A DNA stretch of 64,000 nt from Allacma fusca (Eukaryota > Arthropoda > Collembola > Symphypleona > Sminthuridae): positions 46,944,847 through 47,008,846 of the forward strand of contig OX359248.1 in the NCBI GenBank assembly GCA_947179485.1. Direction: 5' to 3'. Shown here in pieces: positions 1-64,000 of this stretch. The position numbers and the translations under genes are program-made. Every line of letters starts with the position of its first letter. Positions within the stretch are counted from its first letter, which is position 1. The notes below the pieces were generated by a model. That model was not told where the DNA came from, did not search any database, and was given only the letters and a program-made list of their open reading frames with translations.

Positions 1-3000
1 GCGGGTGAGGAGACCTATAGTCAATACAATTCCTACGTGATTTCCTTAAACACACACAAACTCACGCACTACCATTTCCTTGCATAAAGCCCAGCAATGT
101 GAGTGCAAGGTTCGAGATAAGCTTGAATTACCCTTCCAAGTATGTATGTACATGCACAATCCTAAATGTAAAGGCCCAATCCCATGTCAAACTCCTTTAT
201 ACTTATATATATATATATGAGAATGCATGGACCGAAACGTTCTATTTTTAAATCCCCCTTTTTCTTCCGTCTTTTCCTCCGGTTTCAAACTCCTTACGTT
301 TTAATGGCGGCTCCGGTTAAAAAATACCATCTTCGGGTTTCAACTTATTGGCTCCAATTATTATGTATATACATGTCTCTAATTGGAAGTCTCCAATGAG
401 AGACTCCTCATTCTGTCCAGATGACTCCGCATGCATATTTACATAGATACTCATAGGATAGTCTCAATACAACAGTCGTAGATCAAAAGGGATCTTTTTC
501 TCTTATAAAAGTCATTTGAACCTCTTATAAAAAGCACATTGTACTGTACGAGCCATATATTCCTCAAGAGGAAAAATAATTTAAAATATTGATGCCCGCT
601 TTTTTGAATATTCAGAATTTTTTTATTACTGTCCCTTATAACGAGAGCCCAGTACTATTTTATCCGTGCATCCCTTATAACTCACGGTAATCTCACTTGT
701 ATGAGAAGACTTCTATCCGCAGTGTCAATATTTAAGATTTTAAGTAACCAGGAAATATACCCATTTTTGGTCTCTATAGAGAGAGAGAGAGCCATTTTGA
801 GGGAGACCCTCCCTTATCCTGACTTTGAATGTACAGCTCCAGTGAGGAGGATTTTGGGAAGGAGTTCTCCCAACAACAGAGAGGGAGAGAGATGCAGTTT
901 TCAAGAGTAGTGTGGCACGTACTCCCAAAATGTTTGTCACAACTTGTGCATTTTAACGAGGCTCTCTCTCTCTCTCTTTCTCTCTTTCTGTATATATGGA
1001 TTCTGTGTTTGAGCCGTCCAAGAGGCAAGTGTAGTCGCTCCCTTTCACACACACACACACAATTTTGCTTCCTCTGCAAAAATACTTTTTGAGGAGTCGG
1101 GACTCGATCCTCCAGTCTTTTGTCCATTGTTCCTTTCTCGTCTCTAGTAATTGTAAGCTTTGCAATTAAGCAGCGGCGCAACCATGCCCTCAAAAGTTCA
1201 AACATGCCGCTAAATTTCCCTGTATCTCCCCACTTTTTTTTTCTCATTCAACTGCATTTTTTCCCTCTCCCATACTGTACACTGTCGTTTGAGGAGCCTC
1301 GTCAGTCATCAGCCCTCTATCCAAAAGACCATCGGATTTTCCTCACAGGGAAAATCCCAGCTTCTATTCCCCTCCTATAAATTAACTTTCACTTCGAGAC
1401 TGGCATTTATTCCACCTATTTAAAAATCCGGATTTTTAAATAGCCCGGACCCAAAGAGCCTATTCATAGGATTCAAAAAACTTTGAGCGTACTGTATTTG
1501 TAGATACAGCAAGGATCTAGTAATTATAAAGAGGGAGGGAATTTTCACCAAAGTACCTTCAGGAGTTACATTGCTTTTCATATGGTCACCCATTTTTTTA
1601 AAAAATCGTATCAAATTCTATTTCCTAGGCTGCTCTGACTAGAGTAAACTGTATACTTGTATAATTAATTAAATATAAGTTATTTGAAGGATAAATAGAA
1701 TTTTAAGAGGGAATTTTGCTAGTATGGGGGTCCTTGTTGGGGCACTGTTTTTTAGGAGGGGTCCCTCATAGTGGGAATGGACTGTAAAAGAAAACTTTTA
1801 GCCCTCCCAAAAGGGAAAAGTTGTTGGACCAGAAAAGCGGGTATCTACTTTTACGAACCTTGAAAAAAGTGATTACTCTTGAGGAATCCCGGGATATTAG
1901 TTTGTATGAAAGCAGAAGGGAAAAATCCTATTGATTTTAATAGTGTACTTGAGTTTGTATGTATGAGAGGGTGTGGGGGAAATACATTGGAGAGGAAGGA
2001 TGTTGGAAAAGGGAAGGACTACTTGAATGGCGGGTAATGGGACTGTCGGATGTTTCAAGTCTTCTTCTTCTTCTTCTTCTTCTTCTTCTTCTTCGTCTTC
2101 TTCTTCTTCGTCTTCTTCTTTTTCGACTGCTTCTTCATCTGATTCTTTGTATGTGTCGGAGATAGATACAGACCTCTATAAAGAAGCAGGGCTGAGTGAG
2201 AGATTGAAGTTGACTGTGGAATCGGAATGTGGAGTCGTAATGGAATTAAGTCCGTCACAATCGGATTACGGAGCCTCGAGGGGATTGACGAAGAAAAAGA
2301 CATAGAATGAGATCCAATGTGTCGATAAAAAATTAAAATGATCAAGACTCCCATGCACCCTTTCAATGGGATATAAGAGATGTTCATGTGTAAATACAGG
2401 GAATTCTGGCCAACACAGCATCCCTAAAATCCTCCCGGATAATGTAAGCAATGGGTTTGAATGGAGAAAATAATCACTTGAGAAGAGGAATGTTCCAAAA
2501 GAATTTATGGGATTTTAGTTTAAAAATCCTCCGAGGACATCCGCTGTAGGAAGAGTTAATATGAGGGTCTGTTATATTGAGAGTGTAGTGTATACAGTCT
2601 TATAAGGGGTGTGGTATATCCGGATTTGACTGTAGTTATTCCGATTTTGAAGAGGTCAATCCCAAGCAGGGGTCACTCTGTCAATAATTATATAATTTTG
2701 TATGGAGATGACAAATAGGGGTGAATCGGAATGTGCCTTAAAATGGAAGGACTTTTTTTTTGAGAAAGTCTGTTGTAGAGGGGTCCCTTATAGGGAGGGT
2801 GGACTGTGTATATACTCTGCCAGAGTTACATTATAGAGGATGTGGATTGAGGGAATTGAGGAGCTCCCGAACCTCCCAAATCCCAATAAATACTCGCCCG
2901 GGATTGCTCACTGCTTAAAATCAAATTGGATTTGTTCCGATGTAAAAATGTTCCGGGTCGTGGAAAATCTTTCAAGTTTCGGAGCAATCATAACTTTTTC

Positions 3001-3389
3001 TCATCCCTCGCTCACTCAGTCAGTCCCTCACCTTCCTATTCAGTCTCATCTACATGGAAGGATCTAATCGTCTTAAAAAACTTTTCCACCTCTTCAGCCA
3101 CCTCTTCCTGTGTGTTCAGGCGTGGCAAGAGCAAACCCTTTCACGAATTATTCAAGCTCGTACTTTATCTCTCGCTCCTTATCTCATATTGGCAAGCATC
3201 AGGGACATTGTTCACAAGAGACGATTTTCACTTGGGGCTAAGCCCACGTTCAAGTCAGATGTGACAAAGTTCAAGGGAGGTCAAGGTGGAGTCATGTCTC
3301 GATTATTATTTCAATTTTGCTACGTCTCAAGAACTGCTCTGGAGATTTGAAGGTATGATATTAAATTTGAGTAGTTCCAGAAATAGAAA
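1..3389. other. Non-coding repeat-rich DNA, no gene supported
   Basis: I see no ORF with recognisable protein features or a coherent exon series. The stretch holds short (GA)n/(CT)n runs near 780 and 961-985, a (CA)n run near 1047 and a (TTC)n tract at 2061-2124. Several passages resemble decayed ends of a TA-flanked DNA transposon (the phrase 'ccctTATAacgagag' and variants near 640, 1765 and 2790). Confidence 0.6.
2061..2124. repeat. (TTC)n microsatellite
   Basis: About 64 bp of almost perfect TTC/CTT trinucleotide repeat with two TTCG interruptions. It gives poly-Ser, poly-Leu and poly-Lys ORFs in different frames, which are artefacts. Confidence 0.95.
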
Positions 3390-4075
3390 GTCCTTGGAGT
3401 CAAGTAAAGGTCAAGTATGGTTTTAAAGGTAGAATTGTAACTCTCTGCTTGGGCACATGAGACTTCTTACAATGACATTTTGTAGGTCGAGGTCAAGTTC
3501 AGATGAGTATATTTAATGTTATTTTAAAGTTAGGGTCAAGTTCAAGTTTGTATTAAGGTCAATTTAAGGTGAAGGTGAACTTCAATTTCAGATTCAGTTC
3601 AAGTCTATCAAATTCAATTTATGATATAATTAAGTCAATTTCAAGTAAGGACTCAATTCAAATAATGAATGGCATGATTTAGCTCAAGTACAGGTTAAGT
3701 AAAGCCTGTTTTTAAATTCAAGTTAAGACTTACAGGTCAAGTTACAATTTGGATTTTAGATCAAGTAAATACTGAGTTCAAGTTAACGTTAAGATTTCAG
3801 ATTAAGTAAAGACTGGTCAAGTTTAAGTTAGGATTATAGGTCAAGTAAAGACTGAGGTCAAGGTATAGTTAAGATTTTTGGTCAAGTAAAGACTGAGGTC
3901 AAAGTATAGTTAAGATTTTAGGTCAAGTAAAGACTGAGGTCAAGGTATAGTTAAGATTTATTTCAAGTTCAGAATTGTTGCAGTTCAATTTTAAGTTCAC
4001 GTTGTCTAAAGGAAGCCTGAAAGCCTCCTCTTTGATAACTAACTACAAATTACTGACCTTACTTGACCTGACCCG
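3390..4075. repeat. Degenerate TCAAG-type array (plus orientation)
   Basis: The motif GTCAAG/TTCAAGT recurs every 10-25 bp. The most regular part is 3839-3961, where a 41-bp unit beginning GGTCAAGTAAAGACTGAGG is repeated three times (starts 3839, 3880 and 3921) with one or two differences. Related arrays occur at 8403-8945, 11280-11830 and 16305-16665. Confidence 0.85.
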
Positions 4076-5340
4076 AGCTTAGCTCTGGAGCTGAAAGGAG
4101 TGAAAAGAAAGAGAGAAAGATACAGTAACAATAGAGGGAAAAAAGGGCAGGAGACAGTTTATCGATAATTCATTACATTTCCGTCCGACACTTGACGCCT
4201 AATAAAAAGGGAGAAAATTCCTACCTTTCTCCATGTATGTATAATCCCCCCTAATAATCTTGATTTCATGACTCTTCCCTCTCTCAATTTTCCACCCGGC
4301 ACAATGCATATTATTAATATATCCCCATGCCGGACATATGTACTACAATGTACAAGCATACAAATAATCCGATAACAGACACATTCTAACTCAAAACTCA
4401 GACATTGGATTTCGGAATCAAGGATAGTGCTGTGTTTGCAGTCGACCTTCTATAAAACAGGCTCTCTTTGTCCATCAAAATGAAACCTTATGAAATCCAT
4501 CCTTATGATCATGTTTTTAATGGTTATAACGACGCCCTGGATTAAATAAAAAATCCCAGCAGCAGTTATAGCAGTTATATTCGACCTCTTGTAACTTTGA
4601 ACCTTCCTTATCATTGGCTTTGAATTTAGAACCCCTCTGAGGGAGGGGGCCGTTATAAAGGGATTTGATTGTACATACTGGGTAAGTCTCATTTCACGCC
4701 GAATGCTTTGTAGAAGGAGAGATAGAAAATTTGGAGGGGGAAGAAGAAGTAGAGGGAAAAGAAGAAGAAGAAGATGAGTTAAAAGTGAGAGTATGGGAAC
4801 GTCAGTGAAGCCGAAAGTAGAAGATGGAGACATGATACGCCAAATGCTTGAATTACTTTCCCTGACAAAAGTCAAAGATGAAGAAAATTCCCGCGGAATT
4901 ACTTTGTAGAGCTTACAACCATTTTCCTATGTGCTGGATGGAGCTCAGATGCTCCAGCCTTAGCGTCCTTTTATGGAATTCCAATGCAGGGACTTATGCA
5001 TGTACTTATATGACGCACTTTTTTACACAACCATATACACACTTCCCATGCCATCCCTCACTAGCAGTATGTATTTACATGTCATTATATATGCATTGGG
5101 TAGGAGTCTGCTACTCGGGCTCAGTCTGAGCTGTACAAATCTCGGTGGAAGTTGGCTCCTGATACATTGTACGTACATATGGGCCTGCCTCATCTTACCG
5201 CATTTGAACATGCTTGGCATTTCCAAGTAAATATTTTAAGCATCTTGAGAGAGTCGACTGTATCTTTCCTAATACAAATAATGTCAAATCTCTTTACAAG
5301 GAAATGGGAAGGAATCATCTCAGATTTTCGGTTCTGAGGG
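4076..5340. other. Non-coding stretch, nothing recognised
   Basis: There is a small purine-rich tract near 4737-4785. I see no ORF of substance on either strand. Confidence 0.5.
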
Positions 5341-5588
5341 AAGCAAAAGGGGCTAACTGCAATTTATCCTCAGAGCAAAAGCGGCTATTGCAATTTGTCG
5401 TAAAAGCAAAAGGGGCTAACTGCAATTTATCCTCAGAGCAAAAGCGGCTATTGCAATTTGTCGTAAAAGCAAAAGGGGCTAATTGCAATTTATCCTAAAA
5501 ACAAAAAGGGCTAACTGCAATTTATCCTAAAAATAAAAGGGGCTGGCTGGAATTTACCCTAAAAGCAAAAGGGGCTAATTGCGTTAAA
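5341..5588. repeat. 63-bp higher-order tandem repeat
   Basis: A 31-32 bp monomer, AGCAAAAGGGGCTAACTGC followed by AATTTATCC, alternates with a variant carrying AGCAAAAGCGGCTATTG. The pair forms a 63-bp higher-order unit starting at 5342, 5405 and 5468. The later monomers decay towards 5588. Confidence 0.9.
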
Positions 5589-5669
5589 AATGGAACTAAA
5601 CAACTTTGCAAAATTGCATTATACTGTCCATGAGGAGGGAAAATATTCTATAACCATTTCCAATCAAAT

Positions 5670-5712
5670 GCAAAAATGGTCTATATACAGTTTCGCATAT
5701 AGACCATTTTGC
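5670..5712. repeat. Inverted repeat (hairpin) beside the 63-bp array
   Basis: The arms 5670-5686 (GCAAAAATGGTCTATAT) and 5697-5712 (ATATAGACCATTTTGC) are complementary apart from one extra A, with a 10-base loop. Both arms echo the TGCAAAATG words seen between 5590 and 7760. Confidence 0.8.
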
Positions 5713-8402
5713 TTTTAGCCCAGTGTCAGTCTAGTTGCTTTTAAACCTGTCAAATATACATAGATACATGGAACTGGAACATTTTGCACGTTGCAAAACT
5801 ACCTTGAAAATACCATTTTACTTCTAATCAAAAATACATCTAGACCATTTTGCATCTTCCCCGGCGACAATTATTCTAGCAATCCGATAATTTGCTTGTT
5901 AGTGAAAACTGAACACAGTTCAGTCTTTGCTTTCAGGGACTACGCCCGCAATTAAAATTAGCGGATTTTTTGCCGTGAGGCATAAAAACCTCCAGTCCAT
6001 CCTGCCCCTTCACCAACAATATTCATGCGTGTGTTTCTGTATGTTTTCGTATAATTAATTGTATTTATTATAGGTAAAAATAACTACTACTGCTTTATTA
6101 TACTGGAGACATTAGCGGAAGTACTATGCCTGGTCTGTGCTCATGAGAAATAGGCACTTGGCTCTGTGGAAAGTGTTGTAGGATGGGAAGATATTTGGGG
6201 AAAAATTCTCTTGAAAACTAGCGATTCCATGCGCATAAATTCCCTTCGGCAGCTCATATCCCAAGAGGATTGTAGCTCATAGTGCTCAAGTGTACATTCA
6301 CCCTGAGAACCATGAGAAGGGATACGAGGACTCATGTGGAATTCAACTCATGGACACTGCCCGCTCCGAGTAACACTCATCCCCTGTATTTTCATACACA
6401 ATGTCATATCAAAGCAAATTAACGTCTTTTCCTTTCATTTCCTCACTTTCCCATCCCACACTTATACACATTAGAACATTGGCTGAGATTAAAGGGAATG
6501 TAGCAGAAACTCCCACCATTCCACTGTACAGTCACTCTCTGTATAACGGGATCCGTAACAAAAATAAAATCTCGCTCATAAAACCCTCATGGACTGAAAC
6601 GGAAGGAAATAGCATTGGGCTAAACGGGATGATATTCCTTATTTGAGCCGCTTGGGAAGGAGTGTGCTGGTTGGAGGGAGTCTCTTATAACGAGAGTTCC
6701 CGGTGTTTCAGAGACAGTCCCTGACAGGAGCTAATCTCCCTTATCACTTTTATTCATCTCTCCGTCCCGGGCAGTTGACAGGAACAGTGTCTCTATTTCT
6801 CCCTCCGCATTTCATCTCGTTCCTTTTCTCCGTCGGAGTAGATCCTCCTTATAACGGCCCCCTCTCCCGATGAAGCTCCTCCAATATTTTATATATGCAT
6901 TTTTGTGACGCTCATTCTGAGGGTGTATAACTTTGTACGTAAATACTTTCCCTTGAGAGAACCAATTAGCGTGGGCTGGTACAGATACAAACATAAATAG
7001 AAGGAGTGGACTTATTTGTGGAGAGAGTTGTTACAGAAAGGATGCACTTTATAGAATTGAATCAAAACTCTGTCTGTTGTCATCTCTAGGGCATCTATTT
7101 ATACTGTGTTGATGCAGTGAGTGTGTGTATATGAGTGTGTGTATATGAGTGTGTGTGTGTGTGTGTGTGTGTGTACAGTGCATATGTATCTACATGTGCA
7201 TAAGTACGTTCGGCAAGGCTAATGGGACGAGTCTATAGCGAGGAGGATTGAGAGAGCTGGAATTGGAAGATTTAATTGGTGGGGAAAGCTCCCGAGTCTT
7301 TTGTAATATCTACGGAGTCTCTCATCCTGGTCTTTCTATTTTGTGCCAGGTAATTTCTCCTGACGAGCAGCTCCCTCAGCGTTTAGTCGATAGTCGAGAG
7401 TTGGGAGAGTGTCGGGGAACATGCAAAATGGATTAGATGTTTTCCCATTAGAAGTAAAATGTACTTGGAGCATTTTCAATTAAAGTCCAAATCATCCGCA
7501 TACAGTTTCACTAAATGTTTGCTATTATTGTGCAAATGCAAAATGTACTGAGGGCATTCAAAATTAGAAGCGTTCTGTAAAAATGTAATTTCCCTAAATG
7601 CAAAAAGTGCATTAAAAACAATGCAAATCCAAAGGCAAGGGTTTTTAAGGAATTTTACTGTTTACAAAATTTACCACAAGCATTTTAAACTGAAAGGTAG
7701 AATTTTTTTACGATAATTTTACTAAATGCAAAATTAACATTGGGGAATATAGTCTTAAAAAATGTGTGTTGTTACATAAGATTTTGGGTGAACAGTTTAC
7801 AATATTTGGCTAAACGCGTCCACTAATTGAAGCACGCTCTGTATTAAGAGAGCAATGATATTTAGTAACATTCCCGTTTAGTACGATGTTAATTTTCCCC
7901 TTACAAGGGTTTCCGGCTGTAAGTCAAATTGAGCTGCTGTTGTTATAGGGGCATTAGAAAAGAGGGCTCGTTATATGGAACGTATAGGGATGCCCGGGCC
8001 ATGTCTATTTGCTTTTTTTGGAAAGACTGAGACAAACGTGATTGCGTGTTGGTTAAGTTTCCTTCTCCCATGTGTTTTCCAGCCAGTGATCCTTGGCTTG
8101 ATTCCAAGCACAAGAAAGTGGGGACGAGGAAGAAAGAGCAGGCACAGCAAGTTCGTAGTCCCTTGAAAAACATTTAAAGGCCCAGTCCTGGACTCTTATT
8201 GCCCTCAGGATCTAAATCTTCCCGCACTCTCCACTCCCTCAGTCACTCCCATGTGCTCACAAAGTAGATACAGATAGTTGTGAACGTCTTGGGCAGACTT
8301 CAATGCTAGCCAAAATCCTCCGGAGACGACTGGGATCCCGTACAAAGCCCATCATCACCAGAGACCAGTACGGAGCTTTCCTCACACCATTTCCTGAAAT
8401 CC
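5713..8402. other. Non-coding stretch with microsatellite and TGCAAAATG words
   Basis: A (GT)n-rich tract occupies 7119-7174. The word TGCAAAATG(T) recurs irregularly from about 7480 to 7770. A fragment at 6529-6550 resembles the terminal inverted repeat of the MITE at 33641-33813. No gene is supported. Confidence 0.5.
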
Positions 8403-8945
8403 TAGACTTGAGTCACACTTGAATTTTCAAGTTAGCCGTATCCTTGAGAACATTTACTAACTTCATTCAAGGAAAGAAAACCGAATTCCGTTTCTTATTA
8501 GACTTGAACTTCCCCTGCACTTGAATTTTCAAGTATATATAATTACTTGACAGCGGCTCTCACACTTGAAAATAACATCCACTACGCTTGACCTATACTG
8601 AAACTTGACCCATACATAACACTAACTTAAAAACACTTGAAAAAACCATGGCTCAAACCTGACCCACGTTTGTAAAACACTCCAGAAACTTGACTTGAAT
8701 TTGATCATCACTTAACTCTAGAATGATTCCTACTTTAAAGAATGGGAAAACTTTACCTTAATTCCTTCCACACTTGAAATTTCCCAAACTTGACTTGAAC
8801 TCAAGCCACGTAAAAAAGTATAATTTAAACTGTCCCTCCCCCTGCACTCAAAACCTATGACCTAAACTTGACCCAATTCACTCCTAAAACTACCTCTAAC
8901 TTCGAGACAATCCAGAACCAAAAACTTAATCCTTAGCAGGAACTT
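8403..8945. repeat. Degenerate ACTTGAC array (minus orientation of TCAAG array)
   Basis: ACTTGAC, ACTTGAA and CTTGACC recur at irregular short spacing. This is the reverse complement of the GTCAAGT theme at 3390-4075, so the family sits in both orientations within 64 kb. Confidence 0.8.
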
Positions 8946-9422
8946 GACCCCAATTTGACCCCTCCTCTGAAACCATCTCATATAAATGACTTCGAGCCCA
9001 GAACCCAGAAGACTGTCGAACGTCAAGGGAAAAGTGCAGGACAGACGAAAAGGAGTGAGATGGGATGAGAAGGCCTGTTTTATATACGTATTTAAAAAAA
9101 AACTTATCGAAGACTGACTGCATCGGACTCAAGTGCTCATCCCTGTTCACAAGTTATAGACTGAGGAAAGAAGCGGAGTCTGACAGGTTCGTGTGCATCA
9201 GAGGGAAATCCTGAGCCTCTTTTTTCTCAGCCCACTCCTGTCAACTGCTCTTCCCTTATTTCCTCACAGGCAAATAAAGTCTGCATATAAAATCACATTA
9301 TCGTTTTTTTATGCCCGCATTCATTTTATTGCCAAAATTCACATTCAACACAGACAGACCCACACAGTCAGTCTCCTTGTGTGTTATGTGTGGAGTACGA
9401 GTGTGTATGTGTGAGAGTGAGT

Positions 9423-9479
<57 letters not shown>

Positions 9480-11279
9480 GGAGAAGGTAAGCCAGAGCAA
9501 GGAACTTGAAGTAGTCTAAATATCTGAACCGTAAACCCTCGCTTTTTATCATTCTGGCGCCAATAAGCATAATTCCCCCTGATAAACTGTCGATACCAGG
9601 CCAACTTCATCTTTTTTTCTCTTCTCTTCCCATCTCCCGTCCACTCTCCCCAATTCAAAATGCCAACCAAATCAAGTAGCTAGATCACAAGTTAAATACA
9701 GTCAAACCTCGTTATACCCCTTTGAAATCCGAGCCTTCATTTGTACTTCTGCGCTGACAATCAGAAATACAGTAGCACTCTCGACTTGGAAGAACATAAT
9801 TATTATGAAATATACATAACAAGAGCTCACATTTCTGCATGAAGACCACGACGCCAAAATGATTCCCCTTTTTTATAGGTTTCTCTCCCAGGAGCGTTTA
9901 GCAACTATTATGTAATAATTGTGACTCCGTCAGGCAATGTCGGAAGAGAAGCACACCCTGCTGGGCATCCACATGTTCATGACATAGGCGTAAATGGGGG
10001 GGGGAAATTCCTTTGAGAAAAATATTCGTGGATTACTTGAGCTCATATTGAAACAAACGTGTTTGTCAAATCCAGCCCTGTTTAACAGGTGAGCCTCTAT
10101 GGAAATAAGTAGGGATTTTCCCTTTTGACGAGGAAATAAATAGTGGAGAAGCGAGAGATGAGAAAAAAAGATTGGAAATGAGATGAGATCCAGTGTTTAA
10201 GTCTCAAGTTGACAAAACAAGTTCAAGTATGAGTTACGTGGAATTTCCACGATTCTTGTCTCCTCTTGTGTAAACAAAACGCACTTGGGAGCAATTTCTC
10301 TCTTGAAAATAAAACGACTATAATTATTATTATTATCCTTTCCTATCTTTAACATTGGATTTTCGGCTGGGATATAATATATAGTGTGTTTTTCCCTGGG
10401 AAGTGCACAAAGTTTTAGGGCATTTTTTTCCTTTTACTTTTCCAGCGGATTTTTTCGTATACGGGACATTACTTACTGTCCGTAATGAGAGGAAATTGTT
10501 GTGTAGGTTTTGTATATAGCGGGGGATATACATACATAGCAAGTACATATGTAATTATTACATGTCCTGAGCACTTATTGTACGAATAGGAGCTTGTATT
10601 CATAAAGGCTTAGATTTTTTTTGGTTTTTAACCAAATGGGAGAGCGGGAGATGTGGGGAAGGAAATACATGGCGGGATTCCAAGGATATTTTAATTTTTA
10701 ATCAGTGACATTAGTAGAGGTCCGTGTATGCGAAGGGAATTCCGAGACTCTTACGGTAATTAGCATCCGGAGGGAGACAGAAAAACAAGAGAGAGAAATT
10801 ATTGCACTTTTCCCAGCATTGGGAATGGTCTTGGGAGAAAGTGCAAGTTAATGGGGAACTTGCACTTAGACAACGTACGGCTATATGTACACTCATGACT
10901 GGGAATGGGGATGTTGCCAAAGACAACTTTTTGGCAAGGCTTCCAATGCCACCAAATTATGTGAAGTCTGAAGGAGTCGGAGCGATCTAATGCGAAAGGC
11001 TTGTGAGAGGGAAATCCTCTGGAGAGGAGTCATTTAAGAGGACGGAGTATGTGTGTGCACTATATATGGGAGTTGTGTTATTATGGATGTAATTGTGGGA
11101 TGCTTTCTGTGCATAGGGGTTTGGTCGAGTTATAGAGAGTTACAGAGCCCCTTTTATATCCTCCCTCAGACCAAATCCCTTGCTAGACCATTTTTACTCT
11201 CAGGGTTATACAGGATACATGCATACTTGTGTCAATGTACTTGGAGGTGTACTCAAGTAGGAGTTCGACTTACGTTTTT
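8946..11279. other. Non-coding stretch with (GT)n
   Basis: A long (GT)n tract lies at 9429-9472. At 9699-9718 there is a CAGTCAAACCTCGTTATACC word similar to a pogo/Tigger-like transposon end. No gene is supported. Confidence 0.5.
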
Positions 11280-11830
11280 TTATGTGTTTTCAAATTCGAG
11301 TCAAGTTGGGGTCAAGGTCGTGCTCACTTGGAGTCACGTTAGGATCAAGTTAGTTTGGAGTCAATTTGATTGCAAGCTTGAGTCAAGTGTGGTATCAAGT
11401 TTGAACAAATTTGATTACAACCTTGAGTTAAGTGTGGTGTCAAGTCTGGGTTAATTAGATTCTAGATTTGAGTCAGTTAGATTGCAAGTTTGGATCAATG
11501 TAGTGTCAATTATGGATCAAGTAGGTTATAAGTTAGGGTCAATTTGGTCTCAAGTTCGAGTCAATTTATTGACAAATTTGGCTCAATTTAGAACAAATCC
11601 TGTGATATTCTAGGAATAAGTTGAAAAATAACAAAAGGTCAAGTATAGGTCAAGTATTGGTCAAGTATAGGTCAAGTATAGGTCAAATACAGGTCAAGTC
11701 TGTCTAGCTCAGGTTAAGTTTGGATGATGCTATGTTCAAGTTGGAATGAATCCATAAGAGTGTAAAGTGAAATGAGACACAACTTCGGGTCAAAGTAGAA
11801 ATTTGCCTAAAACTTGGGTCAAGTCCAAGT
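11280..11830. repeat. Degenerate GTCAAG array with an 11-bp core
   Basis: GGTCAAG/GAGTCAAGT words recur throughout. At 11637-11702 the unit GGTCAAGTATA repeats six times at an exact 11-bp period with few substitutions. Confidence 0.85.
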
Positions 11831-13241
11831 TTTTGCTTTCCTCGACCTTTGCACAGCTCTGTCGTAAGGACAAAGTGAGGTTAGACAGTAGTAATTCTAT
11901 TGCTAATTTTATGTTTTAAAGTATCTACCTCATCATACTCATCACTTTTTCTGCTTCCTTTGCATTAGGAAGTTGATTTTTTGGTTGGAGGGTCGAAATG
12001 AAATGTTAATGAAATTTGAAGGGAACCACATACAAACCAAACCTGGTGCTGCACATGAATGATTAAGAGCTGAGCTCCTAGACAGCGGAGACAGGGTATG
12101 GGGATGCGGAGCAGAGTAAATGAAATTAAGTTGATGGGAATGAAGATAGTAGTTGGACTTGACGATTGCAGTTGCATACAACGAGGATGAAGCAAAGTGC
12201 ATTTAAATATTTAAATCCGGATTCTATATATAAGCTCCGCCCGACTCGGGTCGGGGTTTCTTGTTTGGGGGGAATTTCTTCACTGTAATAATTCATTAGG
12301 GACAGAGATATGAGTGGAACACGTGGAAATTAATTTTCACTTTAAATGTAGCAACTTGTTTGGGAACCCTTCGAAATGAGCAGTTCATAATGGGGAATTC
12401 ACTGAACGAGATCCAATAAATTGTCAGTGCGTGGTGTGTGTGAATGTGAGTGTGTGTGTGTGTGCGTAAGTTTATATGTGTGTGTGTGTTTCGATGATCC
12501 CAGAAATCAATTCCCTCCCCCTCGTTCATTTTAAAAATTTGTTTCCAGCTTCGTATTTTGCTGGAAATTCTAAACCAATATTTACATATATCAATACTTT
12601 GGGAAATCTTATTAACAATTTACATACGTAATTTTAATTTTCAATTTTTGACTAAAAATCAATTTTACCCATGTCAAGGGGAATTTTGGTAAATTTTATT
12701 TTAACATTTTTTTAAAAACAAACCTTTTAAATTTTTCTACAAAACATGAATCCTTGTTTGCTTATGTTAAAAAAATGTGTTCACCAAATTTTCCAGCAAA
12801 TTTTTCAAATTATGTTTTTACCAAATTTCTAATTCCATTTGCAGTCAATATTTTCACCCAATTTCTAGTATATTTAGCAGCAAATTTTGCAAGCGGGTCT
12901 TCAAAATCATGTCAAAATTTACTTAATTGGCCTACGTCTACATGTTTTCTTGAAAGTTTTAACCCAAATTCTAAAGTTGTCAGCGTGAACCTGGTTTCGT
13001 TTTCAAAATTTTCTAAAATCTCGGTAGGAAAATAACTTTCTCATACTCGCATACACAATAGGGGCGGATTGATATTTGTGAACACCCTTATATTGGTAGC
13101 GTTTACCCTTTTGCAAACACACAAGTCAAATAAGTATTTATTCCACATATGCGTATGTATGTGCACATGTTATGTATATAATTATGAAATTATATTCACA
13201 TGTACTCGCTCCTGTGTGTTTATGTCTGAGTGGATGTGTAT

Positions 13242-13285
<44 letters not shown>

Positions 13286-14240
13286 AGTGGGTGTGTGGGT
13301 TGGAGTGAAGTTTGAGTGTGTGAGGAGGAAATTGTGGTCTATAAATGGTGAATAACTGGAATGACGCCAAAAGTCACTTTTCCCAAACCCAGATGAATGG
13401 GTATAAAATGCAAGTTAATGAAAATCAGGACCATTTGCATGGAGAGTGAGGCGGAGATGGGGTTCTGAGCCAGAGGTAAATTTCTCTGCACATGTTCAAG
13501 GTGCAACTCATCTCGGAGCAATGCAGGACCATCGCGGGCATTTTGGAGGGGAGACGCTCCGGAAATTGCTCAACTTTTTCTCTCAACAGTTCCCCTACAG
13601 TGCACTCCCTTTACCCCAGTCTAAATTAAAACCTATCAGTAGTAAATCTACATATAATTTTATCCATCCTAAGCTTTTGTAATGAGACAAACCAATTTTG
13701 CAAAATTCCCAATATTTATTGACAAACTCCTGGACTCTTTTTTTAAGGGACCCCTTCACCTCAAAAATCATTTTATATGCAGGATCTTATAAGGCACTCA
13801 AATTAACATTCCCGGGATGGCTCAAGGCACCTCACAGAGTTTTCCCTCCACAAATCAAACCCTATTGTAAGGAGAGCTTTTCCAATGCATTAAATGGAAG
13901 TGCGGAAATAATTACGCTCTCAAATATATACAAAGGTATTTCAAGGGGGTCTATAACATGGAAGGTGGTCTGTACTCAAAGGGTTTGTGTGGGAGCCAAG
14001 AGTCGCTCGCAATATGTCGCTGGTTTTTATGAATTCAATTATGAAGATGAGGATCAGGATGTACATCCTATTAGGGGTTTCCCGAGTTACCAAACTTTTA
14101 GCAAATTATTCACTTGTCCTAGATACGGATTTTTCTCCCAGTCCCAGAATCTCTCCCTACTTCCTCCCTACTTCACTATATCCCATACTCAAGGCACAGG
14201 GAATCAAGGTCAGTTGGTATAGATAGTTGGGTGAAGGAGG
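11831..14240. other. Non-coding stretch with (GT)n tracts
   Basis: (GT)n tracts lie near 12430-12490 and at 13245-13280. A 174-codon open frame starting at 13698 has no recognisable domain and no ATG at its upstream end, so I do not call it. Confidence 0.45.
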
Positions 14241-15150
14241 GGGGGGGGGTGAGGGGGGACACCCGTGAGGGAATCTCTATATCCCGGACCACAATTTTTG
14301 TATTCGTATAGAGAACGACAGTTGGAATTCCCATCCAAGGAAGCTACTTTTTTACAGGGAATTCCAGCCACACTGAAGGAACATACCGTGAGGGAATTTC
14401 CCAGTTCCTATAAATATACAGCACCGGAAGACCCTGTTGATGAAAAGGGGCGCTCCGCATACAGACACTGGGAAATGCCGAGAGGGAATCCTGCTCCTGG
14501 AAAGGTACTAGAATATACAGGAGCAAGCCCTGGTAATGACTAGGTACTATGAGCAAATTTTCCTAGTAATAAAGAGATATCGTGAGAGAATTTTGACTCT
14601 ATGATGTTACTTTTGGGAATTTTAATGATGAGAGTAGTACGTATACGTATCTACCTCAAGGGAATTTCTATGATCAGAGCTTTTTCCACAATTTTTATAC
14701 TCACACTGACCCAACGGCCACTTACACATGAGACCAGGTCCTTGGTACAAGGGTACCGCGAGGGATTAGCTCTAAATCAGGCAATGCACCGTCCGTTTTT
14801 GAATTGTACGACAATTTTGATTTTAGAAAAGCACAAGTGTGAGAGTCATGTAGTGAGATAATTTAGAATATTAAAATGTCCTCTGAGAGAATTCTGGTTC
14901 TCAAAATGTACCCTCAGGAAATTTTGGTTCGTCAGAGGTACTCTGAAGGATTTTTCGTTTTCATAACTTGATTGAAGAAAATCTGACTCAGTGAATATAC
15001 AGTAAGATAATTTTGAAAAAAAAATCCGTTGAGGGAATTTTTGATAATTACTTTAGAAATAATGTTATGTGATAAAAGCATAGTGAGAAATTAGGTGCTA
15101 AAAGCTTGGGGAGGTGTTTTGAATGAAGAACGACTACCGTGAGGGATTTT
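14241..15150. repeat. Degenerate array of GTGAGGGAATTT words
   Basis: Variants of TACCGTGAGGGAATTTT recur about every 40-70 bp, for example near 14264, 14387, 14480, 14581, 14657, 14756, 14880, 14912, 15031 and 15138. Spacers are unrelated or strongly diverged, so this looks like an old, interrupted minisatellite. Confidence 0.6.
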
Positions 15151-15810
15151 GCTAAACAAAACATACTTAGAAGATATTTCCAGGGCTTGGAATTTTGTAG
15201 ATATATGAAAGCCCTGTATGATTATTCCTTCCGGTAAAAAATAAATATTACTTGAGTAAAAAAAACTGAAGTTAGTAAATTTGAATAGCTAAAGAATCCA
15301 AGACGATGGATGTAGGATTCCAAGTCATTTCTTTTGTTGGTTGAGGGGTGGGGAGGGGGAGGGGAAAAAATGGTAGAAAAGTAAGAAAATGTTGGTTCTC
15401 ATCTTTGACAAGATGCTCTCGGAAGAGTATATGTGGGAATAGATTGACCCGAGGAAGGAGGGAAGGTATAAGCTCGGGATGCGGATGCATTGTTGTAGAG
15501 AAAGACATTAGCATTGAAGCGTGGAGTAAATGTCCATGTAATTATAATGGGGAGACATTTCCACGCAAATTACCGTTGTAAAGTGCACTCTTTCGAGAAT
15601 GGAAATGAATGAAGCCCAGCCTCGAGCCATGTCTCATGCCCAGTTGACAAGGACCATAGACGACTCTCAGAATTAATTCCTCCACGGAGAGATTCATTAC
15701 CAAAAGGTATTTTAAGAAACGTAACTCCACACACCGTATACCCAAACCCTGCACCACAATTACGCTCTTCCCATACTTTCAACACAAGGAGCTCCGCTCT
15801 TTCCCCCCTC

Positions 15811-15853
<43 letters not shown>

Positions 15854-16304
15854 ATCCCGTAACACAACCACAACTCCAAAAAGACACGAGTAAAAATTAA
15901 CAGAGCTTCTTCCTCCATCCCCCTACAATTTCCAGTCACTTGTACAGGCATACAAGCATATGTACATATGTACATATGTAACTACAAGAGATCTATAGCC
16001 CTGTAATGTACAGAGTCAAAGTGATTTTTCCACCGAGCTATTTCTTCTTCCCTTGACTTCTCCTTCATTTAATTTCACGCTTTGCTTTTTTCATCCACTC
16101 TTTCAGTTTCTCTGTTCAGAGCTAAGTTCGTGTTATGTAATCCAATCATTTCAACTTCAACTTCACTTCAAGACACACGTCCCTCCCATCTTCGGCCAAG
16201 AAAAATTTACAGACGATTTTTCTTCTGTAAATTCAAAAGACTGCAAAATAACTGACGAGTCCTCCATAACGACTTAACAAGTTTATTTACTCCCATATTT
16301 ATTT
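15151..16304. other. Non-coding stretch with (CT)n
   Basis: A clean (CT)n tract lies at 15813-15850, and a TATGTACATATGTACATATG palindromic cluster near 15959-15979. No gene is supported. Confidence 0.5.
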
Positions 16305-16665
16305 CCATACTTGAACTTGAATCAAACTTCAAGTCAATAAAAATTCCTTACATTTTAACTTTATTTACATCTCAACTCTGATTTTTTTAAAACTTGAACC
16401 TCACCTAAAAATTCAACTTCCCTTGAAAATTGAACTTGAACCTGACTCAAGGATGAACTTGGCTCATTGTCAGACTCCTACCTCACTCAAACTTACACTT
16501 GACTCAAACTTAAACCTGAATTTTTTTAAAGCTGATTGAATTTAACTGAAAATTAGTCCTCAATTTTATTGAATCCGAATTTGTTGACAAAGTGAGATAA
16601 ACTTGATCTTGACCTAATCTTACTCCAAACTTAAGCTGAACTTAAACTTTCTCTTTTAAACTTGA
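16305..16665. repeat. Degenerate ACTTGAAC array (minus orientation)
   Basis: ACTTGAAC, ACTTGACTC and AACTTAAAC words recur irregularly. This is the same theme and orientation as 8403-8945. Confidence 0.75.
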
Positions 16666-19600
16666 ATGTCTTGAGTAAACCTCCATACGTGGTAGAGTTC
16701 TTCCCCCAGAAATTGCAATCCCGCTACACGCAACCTCCATTGAGAAAAATACAGAGACAAGAGATGAGCATCTCTGGATTTGGGAAAGTTAGAATTATGT
16801 CAAAGATGAAAGGCCCTGCTTTCGCAATATACATGGACTTGCTCATTTTATCATTTGAGCTGATATGTGAGATGAAAGGGAATTAAGGGGATCTGGAGCT
16901 TTCTCAACTAGCCCGAGCCTTGTATAACAAGTCCAATGATAATAATAATTCTAATCGAAAATTGTGGTACGATAAAATGAAAGTTTTTATATGTAACTTG
17001 GTCAATCACTCCCTTTCTCTCTCTGGTGCCTTCAATAATAACTATAGGCACATGGGCTGGATGGACAGATTGGGGAAAAAAGATGAGGTGGAAATTAGTA
17101 ACTGACACATTATCCACGCTTGTCTCCCTCCTCATCCCAAACAAAGGCCGGGCGTGTGGAGGAGGAGGAATGACATGAAAAGAACCATCTCCTCACTTGA
17201 TTGACACTATCTTACTTCCCCATCACACACTCATACATGATTGACTGGTCCGGGGCTCATTCTCCCAAAATACCAAGTCTTCCATGTCTCACTCATTCCT
17301 CCTCACACCAGTAGTCCCAGTGCATTACTGTCTCGGCAAACAAAAATCCTCCGAAACTAAAACTCAGCACATCATCGTCCATCATTTATTTTAGTTCTTA
17401 TCTTATTTAATCAATAGCACAAAAACATTCGCTCACTTTCACACATTACATATGTACATATATGTACATAATAGGGATTTCCCAACTCAAAAGTACATAC
17501 AAAAATACATTTATAGTTTCCCTTACTATTTTTGTAATAGTGTCTTGACAAGTTCACCCTTCAAACTCGACTTGAGTCCCAAGTTTCTCTCATTTTTGAA
17601 TTATTAGTAAATATTGAAGTTTAAAAACGGGACAGGGAAATTCATGATTTGGAAAGCTGGTTAAAAAATCCTTATTCCCTGTAGTATCTATGTACATATG
17701 TAATTATGTAGGTTCAGGTCCATACGTACATAGAAAAAAGGCTCTCAAAAATCATACAATCAAATTTCCCCGCAGTACTCTGAGGGGAGCTATTTTCAAA
17801 GGGTAGGAAATATATATTAAAATGCATCTATCAGGGAAGAATTTCCTGGGCTTGTTATGCATATGTGTATGTAGATAGATAGGAAAAGGATGTAAATAAT
17901 TGGAGGAAAGGCTTGCCCAATTGTGAAGGCTAACTCAATCCCAATATTTTTTTTCCGGCAGATCAAACATCGAGAGAAATAGTTGAGTTCCGTGTTTTTC
18001 CCCCTCTCCTTTCCCTCTCTCATAATTTGAGTTTGGAAGAAAATATGCGTTAGTATGGATGTTTTTGAAGTAGATTTTTCCGCTGGAAGTCTCCCCGTAC
18101 TATTCATCTCTCATGAAGGAATTCATGAGGACCGACTGGGAGAGAAAGAATAATGGAGGAAGTGGGGCGCGAGGGACTCAAAGGAGGAGATCGGATGATG
18201 AAATTTCAGATTCTAAAATTTAATTTCCGGTGTTGTAATACAAACGTAAAAAGATGGATGCCATTACTTTGCATCCCTTCCTCTCCTTTCCCCGGTATCT
18301 CTCTTATTTACTCACAAAAGGGAATAAACACATTAAATGGCTAACTCTCCGGCTCCCATCCAACCATTAATAATTCCCTTATTTTGCTTGTCCGGCTTCA
18401 TCAACAACAGCTCCATCCCGATCTCACTCTCCTCCATGTTTCGAATAGATACTGCTCTTTCTCCATACAATCAACTCCTCCTGTCCCCCCGAAAACCGGT
18501 CCCCATCATTTAAGAACGGGAATACATAGACTCCAACCGTAGTCTGGGATTTCAATGGAAATGAGAGCGGGTCCAAAATTGTCTTATAACAGACAAAATT
18601 CCCTACTTCAATGCCGATACTCAGTCCTTTCAATTTTGGCCAAAAGTGCAAATCCTTGCTTTGATTCGCCTCTTGTACAATCCCTACCCTTTTCATCCTT
18701 TCCCAAATTCTTTTAAATGTGAAAAATAATTACCAAAGAAATTTTGATTTTATCCTTAATTTTGTTCCAAATTTTGTTTTGAAGCTCATTTTATTTTATT
18801 GTCCCAACTGGGACTTTAGTTTTTGCAACGTAATTTTTATCACTTACAAATCTCATCTGTGTTAGGAAGAGAAATGACAAGCCCTCAAACTTGTGCAAAA
18901 TAGTAAATATTCAAAATCTTTTGGAGCTCACAACTATTACATAGCCCTAATTACTAGTGCACATTTACTACAATGGTTAAGCAGCTTGTAATTATTTCTC
19001 AGTATTATCATTAGGAAGGTAGATATTATTTTTAATAATTCCCGTTCTTAAAATTGCAAATGAATATAAATTACTGTTAAACTTATACATATTTCCTTCA
19101 GGGCTCGTCCCAGTTACTACGAAAGCACTACATGTTCTTGTTGGTACACAAGCAAATCATAAGCAATGAAAATATGATGATACAGAAAACAGTAGTATAC
19201 TAAAAATAATATATATAGTCTGTCACAACTCCTGGAGTATGATATGCTCCGGAGTGTACACTACAATAATTGGGCCTGATGCTTGGAAATATGTGAGCCC
19301 AGAGGGATTTATGACCCAAGGCTTGGAGGATGAGGCCATGGAATTGCTAATGGTAATGAAAGCTGCATTTGATTACCTTGACTCTCAGGGATCCCCCCGG
19401 CAGTGGTGAGCGTGTAGAAAGTCCAAAAGAGGACCAGGGAGGCCTTCCACATGTTAACGGCTGACTGTGACTGAGGATTTGGAATCCTTGTCATGATTCC
19501 ATATTCTTCACAATTTTCCTGTCAGTTGAGCCTTATCTTCCTGTCACGGATATATGTATATACAGATACAGTGGTGGAGACTTTCCCTATCACCGTGGAG

Positions 19601-20937
19601 TGTATATACTGTATATAGTAACAAATCGTAGAATGACAGAACAGTCTATTTCAGTATACTGTATATACGCCAGTGGTATAGATAAAACCCCTTGTAAAAT
19701 AATGCCTATACCATACACACTTTTCGAAAGGGTGGGGGGGAGGGGAAAATACTGAAATCCGGGGAAACACACACTTTTCTTATTTTCACATCCGAAGACA
19801 GACGAGGCTGGAGTTGCGGAGTGCTGATCCGATATTCCGAAGTTTGTTATTTTAACAAATTCACTTCCAGACCAATAACAACAGATAGCTATATGGTGTG
19901 AGGAGACATATGTACGAGTGCATCCAGACCCACACCCAACTCCATCCAGACGGCCAGGAAAACAAGAAATAGAATTTATGGCGAGAGAAAGATCAAGTTT
20001 TATGACTCTTCATCAAAAGTCGAAGGAGTTACTTGGGGAAAGTAGGATTTCACAGTTGTCCATAAATACTAACCGCAAGTCATCAACTTGCTAGGGATGA
20101 TTCCACCAATTTATTCCCGAGGATTATTCCCTCAGATAGAATCCCAGTAAACTTTGGAAATACGAAGGGATTTCTCTTTCTTTTTCTAAAACTCTGGCAG
20201 GAAATTTCAACTAAATTTCAACATCTTTCCCAGTAATTTTTCCAAACAGGGGATTTTGACTTTATGCTCTGTGTTTTAGACTTATATGGGAGATCCACGT
20301 GTCTATGAAGAGCCGGAGGAATTTTTGACAGGTTAAAATTCAAATGGGGCGTCAGGGCCAGGAGACGCGGTTTGTTCCTGTACACCCAAAAGAACGAGCA
20401 AATCAACACTGGGAGCAATAATAAGACAAGTACTTCAGATCTGGTTTTTCTTTCCGAGAATCCTACACCAGCCTGTCTGGGTTATTCCTTTGTATGTGCA
20501 TATGTACTCTGTATGTACCTACACTTGTGCACACTTGCGGGTGGCTGTCACTTGAACCACATTGACTTGTCAATAGTTTCTCGCTTTTCCATATTTTTCT
20601 TTTCCCATTTATTTACCGCTGGCTAGGCTGGGGCTTGTGGGTACATACTGAACCATGTGTGTCACCAGTGCCTTGGATGCATGTATTTCTCCAACCTTTT
20701 ATATCCTATACTTGTCTATTTACTTTTATAAGAAGGTTCGCTGGGATACGTATTTAGGATTATATTTTTTGTACGTATGTTCGTATAATTTTAAAAACGT
20801 ACATATGTATTTTACAACTGTGGGAGTTCCTATATATGATCGTATATAATTATTTGTAATTTAAAAATGTGTATTCGTCCGAACATACATAATTACATAA
20901 GTATTTGTATATTAAATTTTTATTTTCGTATATTAAA
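16666..20937. other. Non-coding stretch, nothing recognised
   Basis: It contains small ATGTACATAT palindromes (near 17449-17469) and ordinary AT-rich DNA. No ORF shows protein-like character or a splice partner. Confidence 0.45.
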
Positions 20938-21052
20938 CAACTACGAATTTTGTATGTGATTGTATGTTAAGCAAGTAAGAATTTTGTATGTGATTGTATG
21001 TTAAGCAAGTAAGAATTTTGTATGTGATTGTATGTTAAGCAAGTAAGAATTT
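20938..21052. repeat. 34-bp tandem repeat, about 3.4 copies
   Basis: The unit AAGCAAGTAAGAATTTTG plus TATGTGATTGTATGTT repeats at a 34-bp period almost without change. The first and last copies are degraded. Confidence 0.9.
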
Positions 21053-22298
21053 TTATATGTGTTCGTATATGACGCATATATTTTTAAATGCGCTGTAAAT
21101 TATAGGAGATTGTATTTTGATGTGTGAATAATTTTTTATGGAAGTCTGCCTATGTGGGTATTTTGATGTGTACGTATGTAATTTCTTATGTAAGTCACGC
21201 ACGCCTATGTATATTTATTTGAGGGACATTTGCATGTGCTAACGCAAGTCCATATTTCTGTCCGTCAACTGTGCAAAATAAATGAATCTGAAATTGTGTG
21301 TATTTTGTGTGCAAGTGTGTGTCTGTGTGTGTGTGTGTGGAGATATATGATTGTATGTATGGAGACACGTATGTATATATATATAATGTAAGAGACTAAA
21401 ATTGTAGACTATAAAGGGATGGGAAGATGAAACAGGAGGTCGGTCTGTCTACCGCATGGGAAGTGTCACACACCAAAAGTCAAATGCAGACCTCTCATCT
21501 TACATCTCCCTTTTTCTCAGCACAAGTCCCAACATTGCATGGACAAGTTTCTCGGAAGTCTGCATAAAGTACAGGGAAATTGACACAAACCAAGAAGATG
21601 CACAGAGTCCTCGTGCCACTGATTGTAAAATATCAAAGAGTATCAAAACACATACAGAGAGAGAGTCCCAGACAGAATACCCCAAAAGGAACGTACACAC
21701 AGTATTGCCCCGAGATGAAGAATGGGATCTATACACTCGAAAGTTATTTATACTAACAGGGAAACTTATTCATACAAAACCACACTCCAGTGTTACTCCA
21801 AGGCGCCACTCAATAATGTTACAGTCACTAGTGTAGTGTGGATCTCCCTATCATTAGAAACAGTTGAGGGATAAACACACACACAAAGTTGGATACACAA
21901 ATGCCAGAAATTCGACGGAATTTGTTTTTGCAAAATCTCACAACCCCTCCTCAAATTTCAAACACACAGGCCCTCAAGTATAAATGTTATGAAGTGTAGT
22001 TGGAGAGTATTCCAAAATTCTGTAGACAGTTCCAACTCCGTCCAGGAAGAAGAAAAAAAAACAACTGTGAGAGATGCTAGGAAACAATTTCTCACTCTCC
22101 GGGAACGATTCACAAAGATTTTATCCCTTCCGAGCTCTCCCAAAGTGACTCACATTTAGGAATTACTCCTGCAATTTTTTTTTATCAGAACCGGTCCTAA
22201 AATACTCCACAATTTTTCTCACTCCGAGGAACCATTTGTCCTTCCCTTAAGATTTCTGGGAGGATCCAGAAAGATTGTCTTTCTTATTTTTGGAGAGA

Positions 22299-22334
<36 letters not shown>

Positions 22335-22899
22335 CAATATTTTTTTCTTCGGAGGATCCCCAAAAAAAAAAAACTTGAGGAAGAAAAAGATTTGAAGTTG
22401 GTGGAGGAAAATGGGTAAATTCAGTGGAAGAGTGTTGGAGTGATATTTTTTAGTGAAAACATGCTTTTTAGCTTTTGTCACTCTCGCCCCAGCTACTTTT
22501 TTCCCTAGATGTGATACAAATCAGAAGGAAGTTTTCCAGAAGGGACGTATTTTCCTTTTTTTTTTGACTGGAATCTATAGAGTTGGAGGAGATGCCCCGA
22601 AAGTTACGTTCCGAGCAGAGTGCTGGTACTTTCGCAACTGAGCGTTCGGGAAGTGAGTGTGCCTGATGTGTATGGAGAGTTTGGTAGGAAGACGCGGGTA
22701 AGTTCTCGGGAGAGAAACAACTTGGCAAGTGGAGAGACTTGAGAGCTATCCTGTCGTCTTATCAGGTCTGTCCATTGCTCCTGATGGAAGTTGGGAGCCG
22801 TGGAGTAGTATAGAGTCACGAAATATATGATGCAGACAGGAGAGCTTTCAAACTATACAAGCCCGTACTATTTTGAACACATGCTCCTCAAGTGTAGAG

Positions 22900-22942
<43 letters not shown>

Positions 22943-25900
22943 GAGAGACAGACCTGTGAAGTTTAAGTCCCAAGCATCTTTTCCCGTCCACAACAGTCTA
23001 AAATCCCATCTTCCATAAGTTCCCCCTCTGGCGCATCTTTCACTCCATATATATACATGGGGAAGTTCCAATGTGCCCGGGTATTTTTTTTTAACGCCGA
23101 CTGCACTTGAGCACTTTACTTACACTTAATTTATAGCAACTTCTCCTTGCACACATATTATTTTAAAACAAACGCTCCGCATTTACTGGAATTATTGCAG
23201 TCAATTGACAGGACCCGTAGTGGTACTTTTCCCCAACTCTTCTCAATTTCAAGACTCTTCACCCAACTGCGTCGGTTTGGTTGAAGGACAGAGGACGGGT
23301 GCTTTGAGGTCTCCATGGAAATTAATGCACCTCAAGGGAAAGTACTTCAACTCAGAGGGAATCCTGTATTTGTGGCCTTTTTAAAAGGGGATGATGGAGC
23401 CTGGTGTCAAATTAAATGCGTAATCGTAGGAAGATACTATCCAGCAAGTAATCATTGGCTGCCCCATAGAAAACGTTACACTAGTAATTACTAAAACGCG
23501 AGACAGAGCCTTGCAGAAAATAGTAATCCGTGTATCAATGAAAAATAATAGTAATCCATGTAAAATAGCCAATTTTGAATGTGATAGTGATAGTTGACTC
23601 TTGAAAGGAGAAAAATGAGGGGTGTAAATAGGAAAAGTGTTTTTAAATGTTTTTTATATAAAAAATTTTGTTGTAAGTAAATTTACTCTCTCTTTTATAG
23701 CGAGAGTTAAAATGTGAGTGATGATATTTGACTGGGAATGTATGCACTAATTACATTTCAATGTGTCTACGCACTGGAGCACATTGTAGCTCAAAGAGAT
23801 GGATTCAATTTCCCAGGGCGAGGCTCTCCATAAAATTTCTAATTGTTCTGGTAGATATTATGAAAATACTTGGGGAGGAATTGCACTTGAAAAATCATGT
23901 AAATTAATGTTGGCTGGAACTAATATCAATTTTCTGTTGGGCTTCGAATCTTACAATCAGTACGTTTAATGACACAGTAGTGTAGACATACTGCGGCTCA
24001 TTAGAAAAGAAATGGGCTGGAATTATATGCAGTGGCACGAAGCCTTTCGAGTGGTATCATTTACGAGAGTGTATATTCCAGGACGCATCCGTCATAGGGA
24101 ATGTGTTGCTTTTGTCTATGGGTTTAATTTTGGGGAAGCCAAGTATTTACAGTCAGCTCACCTTAGATTGAGTGCACGTAATGTTACTGGTCATACTGTA
24201 TTCCCATCCTCGTATATTAGTATACGGAGAGTAATAAACGTCGATAGGAAGAAAACCCATAGCTTTTCATACATTTTTAAAGGGGGGAAAATGCCCTGTG
24301 GTAAATGTGAATATGGCCCAGATATTTTAGGCCTATAACGAAACTGCTCTTGGACGGGATCTCTTCCAGGGCGTGTACACTGTATGTACATAAATAAATA
24401 TAAATGTTTAGCGTAGCGACGGAATAAATTTAATTAGTTTGAAAGTGCTTGGAAGAATTATTGTAGAATGGGGGTTTGATTGAACAAATCTCACACATAA
24501 AGTTGCTGAAATGAAGTAAAGCCATTCAAATAGAGTGTAAAGGATATTGGGAAGTTGTACTGTAGTTAATTGGGCCCGTGTGGGAGTAAACATTTAAAAT
24601 GTTTGTGACTGTATGTGCACGAGCTCATCAATTAATTTTTGGGATGTCCCAGAAATGATCTCATGCACCTTTGGAGTGAATTAGTAAATGGGAAATATTT
24701 AATGTACTAACTAAAGGAACCTCATGGCTGTGGGGTATTTACTTCAAAATATAAACATTTTTTGTACTCTGTGCCTCTGCAATGTTTGAAAGGCACGAGC
24801 CTGCAATGGAAGTGGGATAAGATCAAAAGCACAGAGATGCGTAATTATTTTCTCCTACCCAATTTCCCTAGTACGTGCCTGCCAAATTCTCTGCGTGTTA
24901 GCTTAGCACATACGGAACTATACAGTGCACTCTTGCTAATCAATTTACAACGTAAGAGCATTTTCTCTAAAGGATTAAAAATGTTTAGTCACAATATTCC
25001 AAATTTTTTTATTTACAAATTCAATTATTTTAATTCTCATTCTCACTTCTTTTCAGGATGATGATTTAGGGACAGAAGGATGGAGTACACTGTTTTTGTA
25101 AAAATACGTTTCAGAATTTTAGCTGGAACTTCGTAAATGTATTTAATAAAAAATATAAAGTTGCATGTTATGTATGCCTAAAATCTATACATCTAGTGGT
25201 GTAGTCATTGGTAAAACACAAACTGGCAATAGTATGTACTGTAATCTACGTCTTTTTTCGTAAATATTACGAATGACTTACATCGTTACTTTAGCGCTCG
25301 TTCTAATAATAATGCAATTAATAATTGTAAGCTGTGCTTCCCAATTTTATTCTCTTCAATCACTGTAAGTGTGAATACCTTAGTATGCTTATTACTAGTT
25401 TTTATTAATTTTGAAAAAATAATTTGTACATAATTAATCACCGGGCTGAGATACGGATTGGAGAACATCCGTTTAAAATACCTTCATAAACAAGGGTTTT
25501 TATATATTTCTAAGTAAAAACCCATGTTTTTTGTAAGATACGTGAATACCTCTGGCACGGAATTTTACAAAGTTAGGCAACAACTTAGTATTCGGATTGC
25601 ATGGTTGAACTTTTACGATCCTCGAGGTATATATCCGGCCAGAGAATTGCTCTGTTGATGGAGATCAGAGGACTCGATGAATTTAATTTTTAAAATCGAT
25701 GTGTGGCTCGTTGCAAGTCAACAATCAACCAGATAGTGTTTGACTTCTTGCCCCTCGTAGTACTATAGATATGTAGCATGCATCCAAAATGTTAGCAAAC
25801 ACTTTCCATGAAGGAAATTAACCATATCTGGGGATTTCATGTTGAATGGGAGCAGAGGCAGTGAATTGTAGCGGAAGACATTTTAAATTTTCGGGTCTCT

Positions 25901-28775
25901 TTTCAGCCTCTTTCTTGCATACATGCATAAACTGCTACGAGCAGAATATCCCTTCCACCCATGAAAAAAAATTATTTGTACAGAAATCCTTACTGGTTGG
26001 GGATTGCTAAAGTGCTGACGTGTTTTTAAATGGTAAAATGTAATTTCAGCGTAAAAACCATAATTAAAAGCGTGTTTCTTTAATTATTTCTTTCGAATGT
26101 GTGAAAATCCTTTCACACAGAAGTCCATGTTAATTACGATGTAACTGGAGTAAAACCAGTTGTTTGCTTTGAAGCGATTCCCATAATGGATTTTTCCTCT
26201 TGGTAAACTACGTGTACGTAAAACAATGGCATTGTATAACATGTTTTTTAAGCCAACTATAAAAACTGATTGTTCATATGTAAAATTGTCAAATGTATCA
26301 AGAACAATGAAAAAACTTCTAGTGTTCAACGAAGTTAAAAGAAGCTTCTAGATTTATATTGTGCTCAGTTTCACTCTACGTCATCTACCGCCCTTGAAAT
26401 GTAATTTTCGAGGAGAGTCAGAACTCGCGGTCATAAATGAACTAGCAATATAATGAACTAGCCTGCATGGTATATGAACTCGTTCAATGCAATTTACATT
26501 CTACAGTACATGCTCTGACAATGACAGACGGATTCACGGTGAAAACTAGCAAATATATAAATCAAGCTTGCTTAAATAATTTCCTTAGTAATATTTTACA
26601 CATTTTTACAAAAAGGGTGTCAGTTGGATCCATGTTGGATCAAAGGTTCTTTTGAGTTATAAAAGGGCTGGTTTGGAGATGTAGATAGGGATAGAGTGTT
26701 GTGTTTGGCAAATGACCGTTTTAAGTAAATTAGGAATACGGGTGAAATATGTTAGAGAGAATATTTTTAAAACCACTCGATCCCACCCGTCCTACGTAGC
26801 TGTAGAGTAAATTTATTACAAGTTAAAGATACTGTTTTAAGCGGCTTCTCAATAAAAGTAGCCCTCATAGACCCAGTAATCTAGTTTCAATGTTTCAGTT
26901 ATTTAAGTAATTTGTCTAATTTATTACTGTCTTATAGAGCTGTTAATTACACATTTATGCCATATTTTGAGAACTTAGATACTATCTGTAACTACGACTA
27001 GGCTATATATAACTGTCTTCTTTTATAAAACAAGCAGTTGAAAACTTTTTACAATGAAATTTTGCCCGGTTTGAGAATAAAATCAAAAGTGACAAAGGAA
27101 ATTATGCTGTAATAAAACTTCACAGAGGATTACCTTCAGTTCCCTCGCTCTTGCTGATCAATACATTCTTGAGCATGCCGTCATTTAACTATCTGCCTAC
27201 TGGCTTTAGAACCAAGCCAGGCGTAAATGATATGATGTTCATATTCTCGGTTGAATGATTTGCAAATGTGAGGATTAATGCCTATGACTCCTTGGAAACA
27301 ATTGGGCCAACAAATTCATTGCCATTATTGACAACGTTTTTCCAACGTCCCACGTGCCAACCACGATGTTGTTGGACCAATAATTTACTTCTTGACTGGA
27401 AAACACGGAAGGGATGGGGCCCCAAATACGAATACTTTTTTAAACCTTGAAATACGAAGGAAATACTTGACAAATGGCTTTGTATGGTCGAAACAAATTT
27501 TATTTTTTCGGATACTAATTCCGATTCCAATACTTTTCTTTAAAATCAACTGGCCATTTACATACAATCACTGTACAAAGTTTTTGGGGCTTTGTGAAAT
27601 TCGAATCCCTTGCCTTCTGGGAAAATATTCTTCAGCTATAACTTAACAGAATGTCTATCATAAAAGATGCATCCAATTATAAAACAGGATTATATTTGTG
27701 TCAGCAATAATACAATATTGCTGTCCTAAGCTTTTACGACTTAATATTACCCAGAATAAACATATTATTCTGGTATTCTTTATTTAGTATTCTATAACTA
27801 CTATGCAGCAACGTATTTTTGAAAATAGTAGAGTATTTGGTACTTTTATCTGGTCTTCTTGGCTTAATTATTTTATTTAGTATAATATTAGCAATAAAAT
27901 ACGAAGTATTCCCGACCTTTCTGGAGATAAGGAGAAATCAAGCTCATGAATATTTTAACCAATTATTACGGCCGTTCGTAGAGCGGATTGGCTGCACTGC
28001 TATATGTTCAAATCTGATCTTAGTAATTTTTAATCTTGGTCATAAAATTACAAATTTTTTAAAAACAAATTAACAGTTTATCGAGGAATAATTCGGTCTA
28101 AAATTAATACTAGTAAAAGAATTTCGTGCCAAAAATTACTAGAGATATTTCAAGTGCCATAGATGTTAAGTGTCGTAAGATATTATGCCCACGAAATGTT
28201 GGAAATAAATCCTAATAAAATAATTTGTAAATTTAAGTAAAATTCTTAATCTATAATTTAATCTATACTTGGAATAATAATTTCCCTCAACATTAAAATA
28301 AGAATCGACATAAAAATATTTCAAATCTATTAAATCATACTTTTATGCTTTAAATTATTATAAGTAGTATCAATTTATTTAGCAAAATGTGTTTTATTGC
28401 AATTTAATACAATTATTTGAAAAACATTATTGCTTTTAAACAGCTTCGAAAATAAGGAATAACATTTATTATAAAATATTATTTCCATTATTATTATCAG
28501 GTAGTTCAATGCAAAATGAACGCGTTCATCAACGCGTCTCATCTCTGTTAGTTCAGTTCGCCAGAGTTTTAAGGCAGCCTCTGTGGCTGAAAGTGCGCGT
28601 GTGTTCAAATCTCCATCCGGGAAGTTAAAATTTAAAAAAGTGTTGTACAAAAACTTTTTGTGATTAGTTTAGTCCTGCTATTACTCATTTACTCATACCG
28701 GAATCCGGATCCGTGTGACTATTACAACTCCTGGGAACAAAATATCATACAAAATTCCTTAATTTTTATATTAAA
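21053..28775. other. Non-coding stretch upstream of the FKBP8-like gene
   Basis: (CT)n lies at 22302-22333 and (GA)n at 22903-22937. From about 24 kb the DNA becomes more AT-rich and repeat-poor. Open frames near 24012 (108 codons) and 27819 (hydrophobic, but starting at TTG) lack homology I can recognise and are not called. The last few hundred bases should include the promoter and 5' UTR of the gene at 28776. Confidence 0.45.
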
Positions 28776-31242
28776 ATGGCTGGAGGAGATATTGATAGAA
28801 CGGAACTACACGAGGAACTGGAAAAATCCGAAGAATTATCTCCCTCTAAGGAAATTAAAACTGATCCTCAAGAATCAATTCCGACCCCTTCCCCTCCCTC
28901 ACCTGCCCCGATAATCACAGAGGAAGAGATCGCGGAAAAAGCATCATTAGTCAAAGAGCATGATGTCCTGGAAGATGAGATTAAGGAAGCGGACAAGATT
29001 CAAGAGGACTTGAAACAAGAGCTGGAAGAAAATGACGGCTGGATTAAAATTCTTGGCAACGATTCCCTTCTGAAAAAAGTAAAGTTAGCAAAATTTATGA
29101 AAAGTATTTTTTTAAACTGTTGTAAATGGCCAATAAATAACTAAGTTTTGATATTTTATTTTATAGGTAGTTAAACCTGGAGTGGACAACAAGCGTCCAT
29201 TGAGAGGCGAAATCTGCACTATCCGATTGGAGGGACGTTTGCAGAGTGACCAAACTGTATTTGAATCTGTTGAGAGTTTCACATTCCAGCTTGGAGATAC
29301 TGAAGTATGATAAATATTTTGAGGATTAAGTACTCGTGTAATTTTCAGGGTTCCACACAACGTTTGCCTTCCCTCCAGCCCATTGAAATACTCATTTCCT
29401 TCTTTTGTTAGCGGATTACCTTCCAGATCTTCGAAAATTAGTTTAATTACTCTTTATAGGGAAATATTTTATTAGTCAGGGGTTGGAAACGTGGAGCAAT
29501 GTTGGGATTGTTGAACCTTCAAACTCTAAAAGCAAAATTTACTTGGGCTAATGTAACAATCTGTAAAGGATTCCTGATAACACTTTCTACATGATTTCTC
29601 AAAATGTTGACTGACTACCAAGTCGTGCATGAAGGAATTGCAGCATTAAAACGCAGGGACGAAAGTTGCTCAGTTACGCTCCTGCCGCTGAATTCCCTCC
29701 ATCTTTACTCCTTAGATATCCGGTTAATGGGAATTTCCAACGGAGTGTTTTGGCAGGTATCTTTCTGCGAAGCCCACACAATTTCATAGGAATCATTATC
29801 AACTGAAATTGTAAAAAACAATTTCACCGCGATTTAACGAGATTGATAATCGTGATATTTTGTCGAAATTCTGAGTTTTTCACCCCTGTAACTAAGTGAC
29901 TACTCAACGTATATTGGTCAAGTGACTAAGTTTAGAAAATCTTGAAAACAATTTGATAGAAAGTTGGAGAATTGAGTGTTTGTATTGTTGACCTTTATTT
30001 TGTTAGTGAAAGGCTAGAAGGACGGCAAATGTATGCTGGCACCTTGTGTTGTATAATAAATTACAGCAAATTGTAATTCTACTTTTTCGTTTAACTGGAA
30101 AAGCAAAGGAAGTTTTATAAATCTTGTTCATCTTTTGTAGAAATAGTAATTTCTTTTAATGTTATATTGAATTGTTTTTAGGTAGTGCCCGGTTTGGATA
30201 TGTCCATTCCTCTCATGTCGAAGAATGAAGTGAGCTTGGTGAAAGTTTCGGCTAGGTTTGGCTATGGTGCCAAAGGGCTCCCGCCTGTTGTTCCTGCAAA
30301 TGCGGACCTCGAATATGAAATTGAACTTTTAGATTTTGAAATAGAGAAAGAATTGGAGACCTTGACGGTATCGGAACGAAAGAGCGTGGGCATTCAGAAA
30401 CGTGAGAGGGGGAATTGGTGGTATGGTCGAGATGAAGCCTCTCTAGCAATACAGTGCTACCGAAGAGCTCTGGAGTTTTTGGATGACGTCGACGGTGGTA
30501 TTGCCTTCCCCGATGAAGATAAAGAGAAGGTAATCCTTTTATTTAATTTGTGTCCTCCACATTGAATACTTTTTGAATAAGCTGTAAATATTGTGACTTA
30601 CGTGTTTTAATTGACTATCTAGACTGCTGTTACTGAAGAACTTCGACAGCTGATAGATGAGAGATTAAAAACTTACAACAATATGGCAGCAGCTCAGTTG
30701 AAATTGAAAGCGTACGATGCAGCTCTCACTTCCGTTGAAGCTGTTCTCAAATGCCAACCTAATAATTCCAAAGCCTTGTATAGGAAAGGAAAAGTAATTT
30801 CGAGGGCTTTATTAATGTTTCGATTTCAATTTGAGTTTTGTACATGAATGTGATACAATTTTGTTTTGATTAAAGATCCTCACATCAAAGGGAGATACTG
30901 ATGGGGCATTAGAAGCGTTTAGAAGAGTTAGTGAACTGGAGCCAAATACTAAATCAATACTTCAGGTTTGTTTTACATTATTCTTAAAAATGATTGTAGA
31001 TAATTACAGCATGCTTTGCTTTTCTACAGGAAATTAACCAGTTGCAAGCCAAGAGGAAAAAGGAGCGAGAAGGGGAGAAAATGTTGTACAAAAGAATGTT
31101 CAAAGGACCTACAGATTCAAGTAAAGATGACCAGGAGGGAAAAAATGCATCCACAAAGAGTTCATTCTCAATTGGTTTGGTCATTGGTGGTGTTGTTATT
31201 GCGCTGGCTGGAGCAATGGCATATCGTTACAGATTTGTTTAG
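28776..31242 (+). CDS. FKBP8: FKBP8-like tail-anchored immunophilin with TPR repeats, six exons
   Basis: I reconstruct six exons with phase-0 GT-AG junctions throughout: 28776-29078, 29167-29304, 30182-30529, 30623-30793, 30876-30965 and 31030-31242 (420 codons). Residues 1-90 are acidic and Pro-rich. Residues about 95-215 form an FKBP-type domain (PVVPANADLEYEIELLDFE closes it). Three TPR-like helix pairs follow at about 225-350 (NNMAAAQLKLKAYDAALTSV, then NSKALYRKGK). After a basic linker, residues 396-415 are a C-terminal membrane anchor followed by a short basic end. This order is that of FKBP8 (FKBP38; Drosophila zonda), a mitochondrial/ER outer-membrane co-chaperone linked to Hsp90, Bcl-2 and mitophagy. 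Family role is established knowledge; orthology is inferred from architecture. The gene looks intact and converges on the TMX1-like gene. Confidence 0.93.
29305..30181 (+). other. Intron 2 of the FKBP8-like gene
   Basis: At 877 bp this is much larger than the other introns of the gene (64-93 bp). It starts GTATGA and ends TTTTTAG. The ORF inside it on the plus strand (29604-29789) has no splice partner, and I see no repeat or RNA gene in it. Confidence 0.85.
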
Positions 31243-32373
31243 TAAATTACTTTGAATTGATAGTTCGTGTATCCGTAGATCGAAATCCGTAAATCCCTGC
31301 CTGGTTAGTGCCACACCAGTTTAATAATGTCGATTACTTTTGAGAGCAAATATTGTTAATATATAAAAACGTTAATCACTGCAAAATGTAGCACCTTACA
31401 TGTATTGTTGTCGCTGCTGAACAAACAAGGGTGCGTTTATTAAGAAATGTTGCTAAACAATTATTACTTTCACTGTGATACGTTGAAGGAAGTGGAAGCT
31501 ATTTATGAGCACTGTCAATTTCCGGTGAACGTTGGGTTTATATATCTACTTCACAGATTATATCTGTTAACGTTTTTGTGTAATTAATTCGAAAATCATT
31601 TGTAGTTTAAACGAAAATTATTTCTCAGTAATATTTGTATGATTTCACGATACATTAACACTGTCTGATTATTGAACGATTACAGTTGAGCTGCCAAACG
31701 TATTTAAAAGTACGTTTGGAAGGTGTATTAGTATTTCATTATAAGGGAGTCCTAAGTTTTCAGAGATTCGTGTACCTTGTATGTATAAGCGGTGTTTAGC
31801 ATTATGAGGGGGCTCTACAAACATTTTAGGCGGTGCTGAGAGAATGCGTCTCTTTCAACGAGAAATTCCACCGATCCCTTATATCGACATTTTACTTGAC
31901 ATTTCACAAAAACAAAATTGAAAAAAATGAGTAAGCTATCCATCAAGCCCGAGGAGTAGTGTGAAATTACTTTATTATTTCTTGGTAACAACCAGTAGTA
32001 TTTTAGTAAATCATTAACAAAACGTGAGAACAACCAAAACAAATGGAAACGCAGCAAAAAGTAGGAAAAACATGTGAACAAAACGAGAAGCTGTTTCACA
32101 AAAAGTCAATGATTTAGGAGTATTGAAATTACTCTCGTCTTATCCTAAATCATTTCAATTATTGATTAACATGTGCGGTTTCAAGTGTCTCTTCACAACA
32201 CACCGAAGTTCATTTAAGTTCAGCTCATTTTTTAGTTCATATCCTGCGCAACTTTTAAAAAAAGTTATAATAATCGTCTCTCTCAGCACTTTCACCAATG
32301 AACCTTTCTAATCACAAAAGCATCAGAGGCCACACGGTTAGTCCAGGCAAATGAAGATAACCTTCGTAGACCT
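31243..32373. other. Convergent intergenic space between FKBP8-like and TMX1-like genes
   Basis: About 1.1 kb of AT-rich DNA separates the two stop codons and must contain both 3' UTRs. I found no canonical AATAAA close to either stop, so I cannot place the polyadenylation sites. Open frames in it show no protein features. Confidence 0.6.
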
Positions 32374-34381
32374 TTAATCTGCTCTTCTCACTTTCCGCCG
32401 ACGTGTACGATCTGAATCTCCTGCACTTAGTTCTCCCTTCTCTTCGCGAGCTTCCTCCTGAGCCTGCTGCTGCTCCTGTTCCGCATCTTCAACATCACTA
32501 AGTTGGCTCTCATCAGCAGTATCTTTGTCTTCATTGATAATGTCATCTTCTAAATCTTCATCATCAGCGGATTTCTGAAATTTTGAAACACGTTTTAATT
32601 TTTCCCAGGACCAATATTACTTTTCAGAATAATGTAGTGTTAAATATACTCTTCAATTTAATTTTTGTTAATACATACATTGCCATTATTTTCTTTGCCT
32701 TGGTCCTTCCCGGAGTCCTTCGCAGAAGCCACTGGTGGTTTGTACATGGGAGGAGGAGGGTAGATGAAATCAATGACGCAAACGAGCATCTAAAATTGCG
32801 ATGACGACAAAAATGGTGAAACTGACCTGGACATTATGATTTGTTTTGCACATCATACAAACGAAACTAAACAGGTTGACGCTTACCAGTCCCAAAATTA
32901 ATCCAATTAGAATAGTGACACCCCCAAAGATCAAGTAGCCACCCCAGATGGGAATTCCGTAGTCATCGGTCATTACATTCATGACATTCTGAAATGTTCA
33001 AACAATTTATTGTTAGCTCTGCATATAATCAATAATAATTACAACCAGGTTTACTATCAATACTGGATGTTTGAAATACCCTGAGAACCATAGAGATACG
33101 GTAGAACTGTGAAATGAGAGACATTGGAATGGAAGAAGGAGATTGCCAGGTAGACAGAGGATCCAGTTCTTTCCATTTATGCTCCTCAACGAAGCTTAAG
33201 AAGTCATCTTTGGAACGAGGTCCCCGATACTGTCGGTATGAGCCATCTTTGACACTGCAAAAAGAATATTTCAAAATACATTTAATTATATGTATTATTA
33301 TGCAATATACCACCACAACTACGGATTATTAGACATTTAACTTAATTCGGAACAGGAAACCTTTGATTCAGTACAATTCATCCTGCTTTTATTATATACT
33401 TTTACAGGTGCTTCAACAATGTGCACGACCAAACCGCTTATCTATTTTCTCCCCTTCAAATCGCCATGACATTTTGATATTTGAACAAAATTTGGTCGAA
33501 ACCAACAGGCAACCCAGGGAGACATTTAATGGAACTATCCCAAGTTATTAATTTGAATACGTTTAAAAATTGAGAAATTGTTGCTGGTAATGGAACTATA
33601 ACTATGTTTAATAAATTCTTCAAAATTGTATTTGATGGTACAATCGACCCTCTCTATAACGACACCTCAAGGGAACCAATTTTTCTGACGTTATAAGGGA
33701 ATGCCGTTATAACGGGTGACTTAACTTTGAATAATTACCGCGGGGAGATTTTCAGTGTGTCGTTATAGGGGAACTTTCGTTATAGGGAGACACGTTAGAG
33801 AGAGAGTCGACTGTACATTGTTACTAAAGCCGATGAAGTTTCTGTAAATGTTTCAACACGGTTCATTCTTAGTCATCGTCACATTTTCATACCTGTAATC
33901 TGATCAACAAACTAACTACTAACCGAATCAACTAAAAGTTACATTATTTTCAAACTCACTGGTAAATAGTTGGCAAAGCAGTGATCATGAATCGACCACT
34001 TAGCCCCGGGCTATGAGTAATATCAACTTGGGCGACTTGGATACCCAAGTCCTGTCCCCACGTCGCGAACTCCTCCCAAACTGGCTGCAAATTTCGACAG
34101 GCCGGACACCATGGAGCATAACTGTCAGCCGATCATGAATTAAACAAAAAAATCAGTCCTCTTCATAATGTACATTGACAAAGCAAGGCTATAAACTACA
34201 ATAAAAAATGAATCAACCTCTCCAATTAAATTTGTTATAGAAAGTCAACTCACAATTCGATCATCCATTCCCCCGTCTGGACCTGGTCCCAGTTGCCATC
34301 GTCAATTTTAACCAAACCAGACTCCTTCGCATTCGAGCCCACAATTACCAGAACAGTGAGGAAAAGAAATGCAGGCTTCAT
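32374..34381 (-). CDS. TMX1: TMX1-like transmembrane thioredoxin, six exons
   Basis: Six exons read on the minus strand with GT-AG junctions and matching phases: 34381-34254, 34121-33960, 33254-33080, 32988-32887, 32789-32679 and 32574-32374 (292 codons). Residues 1-18 are a signal peptide. The thioredoxin domain (about 20-130) carries YAPWCPACRN, with the redox motif CPAC at 48-51, and a cis-proline loop (ALPTIY). Residues about 173-197 form a single TM helix. The cytosolic tail is strongly acidic and Gln-rich, then ends in a basic RRRKVRRAD. Human TMX1, an ER membrane oxidoreductase that acts on membrane-tethered substrates, has the same CPAC motif, layout and length (280 aa). The reading frame is intact. 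Intron 2 carries a MITE. Confidence 0.93.
33641..33813. mobile_element. 173-bp MITE with pogo/Tigger-like ends, in TMX1-like intron 2
   Basis: The left end CAATCGACCCTCTCTATAACG and the reverse complement of the right end, CAGTCGACTCTCTCTCTAACG, match at about 18 of 21 positions. The element is flanked by TA dinucleotides (33639-33640 and 33814-33815), as expected of Tc1/mariner-superfamily insertions. It holds two further GTTATA(A/G) words inside and no ORF, so it is non-autonomous. Similar end words recur at 6529-6550 and 9699-9718. Confidence 0.85.
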
Positions 34382-37300
34382 TTTATCAAAAGATGTCTTA
34401 ACGTCAGATTACAGTCGAAATCAATCCAACAGCTGGTCGCCTCACCGTCAAACCCGCTCCTGCAACAAATCACTTCCTTAATCACTCACACTCATCCACA
34501 ACCTCACAGACATTTAAACTTTTAAAAATGCAGACATCAGCAGATACTAAATTAGTCACCGCCTTTTAATTACACCTTCGATTCAATTCCCACATGCTCT
34601 CCAAAATTAATTTCATATACACACACACAAAAGTTGCGCACAGATGTTTCATCAAATCTTAACTAATCTCATGGAGAGCATCAGCATACTATCATTCATG
34701 GATTCATACTACATTCATGGATGAAGCCATCTACGAATCCTGTAACTCGTCCCTACAACTTTAAAACTGTACTAAAGCCTGATAACAACCGTAGCCTATG
34801 CCCTTTAAATTATTATCTCCTCTGCAGTAGCAAATCTCAAGCTCACGATCCAGTCCCCAGGATGTACTCAGAAACTGCAGATATCCTACTCTCTTATCAT
34901 ATCCTACCCTTTCGAAGACTCGATACGGGCTAAGTCGTAACCTGACTCAAAGTTGACAGTTCTTGTCACTTGACTGCAAAAACCCACCATCAAGAACCAC
35001 AAGAACATCCTCCAACAGAACAACGCACTTCGGGAGAGACTACTACATGCAAAAATTCATAACAATCGTGCAGACACTATTATTTTGAAACCATAATATA
35101 CATTCCTTCCCCCAAATAAAAATCACAAATAGAAATCCTCACCTCATTCAACAACTCAAAAGGTGAAAGGTAACACTTGAGTGAGACTTTTGTAGTTACT
35201 TTCAAAAAAATACTTATTATTTTACGTCAGGGAAGGAGAAGGGATGAAGAAATGCTTGTGAAGGTGGAAATGGCAATGGACTCTCTCGCTAAAATTGAAA
35301 AATGATGACACATGGCATGACATAACTCCTTTTTCCCATCTGCCACACCGCCACGGCTGTAGATACATATTTAATACACTGCTACAATTGATCCATCCTT
35401 GATAAAAAAATATTATGTACTTATATTGCAACAACGGCAATAACAAATGAGCATCATCCACAAGTACAATAAAATACGTGGGATCCAAAAAGACCTAAAA
35501 AAATACTGGAGTATTTACTCTCGGCGGTCAAATAAATGGGTCCTGGTTCGGAAACAAGTATATTACAAAAACATACCCGACAATCGATATTGACTCAATT
35601 GAGTTTACTTTTTGAATAATATACTTACGTCTATTGTCAGCTTTCCTGTGTTGATGTTGGGTGTCCCAGTGGGTGGGGAAATTCTCGGAAATATTTATTA
35701 GAATGTCTTCATATAGATGACAAAAAGGAGAAGTGGATTCCCCGTGTCAACTCAGGGTCATCCGCAGGGCAAAAGGTTTTTTGGTCTGCCTTTACACTAC
35801 AGGCGTCAGGTCGGTCCGTTCCGGATGAGGTACTAAAATCCAACTGACACTCTCTCTCTCTCTCTCACACACACAATTCAGGAACTCGTCCTGCCGTGCT
35901 ATATTAATGCACTACTACACTAATAGCATAGCGTATGCATATGCATAGTGGAGTGGGCACACTCACGAGTAAACAGCATCACATGGCTGGGCGGAAGTGT
36001 TCGTAGAGCAACTAAAGTTTTGATAAAAGAACAAGATAAAAATTGGAGATAAAAACTGACATGAGAGCTGGATGGTAATTTCACAGTGCACTGGCATTAT
36101 AAGAGCTTCCCTAAATTGAGCAAACTGTCACGCTTACAAAGCAAGCAGAGCCAAATTATGTAGTTGCACTTCTGTGGAAGCTGAATATAGTTGGAAATTT
36201 ATATTGCTATAAGAGCAATGTGGTGATATTAGGGGGCTGTTATAGCCTAAGAGATGATATTTAGTTACGGTAAAAAATCATCGGTGATCAGCACATTACG
36301 TTTAAAGTCACTAACTAAGGGACGAAGCGCCACTGTAGGATGTAATAGCATAAGCTGCAAACTATACGTTACCATTTGAATACCCTAAAATGTTCGTAAA
36401 TCTACCAATGAGCGTTGAGTATTAGTCAGTCAAACGCTTATGTAGACCGGCGCGCATTAAAACGTTTGTGGATGAACTTATCTACGAAAATACAAATATA
36501 GACATCTTTTTAAATGTGGGTATTCACTGTATTGATTTAACGATTAGTTAACATTTCTTGCGTGTAATCGCAGTCTGTATCCGGACGCAGATTTTGAAAA
36601 ACGTTCACTAATATTCGAATTTCACAATAAATTGTGTAAGTTGGGGCGATATCTACCGGCTGATGTACGAGAGACAATTTACTAATGGAAGCAACAAATA
36701 CAGTATTATAGATGTCACAAGTTGTACTTCACACTCTTTGAGCATATGCATTTACATGTGTTAGGACGCGACCTCGTTTAATTTTTTTAGCGCGAACGGA
36801 TGGTCCTATCTCCCTCGAAAACAATAGGTTTCTTACTTTTTAGCTAGTTTGTTCATACAAAGAAATTGAATTGCATGGTGTCATTGGTTAGGCAGGTATT
36901 GTGACGACAGACAAGCGGACAAGCAGTCTAATACAATAGAATTTCAGCTTCACGTCGCCTCTAAAAAAAATATGGAGACTCATAGCGACTAATTTACACA
37001 TTGTCCACGAGGCTAACTGTGGGATACGCTTCAGGTATGAAATATCTTTTATGCCTAGTTTTCCACTCTTTGTATAAGAATACCTCTGATGGAATAAATA
37101 GTACACGCTTAAAATTTCACTAAATTTTAGCATTTTTAAAATTGGGATGAACTGGAATTTGTCCCTTGGTCCAAGTGGTGAAATGCAGTTACAAGAATGG
37201 GAGTGAATGTGGATATTGTATTCATAAACGAAGCTTATTTGAGCTTGTTTAGTATTTGAGACATAATCTAGTTCGGGCCCATATCTGTCAACGATTTGTG

Positions 37301-38064
37301 AGCCAACGTCTCAAAAAGCATGAGGGCTAATAAATATTAGGACTGAGCAAGTCCCTAAACGGAGGCTTGATTCTGTACATTTTCTTTACAGCTTTGGAAA
37401 ATAAAAAAATGTTAGCATTTATTTATGCATATCCAAGAAAATAAAATCTTAGGTAAAGTTGCAAACTGCGTCTACTACGCGCTTCCTCTTAACCGACGGA
37501 AGCTCAGCGTACCGATGCTAATTGGAGATGCAGTCAGGGTTGGATTTACGGGGTGGCCCACCCTGGCCCGGTCAGGGTAAAAAATTTAGGGCCAGGGTAA
37601 AAACAATGTTGACTAAGGCCCTCAGATTACATGTCAAAGGTCCACAAATCTTTTTTGAGGGTTAGGGCCAGGGTAAAAATTGTTTTCCCTGGATGCAGTC
37701 CAAACGAATCTGACAAAAAGGAAACTTTCAATCCCTGCATTTAATTTTTTTTTGTATTTCAAAGCAAATTCAGCTACTTTTTTTGATTGAAGCAAGACCA
37801 ACATTTTCAAAGAAAATCACTAGTATTCAAAAAGTACCGATTTGAAAACGGTTTTGGTTGGTGTACTACGTGTACTTAGGGGGTATGCATAAATAACGTT
37901 TCATTTTTACGCAAGTTTTGGACCCTACCCCCCCTGTTGTCATCACACCGTCACTATGTCAGAACCCCCCTCCCTATATACGTCATCATGATTAAGTACC
38001 CGTAATAACTAAATTTTTTAAAATTCACGCACCTTTTATTCATTTTTTATTGCAAAAATGCATA
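34382..38064. other. Non-coding stretch upstream of the TMX1-like gene
   Basis: The first few hundred bases should hold the TMX1-like promoter. A short (CT)n lies at 35851-35867. At 37545-37700 the words GGGCCAGGGTAAAAA are repeated three to four times, resembling a small decayed element. No gene is supported. Confidence 0.5.
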
Positions 38065-38604
38065 CTAATCATCATCTTTATCTGTAATCTCGCTCTGAAT
38101 CCAATCAGCAATGTCGTCTATAACTTGAATCGGTGTGTCCGGCAAATCCTCCGGGACAGAAACCGTAGAATATCGAATTTGATAGCTTTGAACAACAGAC
38201 TCTATGCTCTGCGAGATACTTTCTACAGAACTTCGATGAACAGCTTTCTTGTGCGTTTCATACGCAATTTTGCTGACGAAATAGTGATTACAAATGTTGT
38301 AGGTCTGGCTATCAAGACTGACTTGAATGCTTGGGCAGTAATAGTCGTAAGGCATGGTATCGAGATTCCTGTCAACTGCATTTAACATTACGCGAAGCGA
38401 TAAATCGTCAAAAAGGCCAGTTGAATCATCCGGTTTGGAAACGCATATTCCATGTGTATATTGATTAAAAAGCACCGGAGCCGGGAGAAATCTTGATATC
38501 AAGACCTTGTCCAAATTGCTTCGCCAAGGACGGCAACATCGGAGATCATGGCATTGTATGATTTGAAAACATACTGCGATTGACGAACATGTTTCTGCAG
38601 CCAC
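38065..38604 (-). pseudogene. Decayed transposon-associated ORF (C-terminal part)
   Basis: An open frame of 179 codons without an ATG at its upstream end. It contains CCRPWRSNLDKVLISRFLPA, a later PYDYYCPSIQ stretch and a zinc-finger-like segment (YNICNHYFVSKIAYETHKKA followed by VH) in which the first Cys pair is incomplete. The end is acidic. This combination resembles C-terminal parts of repetitive proteins of unknown function that I associate with invertebrate DNA transposons; the family assignment is inference. The frame meets a stop just upstream of the 940-bp TIR element, whose left end is 12 bp away. I read it as a broken copy. Confidence 0.4.
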
Positions 38605-38615
38605 TCTTGAGTGAG

Positions 38616-39555
38616 CTAAGCATGAGATCGGTTCGGATAAAACACAAATCCGAACCGAAGTTTTCGGTTAATTTTTTGTCAAAATCCGAACCGAACCGTT
38701 TTGTTCGGATAAAAAAATACCCCTATCCGAAACCGAACCGCCAAACATCGGTTCGGATGATTTTTATAACCGAACCGTTTGTCGGTTATCCGAATAACCG
38801 AAACAATATTGCACATTTTACCAGTGAAAACTTCATTCGAAATAGATAAATATTTATTAAAATATTTTCTGTAAATTTTTGTTTTAATAAAAATGTCGTT
38901 CAAAATTAAAACAATTATTACACTAATTTCCATCAAATTCTGCCTATTATTTAACTTCAAATAACAACTAAAAATCTAAGGACCAAATTTTCAGTAAGAC
39001 CAAATGGTCCCAAATCTCACTTTTCATCTTTTTTTAGAGGCTCATTACTCCGGGCAGTTCCTGCTCTTATTTCGGAGTCTGAGGTTTTCACTGATGGCAT
39101 ATTAGTTGTAGTAATAAGGTACTTATTTAATTTAAGCTAAAAATTAAAGAATGGTGTTTGAAACAATTACGACGTGGTGAAAAAATGTATGCCTGCTCGT
39201 GATCCATGCGTTGTGCTTTCCAAATGTATTGCAGATACATAATGAAATAATCGTTTGTTTCGAGAAATTCATACTACAGCGGTTCTCGATTACTATTTGC
39301 TAAACATTTATAGGAACGAAATTCACAATCGGTTATCCGTCGGTTCAACCGAGCGGTTACATTCACTTAATCCGAACCGAACGGATAAAACCATATTTAA
39401 AACCGAACCGATCCGAAACCGATATCCGGTTAGGCATTGACGTATCCGAACCGTTCGGTTATTTCAATTCGGTTACGACTTTTGTAACCGAACCGTCGGT
39501 TTCGGTTAACCGATGGTCGGATAACCGCGTTAAACCGAACCGATCTCATGCTTAG
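38616..39555. mobile_element. 940-bp non-autonomous TIR element rich in CGGTTCGG/CCGAACCG
   Basis: The left end CTAAGCATGAGATCGGTTCG is perfectly repeated in inverse orientation at the right end (CGAACCGATCTCATGCTTAG). The element is flanked by a perfect 6-bp direct repeat AGTGAG (38610-38615 and 39556-39561). Counting the first five element bases, the repeat extends to 11 bp (AGTGAGCTAAG on both sides). About 180 bp at each end are packed with direct and inverted CGGTTCGGAT/ATCCGAACCG words, like sub-terminal transposase-binding arrays. The AT-rich middle has no convincing ORF. Confidence 0.85.
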
Positions 39556-39561
39556 AGTGAG

Positions 39562-42500
39562 CTAAGAATCATTGGATTGCTCATATTTATCATAAACGTT
39601 AGGACGAATGTATGTTCATGAATGTGCTCACGTGTAGTAAATAATTGTAATAACGAACTTATTGTTATATTTTTGTTATTGGTCCCCGTGTGGATTTTTG
39701 TATTTGATTCTCTGTATCTACAATCATTTAATTAAAACCTGTTACATTTAAGGCTATTTATTGCTTCATGTGTCCTAAATTCAGTGAAACGTCATCAGTG
39801 AAATTACCCCCACCCCCCTGCAGTATGCAAAAGTCATCAACCCTAAAACCCCCTCTCCCCCGGAGAATTGAAACGTTATTTATGCACGTCACCCATTTCG
39901 TGGGGCACAGAACTGATCAAATCGACTTGCTTCGATCCCCAGCGGTAGATACCTAGCGTTGCTTACTTATGAAAACATACATTGCACCGCACTACGGAAG
40001 CATCACGCTGTCTTCACCTCCTCTTGTTGTTCGTTCCGTATCGGCATCGGCACAGGGAAATTTCAAAGCACCCGCACGCAAGAAAGCTTCAAGGCCATTG
40101 GCCGTTCTGCGTACTGCGTCTCAACTTGCCCAAAATCCAAAAATGCTGTCCACCGGACTCCTTCCACATTTTGCCTCATGTCCGTAATAAGTTGGAAGTT
40201 GTAGCAGTCAAAACGGCTTCGCAGACACACAGATACAGTATAGTGTCCCAAAACCCAAGCATGCTCATCTCCCTTTAAATACCCTCACATCCCTACTGCA
40301 TGCCTGCAGAGTTTTACAGCAGCGGCATTGCAGTGTCATATAAGAGGGTCTGCATCTCATGAAAATTCCTGGAATAAAAGTATTTTTATATCACAACCCA
40401 AAAAATCCCAGTCTTTTACGATGTCTGCACAGTTTCACCAATAATTTTTTCCTTCCGAATCTCATTAGTCCCGTAGACTCTTGTTCTCTAAGTCTTCTTT
40501 CCCTGAACACTCTTCTGCAATTCATGAATTTCCCATGCAGACGCAATGCTTTCCCCTTAGAATCATCTCCTGGTATCTATCATCCCGACCTGCTGTCGTC
40601 AAGTATGTATTTATGAAGTCACAAATACGTTTATTTGAGTCATTCCCGGCTCATTGTGAGACAACATGAGGACAATACAATTTCTTTTAAAAGCGAAATG
40701 AGCCAGATGGAATTTCAGATCAAATGTATACAAAGTGTCTCAAAGTTTGTGTTGTCCATATTAATTTTCGCACATAATTTCAAATCCCGTACGATTTTAA
40801 CAGCCTGTTAGGAGCATCTTGTCTACATTATATTCATATAAAGGACATCCTGAAAACAACCGAATACAAAAGATATTAGTTTCCCAATACTCATAATATC
40901 CTATAATTTTAAATAGGGAATGAATTTTAAGATCGACTGTAACAAATATTAGTGGGGAGGACTCCTACCTTCTTGTAAAGTCCGCCATAAATAATTTTGT
41001 CATGAGGAACAAGGGAGTGACAAATTGCGGAGGTCCCTGTATACATACATTCAAGTGCATTACAGTGGTACATTGAACCGAATTTCTAACGTCATAGGGG
41101 CTGTTTGTATAGACAACGTTGGAAATATTCAGTTGGTTCTCATAAGACGGGAGTAGTAGCATTCAAGGCTAAGTTTATAGGTGCATGCATGCATTTAATT
41201 AAATGTGTTTTCAGTTTCTTTTGAAGGTTTACAACTTTAAAAAAAGATAGAAATTAAATTCGAATAAAAACGTGAGGTAAATTAATATTTGTGACTTCCA
41301 GGGGCTATGTGAGTTAAATTCCGGTAAAAGTAATAATTATTTCATGAGTTAAAATGTGCTTAAGTAGCACATACAGTTATGTATACATCAATCGATAAAT
41401 CTAGCTCCGAGCCAAATCTTGCAACAAAATATGAGTATACGTGAAACAAATTAAGGAGATGAATGACGACATGTATTTTAACATGAGCTTATTTCTTTAG
41501 CTCTGGAAGAGATAAGATCAGATGAAGACCTTGCTAATAAAAATCAAAAGATGCATTTTGAGAAATTAGCATGTCATAAAGGAACAGGCTTATTAACTGT
41601 TTTTTTCCTTGTCCTACTCTCTTTAAGTATCATTAACTTTTAGGACTGTGGTTTCGGTCGTTAAATCATATATGGGAATTATGGGAACGACGTGATATCC
41701 TATTATATGGCTTGTATGTACGTATGTTTGTGGTGGCATATTGAAGATGCTGAAAGGCTCCAAGCCCACACAAATATATTGGACGGACAGCTATTGCGCG
41801 AGTGACGCTAAAAATAAGATTTTTTTAACTCCTACTGGAAATCTGGTATGTAGTATAATAAGCTATAGATAGATGTATGTAGGTAGAATATTTCCACTAC
41901 ACGCCTTGCAATTGACCCAGTCAACCAGGACTAACTAATTTAATTTGCACATCTGTGGGAATTAATGGCATGTGAAAGTTTAGGAGAGGATTACAATTCG
42001 GCCGTTTCTTATTATGTCCCCCCTGTATTGTTGTCAGGAGGATAGGAGAACTTCAATGGACAATTTAAATTTATTGAATGTATCTACGTATGTATAGCAT
42101 GTAATAAAAGTGAAAATAACCCTTTAGCTCCGCTTTTTATTTTCCTCTTCCGGTAAAGTACATAATGAGAAACTTTTTGCGCCGGTGTGGAATTGTATTC
42201 CCATATTAGTGGCCACATCTTATGTTTTTATACACACTCATGCATCTTACTTATGCGTACTATGTAATTATTACTTCCATATTACGCATATTGAGCTTAC
42301 ACTATGTTCATAAATATTTACAGTTTTTTCGGGAAAAACAATTCTCGCGATGATCTTTCTCTATATTTCGGTGCGATTAGACATACACACATCGCGTGGG
42401 AAAATGATTTTATTGAAGTTCATATAAGTTTTGGGGTGAAGTGGAAGAACAAGAACCCTGACTGATTATTGGGACGACCGAAATTGTACAAAATTGAGAA

Positions 42501-44086
42501 GATTGGTTTGGAGATTTTAACGAATTCAACAAGTAGTCCAGTAATTAAAGTTCAAGTACGAAACAAGTAAATCTCTTAGGAAATTCTCTAAAAATTGGTG
42601 TAATTGCCTGAAATTTCGTGAAACATAATACGAGCACGAATACAGGGATTTCTAAAAATTGGAGAAATTTTGATTATTCAGAGAATTTTGAAACTTTATT
42701 TGGGTCCTTGTGAAAAATATAATCTTTTTAAGTCCAAACAATTTTGAACTTTATCGAGAACTGTGATTCTAATCAAACTGCCAAATCTTGCCTATACATT
42801 AGGTTGTATCTTAATCTTCAGAGAGCTACTATAGATGTTTCAGTGTATTTGGCATTTGGGATTGGGACAAGTTAAACTACCAGTTTTATGTACAGGAAAA
42901 ACTTTATAACTGAATCGCAAGGGTGCCTGGTTTTTGTTCGATGTAAGCATATTTCGTTGTACACTTTTATAATGGACAAACCCGCTTTAAAGTAGAAACA
43001 TTTAAATGCAGAATCACAGATTAATCCAATTTGAATTTTGATAAGTAGTTAATAATTGTTAGAGTATTGAAATAGTCAATGTGCATGTGTAACAGTAACA
43101 ATTTCCTAGGTCAATTATTTAGCCTGAATATTTGCACATTTATTGTTAGTAACCATCACGAAAGAATCCGCGTACACTTCTTTTTAGCTTTTATGGACAG
43201 CGCCAGCGCCCCTTATCACTTATGGGTTTGTCCTGTCTGTACGTCTGCACTTATGTATGTTCATCTACATGTGTACACGAAAATTCAAGAACCCGTGATT
43301 ACATTTTATTGATACTTGGTACACATAGAGTCCGTGCATAAAGCCTGGATAAATTCGTAGATGAGCTCAAGCGGTCAAACCATTTCTAAGTTACCCGGGG
43401 TTTTCGAAAACTGCGTAACCCGTTATTGGATTGTGTTGAAACTTAATAGTACGAGCGTAAAATCCATCGGCTCCTCCAATGAAAAAATTATGCACGCGGC
43501 TATAGTCAATCTACATGTGTATATCCAAAACAGGTGGAGCGAAGTTTTGAATTCTTGACTCCTTATCGTCATTTTATGTTAAACTGATAGTTTGTTTGAT
43601 AAACGGTTCTTCTTGAACCATAAGTATGGAACAAATGTGTACAAAAATTGGTTTCAAACTAGTGTACATTGTACATTATTGTTTTTTTCCCCATTGCATT
43701 GTCCCTTTTCCCTTTTGCGGTTTACGGCTGAAAAATATTTATATATAAGTAGTGTTTATAATGGGGAGGATTTCCGGGAACCAGCCCGCCAGGCTTGTTC
43801 CCGTAATTCCTTCCCATGGCAGGGTTCGGGTTTATTGATTTTCCGGGTAAAACCGGAAAAACATCCCTCCTCGCTCTTTCCCAGCATTCCATCCCATGAT
43901 AAGTTTCGTCCTTATTCATTTATTGATTTTTCGCGGAAGTGCCTCCCATAGAATTTTTCGGGTAGCTAAGGTCTGATAGAAGGAGTACATGTCGCCATCT
44001 ATTTCATCAGGCGGAAATGATTTGAATTCCGATAAAATTAACATTAGGAACAATGCTGTATACTGCATACATCAGAGTATAGTGCT
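39562..44086. other. Non-coding stretch, nothing recognised
   Basis: AT-rich DNA with short ORFs only. I see no exon series, RNA gene or clear repeat family. Weak GGTTCGGG/CCGGGTAAAACCGG words occur near 43770-43870. Confidence 0.45.
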
Positions 44087-44803
44087 GATTATTGAGAAAT
44101 TGAATATACAATCGTAGACGTATGATAAGCTTTTGCAAATAGCTTAAAGTATGGCCTTTCCAATGGTGTATGAATCATATATAGTTAGACAAACGCATAT
44201 AGCTAATATCTAATGAATTAAAGGAGGGAACCATGTGATTTCAGGTATGTCATGTATTAAAATGACGATTATTGAGAAAATGAATATACAATTGTAGACA
44301 TATGAGTAGCTTTTTGAATAGCTTAAAGTATGGTCTTTCCAATAGTGTATGAATCATATATGGTTAGGCGAACGCATATAGCTAATATGTAGCGAATTAA
44401 AGGAGGGAACCATGTGATTTCAGGTATGTCATATATTAAAATGACGATTATTGAGAAAATGAATATAAAATCGTAGACATATGAGTAGCTTTTTGAATAG
44501 CTTAAAGTGTGGTCTTTCCAATAGTGTATGCATCATATATGGTTAGGCGAACGCATATAGCTAATATGTAGAGAATTAAAGGAGGGAACCATGTGATTTC
44601 AGGTATGTCATGTATTAAAATGACGATTATTGAGAAAATGAATATACAATCGTAGACATATGAGTAGCTTTTTGAATAGCTCAAAGTATACTCTTTTTAA
44701 TGGTACAAGAATTATATAAGATTAGTCGAATGCATATGGTCAATAACTAACTAATCAAAAAAGGAATCCATGTGATTTAAGCTATATTCTGTAGTGTATT
44801 GTT
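44087..44803. repeat. Satellite of four tandem 179-180 bp units
   Basis: Units start with GATTATTGAGAAA at 44087, 44267, 44446 and 44625, with a fifth partial start at 44804, so the period is 180, 179, 179 and 179 bp. Units 2 and 3 are nearly identical; units 1 and 4 are more diverged. Each contains an AAAGGAGGGAACCATGTGATT core. Confidence 0.95.
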
Positions 44804-44903
44804 GATTATTGGGAAAACCCAAGACAACCTCGTTTGCATTTTCAATAGAGGGAAACAGCTCAATGAATGAGTGGGGACGCTATCGTATAGAGCGCGTTGT
44901 TCA

Positions 44904-44952
44904 AACTCTCTCTCTCTCTCTCTCACTCGTTCACTCACTCACTCACTCACAC
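44904..44952. repeat. (TC)n/(TCAC)n microsatellite
   Basis: A (TC) run followed by (CTCA)n repeats immediately upstream of the ATG at 44971. It gives a Leu/Ser-rich N-terminal extension if the earlier ATG at 44809 is used, which is why I prefer the later ATG. Confidence 0.9.
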
Positions 44953-44970
44953 ACTATTGTAACTAACACA

Positions 44971-45818
44971 ATGTCTGTTGACTTATATTTTAATTACACT
45001 CCTGCAGTCGAGCCTTTCATTGTGCACTCTCTGATAGTTCCAAAAGCCGATCGTCTGATTGTAACATATTCTAATGCTACTGCTGATGAATCGGACGAAG
45101 AAAATTCGCTAGTGGGGTACATATACGGGATAGGATTTCATAAATTAAAACAGGATATTCGCTATAAAGTCAACTGGTTTCACTATAGGTGAGGAATTGT
45201 TGAATTCTGGAATACGAATACATACATATAAAATATAACTTGACTTGTATAGAAATTTGTGAGTGTGAGGTTTGTGTTTGGATTTTTGAAAATAAACTGT
45301 GTTGCAATTTCAATACTGCTGCGTCTAGTTAGTTGTAATAAAACCAATTTTTTTGACTCAGATTTCAGGATACATGGGAGCCTATAAATAACCTATCTAG
45401 ACAAGAGGACAGTATTAAATCCTGGATGCTGATTTTTCATGCTCATTTTGCTGAGAAATATTATAATGTGGAAGCGAACGAGACGGATTTCTTTTGGCTA
45501 GACAATCTCAACGTGGTAACAATGGACCTTAATGAAGATCTTCGGGAAGAGCAATTTAACGATGGAAATGAGTTGGAAGAATTAGAATTAGTTCCATTTA
45601 CTAGTCCGGATGAGATGAAAAATGATGACACTACCAAGAAGAAAAATCAACGCATGCGGAGGAAGAAAAAACAATCAAACCTGGAGTTGAAGGAGTTCTG
45701 CTGTTCCATTTGTGACAGATCGTTTGCCGCCAAGTCTAACCTCGTTCGACATATTAAATCTGTTCACGAGAATGAGAGACCGGTTAAAAAAGGAGGAAAA
45801 ACGGTCCATAAATTTTGA
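44971..45818 (+). CDS. C2H2 zinc-finger protein, two exons, unknown target
   Basis: Exon 1 is 44971-45188 and exon 2 is 45362-45818, joined in phase by a GTGAGG donor and a GACTCAG acceptor (224 codons). The first half has no recognised fold. It is followed by an acidic stretch (about residues 125-165) and a Lys/Arg run (KKKNQRMRRKKK). Near the C-terminus is one canonical C2H2 finger (CSICDRSFAAKSNLVRHIKS, then VH). Nuclear DNA binding is therefore plausible but inferred. More zinc-finger coding sequence follows on the same strand at 45924-46715, so this may be the 5' part of a longer gene. Whether it belongs to the host or to the neighbouring Polinton as cargo cannot be settled here. Confidence 0.6.
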
Positions 45819-45923
45819 AGGCGGTCAAGGTGGCGAAACAAATAGTACTTGTTGAAATTAGAGATACTAAATGTTTAACTTATATAAGTAAAATCAAATA
45901 ACTACGTGTATTTTTCGTTCCAG

Positions 45924-46715
45924 ATGTTACTAAATGCCAAGCTTGTGGGGGAGAATTAAAAAATTCACTTGCCTTAAATGAACATTTGACCGATTGCGTT
46001 TCATTTCAAAGATGGAAAAATAAAATAATTCTCAACGACGTGGAGAGCCAAACAGAGAAAATAATTCTGGTCAATGTAGGTGTACAAACTTTCGTTGAAA
46101 ATGGTACAGTAAAAACGGAGAAAGAGAGTCACAGAGAGACTGAGCAAGGAATTACGAATGCACCTGAAAAAAAGTGGAGCGTAAGGAGAAGACTTGGACA
46201 GAGATTGAGACTGACGTGATTCAAAGAGAGATTGAGACGGAAACTGAGAATAAATCTGAGAGAACGGCAGGATGGGAAATAAAAAGAACATGCCATCTGA
46301 AATAGAGATGCAGGCTGCGGTAGATGCAATTTCACTCGACATGTCAACTGATGCTAAAAGAAATAAAGTGCTAAAAGGTAAATACTAATAGCAATATTAA
46401 TATGGATGTACAATAATTTCATTTTATATCGAGTCTTAAAGTAATTTTTAAAAAAACGTATTATTATTATTGTACCATTGTTTTAGTACACAAATTGAAT
46501 TACAAACTTTCATGTCTTGAACTTTTGCAGACACAACATGCATAACCTGCAAGGCACGACTCAGCACAATTTCCAGTTTGAAAAGGCATATCATATTGGT
46601 ACACACAAAATTTGAACCAGTGCCCTGCAAGTTTTGTAAAACAATTCTGGCAAATAAGTACAGTCTCGCGTTGCATCTAAGTAGAAAGATTTGTGTCAAA
46701 TCGAGCAAAAAATAA
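45924..46715 (+). pseudogene. Frame-broken zinc-knuckle/C2H2 coding segment
   Basis: After a TTCCAG acceptor, a frame encodes CQACGGELKNSLALNEHLTD plus C (a C2HC finger) and an acidic region. Coding character then moves to a second frame at an A7 run near 46166-46172 and to a third frame near 46265-46285. A good donor ends this exon at 46377. The next exon, 46531-46715, follows a TTTTGCAG acceptor and encodes two more fingers (CITCKARLSTISSLKRHIIL, then one starting CKFCKTILANKYSLALHL). Two frame changes suggest a decaying gene or assembly indels. It is likely related to the gene at 44971-45818, but no in-phase junction between them was found. Confidence 0.5.
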
Positions 46716-46992
46716 TAATTTGTGACCACTCAAAATTGTAAAATGTAAGAAACTATTTTCTCTACTACTGTTTCAAGATTTTTTACTTATTGTAAATAAG
46801 TTCTTATATATTATATAATTGTACGGTTTATATTTGATTTTATTATTACGTAATATGTCTAAACATTAATATAATTACATATTAGATCAAATTATAATAT
46901 ATTATATATGCTTAAATGAAGCTTAATGGCATAGTCTGATCCTACATTATTAAAAAATTACTTTAAATATATTCAAGTGCTAGTGCAAAATT
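46716..46992. other. AT-rich spacer
   Basis: Very AT-rich sequence (TTATATATTATATAATTG-like) between convergent coding segments. Nothing else was recognised. Confidence 0.6.
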
Positions 46993-47565
46993 TCAAATGG
47001 AAGTCTCTTCCGCACTGACATCATTAATTTCAATGTAGTCCTCAATGTCTAGCATGGTAGAATTATATTCAGTAAGATGTTCCAAGTCACCAACTACCGT
47101 GCTCCGGTTCCAGTGTTTGAGGACTCCGAAGATTGCAAAAAGTAGTAAGATAGTTATTAGCCCTGTACACATTTTAGAGTTTATAAATTAATATTCTGAG
47201 ATTAATATTCTGATTAAATATTATATCTACTTTACTTCTGTCCCATCCTAATTTCCACTACAAAATTTACTCGCCTGCAAGTATTACCAACTCAATGTTG
47301 GACTTGGGAGCAGTTGGACATTTGCGAACATCGTTAATTATTCCGTAGAATGTCACATCCAAATTCGTCCAATTCCGTACACAGCAAATTGTTTCGTTTA
47401 TCAACTTAACCACCTTCAGTCCCATTTCAAGGCACTCGTGACAAGGTTTTGAAAATACACAGGCTGTAAATTAATAAATCACGTTAAGTTTTGTTTACCA
47501 CTGCTGGTATAGACCATTTAGTTTAAACGGTAAGCAAAGGTTTACGTACTGTGAAATTCTTCCAT
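46993..47565 (-). CDS. Putative small type I membrane protein, at least three exons, probable GC-AG intron
   Basis: The exons I propose are 47565-47550, 47463-47275 and 47162-46993. The second encodes a Cys-rich ectodomain (CHEC, ICC, KC) with N-glycosylation sequons NET and NWT. The third opens with a hydrophobic helix (ending ITILLLFAIFGVLKHW) and an acidic 45-residue tail. The junction 47275/47162 is in frame only with a GC donor (CAG|GCGAGT) and a TGTACAG acceptor; no GT donor gives the same frame. The first exon is uncertain. An alternative upstream frame (about 47780-47575) is open for some 68 codons, contains CHIHC and a NCTS sequon, and could be the real N-terminal ectodomain with its signal peptide further up. 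Function is unknown; it may be cargo of the adjacent Polinton. Confidence 0.45.
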
Positions 47566-48096
47566 TATATCAGCTGTTAGAAGTACAGTTTGCCGAGATT
47601 TTGTAAAATATAAAAGGACGAATTAGCCAAGATTGGTCTGCACAGTGAATATGACACAAGTGACGATTTTTAAATACGAAAGCATTGTTACTAGCATAAA
47701 CAAGATAAATTCTTATCAGTCCTTGAGACTCATATTTTGCTGAATCAGCAAGTACGTGTAAGTTAAAACCAAAAATCCTTCATATGCATACGAACATTTT
47801 ACCCTTCTTGCTGGAACCATCTAAATAATATAAACATCCTGAGCATCAAAACATCGTAAATTTCTTAAATTTCGTGAACATATGCACATCTCAAACTTAT
47901 ACGAACACAGTTACACGGATAAGAGTCACATCGTAGGGACTGTTAGTAGATGATGATCAGAGAGAATTTGACGATAAGGAAGTTGATTACTAGAAGTGTT
48001 ACAGTGTATAGAAGAAATGTCCAAAACTAATGGCTATAACGATTCCTATAAGGGTTCCTGAACATCTCAGACATTAAATAATATCAAGCACCTGAA
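47566..48096. other. Spacer, possibly containing 5' exons of the membrane-protein gene
   Basis: The minus strand is open from about 47780 to 47575 in a Cys-containing frame (see the gene at 46993-47565). No complete signal-peptide exon was identified. The remainder shows nothing. Confidence 0.35.
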
Positions 48097-48626
48097 TATC
48101 TCCATCTGCACATCTCCATCTGTACATCTCCATCTGCACATCTCCATCTGTACATCTCCATCTGTACATCTCCATCTGCACATCTCCATCTGTACATCTC
48201 CATCTGTACATCTCCATCTGCACATCTCCATCTGTACATCTCTATCTGTACATCTCCATCTGTACATCTCTATCTGTACATCTCCATCTGTACATCTCCA
48301 TCCGTACATCTCCATCTGCACATCTCCATCTGTACATCTCCATCTGTACATCTCCATCTGCACAACTCCATCTGTACATCTCTATCTGTACATCTCCATC
48401 TGTACATCTCTATCTGTACATCTCCATCTGTACATCTCTATCTGTACATCTCCATCTGTACATCTCCATCTGTACATCTCTATCTGTACATCTCCATCCG
48501 TACATCTCCATCCGTAAATCTCCATCCGTACATCTCCATCCGTACATCTACATCCGTACCTCTCCATCTGCACATCTCCATCCGTACATCTCCATCCGTA
48601 CATCTCCATCCGTACATCTCCATCTC
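48097..48626. repeat. 14-bp minisatellite, about 38 copies
   Basis: The unit CATCTCCATCTGTA, with TGCA, CTATCTG and CCGTA variants, repeats at an exact 14-bp period for about 530 bp. Variant types are not randomly placed: TGCA units cluster in the left half and CCGTA units at the right end. As 14 is not a multiple of 3 the repeat reads through all frames, giving spurious minus-strand ORFs with a 14-residue period. Confidence 0.95.
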
Positions 48627-49076
48627 AACATTTCCAACCATCTGAAAAAAATGCTCCATGTTGGGTCCAGTTTCAATAGACTAGAGATGTTTTCTTCCAT
48701 ATCTTTCGATTGATTTCTATTAAACTCTCTTGACAATTGGTTCTACAGTTGATTTCCCCAGACAAAATGAAATATTATTATAATTTAACTTTTAAATCTT
48801 CTGTCTACCAGGTTACTGGAAAATTACTCTGACAGCAGAACATTTGATATATGCATGTGCATTATGTCCGTGTTTGAAATAAAGCACACCTCATATACTA
48901 CGGATTTGCTGAATTCTTTGATGTTTTATTGGATTATGATGTCTGAAAACTCTAAATTGCACCCGTGTCTGCTTCACCGATGCTATTTAAGAGAATGTAG
49001 TAGAAAAAATTGTTGTCACTTTCAAAACCTCCGTGTCTCATACTCTTTGACAGTCTAGATTCCCAAAGTCGACGTC
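48627..49076. other. Spacer upstream of the Cys-rich Polinton-associated gene
   Basis: AT-rich DNA that should contain the promoter of the gene at 49077. I could not locate a terminal inverted repeat here, because the partner end lies outside the window. Confidence 0.4.
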
Positions 49077-50548
49077 ATGCCAGTAAAACGGGAAGTGCGT
49101 GAAATTATTTGTGCAAAGTGTAAGTATAACATTCTTACGGAAGGTTCCATAAAGTTTACAAGAGTGAACACGCAACCGTTTCCAGGTATTATTGACCAAA
49201 ATGGTCAGCTCGTTAAAGACATAATGCAACAAATTGACGACTCGCCAACTACTAACTGGCCCACAGATTCAATCGTTAGAATTCTCAGGAATGGGAATGC
49301 ATCCTCAACTTGTTATCATCTCAAACATAGCCAGACTGTTCTGGACTACAAGAGGTCCAAGCCACAGTATGACATTTTTGACATCCGTGTGACGTGTCCA
49401 GTTGCGTTCTGCAAAAATAGCTACAGTCAGTTGGACCATGTAGAATGCATTCCTAGAAGTGCATTTCAGTGGAGTCCATTTGCCTGCAAAGTATGTGACA
49501 AGGAAGGTTACGCCAATAACAGCAGCAGCAGCAGCAGTAGCAGTAAATCTCTAATTCCTCCGAAACAACGACGTTTCAGGACTCCACGGGTAAAGGTTGT
49601 AGCTAATCCTGACTGGATTGAGACTTGCCCACGCCCTTCTGATTTACATCTCAAAACAAAAGTTGATAAGGAGATTTTAGAGTTGAGGAAACAACAAGGG
49701 ATTACCAAGTTTGAAAATGGAACGAAGCTCACGCTAAACAGTGGTGAAAAAATTGTTTTTCGTTCAACTGTCAACGGAGAGGTTTCACCTTTTATTGAGA
49801 CTCCATGGGATATTCCTGCAATGCAAGGAAGTGCATTGCCTAGTCTGGACAGTCGAGCAATTATTTCAACGACCAAAACTATTCCTTGCTCACTGAGCTC
49901 CACACCTGGCCTACAAACCACCGGAGAAAACTCCACAACTGATAACAATATTTCACCAACATTTGGAACATCCGCTGCGATGAATGCACAATATTGCAAT
50001 GAACAATATTGTGAAGCTGTACCCGGTAAAGGTCAAGAATTTCTCAAGAGCAAGATCAAAGACATTGTTAAAGCTGTAAATACTGAGCCGGCAAATACTT
50101 CCAACGAAATTGAGCTGCAGTCCGGCGAGAAGATTCGTTTTATCGATCAGAAAGGTAACTGTACCATCAACTGTATTTAATTAATTTGGTTTAACAATAC
50201 TAAAATACAGTGTATGATGCTTCAACATTTTGCTGAGGAGTACGTTTATGAATTTATTTAGGAAACCCAGTCATGGTTAAAGACATGCAGTGGTTGAAAA
50301 GTGATGTTGAGTATGATCAGCAGAAACTGAACCTTGAGGCGTGTGCCGTGACGGTAGGGAATTTCCATGCAGATGATTCTATCAAGGATGAGGAAGCAAT
50401 GTTCTCCCGTGGAGCTGCAGCATATGAACCAACATTGCAACAAATCAATACATCGATTGAAGGGTGGGATGCAGATGCAGCAGCCGTGGATGACAATGCA
50501 ATGTTCGATTGGAGTGAGTTCAATTTACACGCGTTTGAACATTTGTAA
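49077..50548 (+). CDS. Cys-rich Polinton-associated protein of unknown function, two exons
   Basis: Exon 1 is 49077-50154 and exon 2 is 50262-50548 (454 codons), joined by AAAG|GTAACT and TTATTTAG in matching phase. The first ATG has no in-frame competitor. The N-terminal 150 residues hold Cys pairs (CAKC, a CPVAFC-to-C spacing and CKVC) that suggest zinc-binding sites. A Ser run follows at about 150-160, then a basic segment (PPKQRRFRTPRVKV). The motif LNSGEKIVF is echoed 120 residues later by LQSGEKIRF, an internal duplication. The C-terminus is acidic and ends in aromatic residues (DWSEFNLHAFEHL). I do not recognise the family. It stands left of the helicase on the same strand, in the early/replication side of the element, so a regulatory or DNA-binding role is a guess. 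Confidence 0.7.
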
Positions 50549-50948
50549 ATATTGCGGCTTACATTTTGTAAATACTCAGTGAAATGATTTTAGGAAGTTG
50601 GAGTTGTTCAATTTTGTAAGTCAATCTAGTCTACTCTTATATGTGCGCGTACACTGAGCGTGGTTGTTAGTGTAAAGAAACTATTTTTATTACTGGTCTG
50701 GACTTATTAAAAAATGATTAGTTGGAAAACTCCAAATGTGCGTGTGTATCAATGCGATTCAATAACTCATACATGTATACGAAGCATAATACATTTTCCA
50801 ATCAAGCATTTATTTCCATAAATGTAAATAATCTAGATTCACTAGCACACGAGAAACATTTGGCATGCATAATATTTGAAAAAATAAATTAAATATGTTT
50901 GAACTTTGAAACTCTATTCATGCAAATAAAATCCGGTGACAAGTAGCA

Positions 50949-52024
50949 TTACATGCTGACGTCTGCATTGTCCTGACTCCCTTCAGCTCCAGCAGCTCCT
51001 TTATTATTCTGTTTGTTCGGGCGAACTGTGATGAAAGAATCGATTTTGTCCTTCCGATTCTCCAGTATAAACGCCTCCAAGTTGATGCATGCATTCATGG
51101 ACAGAGTTAAAACTGGTCCTGGCCAACCTGATACACAAAATATAGTATATACGTAAACTTGAACATTGGCTACTCTTTATGCAGGCATACATTCTCTCAT
51201 GTTTTTATTTTCACTACTACTACTACCACTACTACTACTATTACTACTACCTTTCAACTTGTTGCTTGTTTCAATGGGAACTGGACAGTTCATCATTATT
51301 TCCGGTGAGCCCAAAGTCGTGTTGAGCAACACACTCAGTCGCACGTTGCCCAAGTCCAAATCCACATCTTGAGCCCAGTACTCTAGGCGCTTCTCGTCCC
51401 TGCTTGAGTAGCATCGTCCTTCTTTCCCACGTAGAAATGGAATGATTGGCATTTCCTCCAATCCCTTTTCAGTTGTCTTCACCTGCATTTCAGCGTACTC
51501 ATCGAGAATCATTCCCAAAAAGCTAGCAATTTTTGCTCCTTGGTAGAAACTGAATTTAATGACAGTTGGCTTGGTAGTGTTTGTGGGTTTCCCCAAGTAA
51601 ACAAAATCCACTCGATGAATTGGGTTGAGTGCAATTTTTCCAGAGATGTCATCGTTGATCTAATGATTAATTTAATAATTATCCTGCTCACACCACACCT
51701 TCTCTTTTGGAACTGCTACATAAACGACAATATTAAAAATTGTACTTACCATTACACAGTCCGAAGTTTCGAAAAATTGCCATGTGCTGTACAGATCTTG
51801 CGAGGCTAGCTTCTTAGCAGTTCGCATGTACGGATCAAATCGCGTCAACGTTGGTCGCACACGAATTTTCTGACCTTAAATTAACATTTAAAAATATTAT
51901 TTTATTACCATAAAATTGCTTTTTTATTCCACGACAACTAAAAATTTCCGCAAACAATAATAATAATGTAAATAAAGTTACCACTAGAGGTTTGCTGTTG
52001 ATCGTTCTGAGCACTGCTTGCCAT
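50949..52024 (-). CDS. Polinton-associated protein of unknown function, four exons
   Basis: The exons are 52024-51982, 51874-51750, 51659-51251 and 51127-50949 (251 codons). All junctions are GT-AG and phases agree (1, 0, 1), which is strong evidence of a real gene even though the longest single ORF is only 144 codons. The protein starts MASSAQNDQQQ, has a mixed alpha/beta-looking core with conserved-looking aromatic and Gly positions (TWQFFETSDC, KFSFYQGAKIASFLGMI), and ends in a polar, disordered tail (NKQNNKGAAGAEG). No TM segment or signal peptide is seen. I do not recognise the family. It is transcribed divergently from the helicase with about 220 bp between the ATGs, so the two may share a promoter. 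A DNA-binding or replication accessory role would fit but is not shown. Confidence 0.75.
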
Positions 52025-52247
52025 TTTGGATACGTGAATAATGGTGCTATGTTTTTTTTTAATGCAAGATGAACTTGTGAAGGAGTTTGAAGGTGGAATG
52101 CGGACTAAATCCTTAAACTTGCTTTTATATGCTCAAGTCAGGCTGTACTTTGCGCACTACCCTATGAAAGTTGGAGACAACAATTTCGAGAGCAAAAGGA
52201 AGTCTACCTACAATTTTCGATTACAGTAGGAACTTGTGCCCGGCACC
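52025..52247. promoter_or_regulatory. Candidate bidirectional promoter region
   Basis: 223 bp separate the ATGs of the divergent four-exon gene (minus) and the PIF1-like helicase (plus). Any promoter for either must lie here or overlap. I see no clear TATA box. The inference rests on gene orientation only. Confidence 0.35.
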
Positions 52248-53912
52248 ATGGAGTTTACAGCTACAGAAGTAACATCGCAGGTATTCAACAGTTGGAAACG
52301 TCAGTGGTTAGCTAAGCCAGTGTTAGCTTTAAAGCCAAAAATTCCTTTCGAGGATCTTAGTGAAAAACAAAAGTATGTAGTTTCATTAGTTGAGACACAT
52401 ATTAAAAAAGATTTCGATGAGCAGATTCGTTCACAAATTCGCTGCCTTGTAACAGCTATGGCCGGGGCTGGGAAAAGTGAGTTAATAGCTCATCTACGGT
52501 ACGCATTTGAGAGAAAAAAGCAAAGCTGTCCAGAGTTTGAATACATACTTGCTAGTTTGACAGGGTCAGCGAGTTATCTCATTCGTGGAGCAACTATACA
52601 TTCATCCTTTTCCATACCTGTTTATTGCTCAGCAAATCATCTCATCAATGATTGTGACAACAATCATGATATCGCTGAGGAAGAGGAACTTATAAACAGG
52701 AAAAAGGATCGACTATCAAAAGTCAGTATTATTGTACTGGACGAGTTTTCACTTATTGGACAAAATCTGCTGAAGGAAATTGACTTACAGCTGAAGAGAG
52801 CAGACCCTAGAAACTCAGATAAGCCTTTCGCCGGTAAATCATTTTTAATGTTTGGAGATATTTACCAAACACTGGCTATAGCCGATACGCCGCTCTTCTA
52901 TCCATCATCTAAACGTCGAAATTCACATCTGCGGGGTGTTTACAACATGTACAAATCTTTTGACAAAGTTGTTGTGCTAAAGAAGCAGTTCAGACAAAGT
53001 GGGGATAGTGAAGAACAGGACGCATTTCGCAGCTTCCTAGACAGATTGAAAAGACGGGAATGTACAACTGCAGACCTTGAGTATATACGAGCCAGACTGA
53101 AAGCGAGGCTTTCCCCTACGGAACTGCAACTCTTTGAAAACGCTATACACATCTATCCATATCGACGTATGGTTTGGAGTCACAACAGGTATGTATTGCA
53201 AGGTTGTTGCATTGATCCGTAATTTGTCAAACTAAAATGATTTGACATTGGGATTTGTACAGTTAATTTCATACTGTACCTTTGTGTTTTTCCAAGGAAC
53301 GTTCTACACAGTAAGTTTACAGAATCGGAAATCCTTTGCTTGGGGAATGGAATATCATCCCTAGAAATTGCGATTGGCTGTAGTGTAGTTTTACAGAAAA
53401 ACCTGAGCGTCAACACTGGACTTAGCAATGGAAGCACTGGCACTGTTCGCGATGTGGTGTATGAGAGAAACGTTGGAAATGAAAAGGGGAGCGAAGTGGA
53501 GTATATTATTGTTGAATTTGAACAATACGAGGGGGAAAGGTTCGTATGCACGCAAAAGGGTCGAGGCGTTCCTATCTTTCGACAACATGATTCTCAGTAT
53601 GATGAAGAAAGGGGTTCATATATAAACTGCAAGCGATTTCCTCTTGAATTGGGATACTCCATGACAGGGCACAAATCTCAAGGGAGAAATCTTCCACGTG
53701 CGGCTGTGTTCCTTGGACAGCATCAATTATTTGTAGGCTTGGATTACGTTATGCTTTCCAGATGCAAAAGGATTACCGACATTTGTATTCTAGATGAGAA
53801 TATTTCTCCAGGTCGATTGCTCACACCAGCTGAACTTAACAGCCCAACGTCCCTGCAGAAATACGAAGAGAAGAGACTAGTTGCTCTGCAAACGCAATGC
53901 TTTGAAAACTGA
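52248..53912 (+). CDS. PIF1-like SF1 DNA helicase of the Polinton, two exons
   Basis: Exon 1 is 52248-53188 and exon 2 is 53297-53912 (518 codons). The donor is ACAG|GTATGT and the acceptor TTTCCAAG, in matching phase. The ATG at 52248 has a strong context (GGCACCATGG); an in-frame TAG lies just upstream. Motifs run in order: Walker A MAGAGKS (residues 71-77), Walker B LDEFS (164-168), GDIYQ (203-207), a KKQFRQ arginine motif, then in exon 2 TGHKSQGRNLPRA (motif V) and MLSRCKRITDI (motif VI). This is the PIF1/RecD-like superfamily 1 pattern. Such helicases unwind DNA 5'-3' and occur in several viral and transposon lineages, including some Polintons. In this element it would assist the family B polymerase. 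All catalytic motifs are present, so it looks functional. Confidence 0.9.
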
Positions 53913-53942
53913 AACTGTTTACACACACACAAGTAATTAATG

Positions 53943-53948
53943 TTTATT
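53943..53948 (-). terminator. Poly(A) signal of the DNA polymerase gene
   Basis: On the minus strand AATAAA lies 23 bp after the polymerase stop codon, in a 58-bp gap between the convergent helicase and polymerase genes. Confidence 0.6.
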
Positions 53949-53970
53949 CTGTACATACCAAAAAAATATT

Positions 53971-56900
53971 TCACATTTGTTTTTTCATTCTGTAATGACC
54001 AAAGGGGTACGACAAATTAAAGTCATTTGAATCTGGATAAGATCTATACACATCTAATGCATGGAAAGATAACTTATTTTGCGAGATAAAATTTAGTGTA
54101 TGATTAGATGATCGTATCATATTTACATTTAGTCTAATGTTTGAATTTTTTTCAACAACATTCTTGTATGTGTTGTGATTACAAAAATGATTTAGCGTAT
54201 TAGCCGGCACTCCCTTTGCTTTCATTTCACTCTGTGTATTATGCGTCAAAAGACTATACTGTTTTGATTTTAATGATATAATCTGTGATATATCTAAATT
54301 CTCAATTTTCCAAAGCCCGCTTTCATTCTTGTTAGCAAGTCTCAAGTTTGGAATATTTGAATGTAGACGGAAAAATTCGTGTGACTCAGGGATTTTGCTG
54401 AAGTCGAAAAACTCCCTATGTGTAACTAAATCATTCCAAATATCCTGCTCGTTCCCTAGTATTTCACATACAGCTGAGTCTGTATCAGTCTGGATAACAG
54501 TTATACGATTGCCAAAGATCATTCTCAGTTGATCATAAAATCCAGTATAGAATATGCATTTTGCCATTTCCAGAACAGTGAATCCACACGAGAGCAGATT
54601 ATTTAAAACCACTCGTTTGGGCTTCATTTTAATAATACTTAATTTCTCATTGACAACCTCAAAATCAACGCATTCCGCCGAGGCAAGCAACTCTTGAGCT
54701 TTCGCTCCACTCTGACATAATTTCATTTGAAAAAAATTCTCTCCACTCATTAAAGTTTTCCCGTACAGTGAATTATTCCACTGTTTCAGATCAGCGCGTT
54801 CCGACTCTGTCTGTGCAACTTTACGCTTTGCAATATTTTCCTCCACAAACTGACGTAAGTATGGTCTTTCATGGAAAGAAAATCCCGAATGAATTCGGGT
54901 GAGAGTCATTCCCTTTTGCAAATAGTAAGCAAGCGTACGATAATGTATTACATAGTTCTTACGGGGGAAGCAATGAAGTAGAAGCTTTTTAACTTTCATA
55001 TATGTTCGTGAACTAACATTGCCAAGCAATGCAAGCATTTCCTTTTGCCTAGTTGAGAGCCATTCTGGTTGTACGCAACGTTTTTCTGGGCATAGCGGCA
55101 GGCTGCATGTCACATCCTGAATGCATTCTGGATACTCTAAATCCACCGTTAGTATGTACCCTCGTTCGTTGCTTTGACTCAACAGTTCTTTGCACTGCCA
55201 GTCAATGTGTTGTAAATTTTCCAAGCTTTCCCATTTGAAATCGCTATGTGGAAATTTATACGACTTCATTACATGGCTATAAAGACCAACAATATCAAAG
55301 TACATAATACAACTGCCTGGCTTGTCTGACTGAAATCCCAGAGGATTCCTTGGCGTATTCGCAGTGGTAATTTTTCGAGTAGCGAATGACTGCCCTCCCC
55401 GTATTCCTGCTCGCAACATTTTGTACATTTCACGATCCCTCAAATAGTGCACTTCTTCCTCCGATGAATAAAGCCAGCATTGCCATGAGTAGCCGCTACT
55501 AGTACAACAATATGTAGGATCCAGACCGTATGTTTTAATACCATTGAGGACAAAATTTATCCAAATTATAGCAAGGTGAAGGGAATCTAACGTACAGTAC
55601 AATCGTGTGTATGTTTTAAAATCAGAGATCTGATAAGTACTACATACACGCAGTATGGTCTCCCATTGATCATCTGTACACGCCTCATGTGTTAAATCGT
55701 TAAAAAAATGCTCCCGCGTTGGGAGTGGAACTCCCCGAGCAAGTTGATCAGCTGATGCTAGAAACGAGTAGGGAAATGGAATCTTGGCTAAGAGTAGTTC
55801 AAACCCACTCTCTTGTGCTTTTGCATCATGCGGCTTCACTAGTGTGTGCGTGGGAAACATAAATGTTTCCATTGCGTTGTGTAGCAGCGAGAAATGTGGA
55901 GACTCTTCCTTTCTTAGCCTAGCTACTAATGTTGCTAGGGAGCTGGGCTGAAACTGGCATGAATCTAAAAATTTTATTTTTACCTTGCGGTTACCACACG
56001 CACTCTTTGTTGCATTAGCCTTGATACCTCCATAATTTTCATACAACTTTGGAATGTACATATCCCTAGCTGTCATTGTCATTTGAACAAATTTCTGGCC
56101 GGACTTAGCAATTATATTTATATCATCAAAACCGAATAAGCTCGAGTCCATATACTTTAGAAGCAAGTGAAAATCAAATGAGGATCCAGAGTGGCATAGA
56201 AAAACCAATTCGTTCTTATACCTGATTTTAAGATTACATCCCTGACAAATAGTTGAGACGTAGCGTCCATTGTCATGGTTATGATTATAACATTTTATGA
56301 CCCTTACATTTCGACTCTTTTCATTTTTCTCAAGCCGGCTTGACCGTGTAGGAATAGACTCATCTTGCTGGTTTTCACATTCACTATCGGAACTTTCGAC
56401 CAGATTTCCTTCCGCGTCAAATAAATCGTATGCAAGATCTCCTTGACCTGTAGCATCTTCAGATGAGTTGAATTTTCGTTTACAATGCTTGCAATGAGTT
56501 GCTTCGTTGTGTAGTCGAATTTCTTCCTCACTTGGCACAACCATATTATTGGTTGCTCTGACATGAGAAAGTAGTGTATGTGCCCAGTGGAAGGCTCGAG
56601 TAAAAAAATGCTTCACTGGAGATTCCCCGTCAAAATATTCTGTGGCGAGCAATTCTACTTCACTGCCGGTATTATGTGCAATAACTAGCGAGTAGCTTGC
56701 TGGGATATACTCGAATCGCTTAACAGTAGCTGGACGAGCTGTTCCATCTTCTTCCCCGTTTGTTTCCAAGGGCTTACTAAAACACTCGAAATCAAATGTG
56801 GCAAAGTAGGGATAGGGATGTACCATCTCCAGTCGTTTGAACTTTAGTGTTTCTCCTTCGGCTGGAAATTCATGTGAAGGATTCCATTCTTCTTCTTCTG

Positions 56901-58368
56901 CCTTGTCCACATCTTCCACGTCAATGTCAGTCGTGTTATATTTACAACACAAGGAATGATTGAGTTGTTTACCCTTGGTTTTAAATTTTCGGAAGCACTT
57001 TGGACACGAATAGACTGGAGTTTTAACATCGTCTTTTAGAAATCGGTTCAGATCCTTAATCCATGCATAATGGTATAAGTCGCGACTTGTTTCCTTGTTC
57101 CCATCATTGCTTTCAACGTTTTTATGTATAAGAAATAAGTTGACATTAACTCTGCCTTTGTGCTTGCTTGCTCTCATAAGAACGACGTTCTCATTTCTGT
57201 GGGTAAACACATTAACTGTTACATCATTATTTCGTTCAAATTGAGGAATGTCTTGATAGGGATTTACAAAACCCTCTGGAATGCCTGTAAAGTCAAGCTT
57301 GCTCATGAATTTACGATACGACATGTAATTAGACAGATCACGATTCTTTTTGCCGGCAGACTTATTTTCAGCCAGTTTATCTGAGTAAAAAATTGCAGCT
57401 GTCACGGCGTAACGGAAACAAAAGTTATCCGTGTTTTTAAAGTTAATAACACCAAATCGTTTTTCTGGAATGGTAGGGGAAGGAATCCACGAACACGCGC
57501 ATTCACGAATAATTTTAACTGTCCAATTTTGATTTCCAATCTTTCCAAACTTTTTACACGCCAGTTACTTCCGTATTCGAGAAATGTCTCTTTTTTGTCA
57601 ATAATTTCAGCTGCACAAATCCAAATTAAATCTTCAATACCGCTCTCATGATACAAATCATGATTACTTGATTTAAAATATATCATGGCTTGATGAGTAC
57701 TGCTTTCACCTCCATCCAAAATTATATCTTTTTCCATTATTAAGGACACGCTTATTTCAAGACGAATGTTACCATAAATAGAAATAATTTGTGTGAGAAA
57801 ACTGGCAAGATCGTTGTAGGTTAAAGTAAATGCTGTTTCCAAGTCGTCGGTATTTAACTCGTGACGATACATGTAGTGTACTATCACTCCCAAATGCGAG
57901 CGACTCAACTCTGCAAAGTTACGTAGATCTATCGGATGTCCGCCGTCAACATGGCCAAGCCGCTCACCCGCATGTTGACAACGATGCTCCACCTTGTAGG
58001 AACAGTATTGACCACAATGCTCGCACAGATGAATTTCTTCCACATGATTTGCGTAAAGAACGTGAGTTTTACAACTGAAACAGCATTCGGGCATGGAGCA
58101 TCGGAGAATCTAAAAATAAAACAAATGGTGGATAAATCTTCCATAAAATAAAATGCATGCTTTGAAGCCTATTTGGAGCTCAATAATAACGTTTACTTAC
58201 TGGTTGTGAAAACCCAGTCGTTAAGCACGATGGGTAATTTGATGTTTCATATGGAACTGTAACTTGACTGTTTTGATTTTGAATGGAATTTAGTTCTGGG
58301 TAGTGTTCGACTTCCCCGTCTGCTCCCGGATTCATTTCAGGTTCTGCTAATTCCGACGAGACCTCCAT
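53971..58368 (-). CDS. Protein-primed family B DNA polymerase of the Polinton, spliced, with one frame break
   Basis: Three coding blocks are seen. Exon 1 (58368-58201) ends in a strong GTAAGT donor and joins in phase 0 to the acceptor before 58109. The block 58109-57402 carries Cys/His pairs (CCFSC, CEHCGQYC). The main block, open from 57564 to 53971, lies in another frame and has no ATG at its 5' end. With GTG at 57405 as residue 1 its order is: C2H2-like finger (CPKCFRKF, 134-153), ExoI DFE (205-207), HNH-like Cys/His region (370-400), ExoII SFDFHLLL, ExoIII YCTLDSL (603-609), PolA DIVGLYS (704-710), PolB KQWNNSLYG (874-882), PolC TDTDS (973-977) and a KQY (1048-1050). These are the exonuclease and polymerase motifs of protein-primed PolB enzymes. 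The frame changes between 57402 and 57564. Catalytic residues are intact, so the break could be a recent indel, an assembly error or an unrecognised intron. Confidence 0.9.
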
Positions 58369-58896
58369 GAACGTATTAATTCACTTAAAAGTTTGTAGAA
58401 TTTAATCAAGACAAGGATGAAAAGCAAGAGTACAGTTGAGTATGACACTGAAACGAAATAAAAACTTTCACATTTAATTCGTAAAATTTGATGACTTTAC
58501 AATTCGCAGATAAATTGGGGAAAATGCTTTATGTCTACGCTTACCTGCTTTATTTTCGATAGTGGAGAGAGAGTCTTCAGCACTTGTCCCGTTTATGGTT
58601 GAGATTGTATTCTTCTCACCTCCTCCTCCACCGCCCCTTTGGTTTGCGTCGTTGAGAATTTTGCGCAGTATAAACTGAAAGTTAGTCATTAGACGGTCGG
58701 TTGAACTGAATATATCATTAGGCGCCATCTCTGAAGAACAAACGTTATTAGCACACTTCACCTTTTCTTGCTTACTCACAGACGGTAGTTGTGTCGACGT
58801 TTTTTCCAACGAAATACCTTGGTCACTTCCAAACGTGTAACAACTAAATTGACACGATGTCAATATGAATGTTATCAGAGTGATAAATTTAGCCAT
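58347..58896 (-). CDS. Small type I membrane protein inside the Polinton, two exons
   Basis: Exon 1 (58896-58545) encodes an N-terminal signal peptide (MAKFITLITFILTSC) and a Ser/Thr/Asn-rich ectodomain with a few Cys, a Gly6 run and a NGT sequon. Unspliced, the frame runs on to 58474, but a strong donor (GCAG|GTAAGC) ends it at 58545. The acceptor TTTCGTTTCAG opens exon 2 (58447-58347), which in the matching phase gives a hydrophobic helix (STVLLLFILVLIKFY) and a basic tail ending RSWRSRRN. The product is about 149 residues. Exon 2 overlaps the first exon of the polymerase (58368) by 22 bases in a different frame. Function is unknown; an envelope or host-interaction protein is possible but speculative. 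Confidence 0.65.
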
Positions 58897-58928
58897 GTTG
58901 TCGAGACAATTACAATTTTAAAACTGAT

Positions 58929-59525
58929 TTAGTGCTTCCTCCTAGACTTGTACTTATTCCGAAGTTGCGACTTTTTCCTAATCCGTTTTTTATTTTTTGT
59001 CGATTTGGAGAGCCCGTATCCTCTCTGGTTTTTCCTTGGACGTAGAGTTCTCTTTTGAGATTTGTCAGAAGTGCTTGGTACAACTGAAGCATTTCCAACG
59101 TCATCCATATTCGTCGGAGGATTCTCGGGTTTTTTCTCAGGAATTTCTGCTCTGGAAATCATACCTTCACGAGTCGCGTCGTCCAATGTCTTCCATTTGG
59201 CTGGCATTGCGTGGGATTGTTTGCCAGTTGCACAGCAGCAAATTCTTATAATTTGTCGACTTGCATGTTCTTTAGCGTTTTTATTTGCGCCATTAGTACT
59301 TGTATCTGCCACACTCGCGGGTTTATCTCCCCTCGTTTCATTAGTTAACAAAGTTTTATCAATTTTAACTGCTTCGGAATTATTTTTGAGGGCTGGAGGA
59401 AAGTCGTTTATATTTTCACCTTTTGCAAATGTATTGGATACATCAGCATTATCTAATTCTTTTCTATAAATACTCATAAGCCGTTCATAGAGGGCAGGAG
59501 ATATTACTTTCATGACCTTTGCCAT
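58929..59525 (-). CDS. Basic, disordered Polinton-associated protein
   Basis: 198 codons from the first real ATG (59525); the frame is open slightly further up but lacks another ATG. The N-terminus (MAKVMKVISPALYERLMSIY) is a short amphipathic helix region. The middle is polar and low complexity. The last 50 residues are very basic (TLRPRKNQRGYG, then KNKKRIRKKS and KSRRKH), like a nucleic-acid-binding or nuclear-localisation tail. Many Polintons carry a protein with a similar N-terminal 'YERL' helix in this part of the morphogenesis cluster; that comparison is from memory of the family and only suggestive. A virion core or scaffold role is inferred. Confidence 0.6.
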   Translation of the reverse strand: MAKVMKVISPALYERLMSIYRKELDNADVSNTFAKGENINDFPPALKNNSEAVKIDKTLLTNETRGDKPASVADTSTNGANKNAKEHASRQIIRICCCATGKQSHAMPAKWKTLDDATREGMISRAEIPEKKPENPPTNMDDVGNASVVPSTSDKSQKRTLRPRKNQRGYGLSKSTKNKKRIRKKSQLRNKYKSRRKH

Positions 59526-59854
59526 TGCTGACAACTGAATAAAACTATTTCACAAATATACACTTTGAGAAAAACCGTTGCCAATAATGCCTGGACAAGT
59601 GAAGAATTTCTATACAAATTCTTTCGAATCAAGTTTATATTTCCCGCTTGACGTTCTAACGTTCTTACGTACTTACAGACAACTTTGGTCGAATGCTTGC
59701 AAAACAAATTGAGATTTATGATTGCTTCTGCAACAGTAGCAAGTTCTTGGTCGGAACAGTTACGTAAAATGTTTTTGAAGGATTGTCTCTTGCTCAGAGC
59801 GAGATGTCTTAGAAATTTGAAGTTATTTTCAAATGTGTTGGTTTGCAACAACAT
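59510..59854 (-). CDS. Small conserved-type Polinton protein (LRHL/RQ motif)
   Basis: 114 codons from ATG 59854, which lies one base after the ATPase stop codon. The end overlaps the next gene by 16 bases. The segment FLRHLALSKRQSFKNILRN is followed by ELATVAEAIINL and a basic helix. This pattern (Leu-rich helix, Lys-Arg-Gln, then a short helix) resembles small proteins commonly found between the ATPase and core genes of animal Polintons; I cannot name the family. The last 20 residues are less convincing, and a donor-like GTTTTT near 59598 could end an exon earlier. Confidence 0.55.
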   Translation of the reverse strand: MLLQTNTFENNFKFLRHLALSKRQSFKNILRNCSDQELATVAEAIINLNLFCKHSTKVVCKYVRTLERQAGNINLIRKNLYRNSSLVQALLATVFLKVYICEIVLFSCQQWQRS

Positions 59855-59855
59855 A

Positions 59856-60542
59856 TTATTGCGGACTGTATACTTCACTATGTTCGTCGTCTGGAAATAT
59901 TGAGTTTCTCACCCAGTACGAATATTTTTTATTTTTAGGGTGCATGTCTAAAAGTAAATAACCATATGACTTGCTCGTTACAGCTTTCACATAAGCGGAA
60001 GTCAAAAACCCTGTTTGACCTGGACAAATTTGTCTAGCAATATTAGTAATTACACTGCGGTCTCTCGGAGAATCGTAAAGTATAAGTATTTGAGTGTTTA
60101 AATTAACTTCCCGTAGGCCTTTTACGAAGGGATTTTGTAATATAAGAATAATACTAGCTCCCCGATGATGACTGTGTTTTATAAAGTATCGAATTACGAG
60201 GTCTCGATACTCCTGCTTCGACAATAAATCACCTTGATCATCGAGCACTATTAAACAGGGGTCACTCGTTAGTTCTTCAATGTCAAATATTTTATTAGTA
60301 AATATTATATTTTTGTCCTCTTCCTGGAGACGATAAAATTCCTTCTGAAAATCACTATAGACATATATTACCTTGTAAATTCGTGTATCAAAAAGGTCGT
60401 AGCGCCTGCGTATCATTTCTAATGTATTAACCGTTTTACCACTTCCAGTTGCTCCTGATGCCAGAATTGTTGCAGGATGTGGGAAAGCGTAATTTATTGA
60501 ATTTACAGCCGCAGCGGTAGCACTACTTGTGTTGACTTCCAT
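59856..60542 (-). CDS. FtsK/HerA-type DNA-packaging ATPase of the Polinton
   Basis: 228 codons from ATG 60542; the open frame extends upstream but begins at TTG. Walker A is GATGSGKT (residues 30-37) and Walker B is LIVLDDQ (97-103), followed by a sensor-like ILILQNPF segment. Size and motifs match the A32-like/FtsK-HerA ATPases that pump genomic DNA into capsids in Polintons, adintoviruses and nucleocytoplasmic large DNA viruses. It sits between the protease and the capsid-side small genes on the same strand, as in other members of the group. Both nucleotide-binding motifs are intact. Confidence 0.88.
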   Translation of the reverse strand: MEVNTSSATAAAVNSINYAFPHPATILASGATGSGKTVNTLEMIRRRYDLFDTRIYKVIYVYSDFQKEFYRLQEEDKNIIFTNKIFDIEELTSDPCLIVLDDQGDLLSKQEYRDLVIRYFIKHSHHRGASIILILQNPFVKGLREVNLNTQILILYDSPRDRSVITNIARQICPGQTGFLTSAYVKAVTSKSYGYLLLDMHPKNKKYSYWVRNSIFPDDEHSEVYSPQ

Positions 60543-60637
60543 TCTCAATATGTTATATGCGACAGAAGATATACAACTGGAATATTTCAATGTACAGGGT
60601 CGAATGTTTATTGACACAATTACATCCAAAGTGTAGA

Positions 60638-61123
60638 TTATTTAAACAACAATTTATTTACGATTAATTTTCTCAATTTGCTACAGACTAGCCTATCATT
60701 ATAAATTTGTCCAGATTTAAACTGTGACAAATATTTTTCAAATGACAGACCTAATGCTCTATACAATACAAATAGTATACAATACTGACCGCAAATATCT
60801 GAATTCCACTTTTGCAATGATCTACAATTTTCCTTATTAAAAAGATTTTGACTTAGATTTATATTTTTGTATATTTTAATGTTTTTACCAAAACTGTCAA
60901 AATATTCAAAACTTCCAACATTACGCATGTAAAAACAAACCCAGTGTTTTCCTGGCTTAGTAGCTACATCTGTATTAACTACAAAAAAACATGCGCGTGC
61001 AGTAGTTTTTAAATTTTCAACTACAGAACTAAATTCATCTGCAGCAAGTACATGAAACGGAATTTTAATTTTGTAAACCTTTGAGATATAAGTTAGTATA
61101 TTAATTAAGGTATTAGTATTCAT
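60638..61123 (-). CDS. Adenain-type cysteine protease of the Polinton
   Basis: 161 codons with a clear ATG. The catalytic set of the adenovirus-protease (Ulp1/C5-like) fold is visible: His60 in GKHWVCFYM, Asp76 in EYFDSFG, Gln104 and Cys111 in QKWNSDICGQYC. The seven-residue Gln-to-Cys spacing agrees with adenain. In adenoviruses and Polintons this enzyme matures virion proteins. It lies directly after the capsid gene and before the ATPase. Length is close to but slightly below that of adenain (about 200 residues). It appears intact. Confidence 0.88.
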   Translation of the reverse strand: MNTNTLINILTYISKVYKIKIPFHVLAADEFSSVVENLKTTARACFFVVNTDVATKPGKHWVCFYMRNVGSFEYFDSFGKNIKIYKNINLSQNLFNKENCRSLQKWNSDICGQYCILFVLYRALGLSFEKYLSQFKSGQIYNDRLVCSKLRKLIVNKLLFK

Positions 61124-61127
61124 ATTA

Positions 61128-62566
61128 CTAATAGTCTAGCAAAACTGCTTTATTTGAATCAATTTCAAGAACATTCTGAAAGTGGCTGTAAACTACAACT
61201 TGAACAGCTTCATCTAGTGGAGATTTGAACCTTAAATGAATTTTTATATTTCCACGACGGTTGACAGAGAGGGCGTCGCTTTGGTTGGGCAGCAAGTCCA
61301 CCGCAATTAGGACATTTCCTTTAAACAAACCCAATGCAATTAGAATTCAAATGCATAATTTATAAACAATCTATGCTTGTAATTTATTTATTCTGGTATA
61401 CCCTCTTTGTAATTGTCGCGACAAATCGAATTCCCCAACAGTTGAGACCCCGCTGTATTTTGCAATGAGCGCAGAGCTAGGAGAAAATTGTCCTCGCCAG
61501 CACCGTTGACGGTTGTAAAACTGAGTGGAATTATGCGGTGTTGGATTGTCTCACCATTCCATGAAAATCCAATTTCCGACAGGTTTTTGTGCACAAAATT
61601 AAATGCATCTTTTGTTACGCTTCCCATAAACGCATCAGCTGCAACTATTCCGCAAACAATTACTTTTGGAATTCTTCCAAGCAGTATACCTTCAGTTGTG
61701 ACCTGACTTAAACCTTGGGGTACAGAAAAGGTTTTCAAGTCAGCGTTGACAATTGGGTATTTAAATGTTCTTCCCAACGACAATTCATGGCGATGAATAT
61801 CAATTACTTGCTTTGACACAACCTTTTTCGAAACGTAGAACACTGCCTCGTTTATGTCATAGCGGTAGGGAGTGCCTGAGATACCGGGAAGGGTGGCAAC
61901 ACTGGAATCAATACAAAGTTCAGGAGGACTGCGCCTCAGCAGAATTCTCAAATCACTTCCAGCTGGCAAGTATCGATTTTGGTTGAAAATGTTGCAATTG
62001 AGATTCCCCAAAAGGGTGAATTGCTTGGAATTCTTGCTTTTTTCATAACGGTTTTTAAATCCGGCATCGGTTATCTTAAATTCTTCCTTTTTAACGTTGG
62101 GATACCAAAACTCATTCTTCAATTTGTTCGTTTTTTCAACACCGCTTGCCGATAGAAGTCGCTGAATGTATGACATTGTTGGGTAATGGTTATTACTGTC
62201 AGATATCAATGTCCCGTTCAGATAAACTTCCAGATTATTGAACATTGCGTGAAAGAAATTAGAACTGGGTGCGCAAATATCTGAGTCGTCACAATTTTTC
62301 CCGTCAGCTCTTAATATGCGACATGTCATGGCGAGGAAACAGTCTGAGGGATCAACGTACCCGTTCGTATCTGACATTAAATAAAACTCTATTGGATTGT
62401 ACGTCTCCTTGACGGAGACAAGGGGGAAACATGGAATATAGTCCGAGCTCTGTTGAATGCTAACGTCAGTTGGAGGAAGTTGAAATAGGTTCAACTCTGA
62501 TCGAAGAGATTGTGTCGAGCCCTCAAACACGGTGGGACGCTCCAGAAACACCGAGTTGGCATCCAT
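61128..62566 (-). CDS. Major capsid protein (F54H12.2-like, double jelly-roll) in two exons
   Basis: Exon 1 is 62566-61402 and exon 2 is 61318-61128 (451 codons), with a GTATAC donor and a TTTAAAG acceptor in phase 1. Without splicing, the first frame stops at 61388 after seven-odd aberrant residues, while the second frame carries the expected C-terminal strand region (IKIHLRFKSPLDEAVQVVVY and a final VLEIDSNKAVLLDY). N-terminal features include LNLFQLPPTDVSI, MFNNLEVYLNGTLISDSNN and a FNQNRYLPAGSDLRILLRRS stretch. These match the metazoan 'F54H12.2-like' proteins, named after a C. elegans Maverick-derived gene and taken to be the capsid protein. Length is normal for the family only with the second exon. 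It is the main evidence that this element could form virions. Confidence 0.88.
61319..61401 (-). other. 83-bp intron in the major capsid gene
   Basis: It runs GTATAC...TTTAAAG on the minus strand and contains in-frame stops. Removing it restores the reading frame into the conserved C-terminal segment. The size matches introns of the two host genes in this window. Confidence 0.75.
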
Positions 62567-62577
62567 GTTTATTTTAT

Positions 62578-62949
62578 TTAATTACGCCTGACGCACTTGC
62601 GTTTTACTACTTTTGATCGACGCCTTCCCGCTCCAACTTGAATCTTTCGTAGAGGTCCTCGACGACTTTTGACTGACCTTTTTCGTCTACGCTTGGTCGT
62701 TGTTGTACTTCGTTTACGCCTTCTTCCGCCTCCGCTCTGTTGCTTCTGTCTTCGTTTCCGTCGAGGTACGCCTGCTCTAGAACCGCTTGCACTGTTTTTC
62801 AAAGGTATGAGGTAAGAGCTGGCTTCTGAAGAAAGACCACTACTGCCACCAGCCATTGACGATGCGTCAACTGAACCACTGCCAATCTGCAACTGAGTAG
62901 TTTTTGGTTCCAGATAGCAGGCTTTATCGTCGCACTCTACTTGCCTCAT
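62578..62949 (-). CDS. Arg/Lys-rich virion core-like protein
   Basis: 123 codons. The first 60 residues are Ser/Gly-rich (SGSVDASSMAGGSSGLSSEA). The rest is extremely basic, with clusters such as PRRKRRQK, GGGRRRKRS, KRRRKRSVKSRR and VVKRKCVRRN. Composition and position, just ahead of the capsid gene, are like the DNA-condensing core proteins (pVII/mu type) of adenoviruses and their counterparts in Polintons. Homology cannot be shown from such low-complexity sequence, so the role is inferred from context. Only 11 bases separate its stop from the capsid ATG. Confidence 0.65.
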   Translation of the reverse strand: MRQVECDDKACYLEPKTTQLQIGSGSVDASSMAGGSSGLSSEASSYLIPLKNSASGSRAGVPRRKRRQKQQSGGGRRRKRSTTTTKRRRKRSVKSRRGPLRKIQVGAGRRRSKVVKRKCVRRN

Positions 62950-62978
62950 TATATCGACGACGGTTTTGCACGAAATAT

Positions 62979-64000
62979 TTAAATTCTTGGTCTAAAGTTT
63001 AAAATAACGCTCGTCTCCTCCTTGGATAAATCCCAGGGTTGAAAGTACTCGTCTAAAAAGTCGACACGTAAAATGCTAAGTTGTTCACAGTTGACTGGTA
63101 TATATGAAACTGGATGGAATTCCTTTTCAACTTCCTTATTTGGTTCTGTTTCCATTGCTAGCTCTGCCAACAGCGGAACAAAATGGTTTTTATAAAACTG
63201 ATTTTCCACGCAATTTAGTAAAACTAATAATCGCTTTGCCTCAGACAGGACAGGTACAATTTCGTCTTCACCCTCCTCGACCTCACGCATTTGCTGTTCC
63301 TGAACGACGATTTCGTGTCCAACCTCGATGCTGGTGCCATTTTCAAACAGTGTCAACAACGGTATTTCAAAGTATCTCTTTACTGGCACGGGTAACTCAA
63401 TGGAAAAGTAGCGAGGAATTTGATTTACAAACATTGCTCCGTTTCCATACTGAAACTTAATGTCAAACTCTGGAAATTTTTCATTTTTAAATGCTTCGTT
63501 TAATTCGCCAATAACGTCATTAACTGCCATTGTTTTCGGTTCTTTCATTGGTATAAACAATTTGCTGGTGTAGCCTAGTCGAAAATACAGTGGATCATCT
63601 GCTGGAATTTTCTTAAACTCTGCTTCGTTGATGCTGCCAACACCTTCGTGGCGACCAGTTGGAAGCCTCTCGCGGTTGAAGCCCAAACTATGAACAATGG
63701 GCTGGGGAAGATTTATATAATCGGACTTATGTCCTCCAGAGACTCTTGCAACAGAAATTGTACATTTTTTGCCATTACTAAATTCAAACTTTACATCGAA
63801 CCCAGATTCCAACAATCGAGTAGAAAGTGCAGAACAAAAGCCTTTCACTGTCGTCTCTTTGTGTTTATAAACGACAGCCAAACTTTGAAATTGCTGATGT
63901 AGCATAATTAAATTTCCCTTGTAATTATGCTTCACAATACAAACTTCGAACTGCGTGTGCGCTGTCAGATTTTTGTACATATCTTCATTTACAATGTCTT
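62979..64000 (-). CDS. Penton-like/minor capsid candidate, 5' end beyond the window
   Basis: An ATG lies at 63980, but the frame stays open to the window edge, so the true start may be outside. From 63980 the product is 333 residues. There is a hydrophobic N-terminal strand region (FEVCIVKHNYKGNLIMLHQQ), a segment INLPQPIVHSLGF followed by a charged loop, then a second strand-rich half and an acidic stretch (REVEEGEDEIVP). Strand-rich character, the 'LGF' segment and its place at the head of the capsid cluster resemble the minor capsid (penton, vertex) proteins of Polintons. I rate that as a reasonable guess rather than a recognition. Confidence 0.5.
   Translation of the reverse strand, partial: DIVNEDMYKNLTAHTQFEVCIVKHNYKGNLIMLHQQFQSLAVVYKHKETTVKGFCSALSTRLLESGFDVKFEFSNGKKCTISVARVSGGHKSDYINLPQPIVHSLGFNRERLPTGRHEGVGSINEAEFKKIPADDPLYFRLGYTSKLFIPMKEPKTMAVNDVIGELNEAFKNEKFPEFDIKFQYGNGAMFVNQIPRYFSIELPVPVKRYFEIPLLTLFENGTSIEVGHEIVVQEQQMREVEEGEDEIVPVLSEAKRLLVLLNCVENQFYKNHFVPLLAELAMETEPNKEVEKEFHPVSYIPVNCEQLSILRVDFLDEYFQPWDLSKEETSVILNFRPRI

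Follow-up and report, generated by a model that had tools for sequence, protein, structure and literature searches.

The DNA analysed here, a 64,000-nucleotide stretch of the Allacma fusca genome that we call the window, very probably contains an integrated Polinton/Maverick (polintovirus) that runs from position 43748 to window-equivalent 66030 and belongs to a recently active family whose capsids appear to be under selection. The element is 22.28 kb long, lies on chromosome 4, and ends 2.03 kb past the window. On its left is a terminal inverted repeat of 99 bp (43748..43846, plus strand, first bases AGTAGTG). The partner of this repeat, at L009:2179-2277 (window-equivalent 65932-66030), matches it in inverted orientation at 99 of 99 bases. 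The six bases before the left repeat, TATATA (43742..43747), recur directly after the right one; because this target site duplication is palindromic, it is weaker evidence taken alone. Just outside the window, at L009:1146-1955, lies an rve integrase (PF00665, E 1.6e-12) with a candidate acidic triad, assigned by eye, at residues 73, 135, and 169. Host genes flank the element, of FKBP type on the left and an aldo-keto reductase on the right.

An earlier note on this DNA had proposed an endogenous Polinton/Maverick and asked that a second terminal repeat, a 6-bp duplication, an integrase, and host DNA be sought beyond the window. All four are there, and they support both the proposed identity and the endogenous state. 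The borders fared less well. The note began the element at 49077, leaving out 5.3 kb on the left, and missed the 2.0 kb on the right. It had also named an opposite scenario, a separate viral contig lacking terminal repeats and right-hand host DNA, both of which were found. A free or contaminating virus misassembled onto the host chromosome could draw on the existence of a related contig, C88, which at 24,881 bp is almost exactly one element in length. But because of the terminal repeats, the 6-bp duplication, the integrase, and the host genes on both sides, we reject such a misjoin; moreover, 11 other pairs of repeats in the family have their own equal 6-bp flanks at other sites. We consider this explanation extremely improbable.

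The ORFs to which the note gave roles in particle formation are present, with differing degrees of support for those roles. The major capsid protein is encoded at 61128..62566 (minus strand). Exon 1 is a 392-aa open frame from 62566 to 61388, followed by a predicted intron at about 61319-61401 and a predicted final exon at about 61128-61318, both read from the sequence frames. A truncated capsid gene was considered and rejected, as the final exon is present after the short intron. The protein has no match in Pfam, and a search of the PDB by sequence with the capsid alignment gave just six matches, all of them weak and unrelated (best E 0.051). The capsid assignment is nevertheless supported by the predicted structure: the model matches the double-jelly-roll capsids of PBCV-1, mavirus, ASFV, adenovirus, and PRD1, and its best BFVD match is R9XLG5 of Cotesia sesamiae Mombasa bracovirus (E 2.1e-12, 24% identity). 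The model's mean pLDDT (54) and its Foldseek TM-scores (about 0.26–0.36 by query length across the 42 PDB rows at E <= 0.001) are both low, which leaves weak support for the second jelly roll.

The packaging ATPase (A32/FtsK type, 59856..60629, minus strand) was confirmed by a Pox_A32 match with E 0.0038, under the Pfam cut-off, together with Walker A (GATGSGKT) and Walker B (LIVLDD) motifs. Similarly, the adenain-like cysteine protease (60638..61123, minus strand) has its catalytic motifs and a Peptidase_C5 match (E 4.4e-4) whose 20.4 bits fall just short of the Pfam cut-off of 21.3. For the core-like protein, the basic 123-aa ORF is indeed present (62578..62949, minus strand), its putative core role being based on composition. 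This ORF also has a weak DMRT-like Pfam match, below cut-off. The penton candidate (minus strand, 62979..64000, with the frame continuing to L009:1007) is an open frame of 592 residues, and its probable start is an internal Met. It sits one gene from the capsid gene, the position described for PX, and this placement supports the candidacy, whereas the fold prediction reaches a pLDDT of only 33. Weak matches below the Pfam cut-off were seen to MYCBPAP on part of the candidate and to PepX_N on a relative of it, P0012.

The note had further listed a PIF1-like helicase and a protein-primed polymerase, all with intact catalytic motifs. The motifs are present, and the helicase is confirmed (PF05970, E 1.2e-15); it occupies two exons at 52236..53912 on the plus strand, separated by an intron at about 53189-53296. 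We rejected the idea of a broken helicase gene because the two-piece layout recurs in all seven copies examined and the intron in the window copy has GT-AG ends. The family-B DNA polymerase (PolB) gives a more mixed result. Its main part (53971..57405, minus strand) matches PF03175 (E 1.1e-16) and has the expected motifs, but the frame is split near 57.4 kb, with the N-terminal part in another frame (57402..58094, minus strand), so that the description of the element as mostly intact does not hold for the polymerase. In 10 of 12 other copies examined, PolB is a single uninterrupted stop-to-stop frame of 1378–1379 codons. Given the split frame, the window copy would be unlikely to replicate unaided and is probably not autonomous.

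The remainder of the element encodes proteins of less certain role. Near the left end, which adjoins 179-bp tandem repeats (44078..44795), an inferred C2H2 zinc-finger gene of apparently several exons spans 44971..46715 on the plus strand (zf-C2H2 Pfam match, E 5.4e-6, over 45426-45815), and a 14-bp tandem array lies at 48098..48640 (limits approximate). A 367-aa uncharacterized protein (49077..50180, plus strand) probably has a further exon at about 50260-50550; two relatives of it were found, both in A. fusca. An uncharacterized multi-exon gene with inferred limits (50949..52024, minus strand) has its largest piece at 51177-51611, and a 144-aa piece of it is present in both other copies inspected. 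Between the polymerase and the ATPase are minus-strand ORFs of 140 aa (58474..58896, N-terminus hydrophobic), 201 aa (58929..59534, C-terminus basic), and 122 aa (59510..59878). A search of PHROGs gave nothing better than E 0.011. The existence of two element types with different left-end cargo genes was rejected for the two copies inspected, in both of which the examined genes agree and the divergence lies in the terminal region.

The window copy is one of many near-identical copies dispersed in the genome, which supports the note's suggestion of recent insertion at the level of the family. We found 14 pairs of family repeats spaced 20–25.3 kb apart, 13 of them on chromosome-scale contigs, and equal 6-bp flanks in 12 of the 14; a fifteenth, degraded pair was left unscored. 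Five copies are identical across the approximately 6.4 kb compared. The copies are also mosaics of one another. Relative to eight other copies, the window copy has 16–17 differences in the capsid block, whereas in PolB just 4 mismatches plus a single gap base separate it from five of those eight. Of five recombination triplets tested, three were positive and two negative; the positive ones share sequences.

It is possible in principle that the mosaicism and the between-copy identity are artefacts of assembling repeats that exceed the read length. The A. fusca assembly was built from ultra-low-input HiFi reads (PMC10427803). Elements of 20–25 kb are probably longer than such reads, so that assembly could have inflated the identity between copies, and two pairs, C8:49.77 and C88, do not have matching flanks. 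Against this, most pairs have equal flanks, and the mosaic contains sequence absent from every other copy examined, as the contrast between its capsid block and PolB illustrates. We regard such an artefact as unlikely, and a family that has spread recently and recombined remains our preferred reading.

Selection on the genes bears on what this spread has involved. The capsid gene has a dN/dS of 0.04–0.05, no higher than those of PolB and integrase, which are also under constraint, and the lowest among comparisons with at least 15 changes. Genome-wide, 105 capsid-gene matches were scored, and 98 of them lack a stop. In smaller comparisons, constraint is not clear: the ATPase differs from that of C88 by 1 synonymous and 2 nonsynonymous changes, and the protease from that of C9:43.4 by 6 and 9, respectively. 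The capsid genes thus look to be preserved by purifying selection, although this does not prove infection between animals. The note's proposal that particles may still form therefore has indirect support, and for the family only, from these open and constrained capsid genes.

Two other explanations should be weighed here. In the first, the element is old, either domesticated or a fossil, and has been retained by the host, perhaps for its capsid gene, without recent mobility. The split PolB and the strongly constrained capsid gene would fit, but the many sites occupied by near-identical copies, the identity of the terminal repeats, and the constraint on PolB and integrase make this very improbable. 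In the second, the family is a plain intracellular transposon that moves in the germline and carries capsid genes without making particles. The chromosomal location of nearly all pairs is consistent with this idea, as is one scan of IMG/VR with the capsid alignment, which may omit this genome's records and in which none of 57 pattern matches was confirmed as a relative. However, so low a capsid dN/dS would be unexpected were the capsid doing no work, and we consider this explanation rather unlikely.

On our preferred reading, that of a recently active polintovirus, the family would replicate as linear DNA, through protein-primed synthesis by its own PolB. The ATPase would package element DNA into capsids matured by the protease, and the integrase would insert the DNA, generating the 6-bp duplications. 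Element transcripts would be nuclear and spliced, and co-resident copies would recombine. The window copy, with its split PolB, would be able to spread only if another copy provided polymerase, or else it would have been inactivated after insertion. A bolder proposal is that the polintoviruses of A. fusca are a living, recombining population in which particles are still produced and that C88 is the extrachromosomal linear genome of one of them, either replicating or packaged. C88 is a whole 24.87-kb element that extends only 5 and 7 bases past its terminal repeats and lacks a target duplication. This arrangement is suggestive only, and we give the proposal little credence at present. An agreement of 5 flanking bases is the sole basis for regarding C88 and C38 as two parts of one insertion.

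With at least 12 young, dispersed, recombining copies and its many stop-free capsid matches, this small soil arthropod would be a good place to look for animal Polinton particles, and recombination between co-resident copies offers a route by which Polintons could exchange gene blocks.

Several known systems invite comparison. Adintoviruses, reportedly described by Starrett et al. in 2021, are said to have animal hosts and to carry PolB and an rve integrase alongside morphogenesis genes like those of adenoviruses; our element is alike in host and gene set and is seen integrated in host DNA. Mavirus and other virophages carry integrase, PolB, protease, and ATPase and have a related capsid fold, with the capsid of mavirus ranking among the top structural matches to ours (9–13% identity in structural alignments), but the host here is an animal, and we know of no giant-virus partner. 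R9XLG5 is a wasp-virus record, distant in sequence from our capsid; a Maverick has reportedly been carried into the locus of a bracovirus. The Polinton/Maverick elements themselves, in the passages of Krupovic et al. 2014 (PMC4028283) and Barreat and Katzourakis 2021 (PMC8097293) consulted here, resemble our element in gene content, overall size, terminal repeats, and 6-bp duplications. Also alike are the double-jelly-roll capsid, the purifying selection, and the position of the penton candidate, a single gene removed from that of the capsid. According to the abstract of the latter, Polinton particles have not been observed. In the same passages, the conserved ORFs of intact vertebrate Polintons are intronless, whereas the integrase, capsid, and helicase genes here apparently contain introns, and the PIF1-like helicase, C2H2 zinc-finger gene, and uncharacterized genes set our element apart from those described. 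A further difference is the abundance of open capsid genes in this one genome. A single vertebrate genome is described as holding at most 38 intact elements, a count of whole elements not equivalent to our count of capsid genes. The best reading is that the A. fusca element is of a known kind, unusually recent and abundant.

The window element is a Polinton/Maverick, an element of a known kind, and belongs to a family that is unusually recent and abundant. A sequence search with its left region against the sequence past the window's right edge (L009) gave a single strong inverted match, and the terminal inverted repeats so defined agree at 99 of 99 positions, begin with AGTAGTG and are bordered outside by TATATA on either side. 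The second terminal repeat and 6-bp duplication proposed in the earlier note as a check to the right of the window are thus both present. The element runs from window position 43748 to L009:2277 (window-equivalent 66030), a span of 22,283 bp. The earlier note, which described a mostly intact Polinton at 49077..64000, recognized the kind of element correctly but delimited it wrongly, its left border falling 5.3 kb within the element. An FKBP-type gene lies to the left at 30.2–30.6 kb (E 3.6e-9), and an aldo-keto reductase gene lies about 6 kb to the right (E 3.7e-18). We infer that the window, at C12:46944847-47008846, is part of chromosome 4 of the globular springtail Allacma fusca. The assembly used here comprises 392.74 Mb in 91 contigs, versus 95 scaffolds in the A. 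fusca genome note (PMC10427803); its six large contigs are C1, C8, C10, C12, C5 and C9 (81.89, 75.61, 66.08, 58.81, 55.59 and 48.06 Mb).

The terminal repeat has 40 matches genome-wide, which include 14 inverted pairs spaced 20–25.3 kb apart, one of them on the small contig C88. This count excludes ten single-ended matches and a degraded 10-kb pair at C8:39.36 (contig and Mb), in which the left end does not begin in the standard way. Equal 6-bp flanks border 12 of the 14 pairs (TATATA, CGGAAT, ACAAGG, TAAATA, CCCGTT, GATATG, GACCTG, GATGGA, TTTAAC, AATGTA, AATAAG and AAAACT), the flanks being unequal in C88 and C8:49.77. The latter copy, at C8:49765343-49790295, is identical to other copies in the compared blocks and has flanks GTTATC and TAAATG; it may be a recombinant or a misjoin. 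At C38:12831-12919, only about 80 bp resemble the terminal repeat before other sequence begins, possibly a non-autonomous derivative. Two tandem arrays inside the element, with units of 14 bp at window 48098-48640 and of 179 bp at 44078-44795, may account for length differences between copies.

A capsid query gave at least 105 scored matches among 695 candidates, 98 of them stop-free across the matched stretch; 16 have 96–100% protein identity, and the others have 56–93%. Of 424 candidates for the PolB profile PF03175, 91 were scored and gave at least 82 matches. Of these, 78 are without stops, and the PolB genes of the window family are absent among the matches listed. Three members of other PF03175 groups (L006–L008) share 99.7–99.8% identity over 4.56 kb, which suggests further recently spread elements. 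Their PolB is far from that of the window element (about 40% over 88 residues). PolB frames of 1505–1520 codons occur at these loci and at same-scoring matches in many places.

Within the family, C88, C9:46.3, C8:49.8, C1:13.1 and C10:32.7 match one another without a mismatch in a PolB block (about 4.7 kb) and a capsid block (about 1.7 kb). Against these five, the window copy shows 4 base differences and a single gap base in PolB, but 17 differences in the capsid block. In C8:4.1 and C12:49.8 the capsid block is the same as in the five, and in C1:3.88 it differs at 2 positions, yet all three have 49–52 differences from the five in PolB. C12:49.8 equals C1:13.1 in the capsid block despite 94.1% identity in the helicase block, where it is nearest to C9:43.4 (97.0%). 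The PolB differences are clustered, the maximum chi-square being matched by 0 of 2000 shuffles in three of five triplets, which have sequences in common and are not independent; in the other two it was matched by 1003 and 1900 of 2000. A tile comparison with four copies, in which some stretches had no fetched counterpart, showed the same switches. This mosaic pattern likely reflects recombination or gene conversion between copies. Assembly of repeats is an alternative source, which the matched flanks render less likely.

C88 is 24,881 bp long and consists of one whole related element (positions 6–24874), with just 5 bases beyond its left terminal repeat and 7 beyond its right one, which form no duplication. 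Its 24,869-bp element differs in length from three chromosomal elements with which it agrees in the compared blocks (24,953 bp twice and 24,690 bp), and it is therefore a separate copy or variant. It could be a free linear genome or the product of an assembler cut at repeat borders. Only 1 of the 105 scored capsid matches lies beyond the six large contigs, no excess by itself. The 5 bases to the left of the C88 element match GACATC, the outer flank of the C38 locus, perhaps by chance.

Where the earlier note described a mostly intact element, the window copy has a broken polymerase gene. Its PolB lies in two frame pieces (57402-58094 and 53971-57405), whereas in 10 of 12 other copies examined it is a single stop-to-stop frame of 1378–1379 codons; the remaining two, C9:43.4 and C1:40.8, are also interrupted. 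Unbroken copies thus exist and the window gene is split, although the split may be an error of the assembly consensus.

These elements appear undescribed within the open-access literature searched. We found no report there of Polintons in springtails, and none of the articles on Collembola and Maverick, judged by their listed entries, concerns such elements. The words polinton, maverick and virus are absent from the main texts of the A. fusca genome note (PMC10427803) and of the paternal-genome-elimination paper. In an arthropod survey, Maverick is one of the superfamilies recorded from every species examined (PMC6327564).

Capsid exon 1 of the window copy, compared with 12 family copies, has dN/dS of 0.039–0.052, with 11 synonymous and 2 nonsynonymous changes against each of eight copies and 33–35 and 5–7, respectively, against the other four. 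Two more distant relatives give 0.088 and 0.031 (the latter at dS 1.5), and 15 further relatives are saturated. Values are 0.093–0.133 for natural PolB frames (four comparisons), 0.127 and 0.065 for the integrase, and 0.051 and 0.172 for the penton candidate. Changes are few and the outcome is mixed for the 123-amino acid protein (nonsynonymous share 1/3 and 0/2), the protease (0/2 and 9/15) and the ATPase (2/3 and 4/12). Such constraint on a capsid gene suggests a role for capsids in propagation, an argument put forward for vertebrate Mavericks as well (PMC8097293).

The helicase gene has an identical two-piece layout in all seven copies compared, and its gap in the window copy (about 53189-53296) has GT-AG ends, which together point to an intron. 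Reading frames suggest similar short GT-AG introns in the capsid and integrase genes, at about window 61319-61401 and L009 1083-1162. Intact vertebrate Mavericks, in contrast, are described as intronless, whereas the A. fusca element would have introns in its capsid, helicase and integrase genes.
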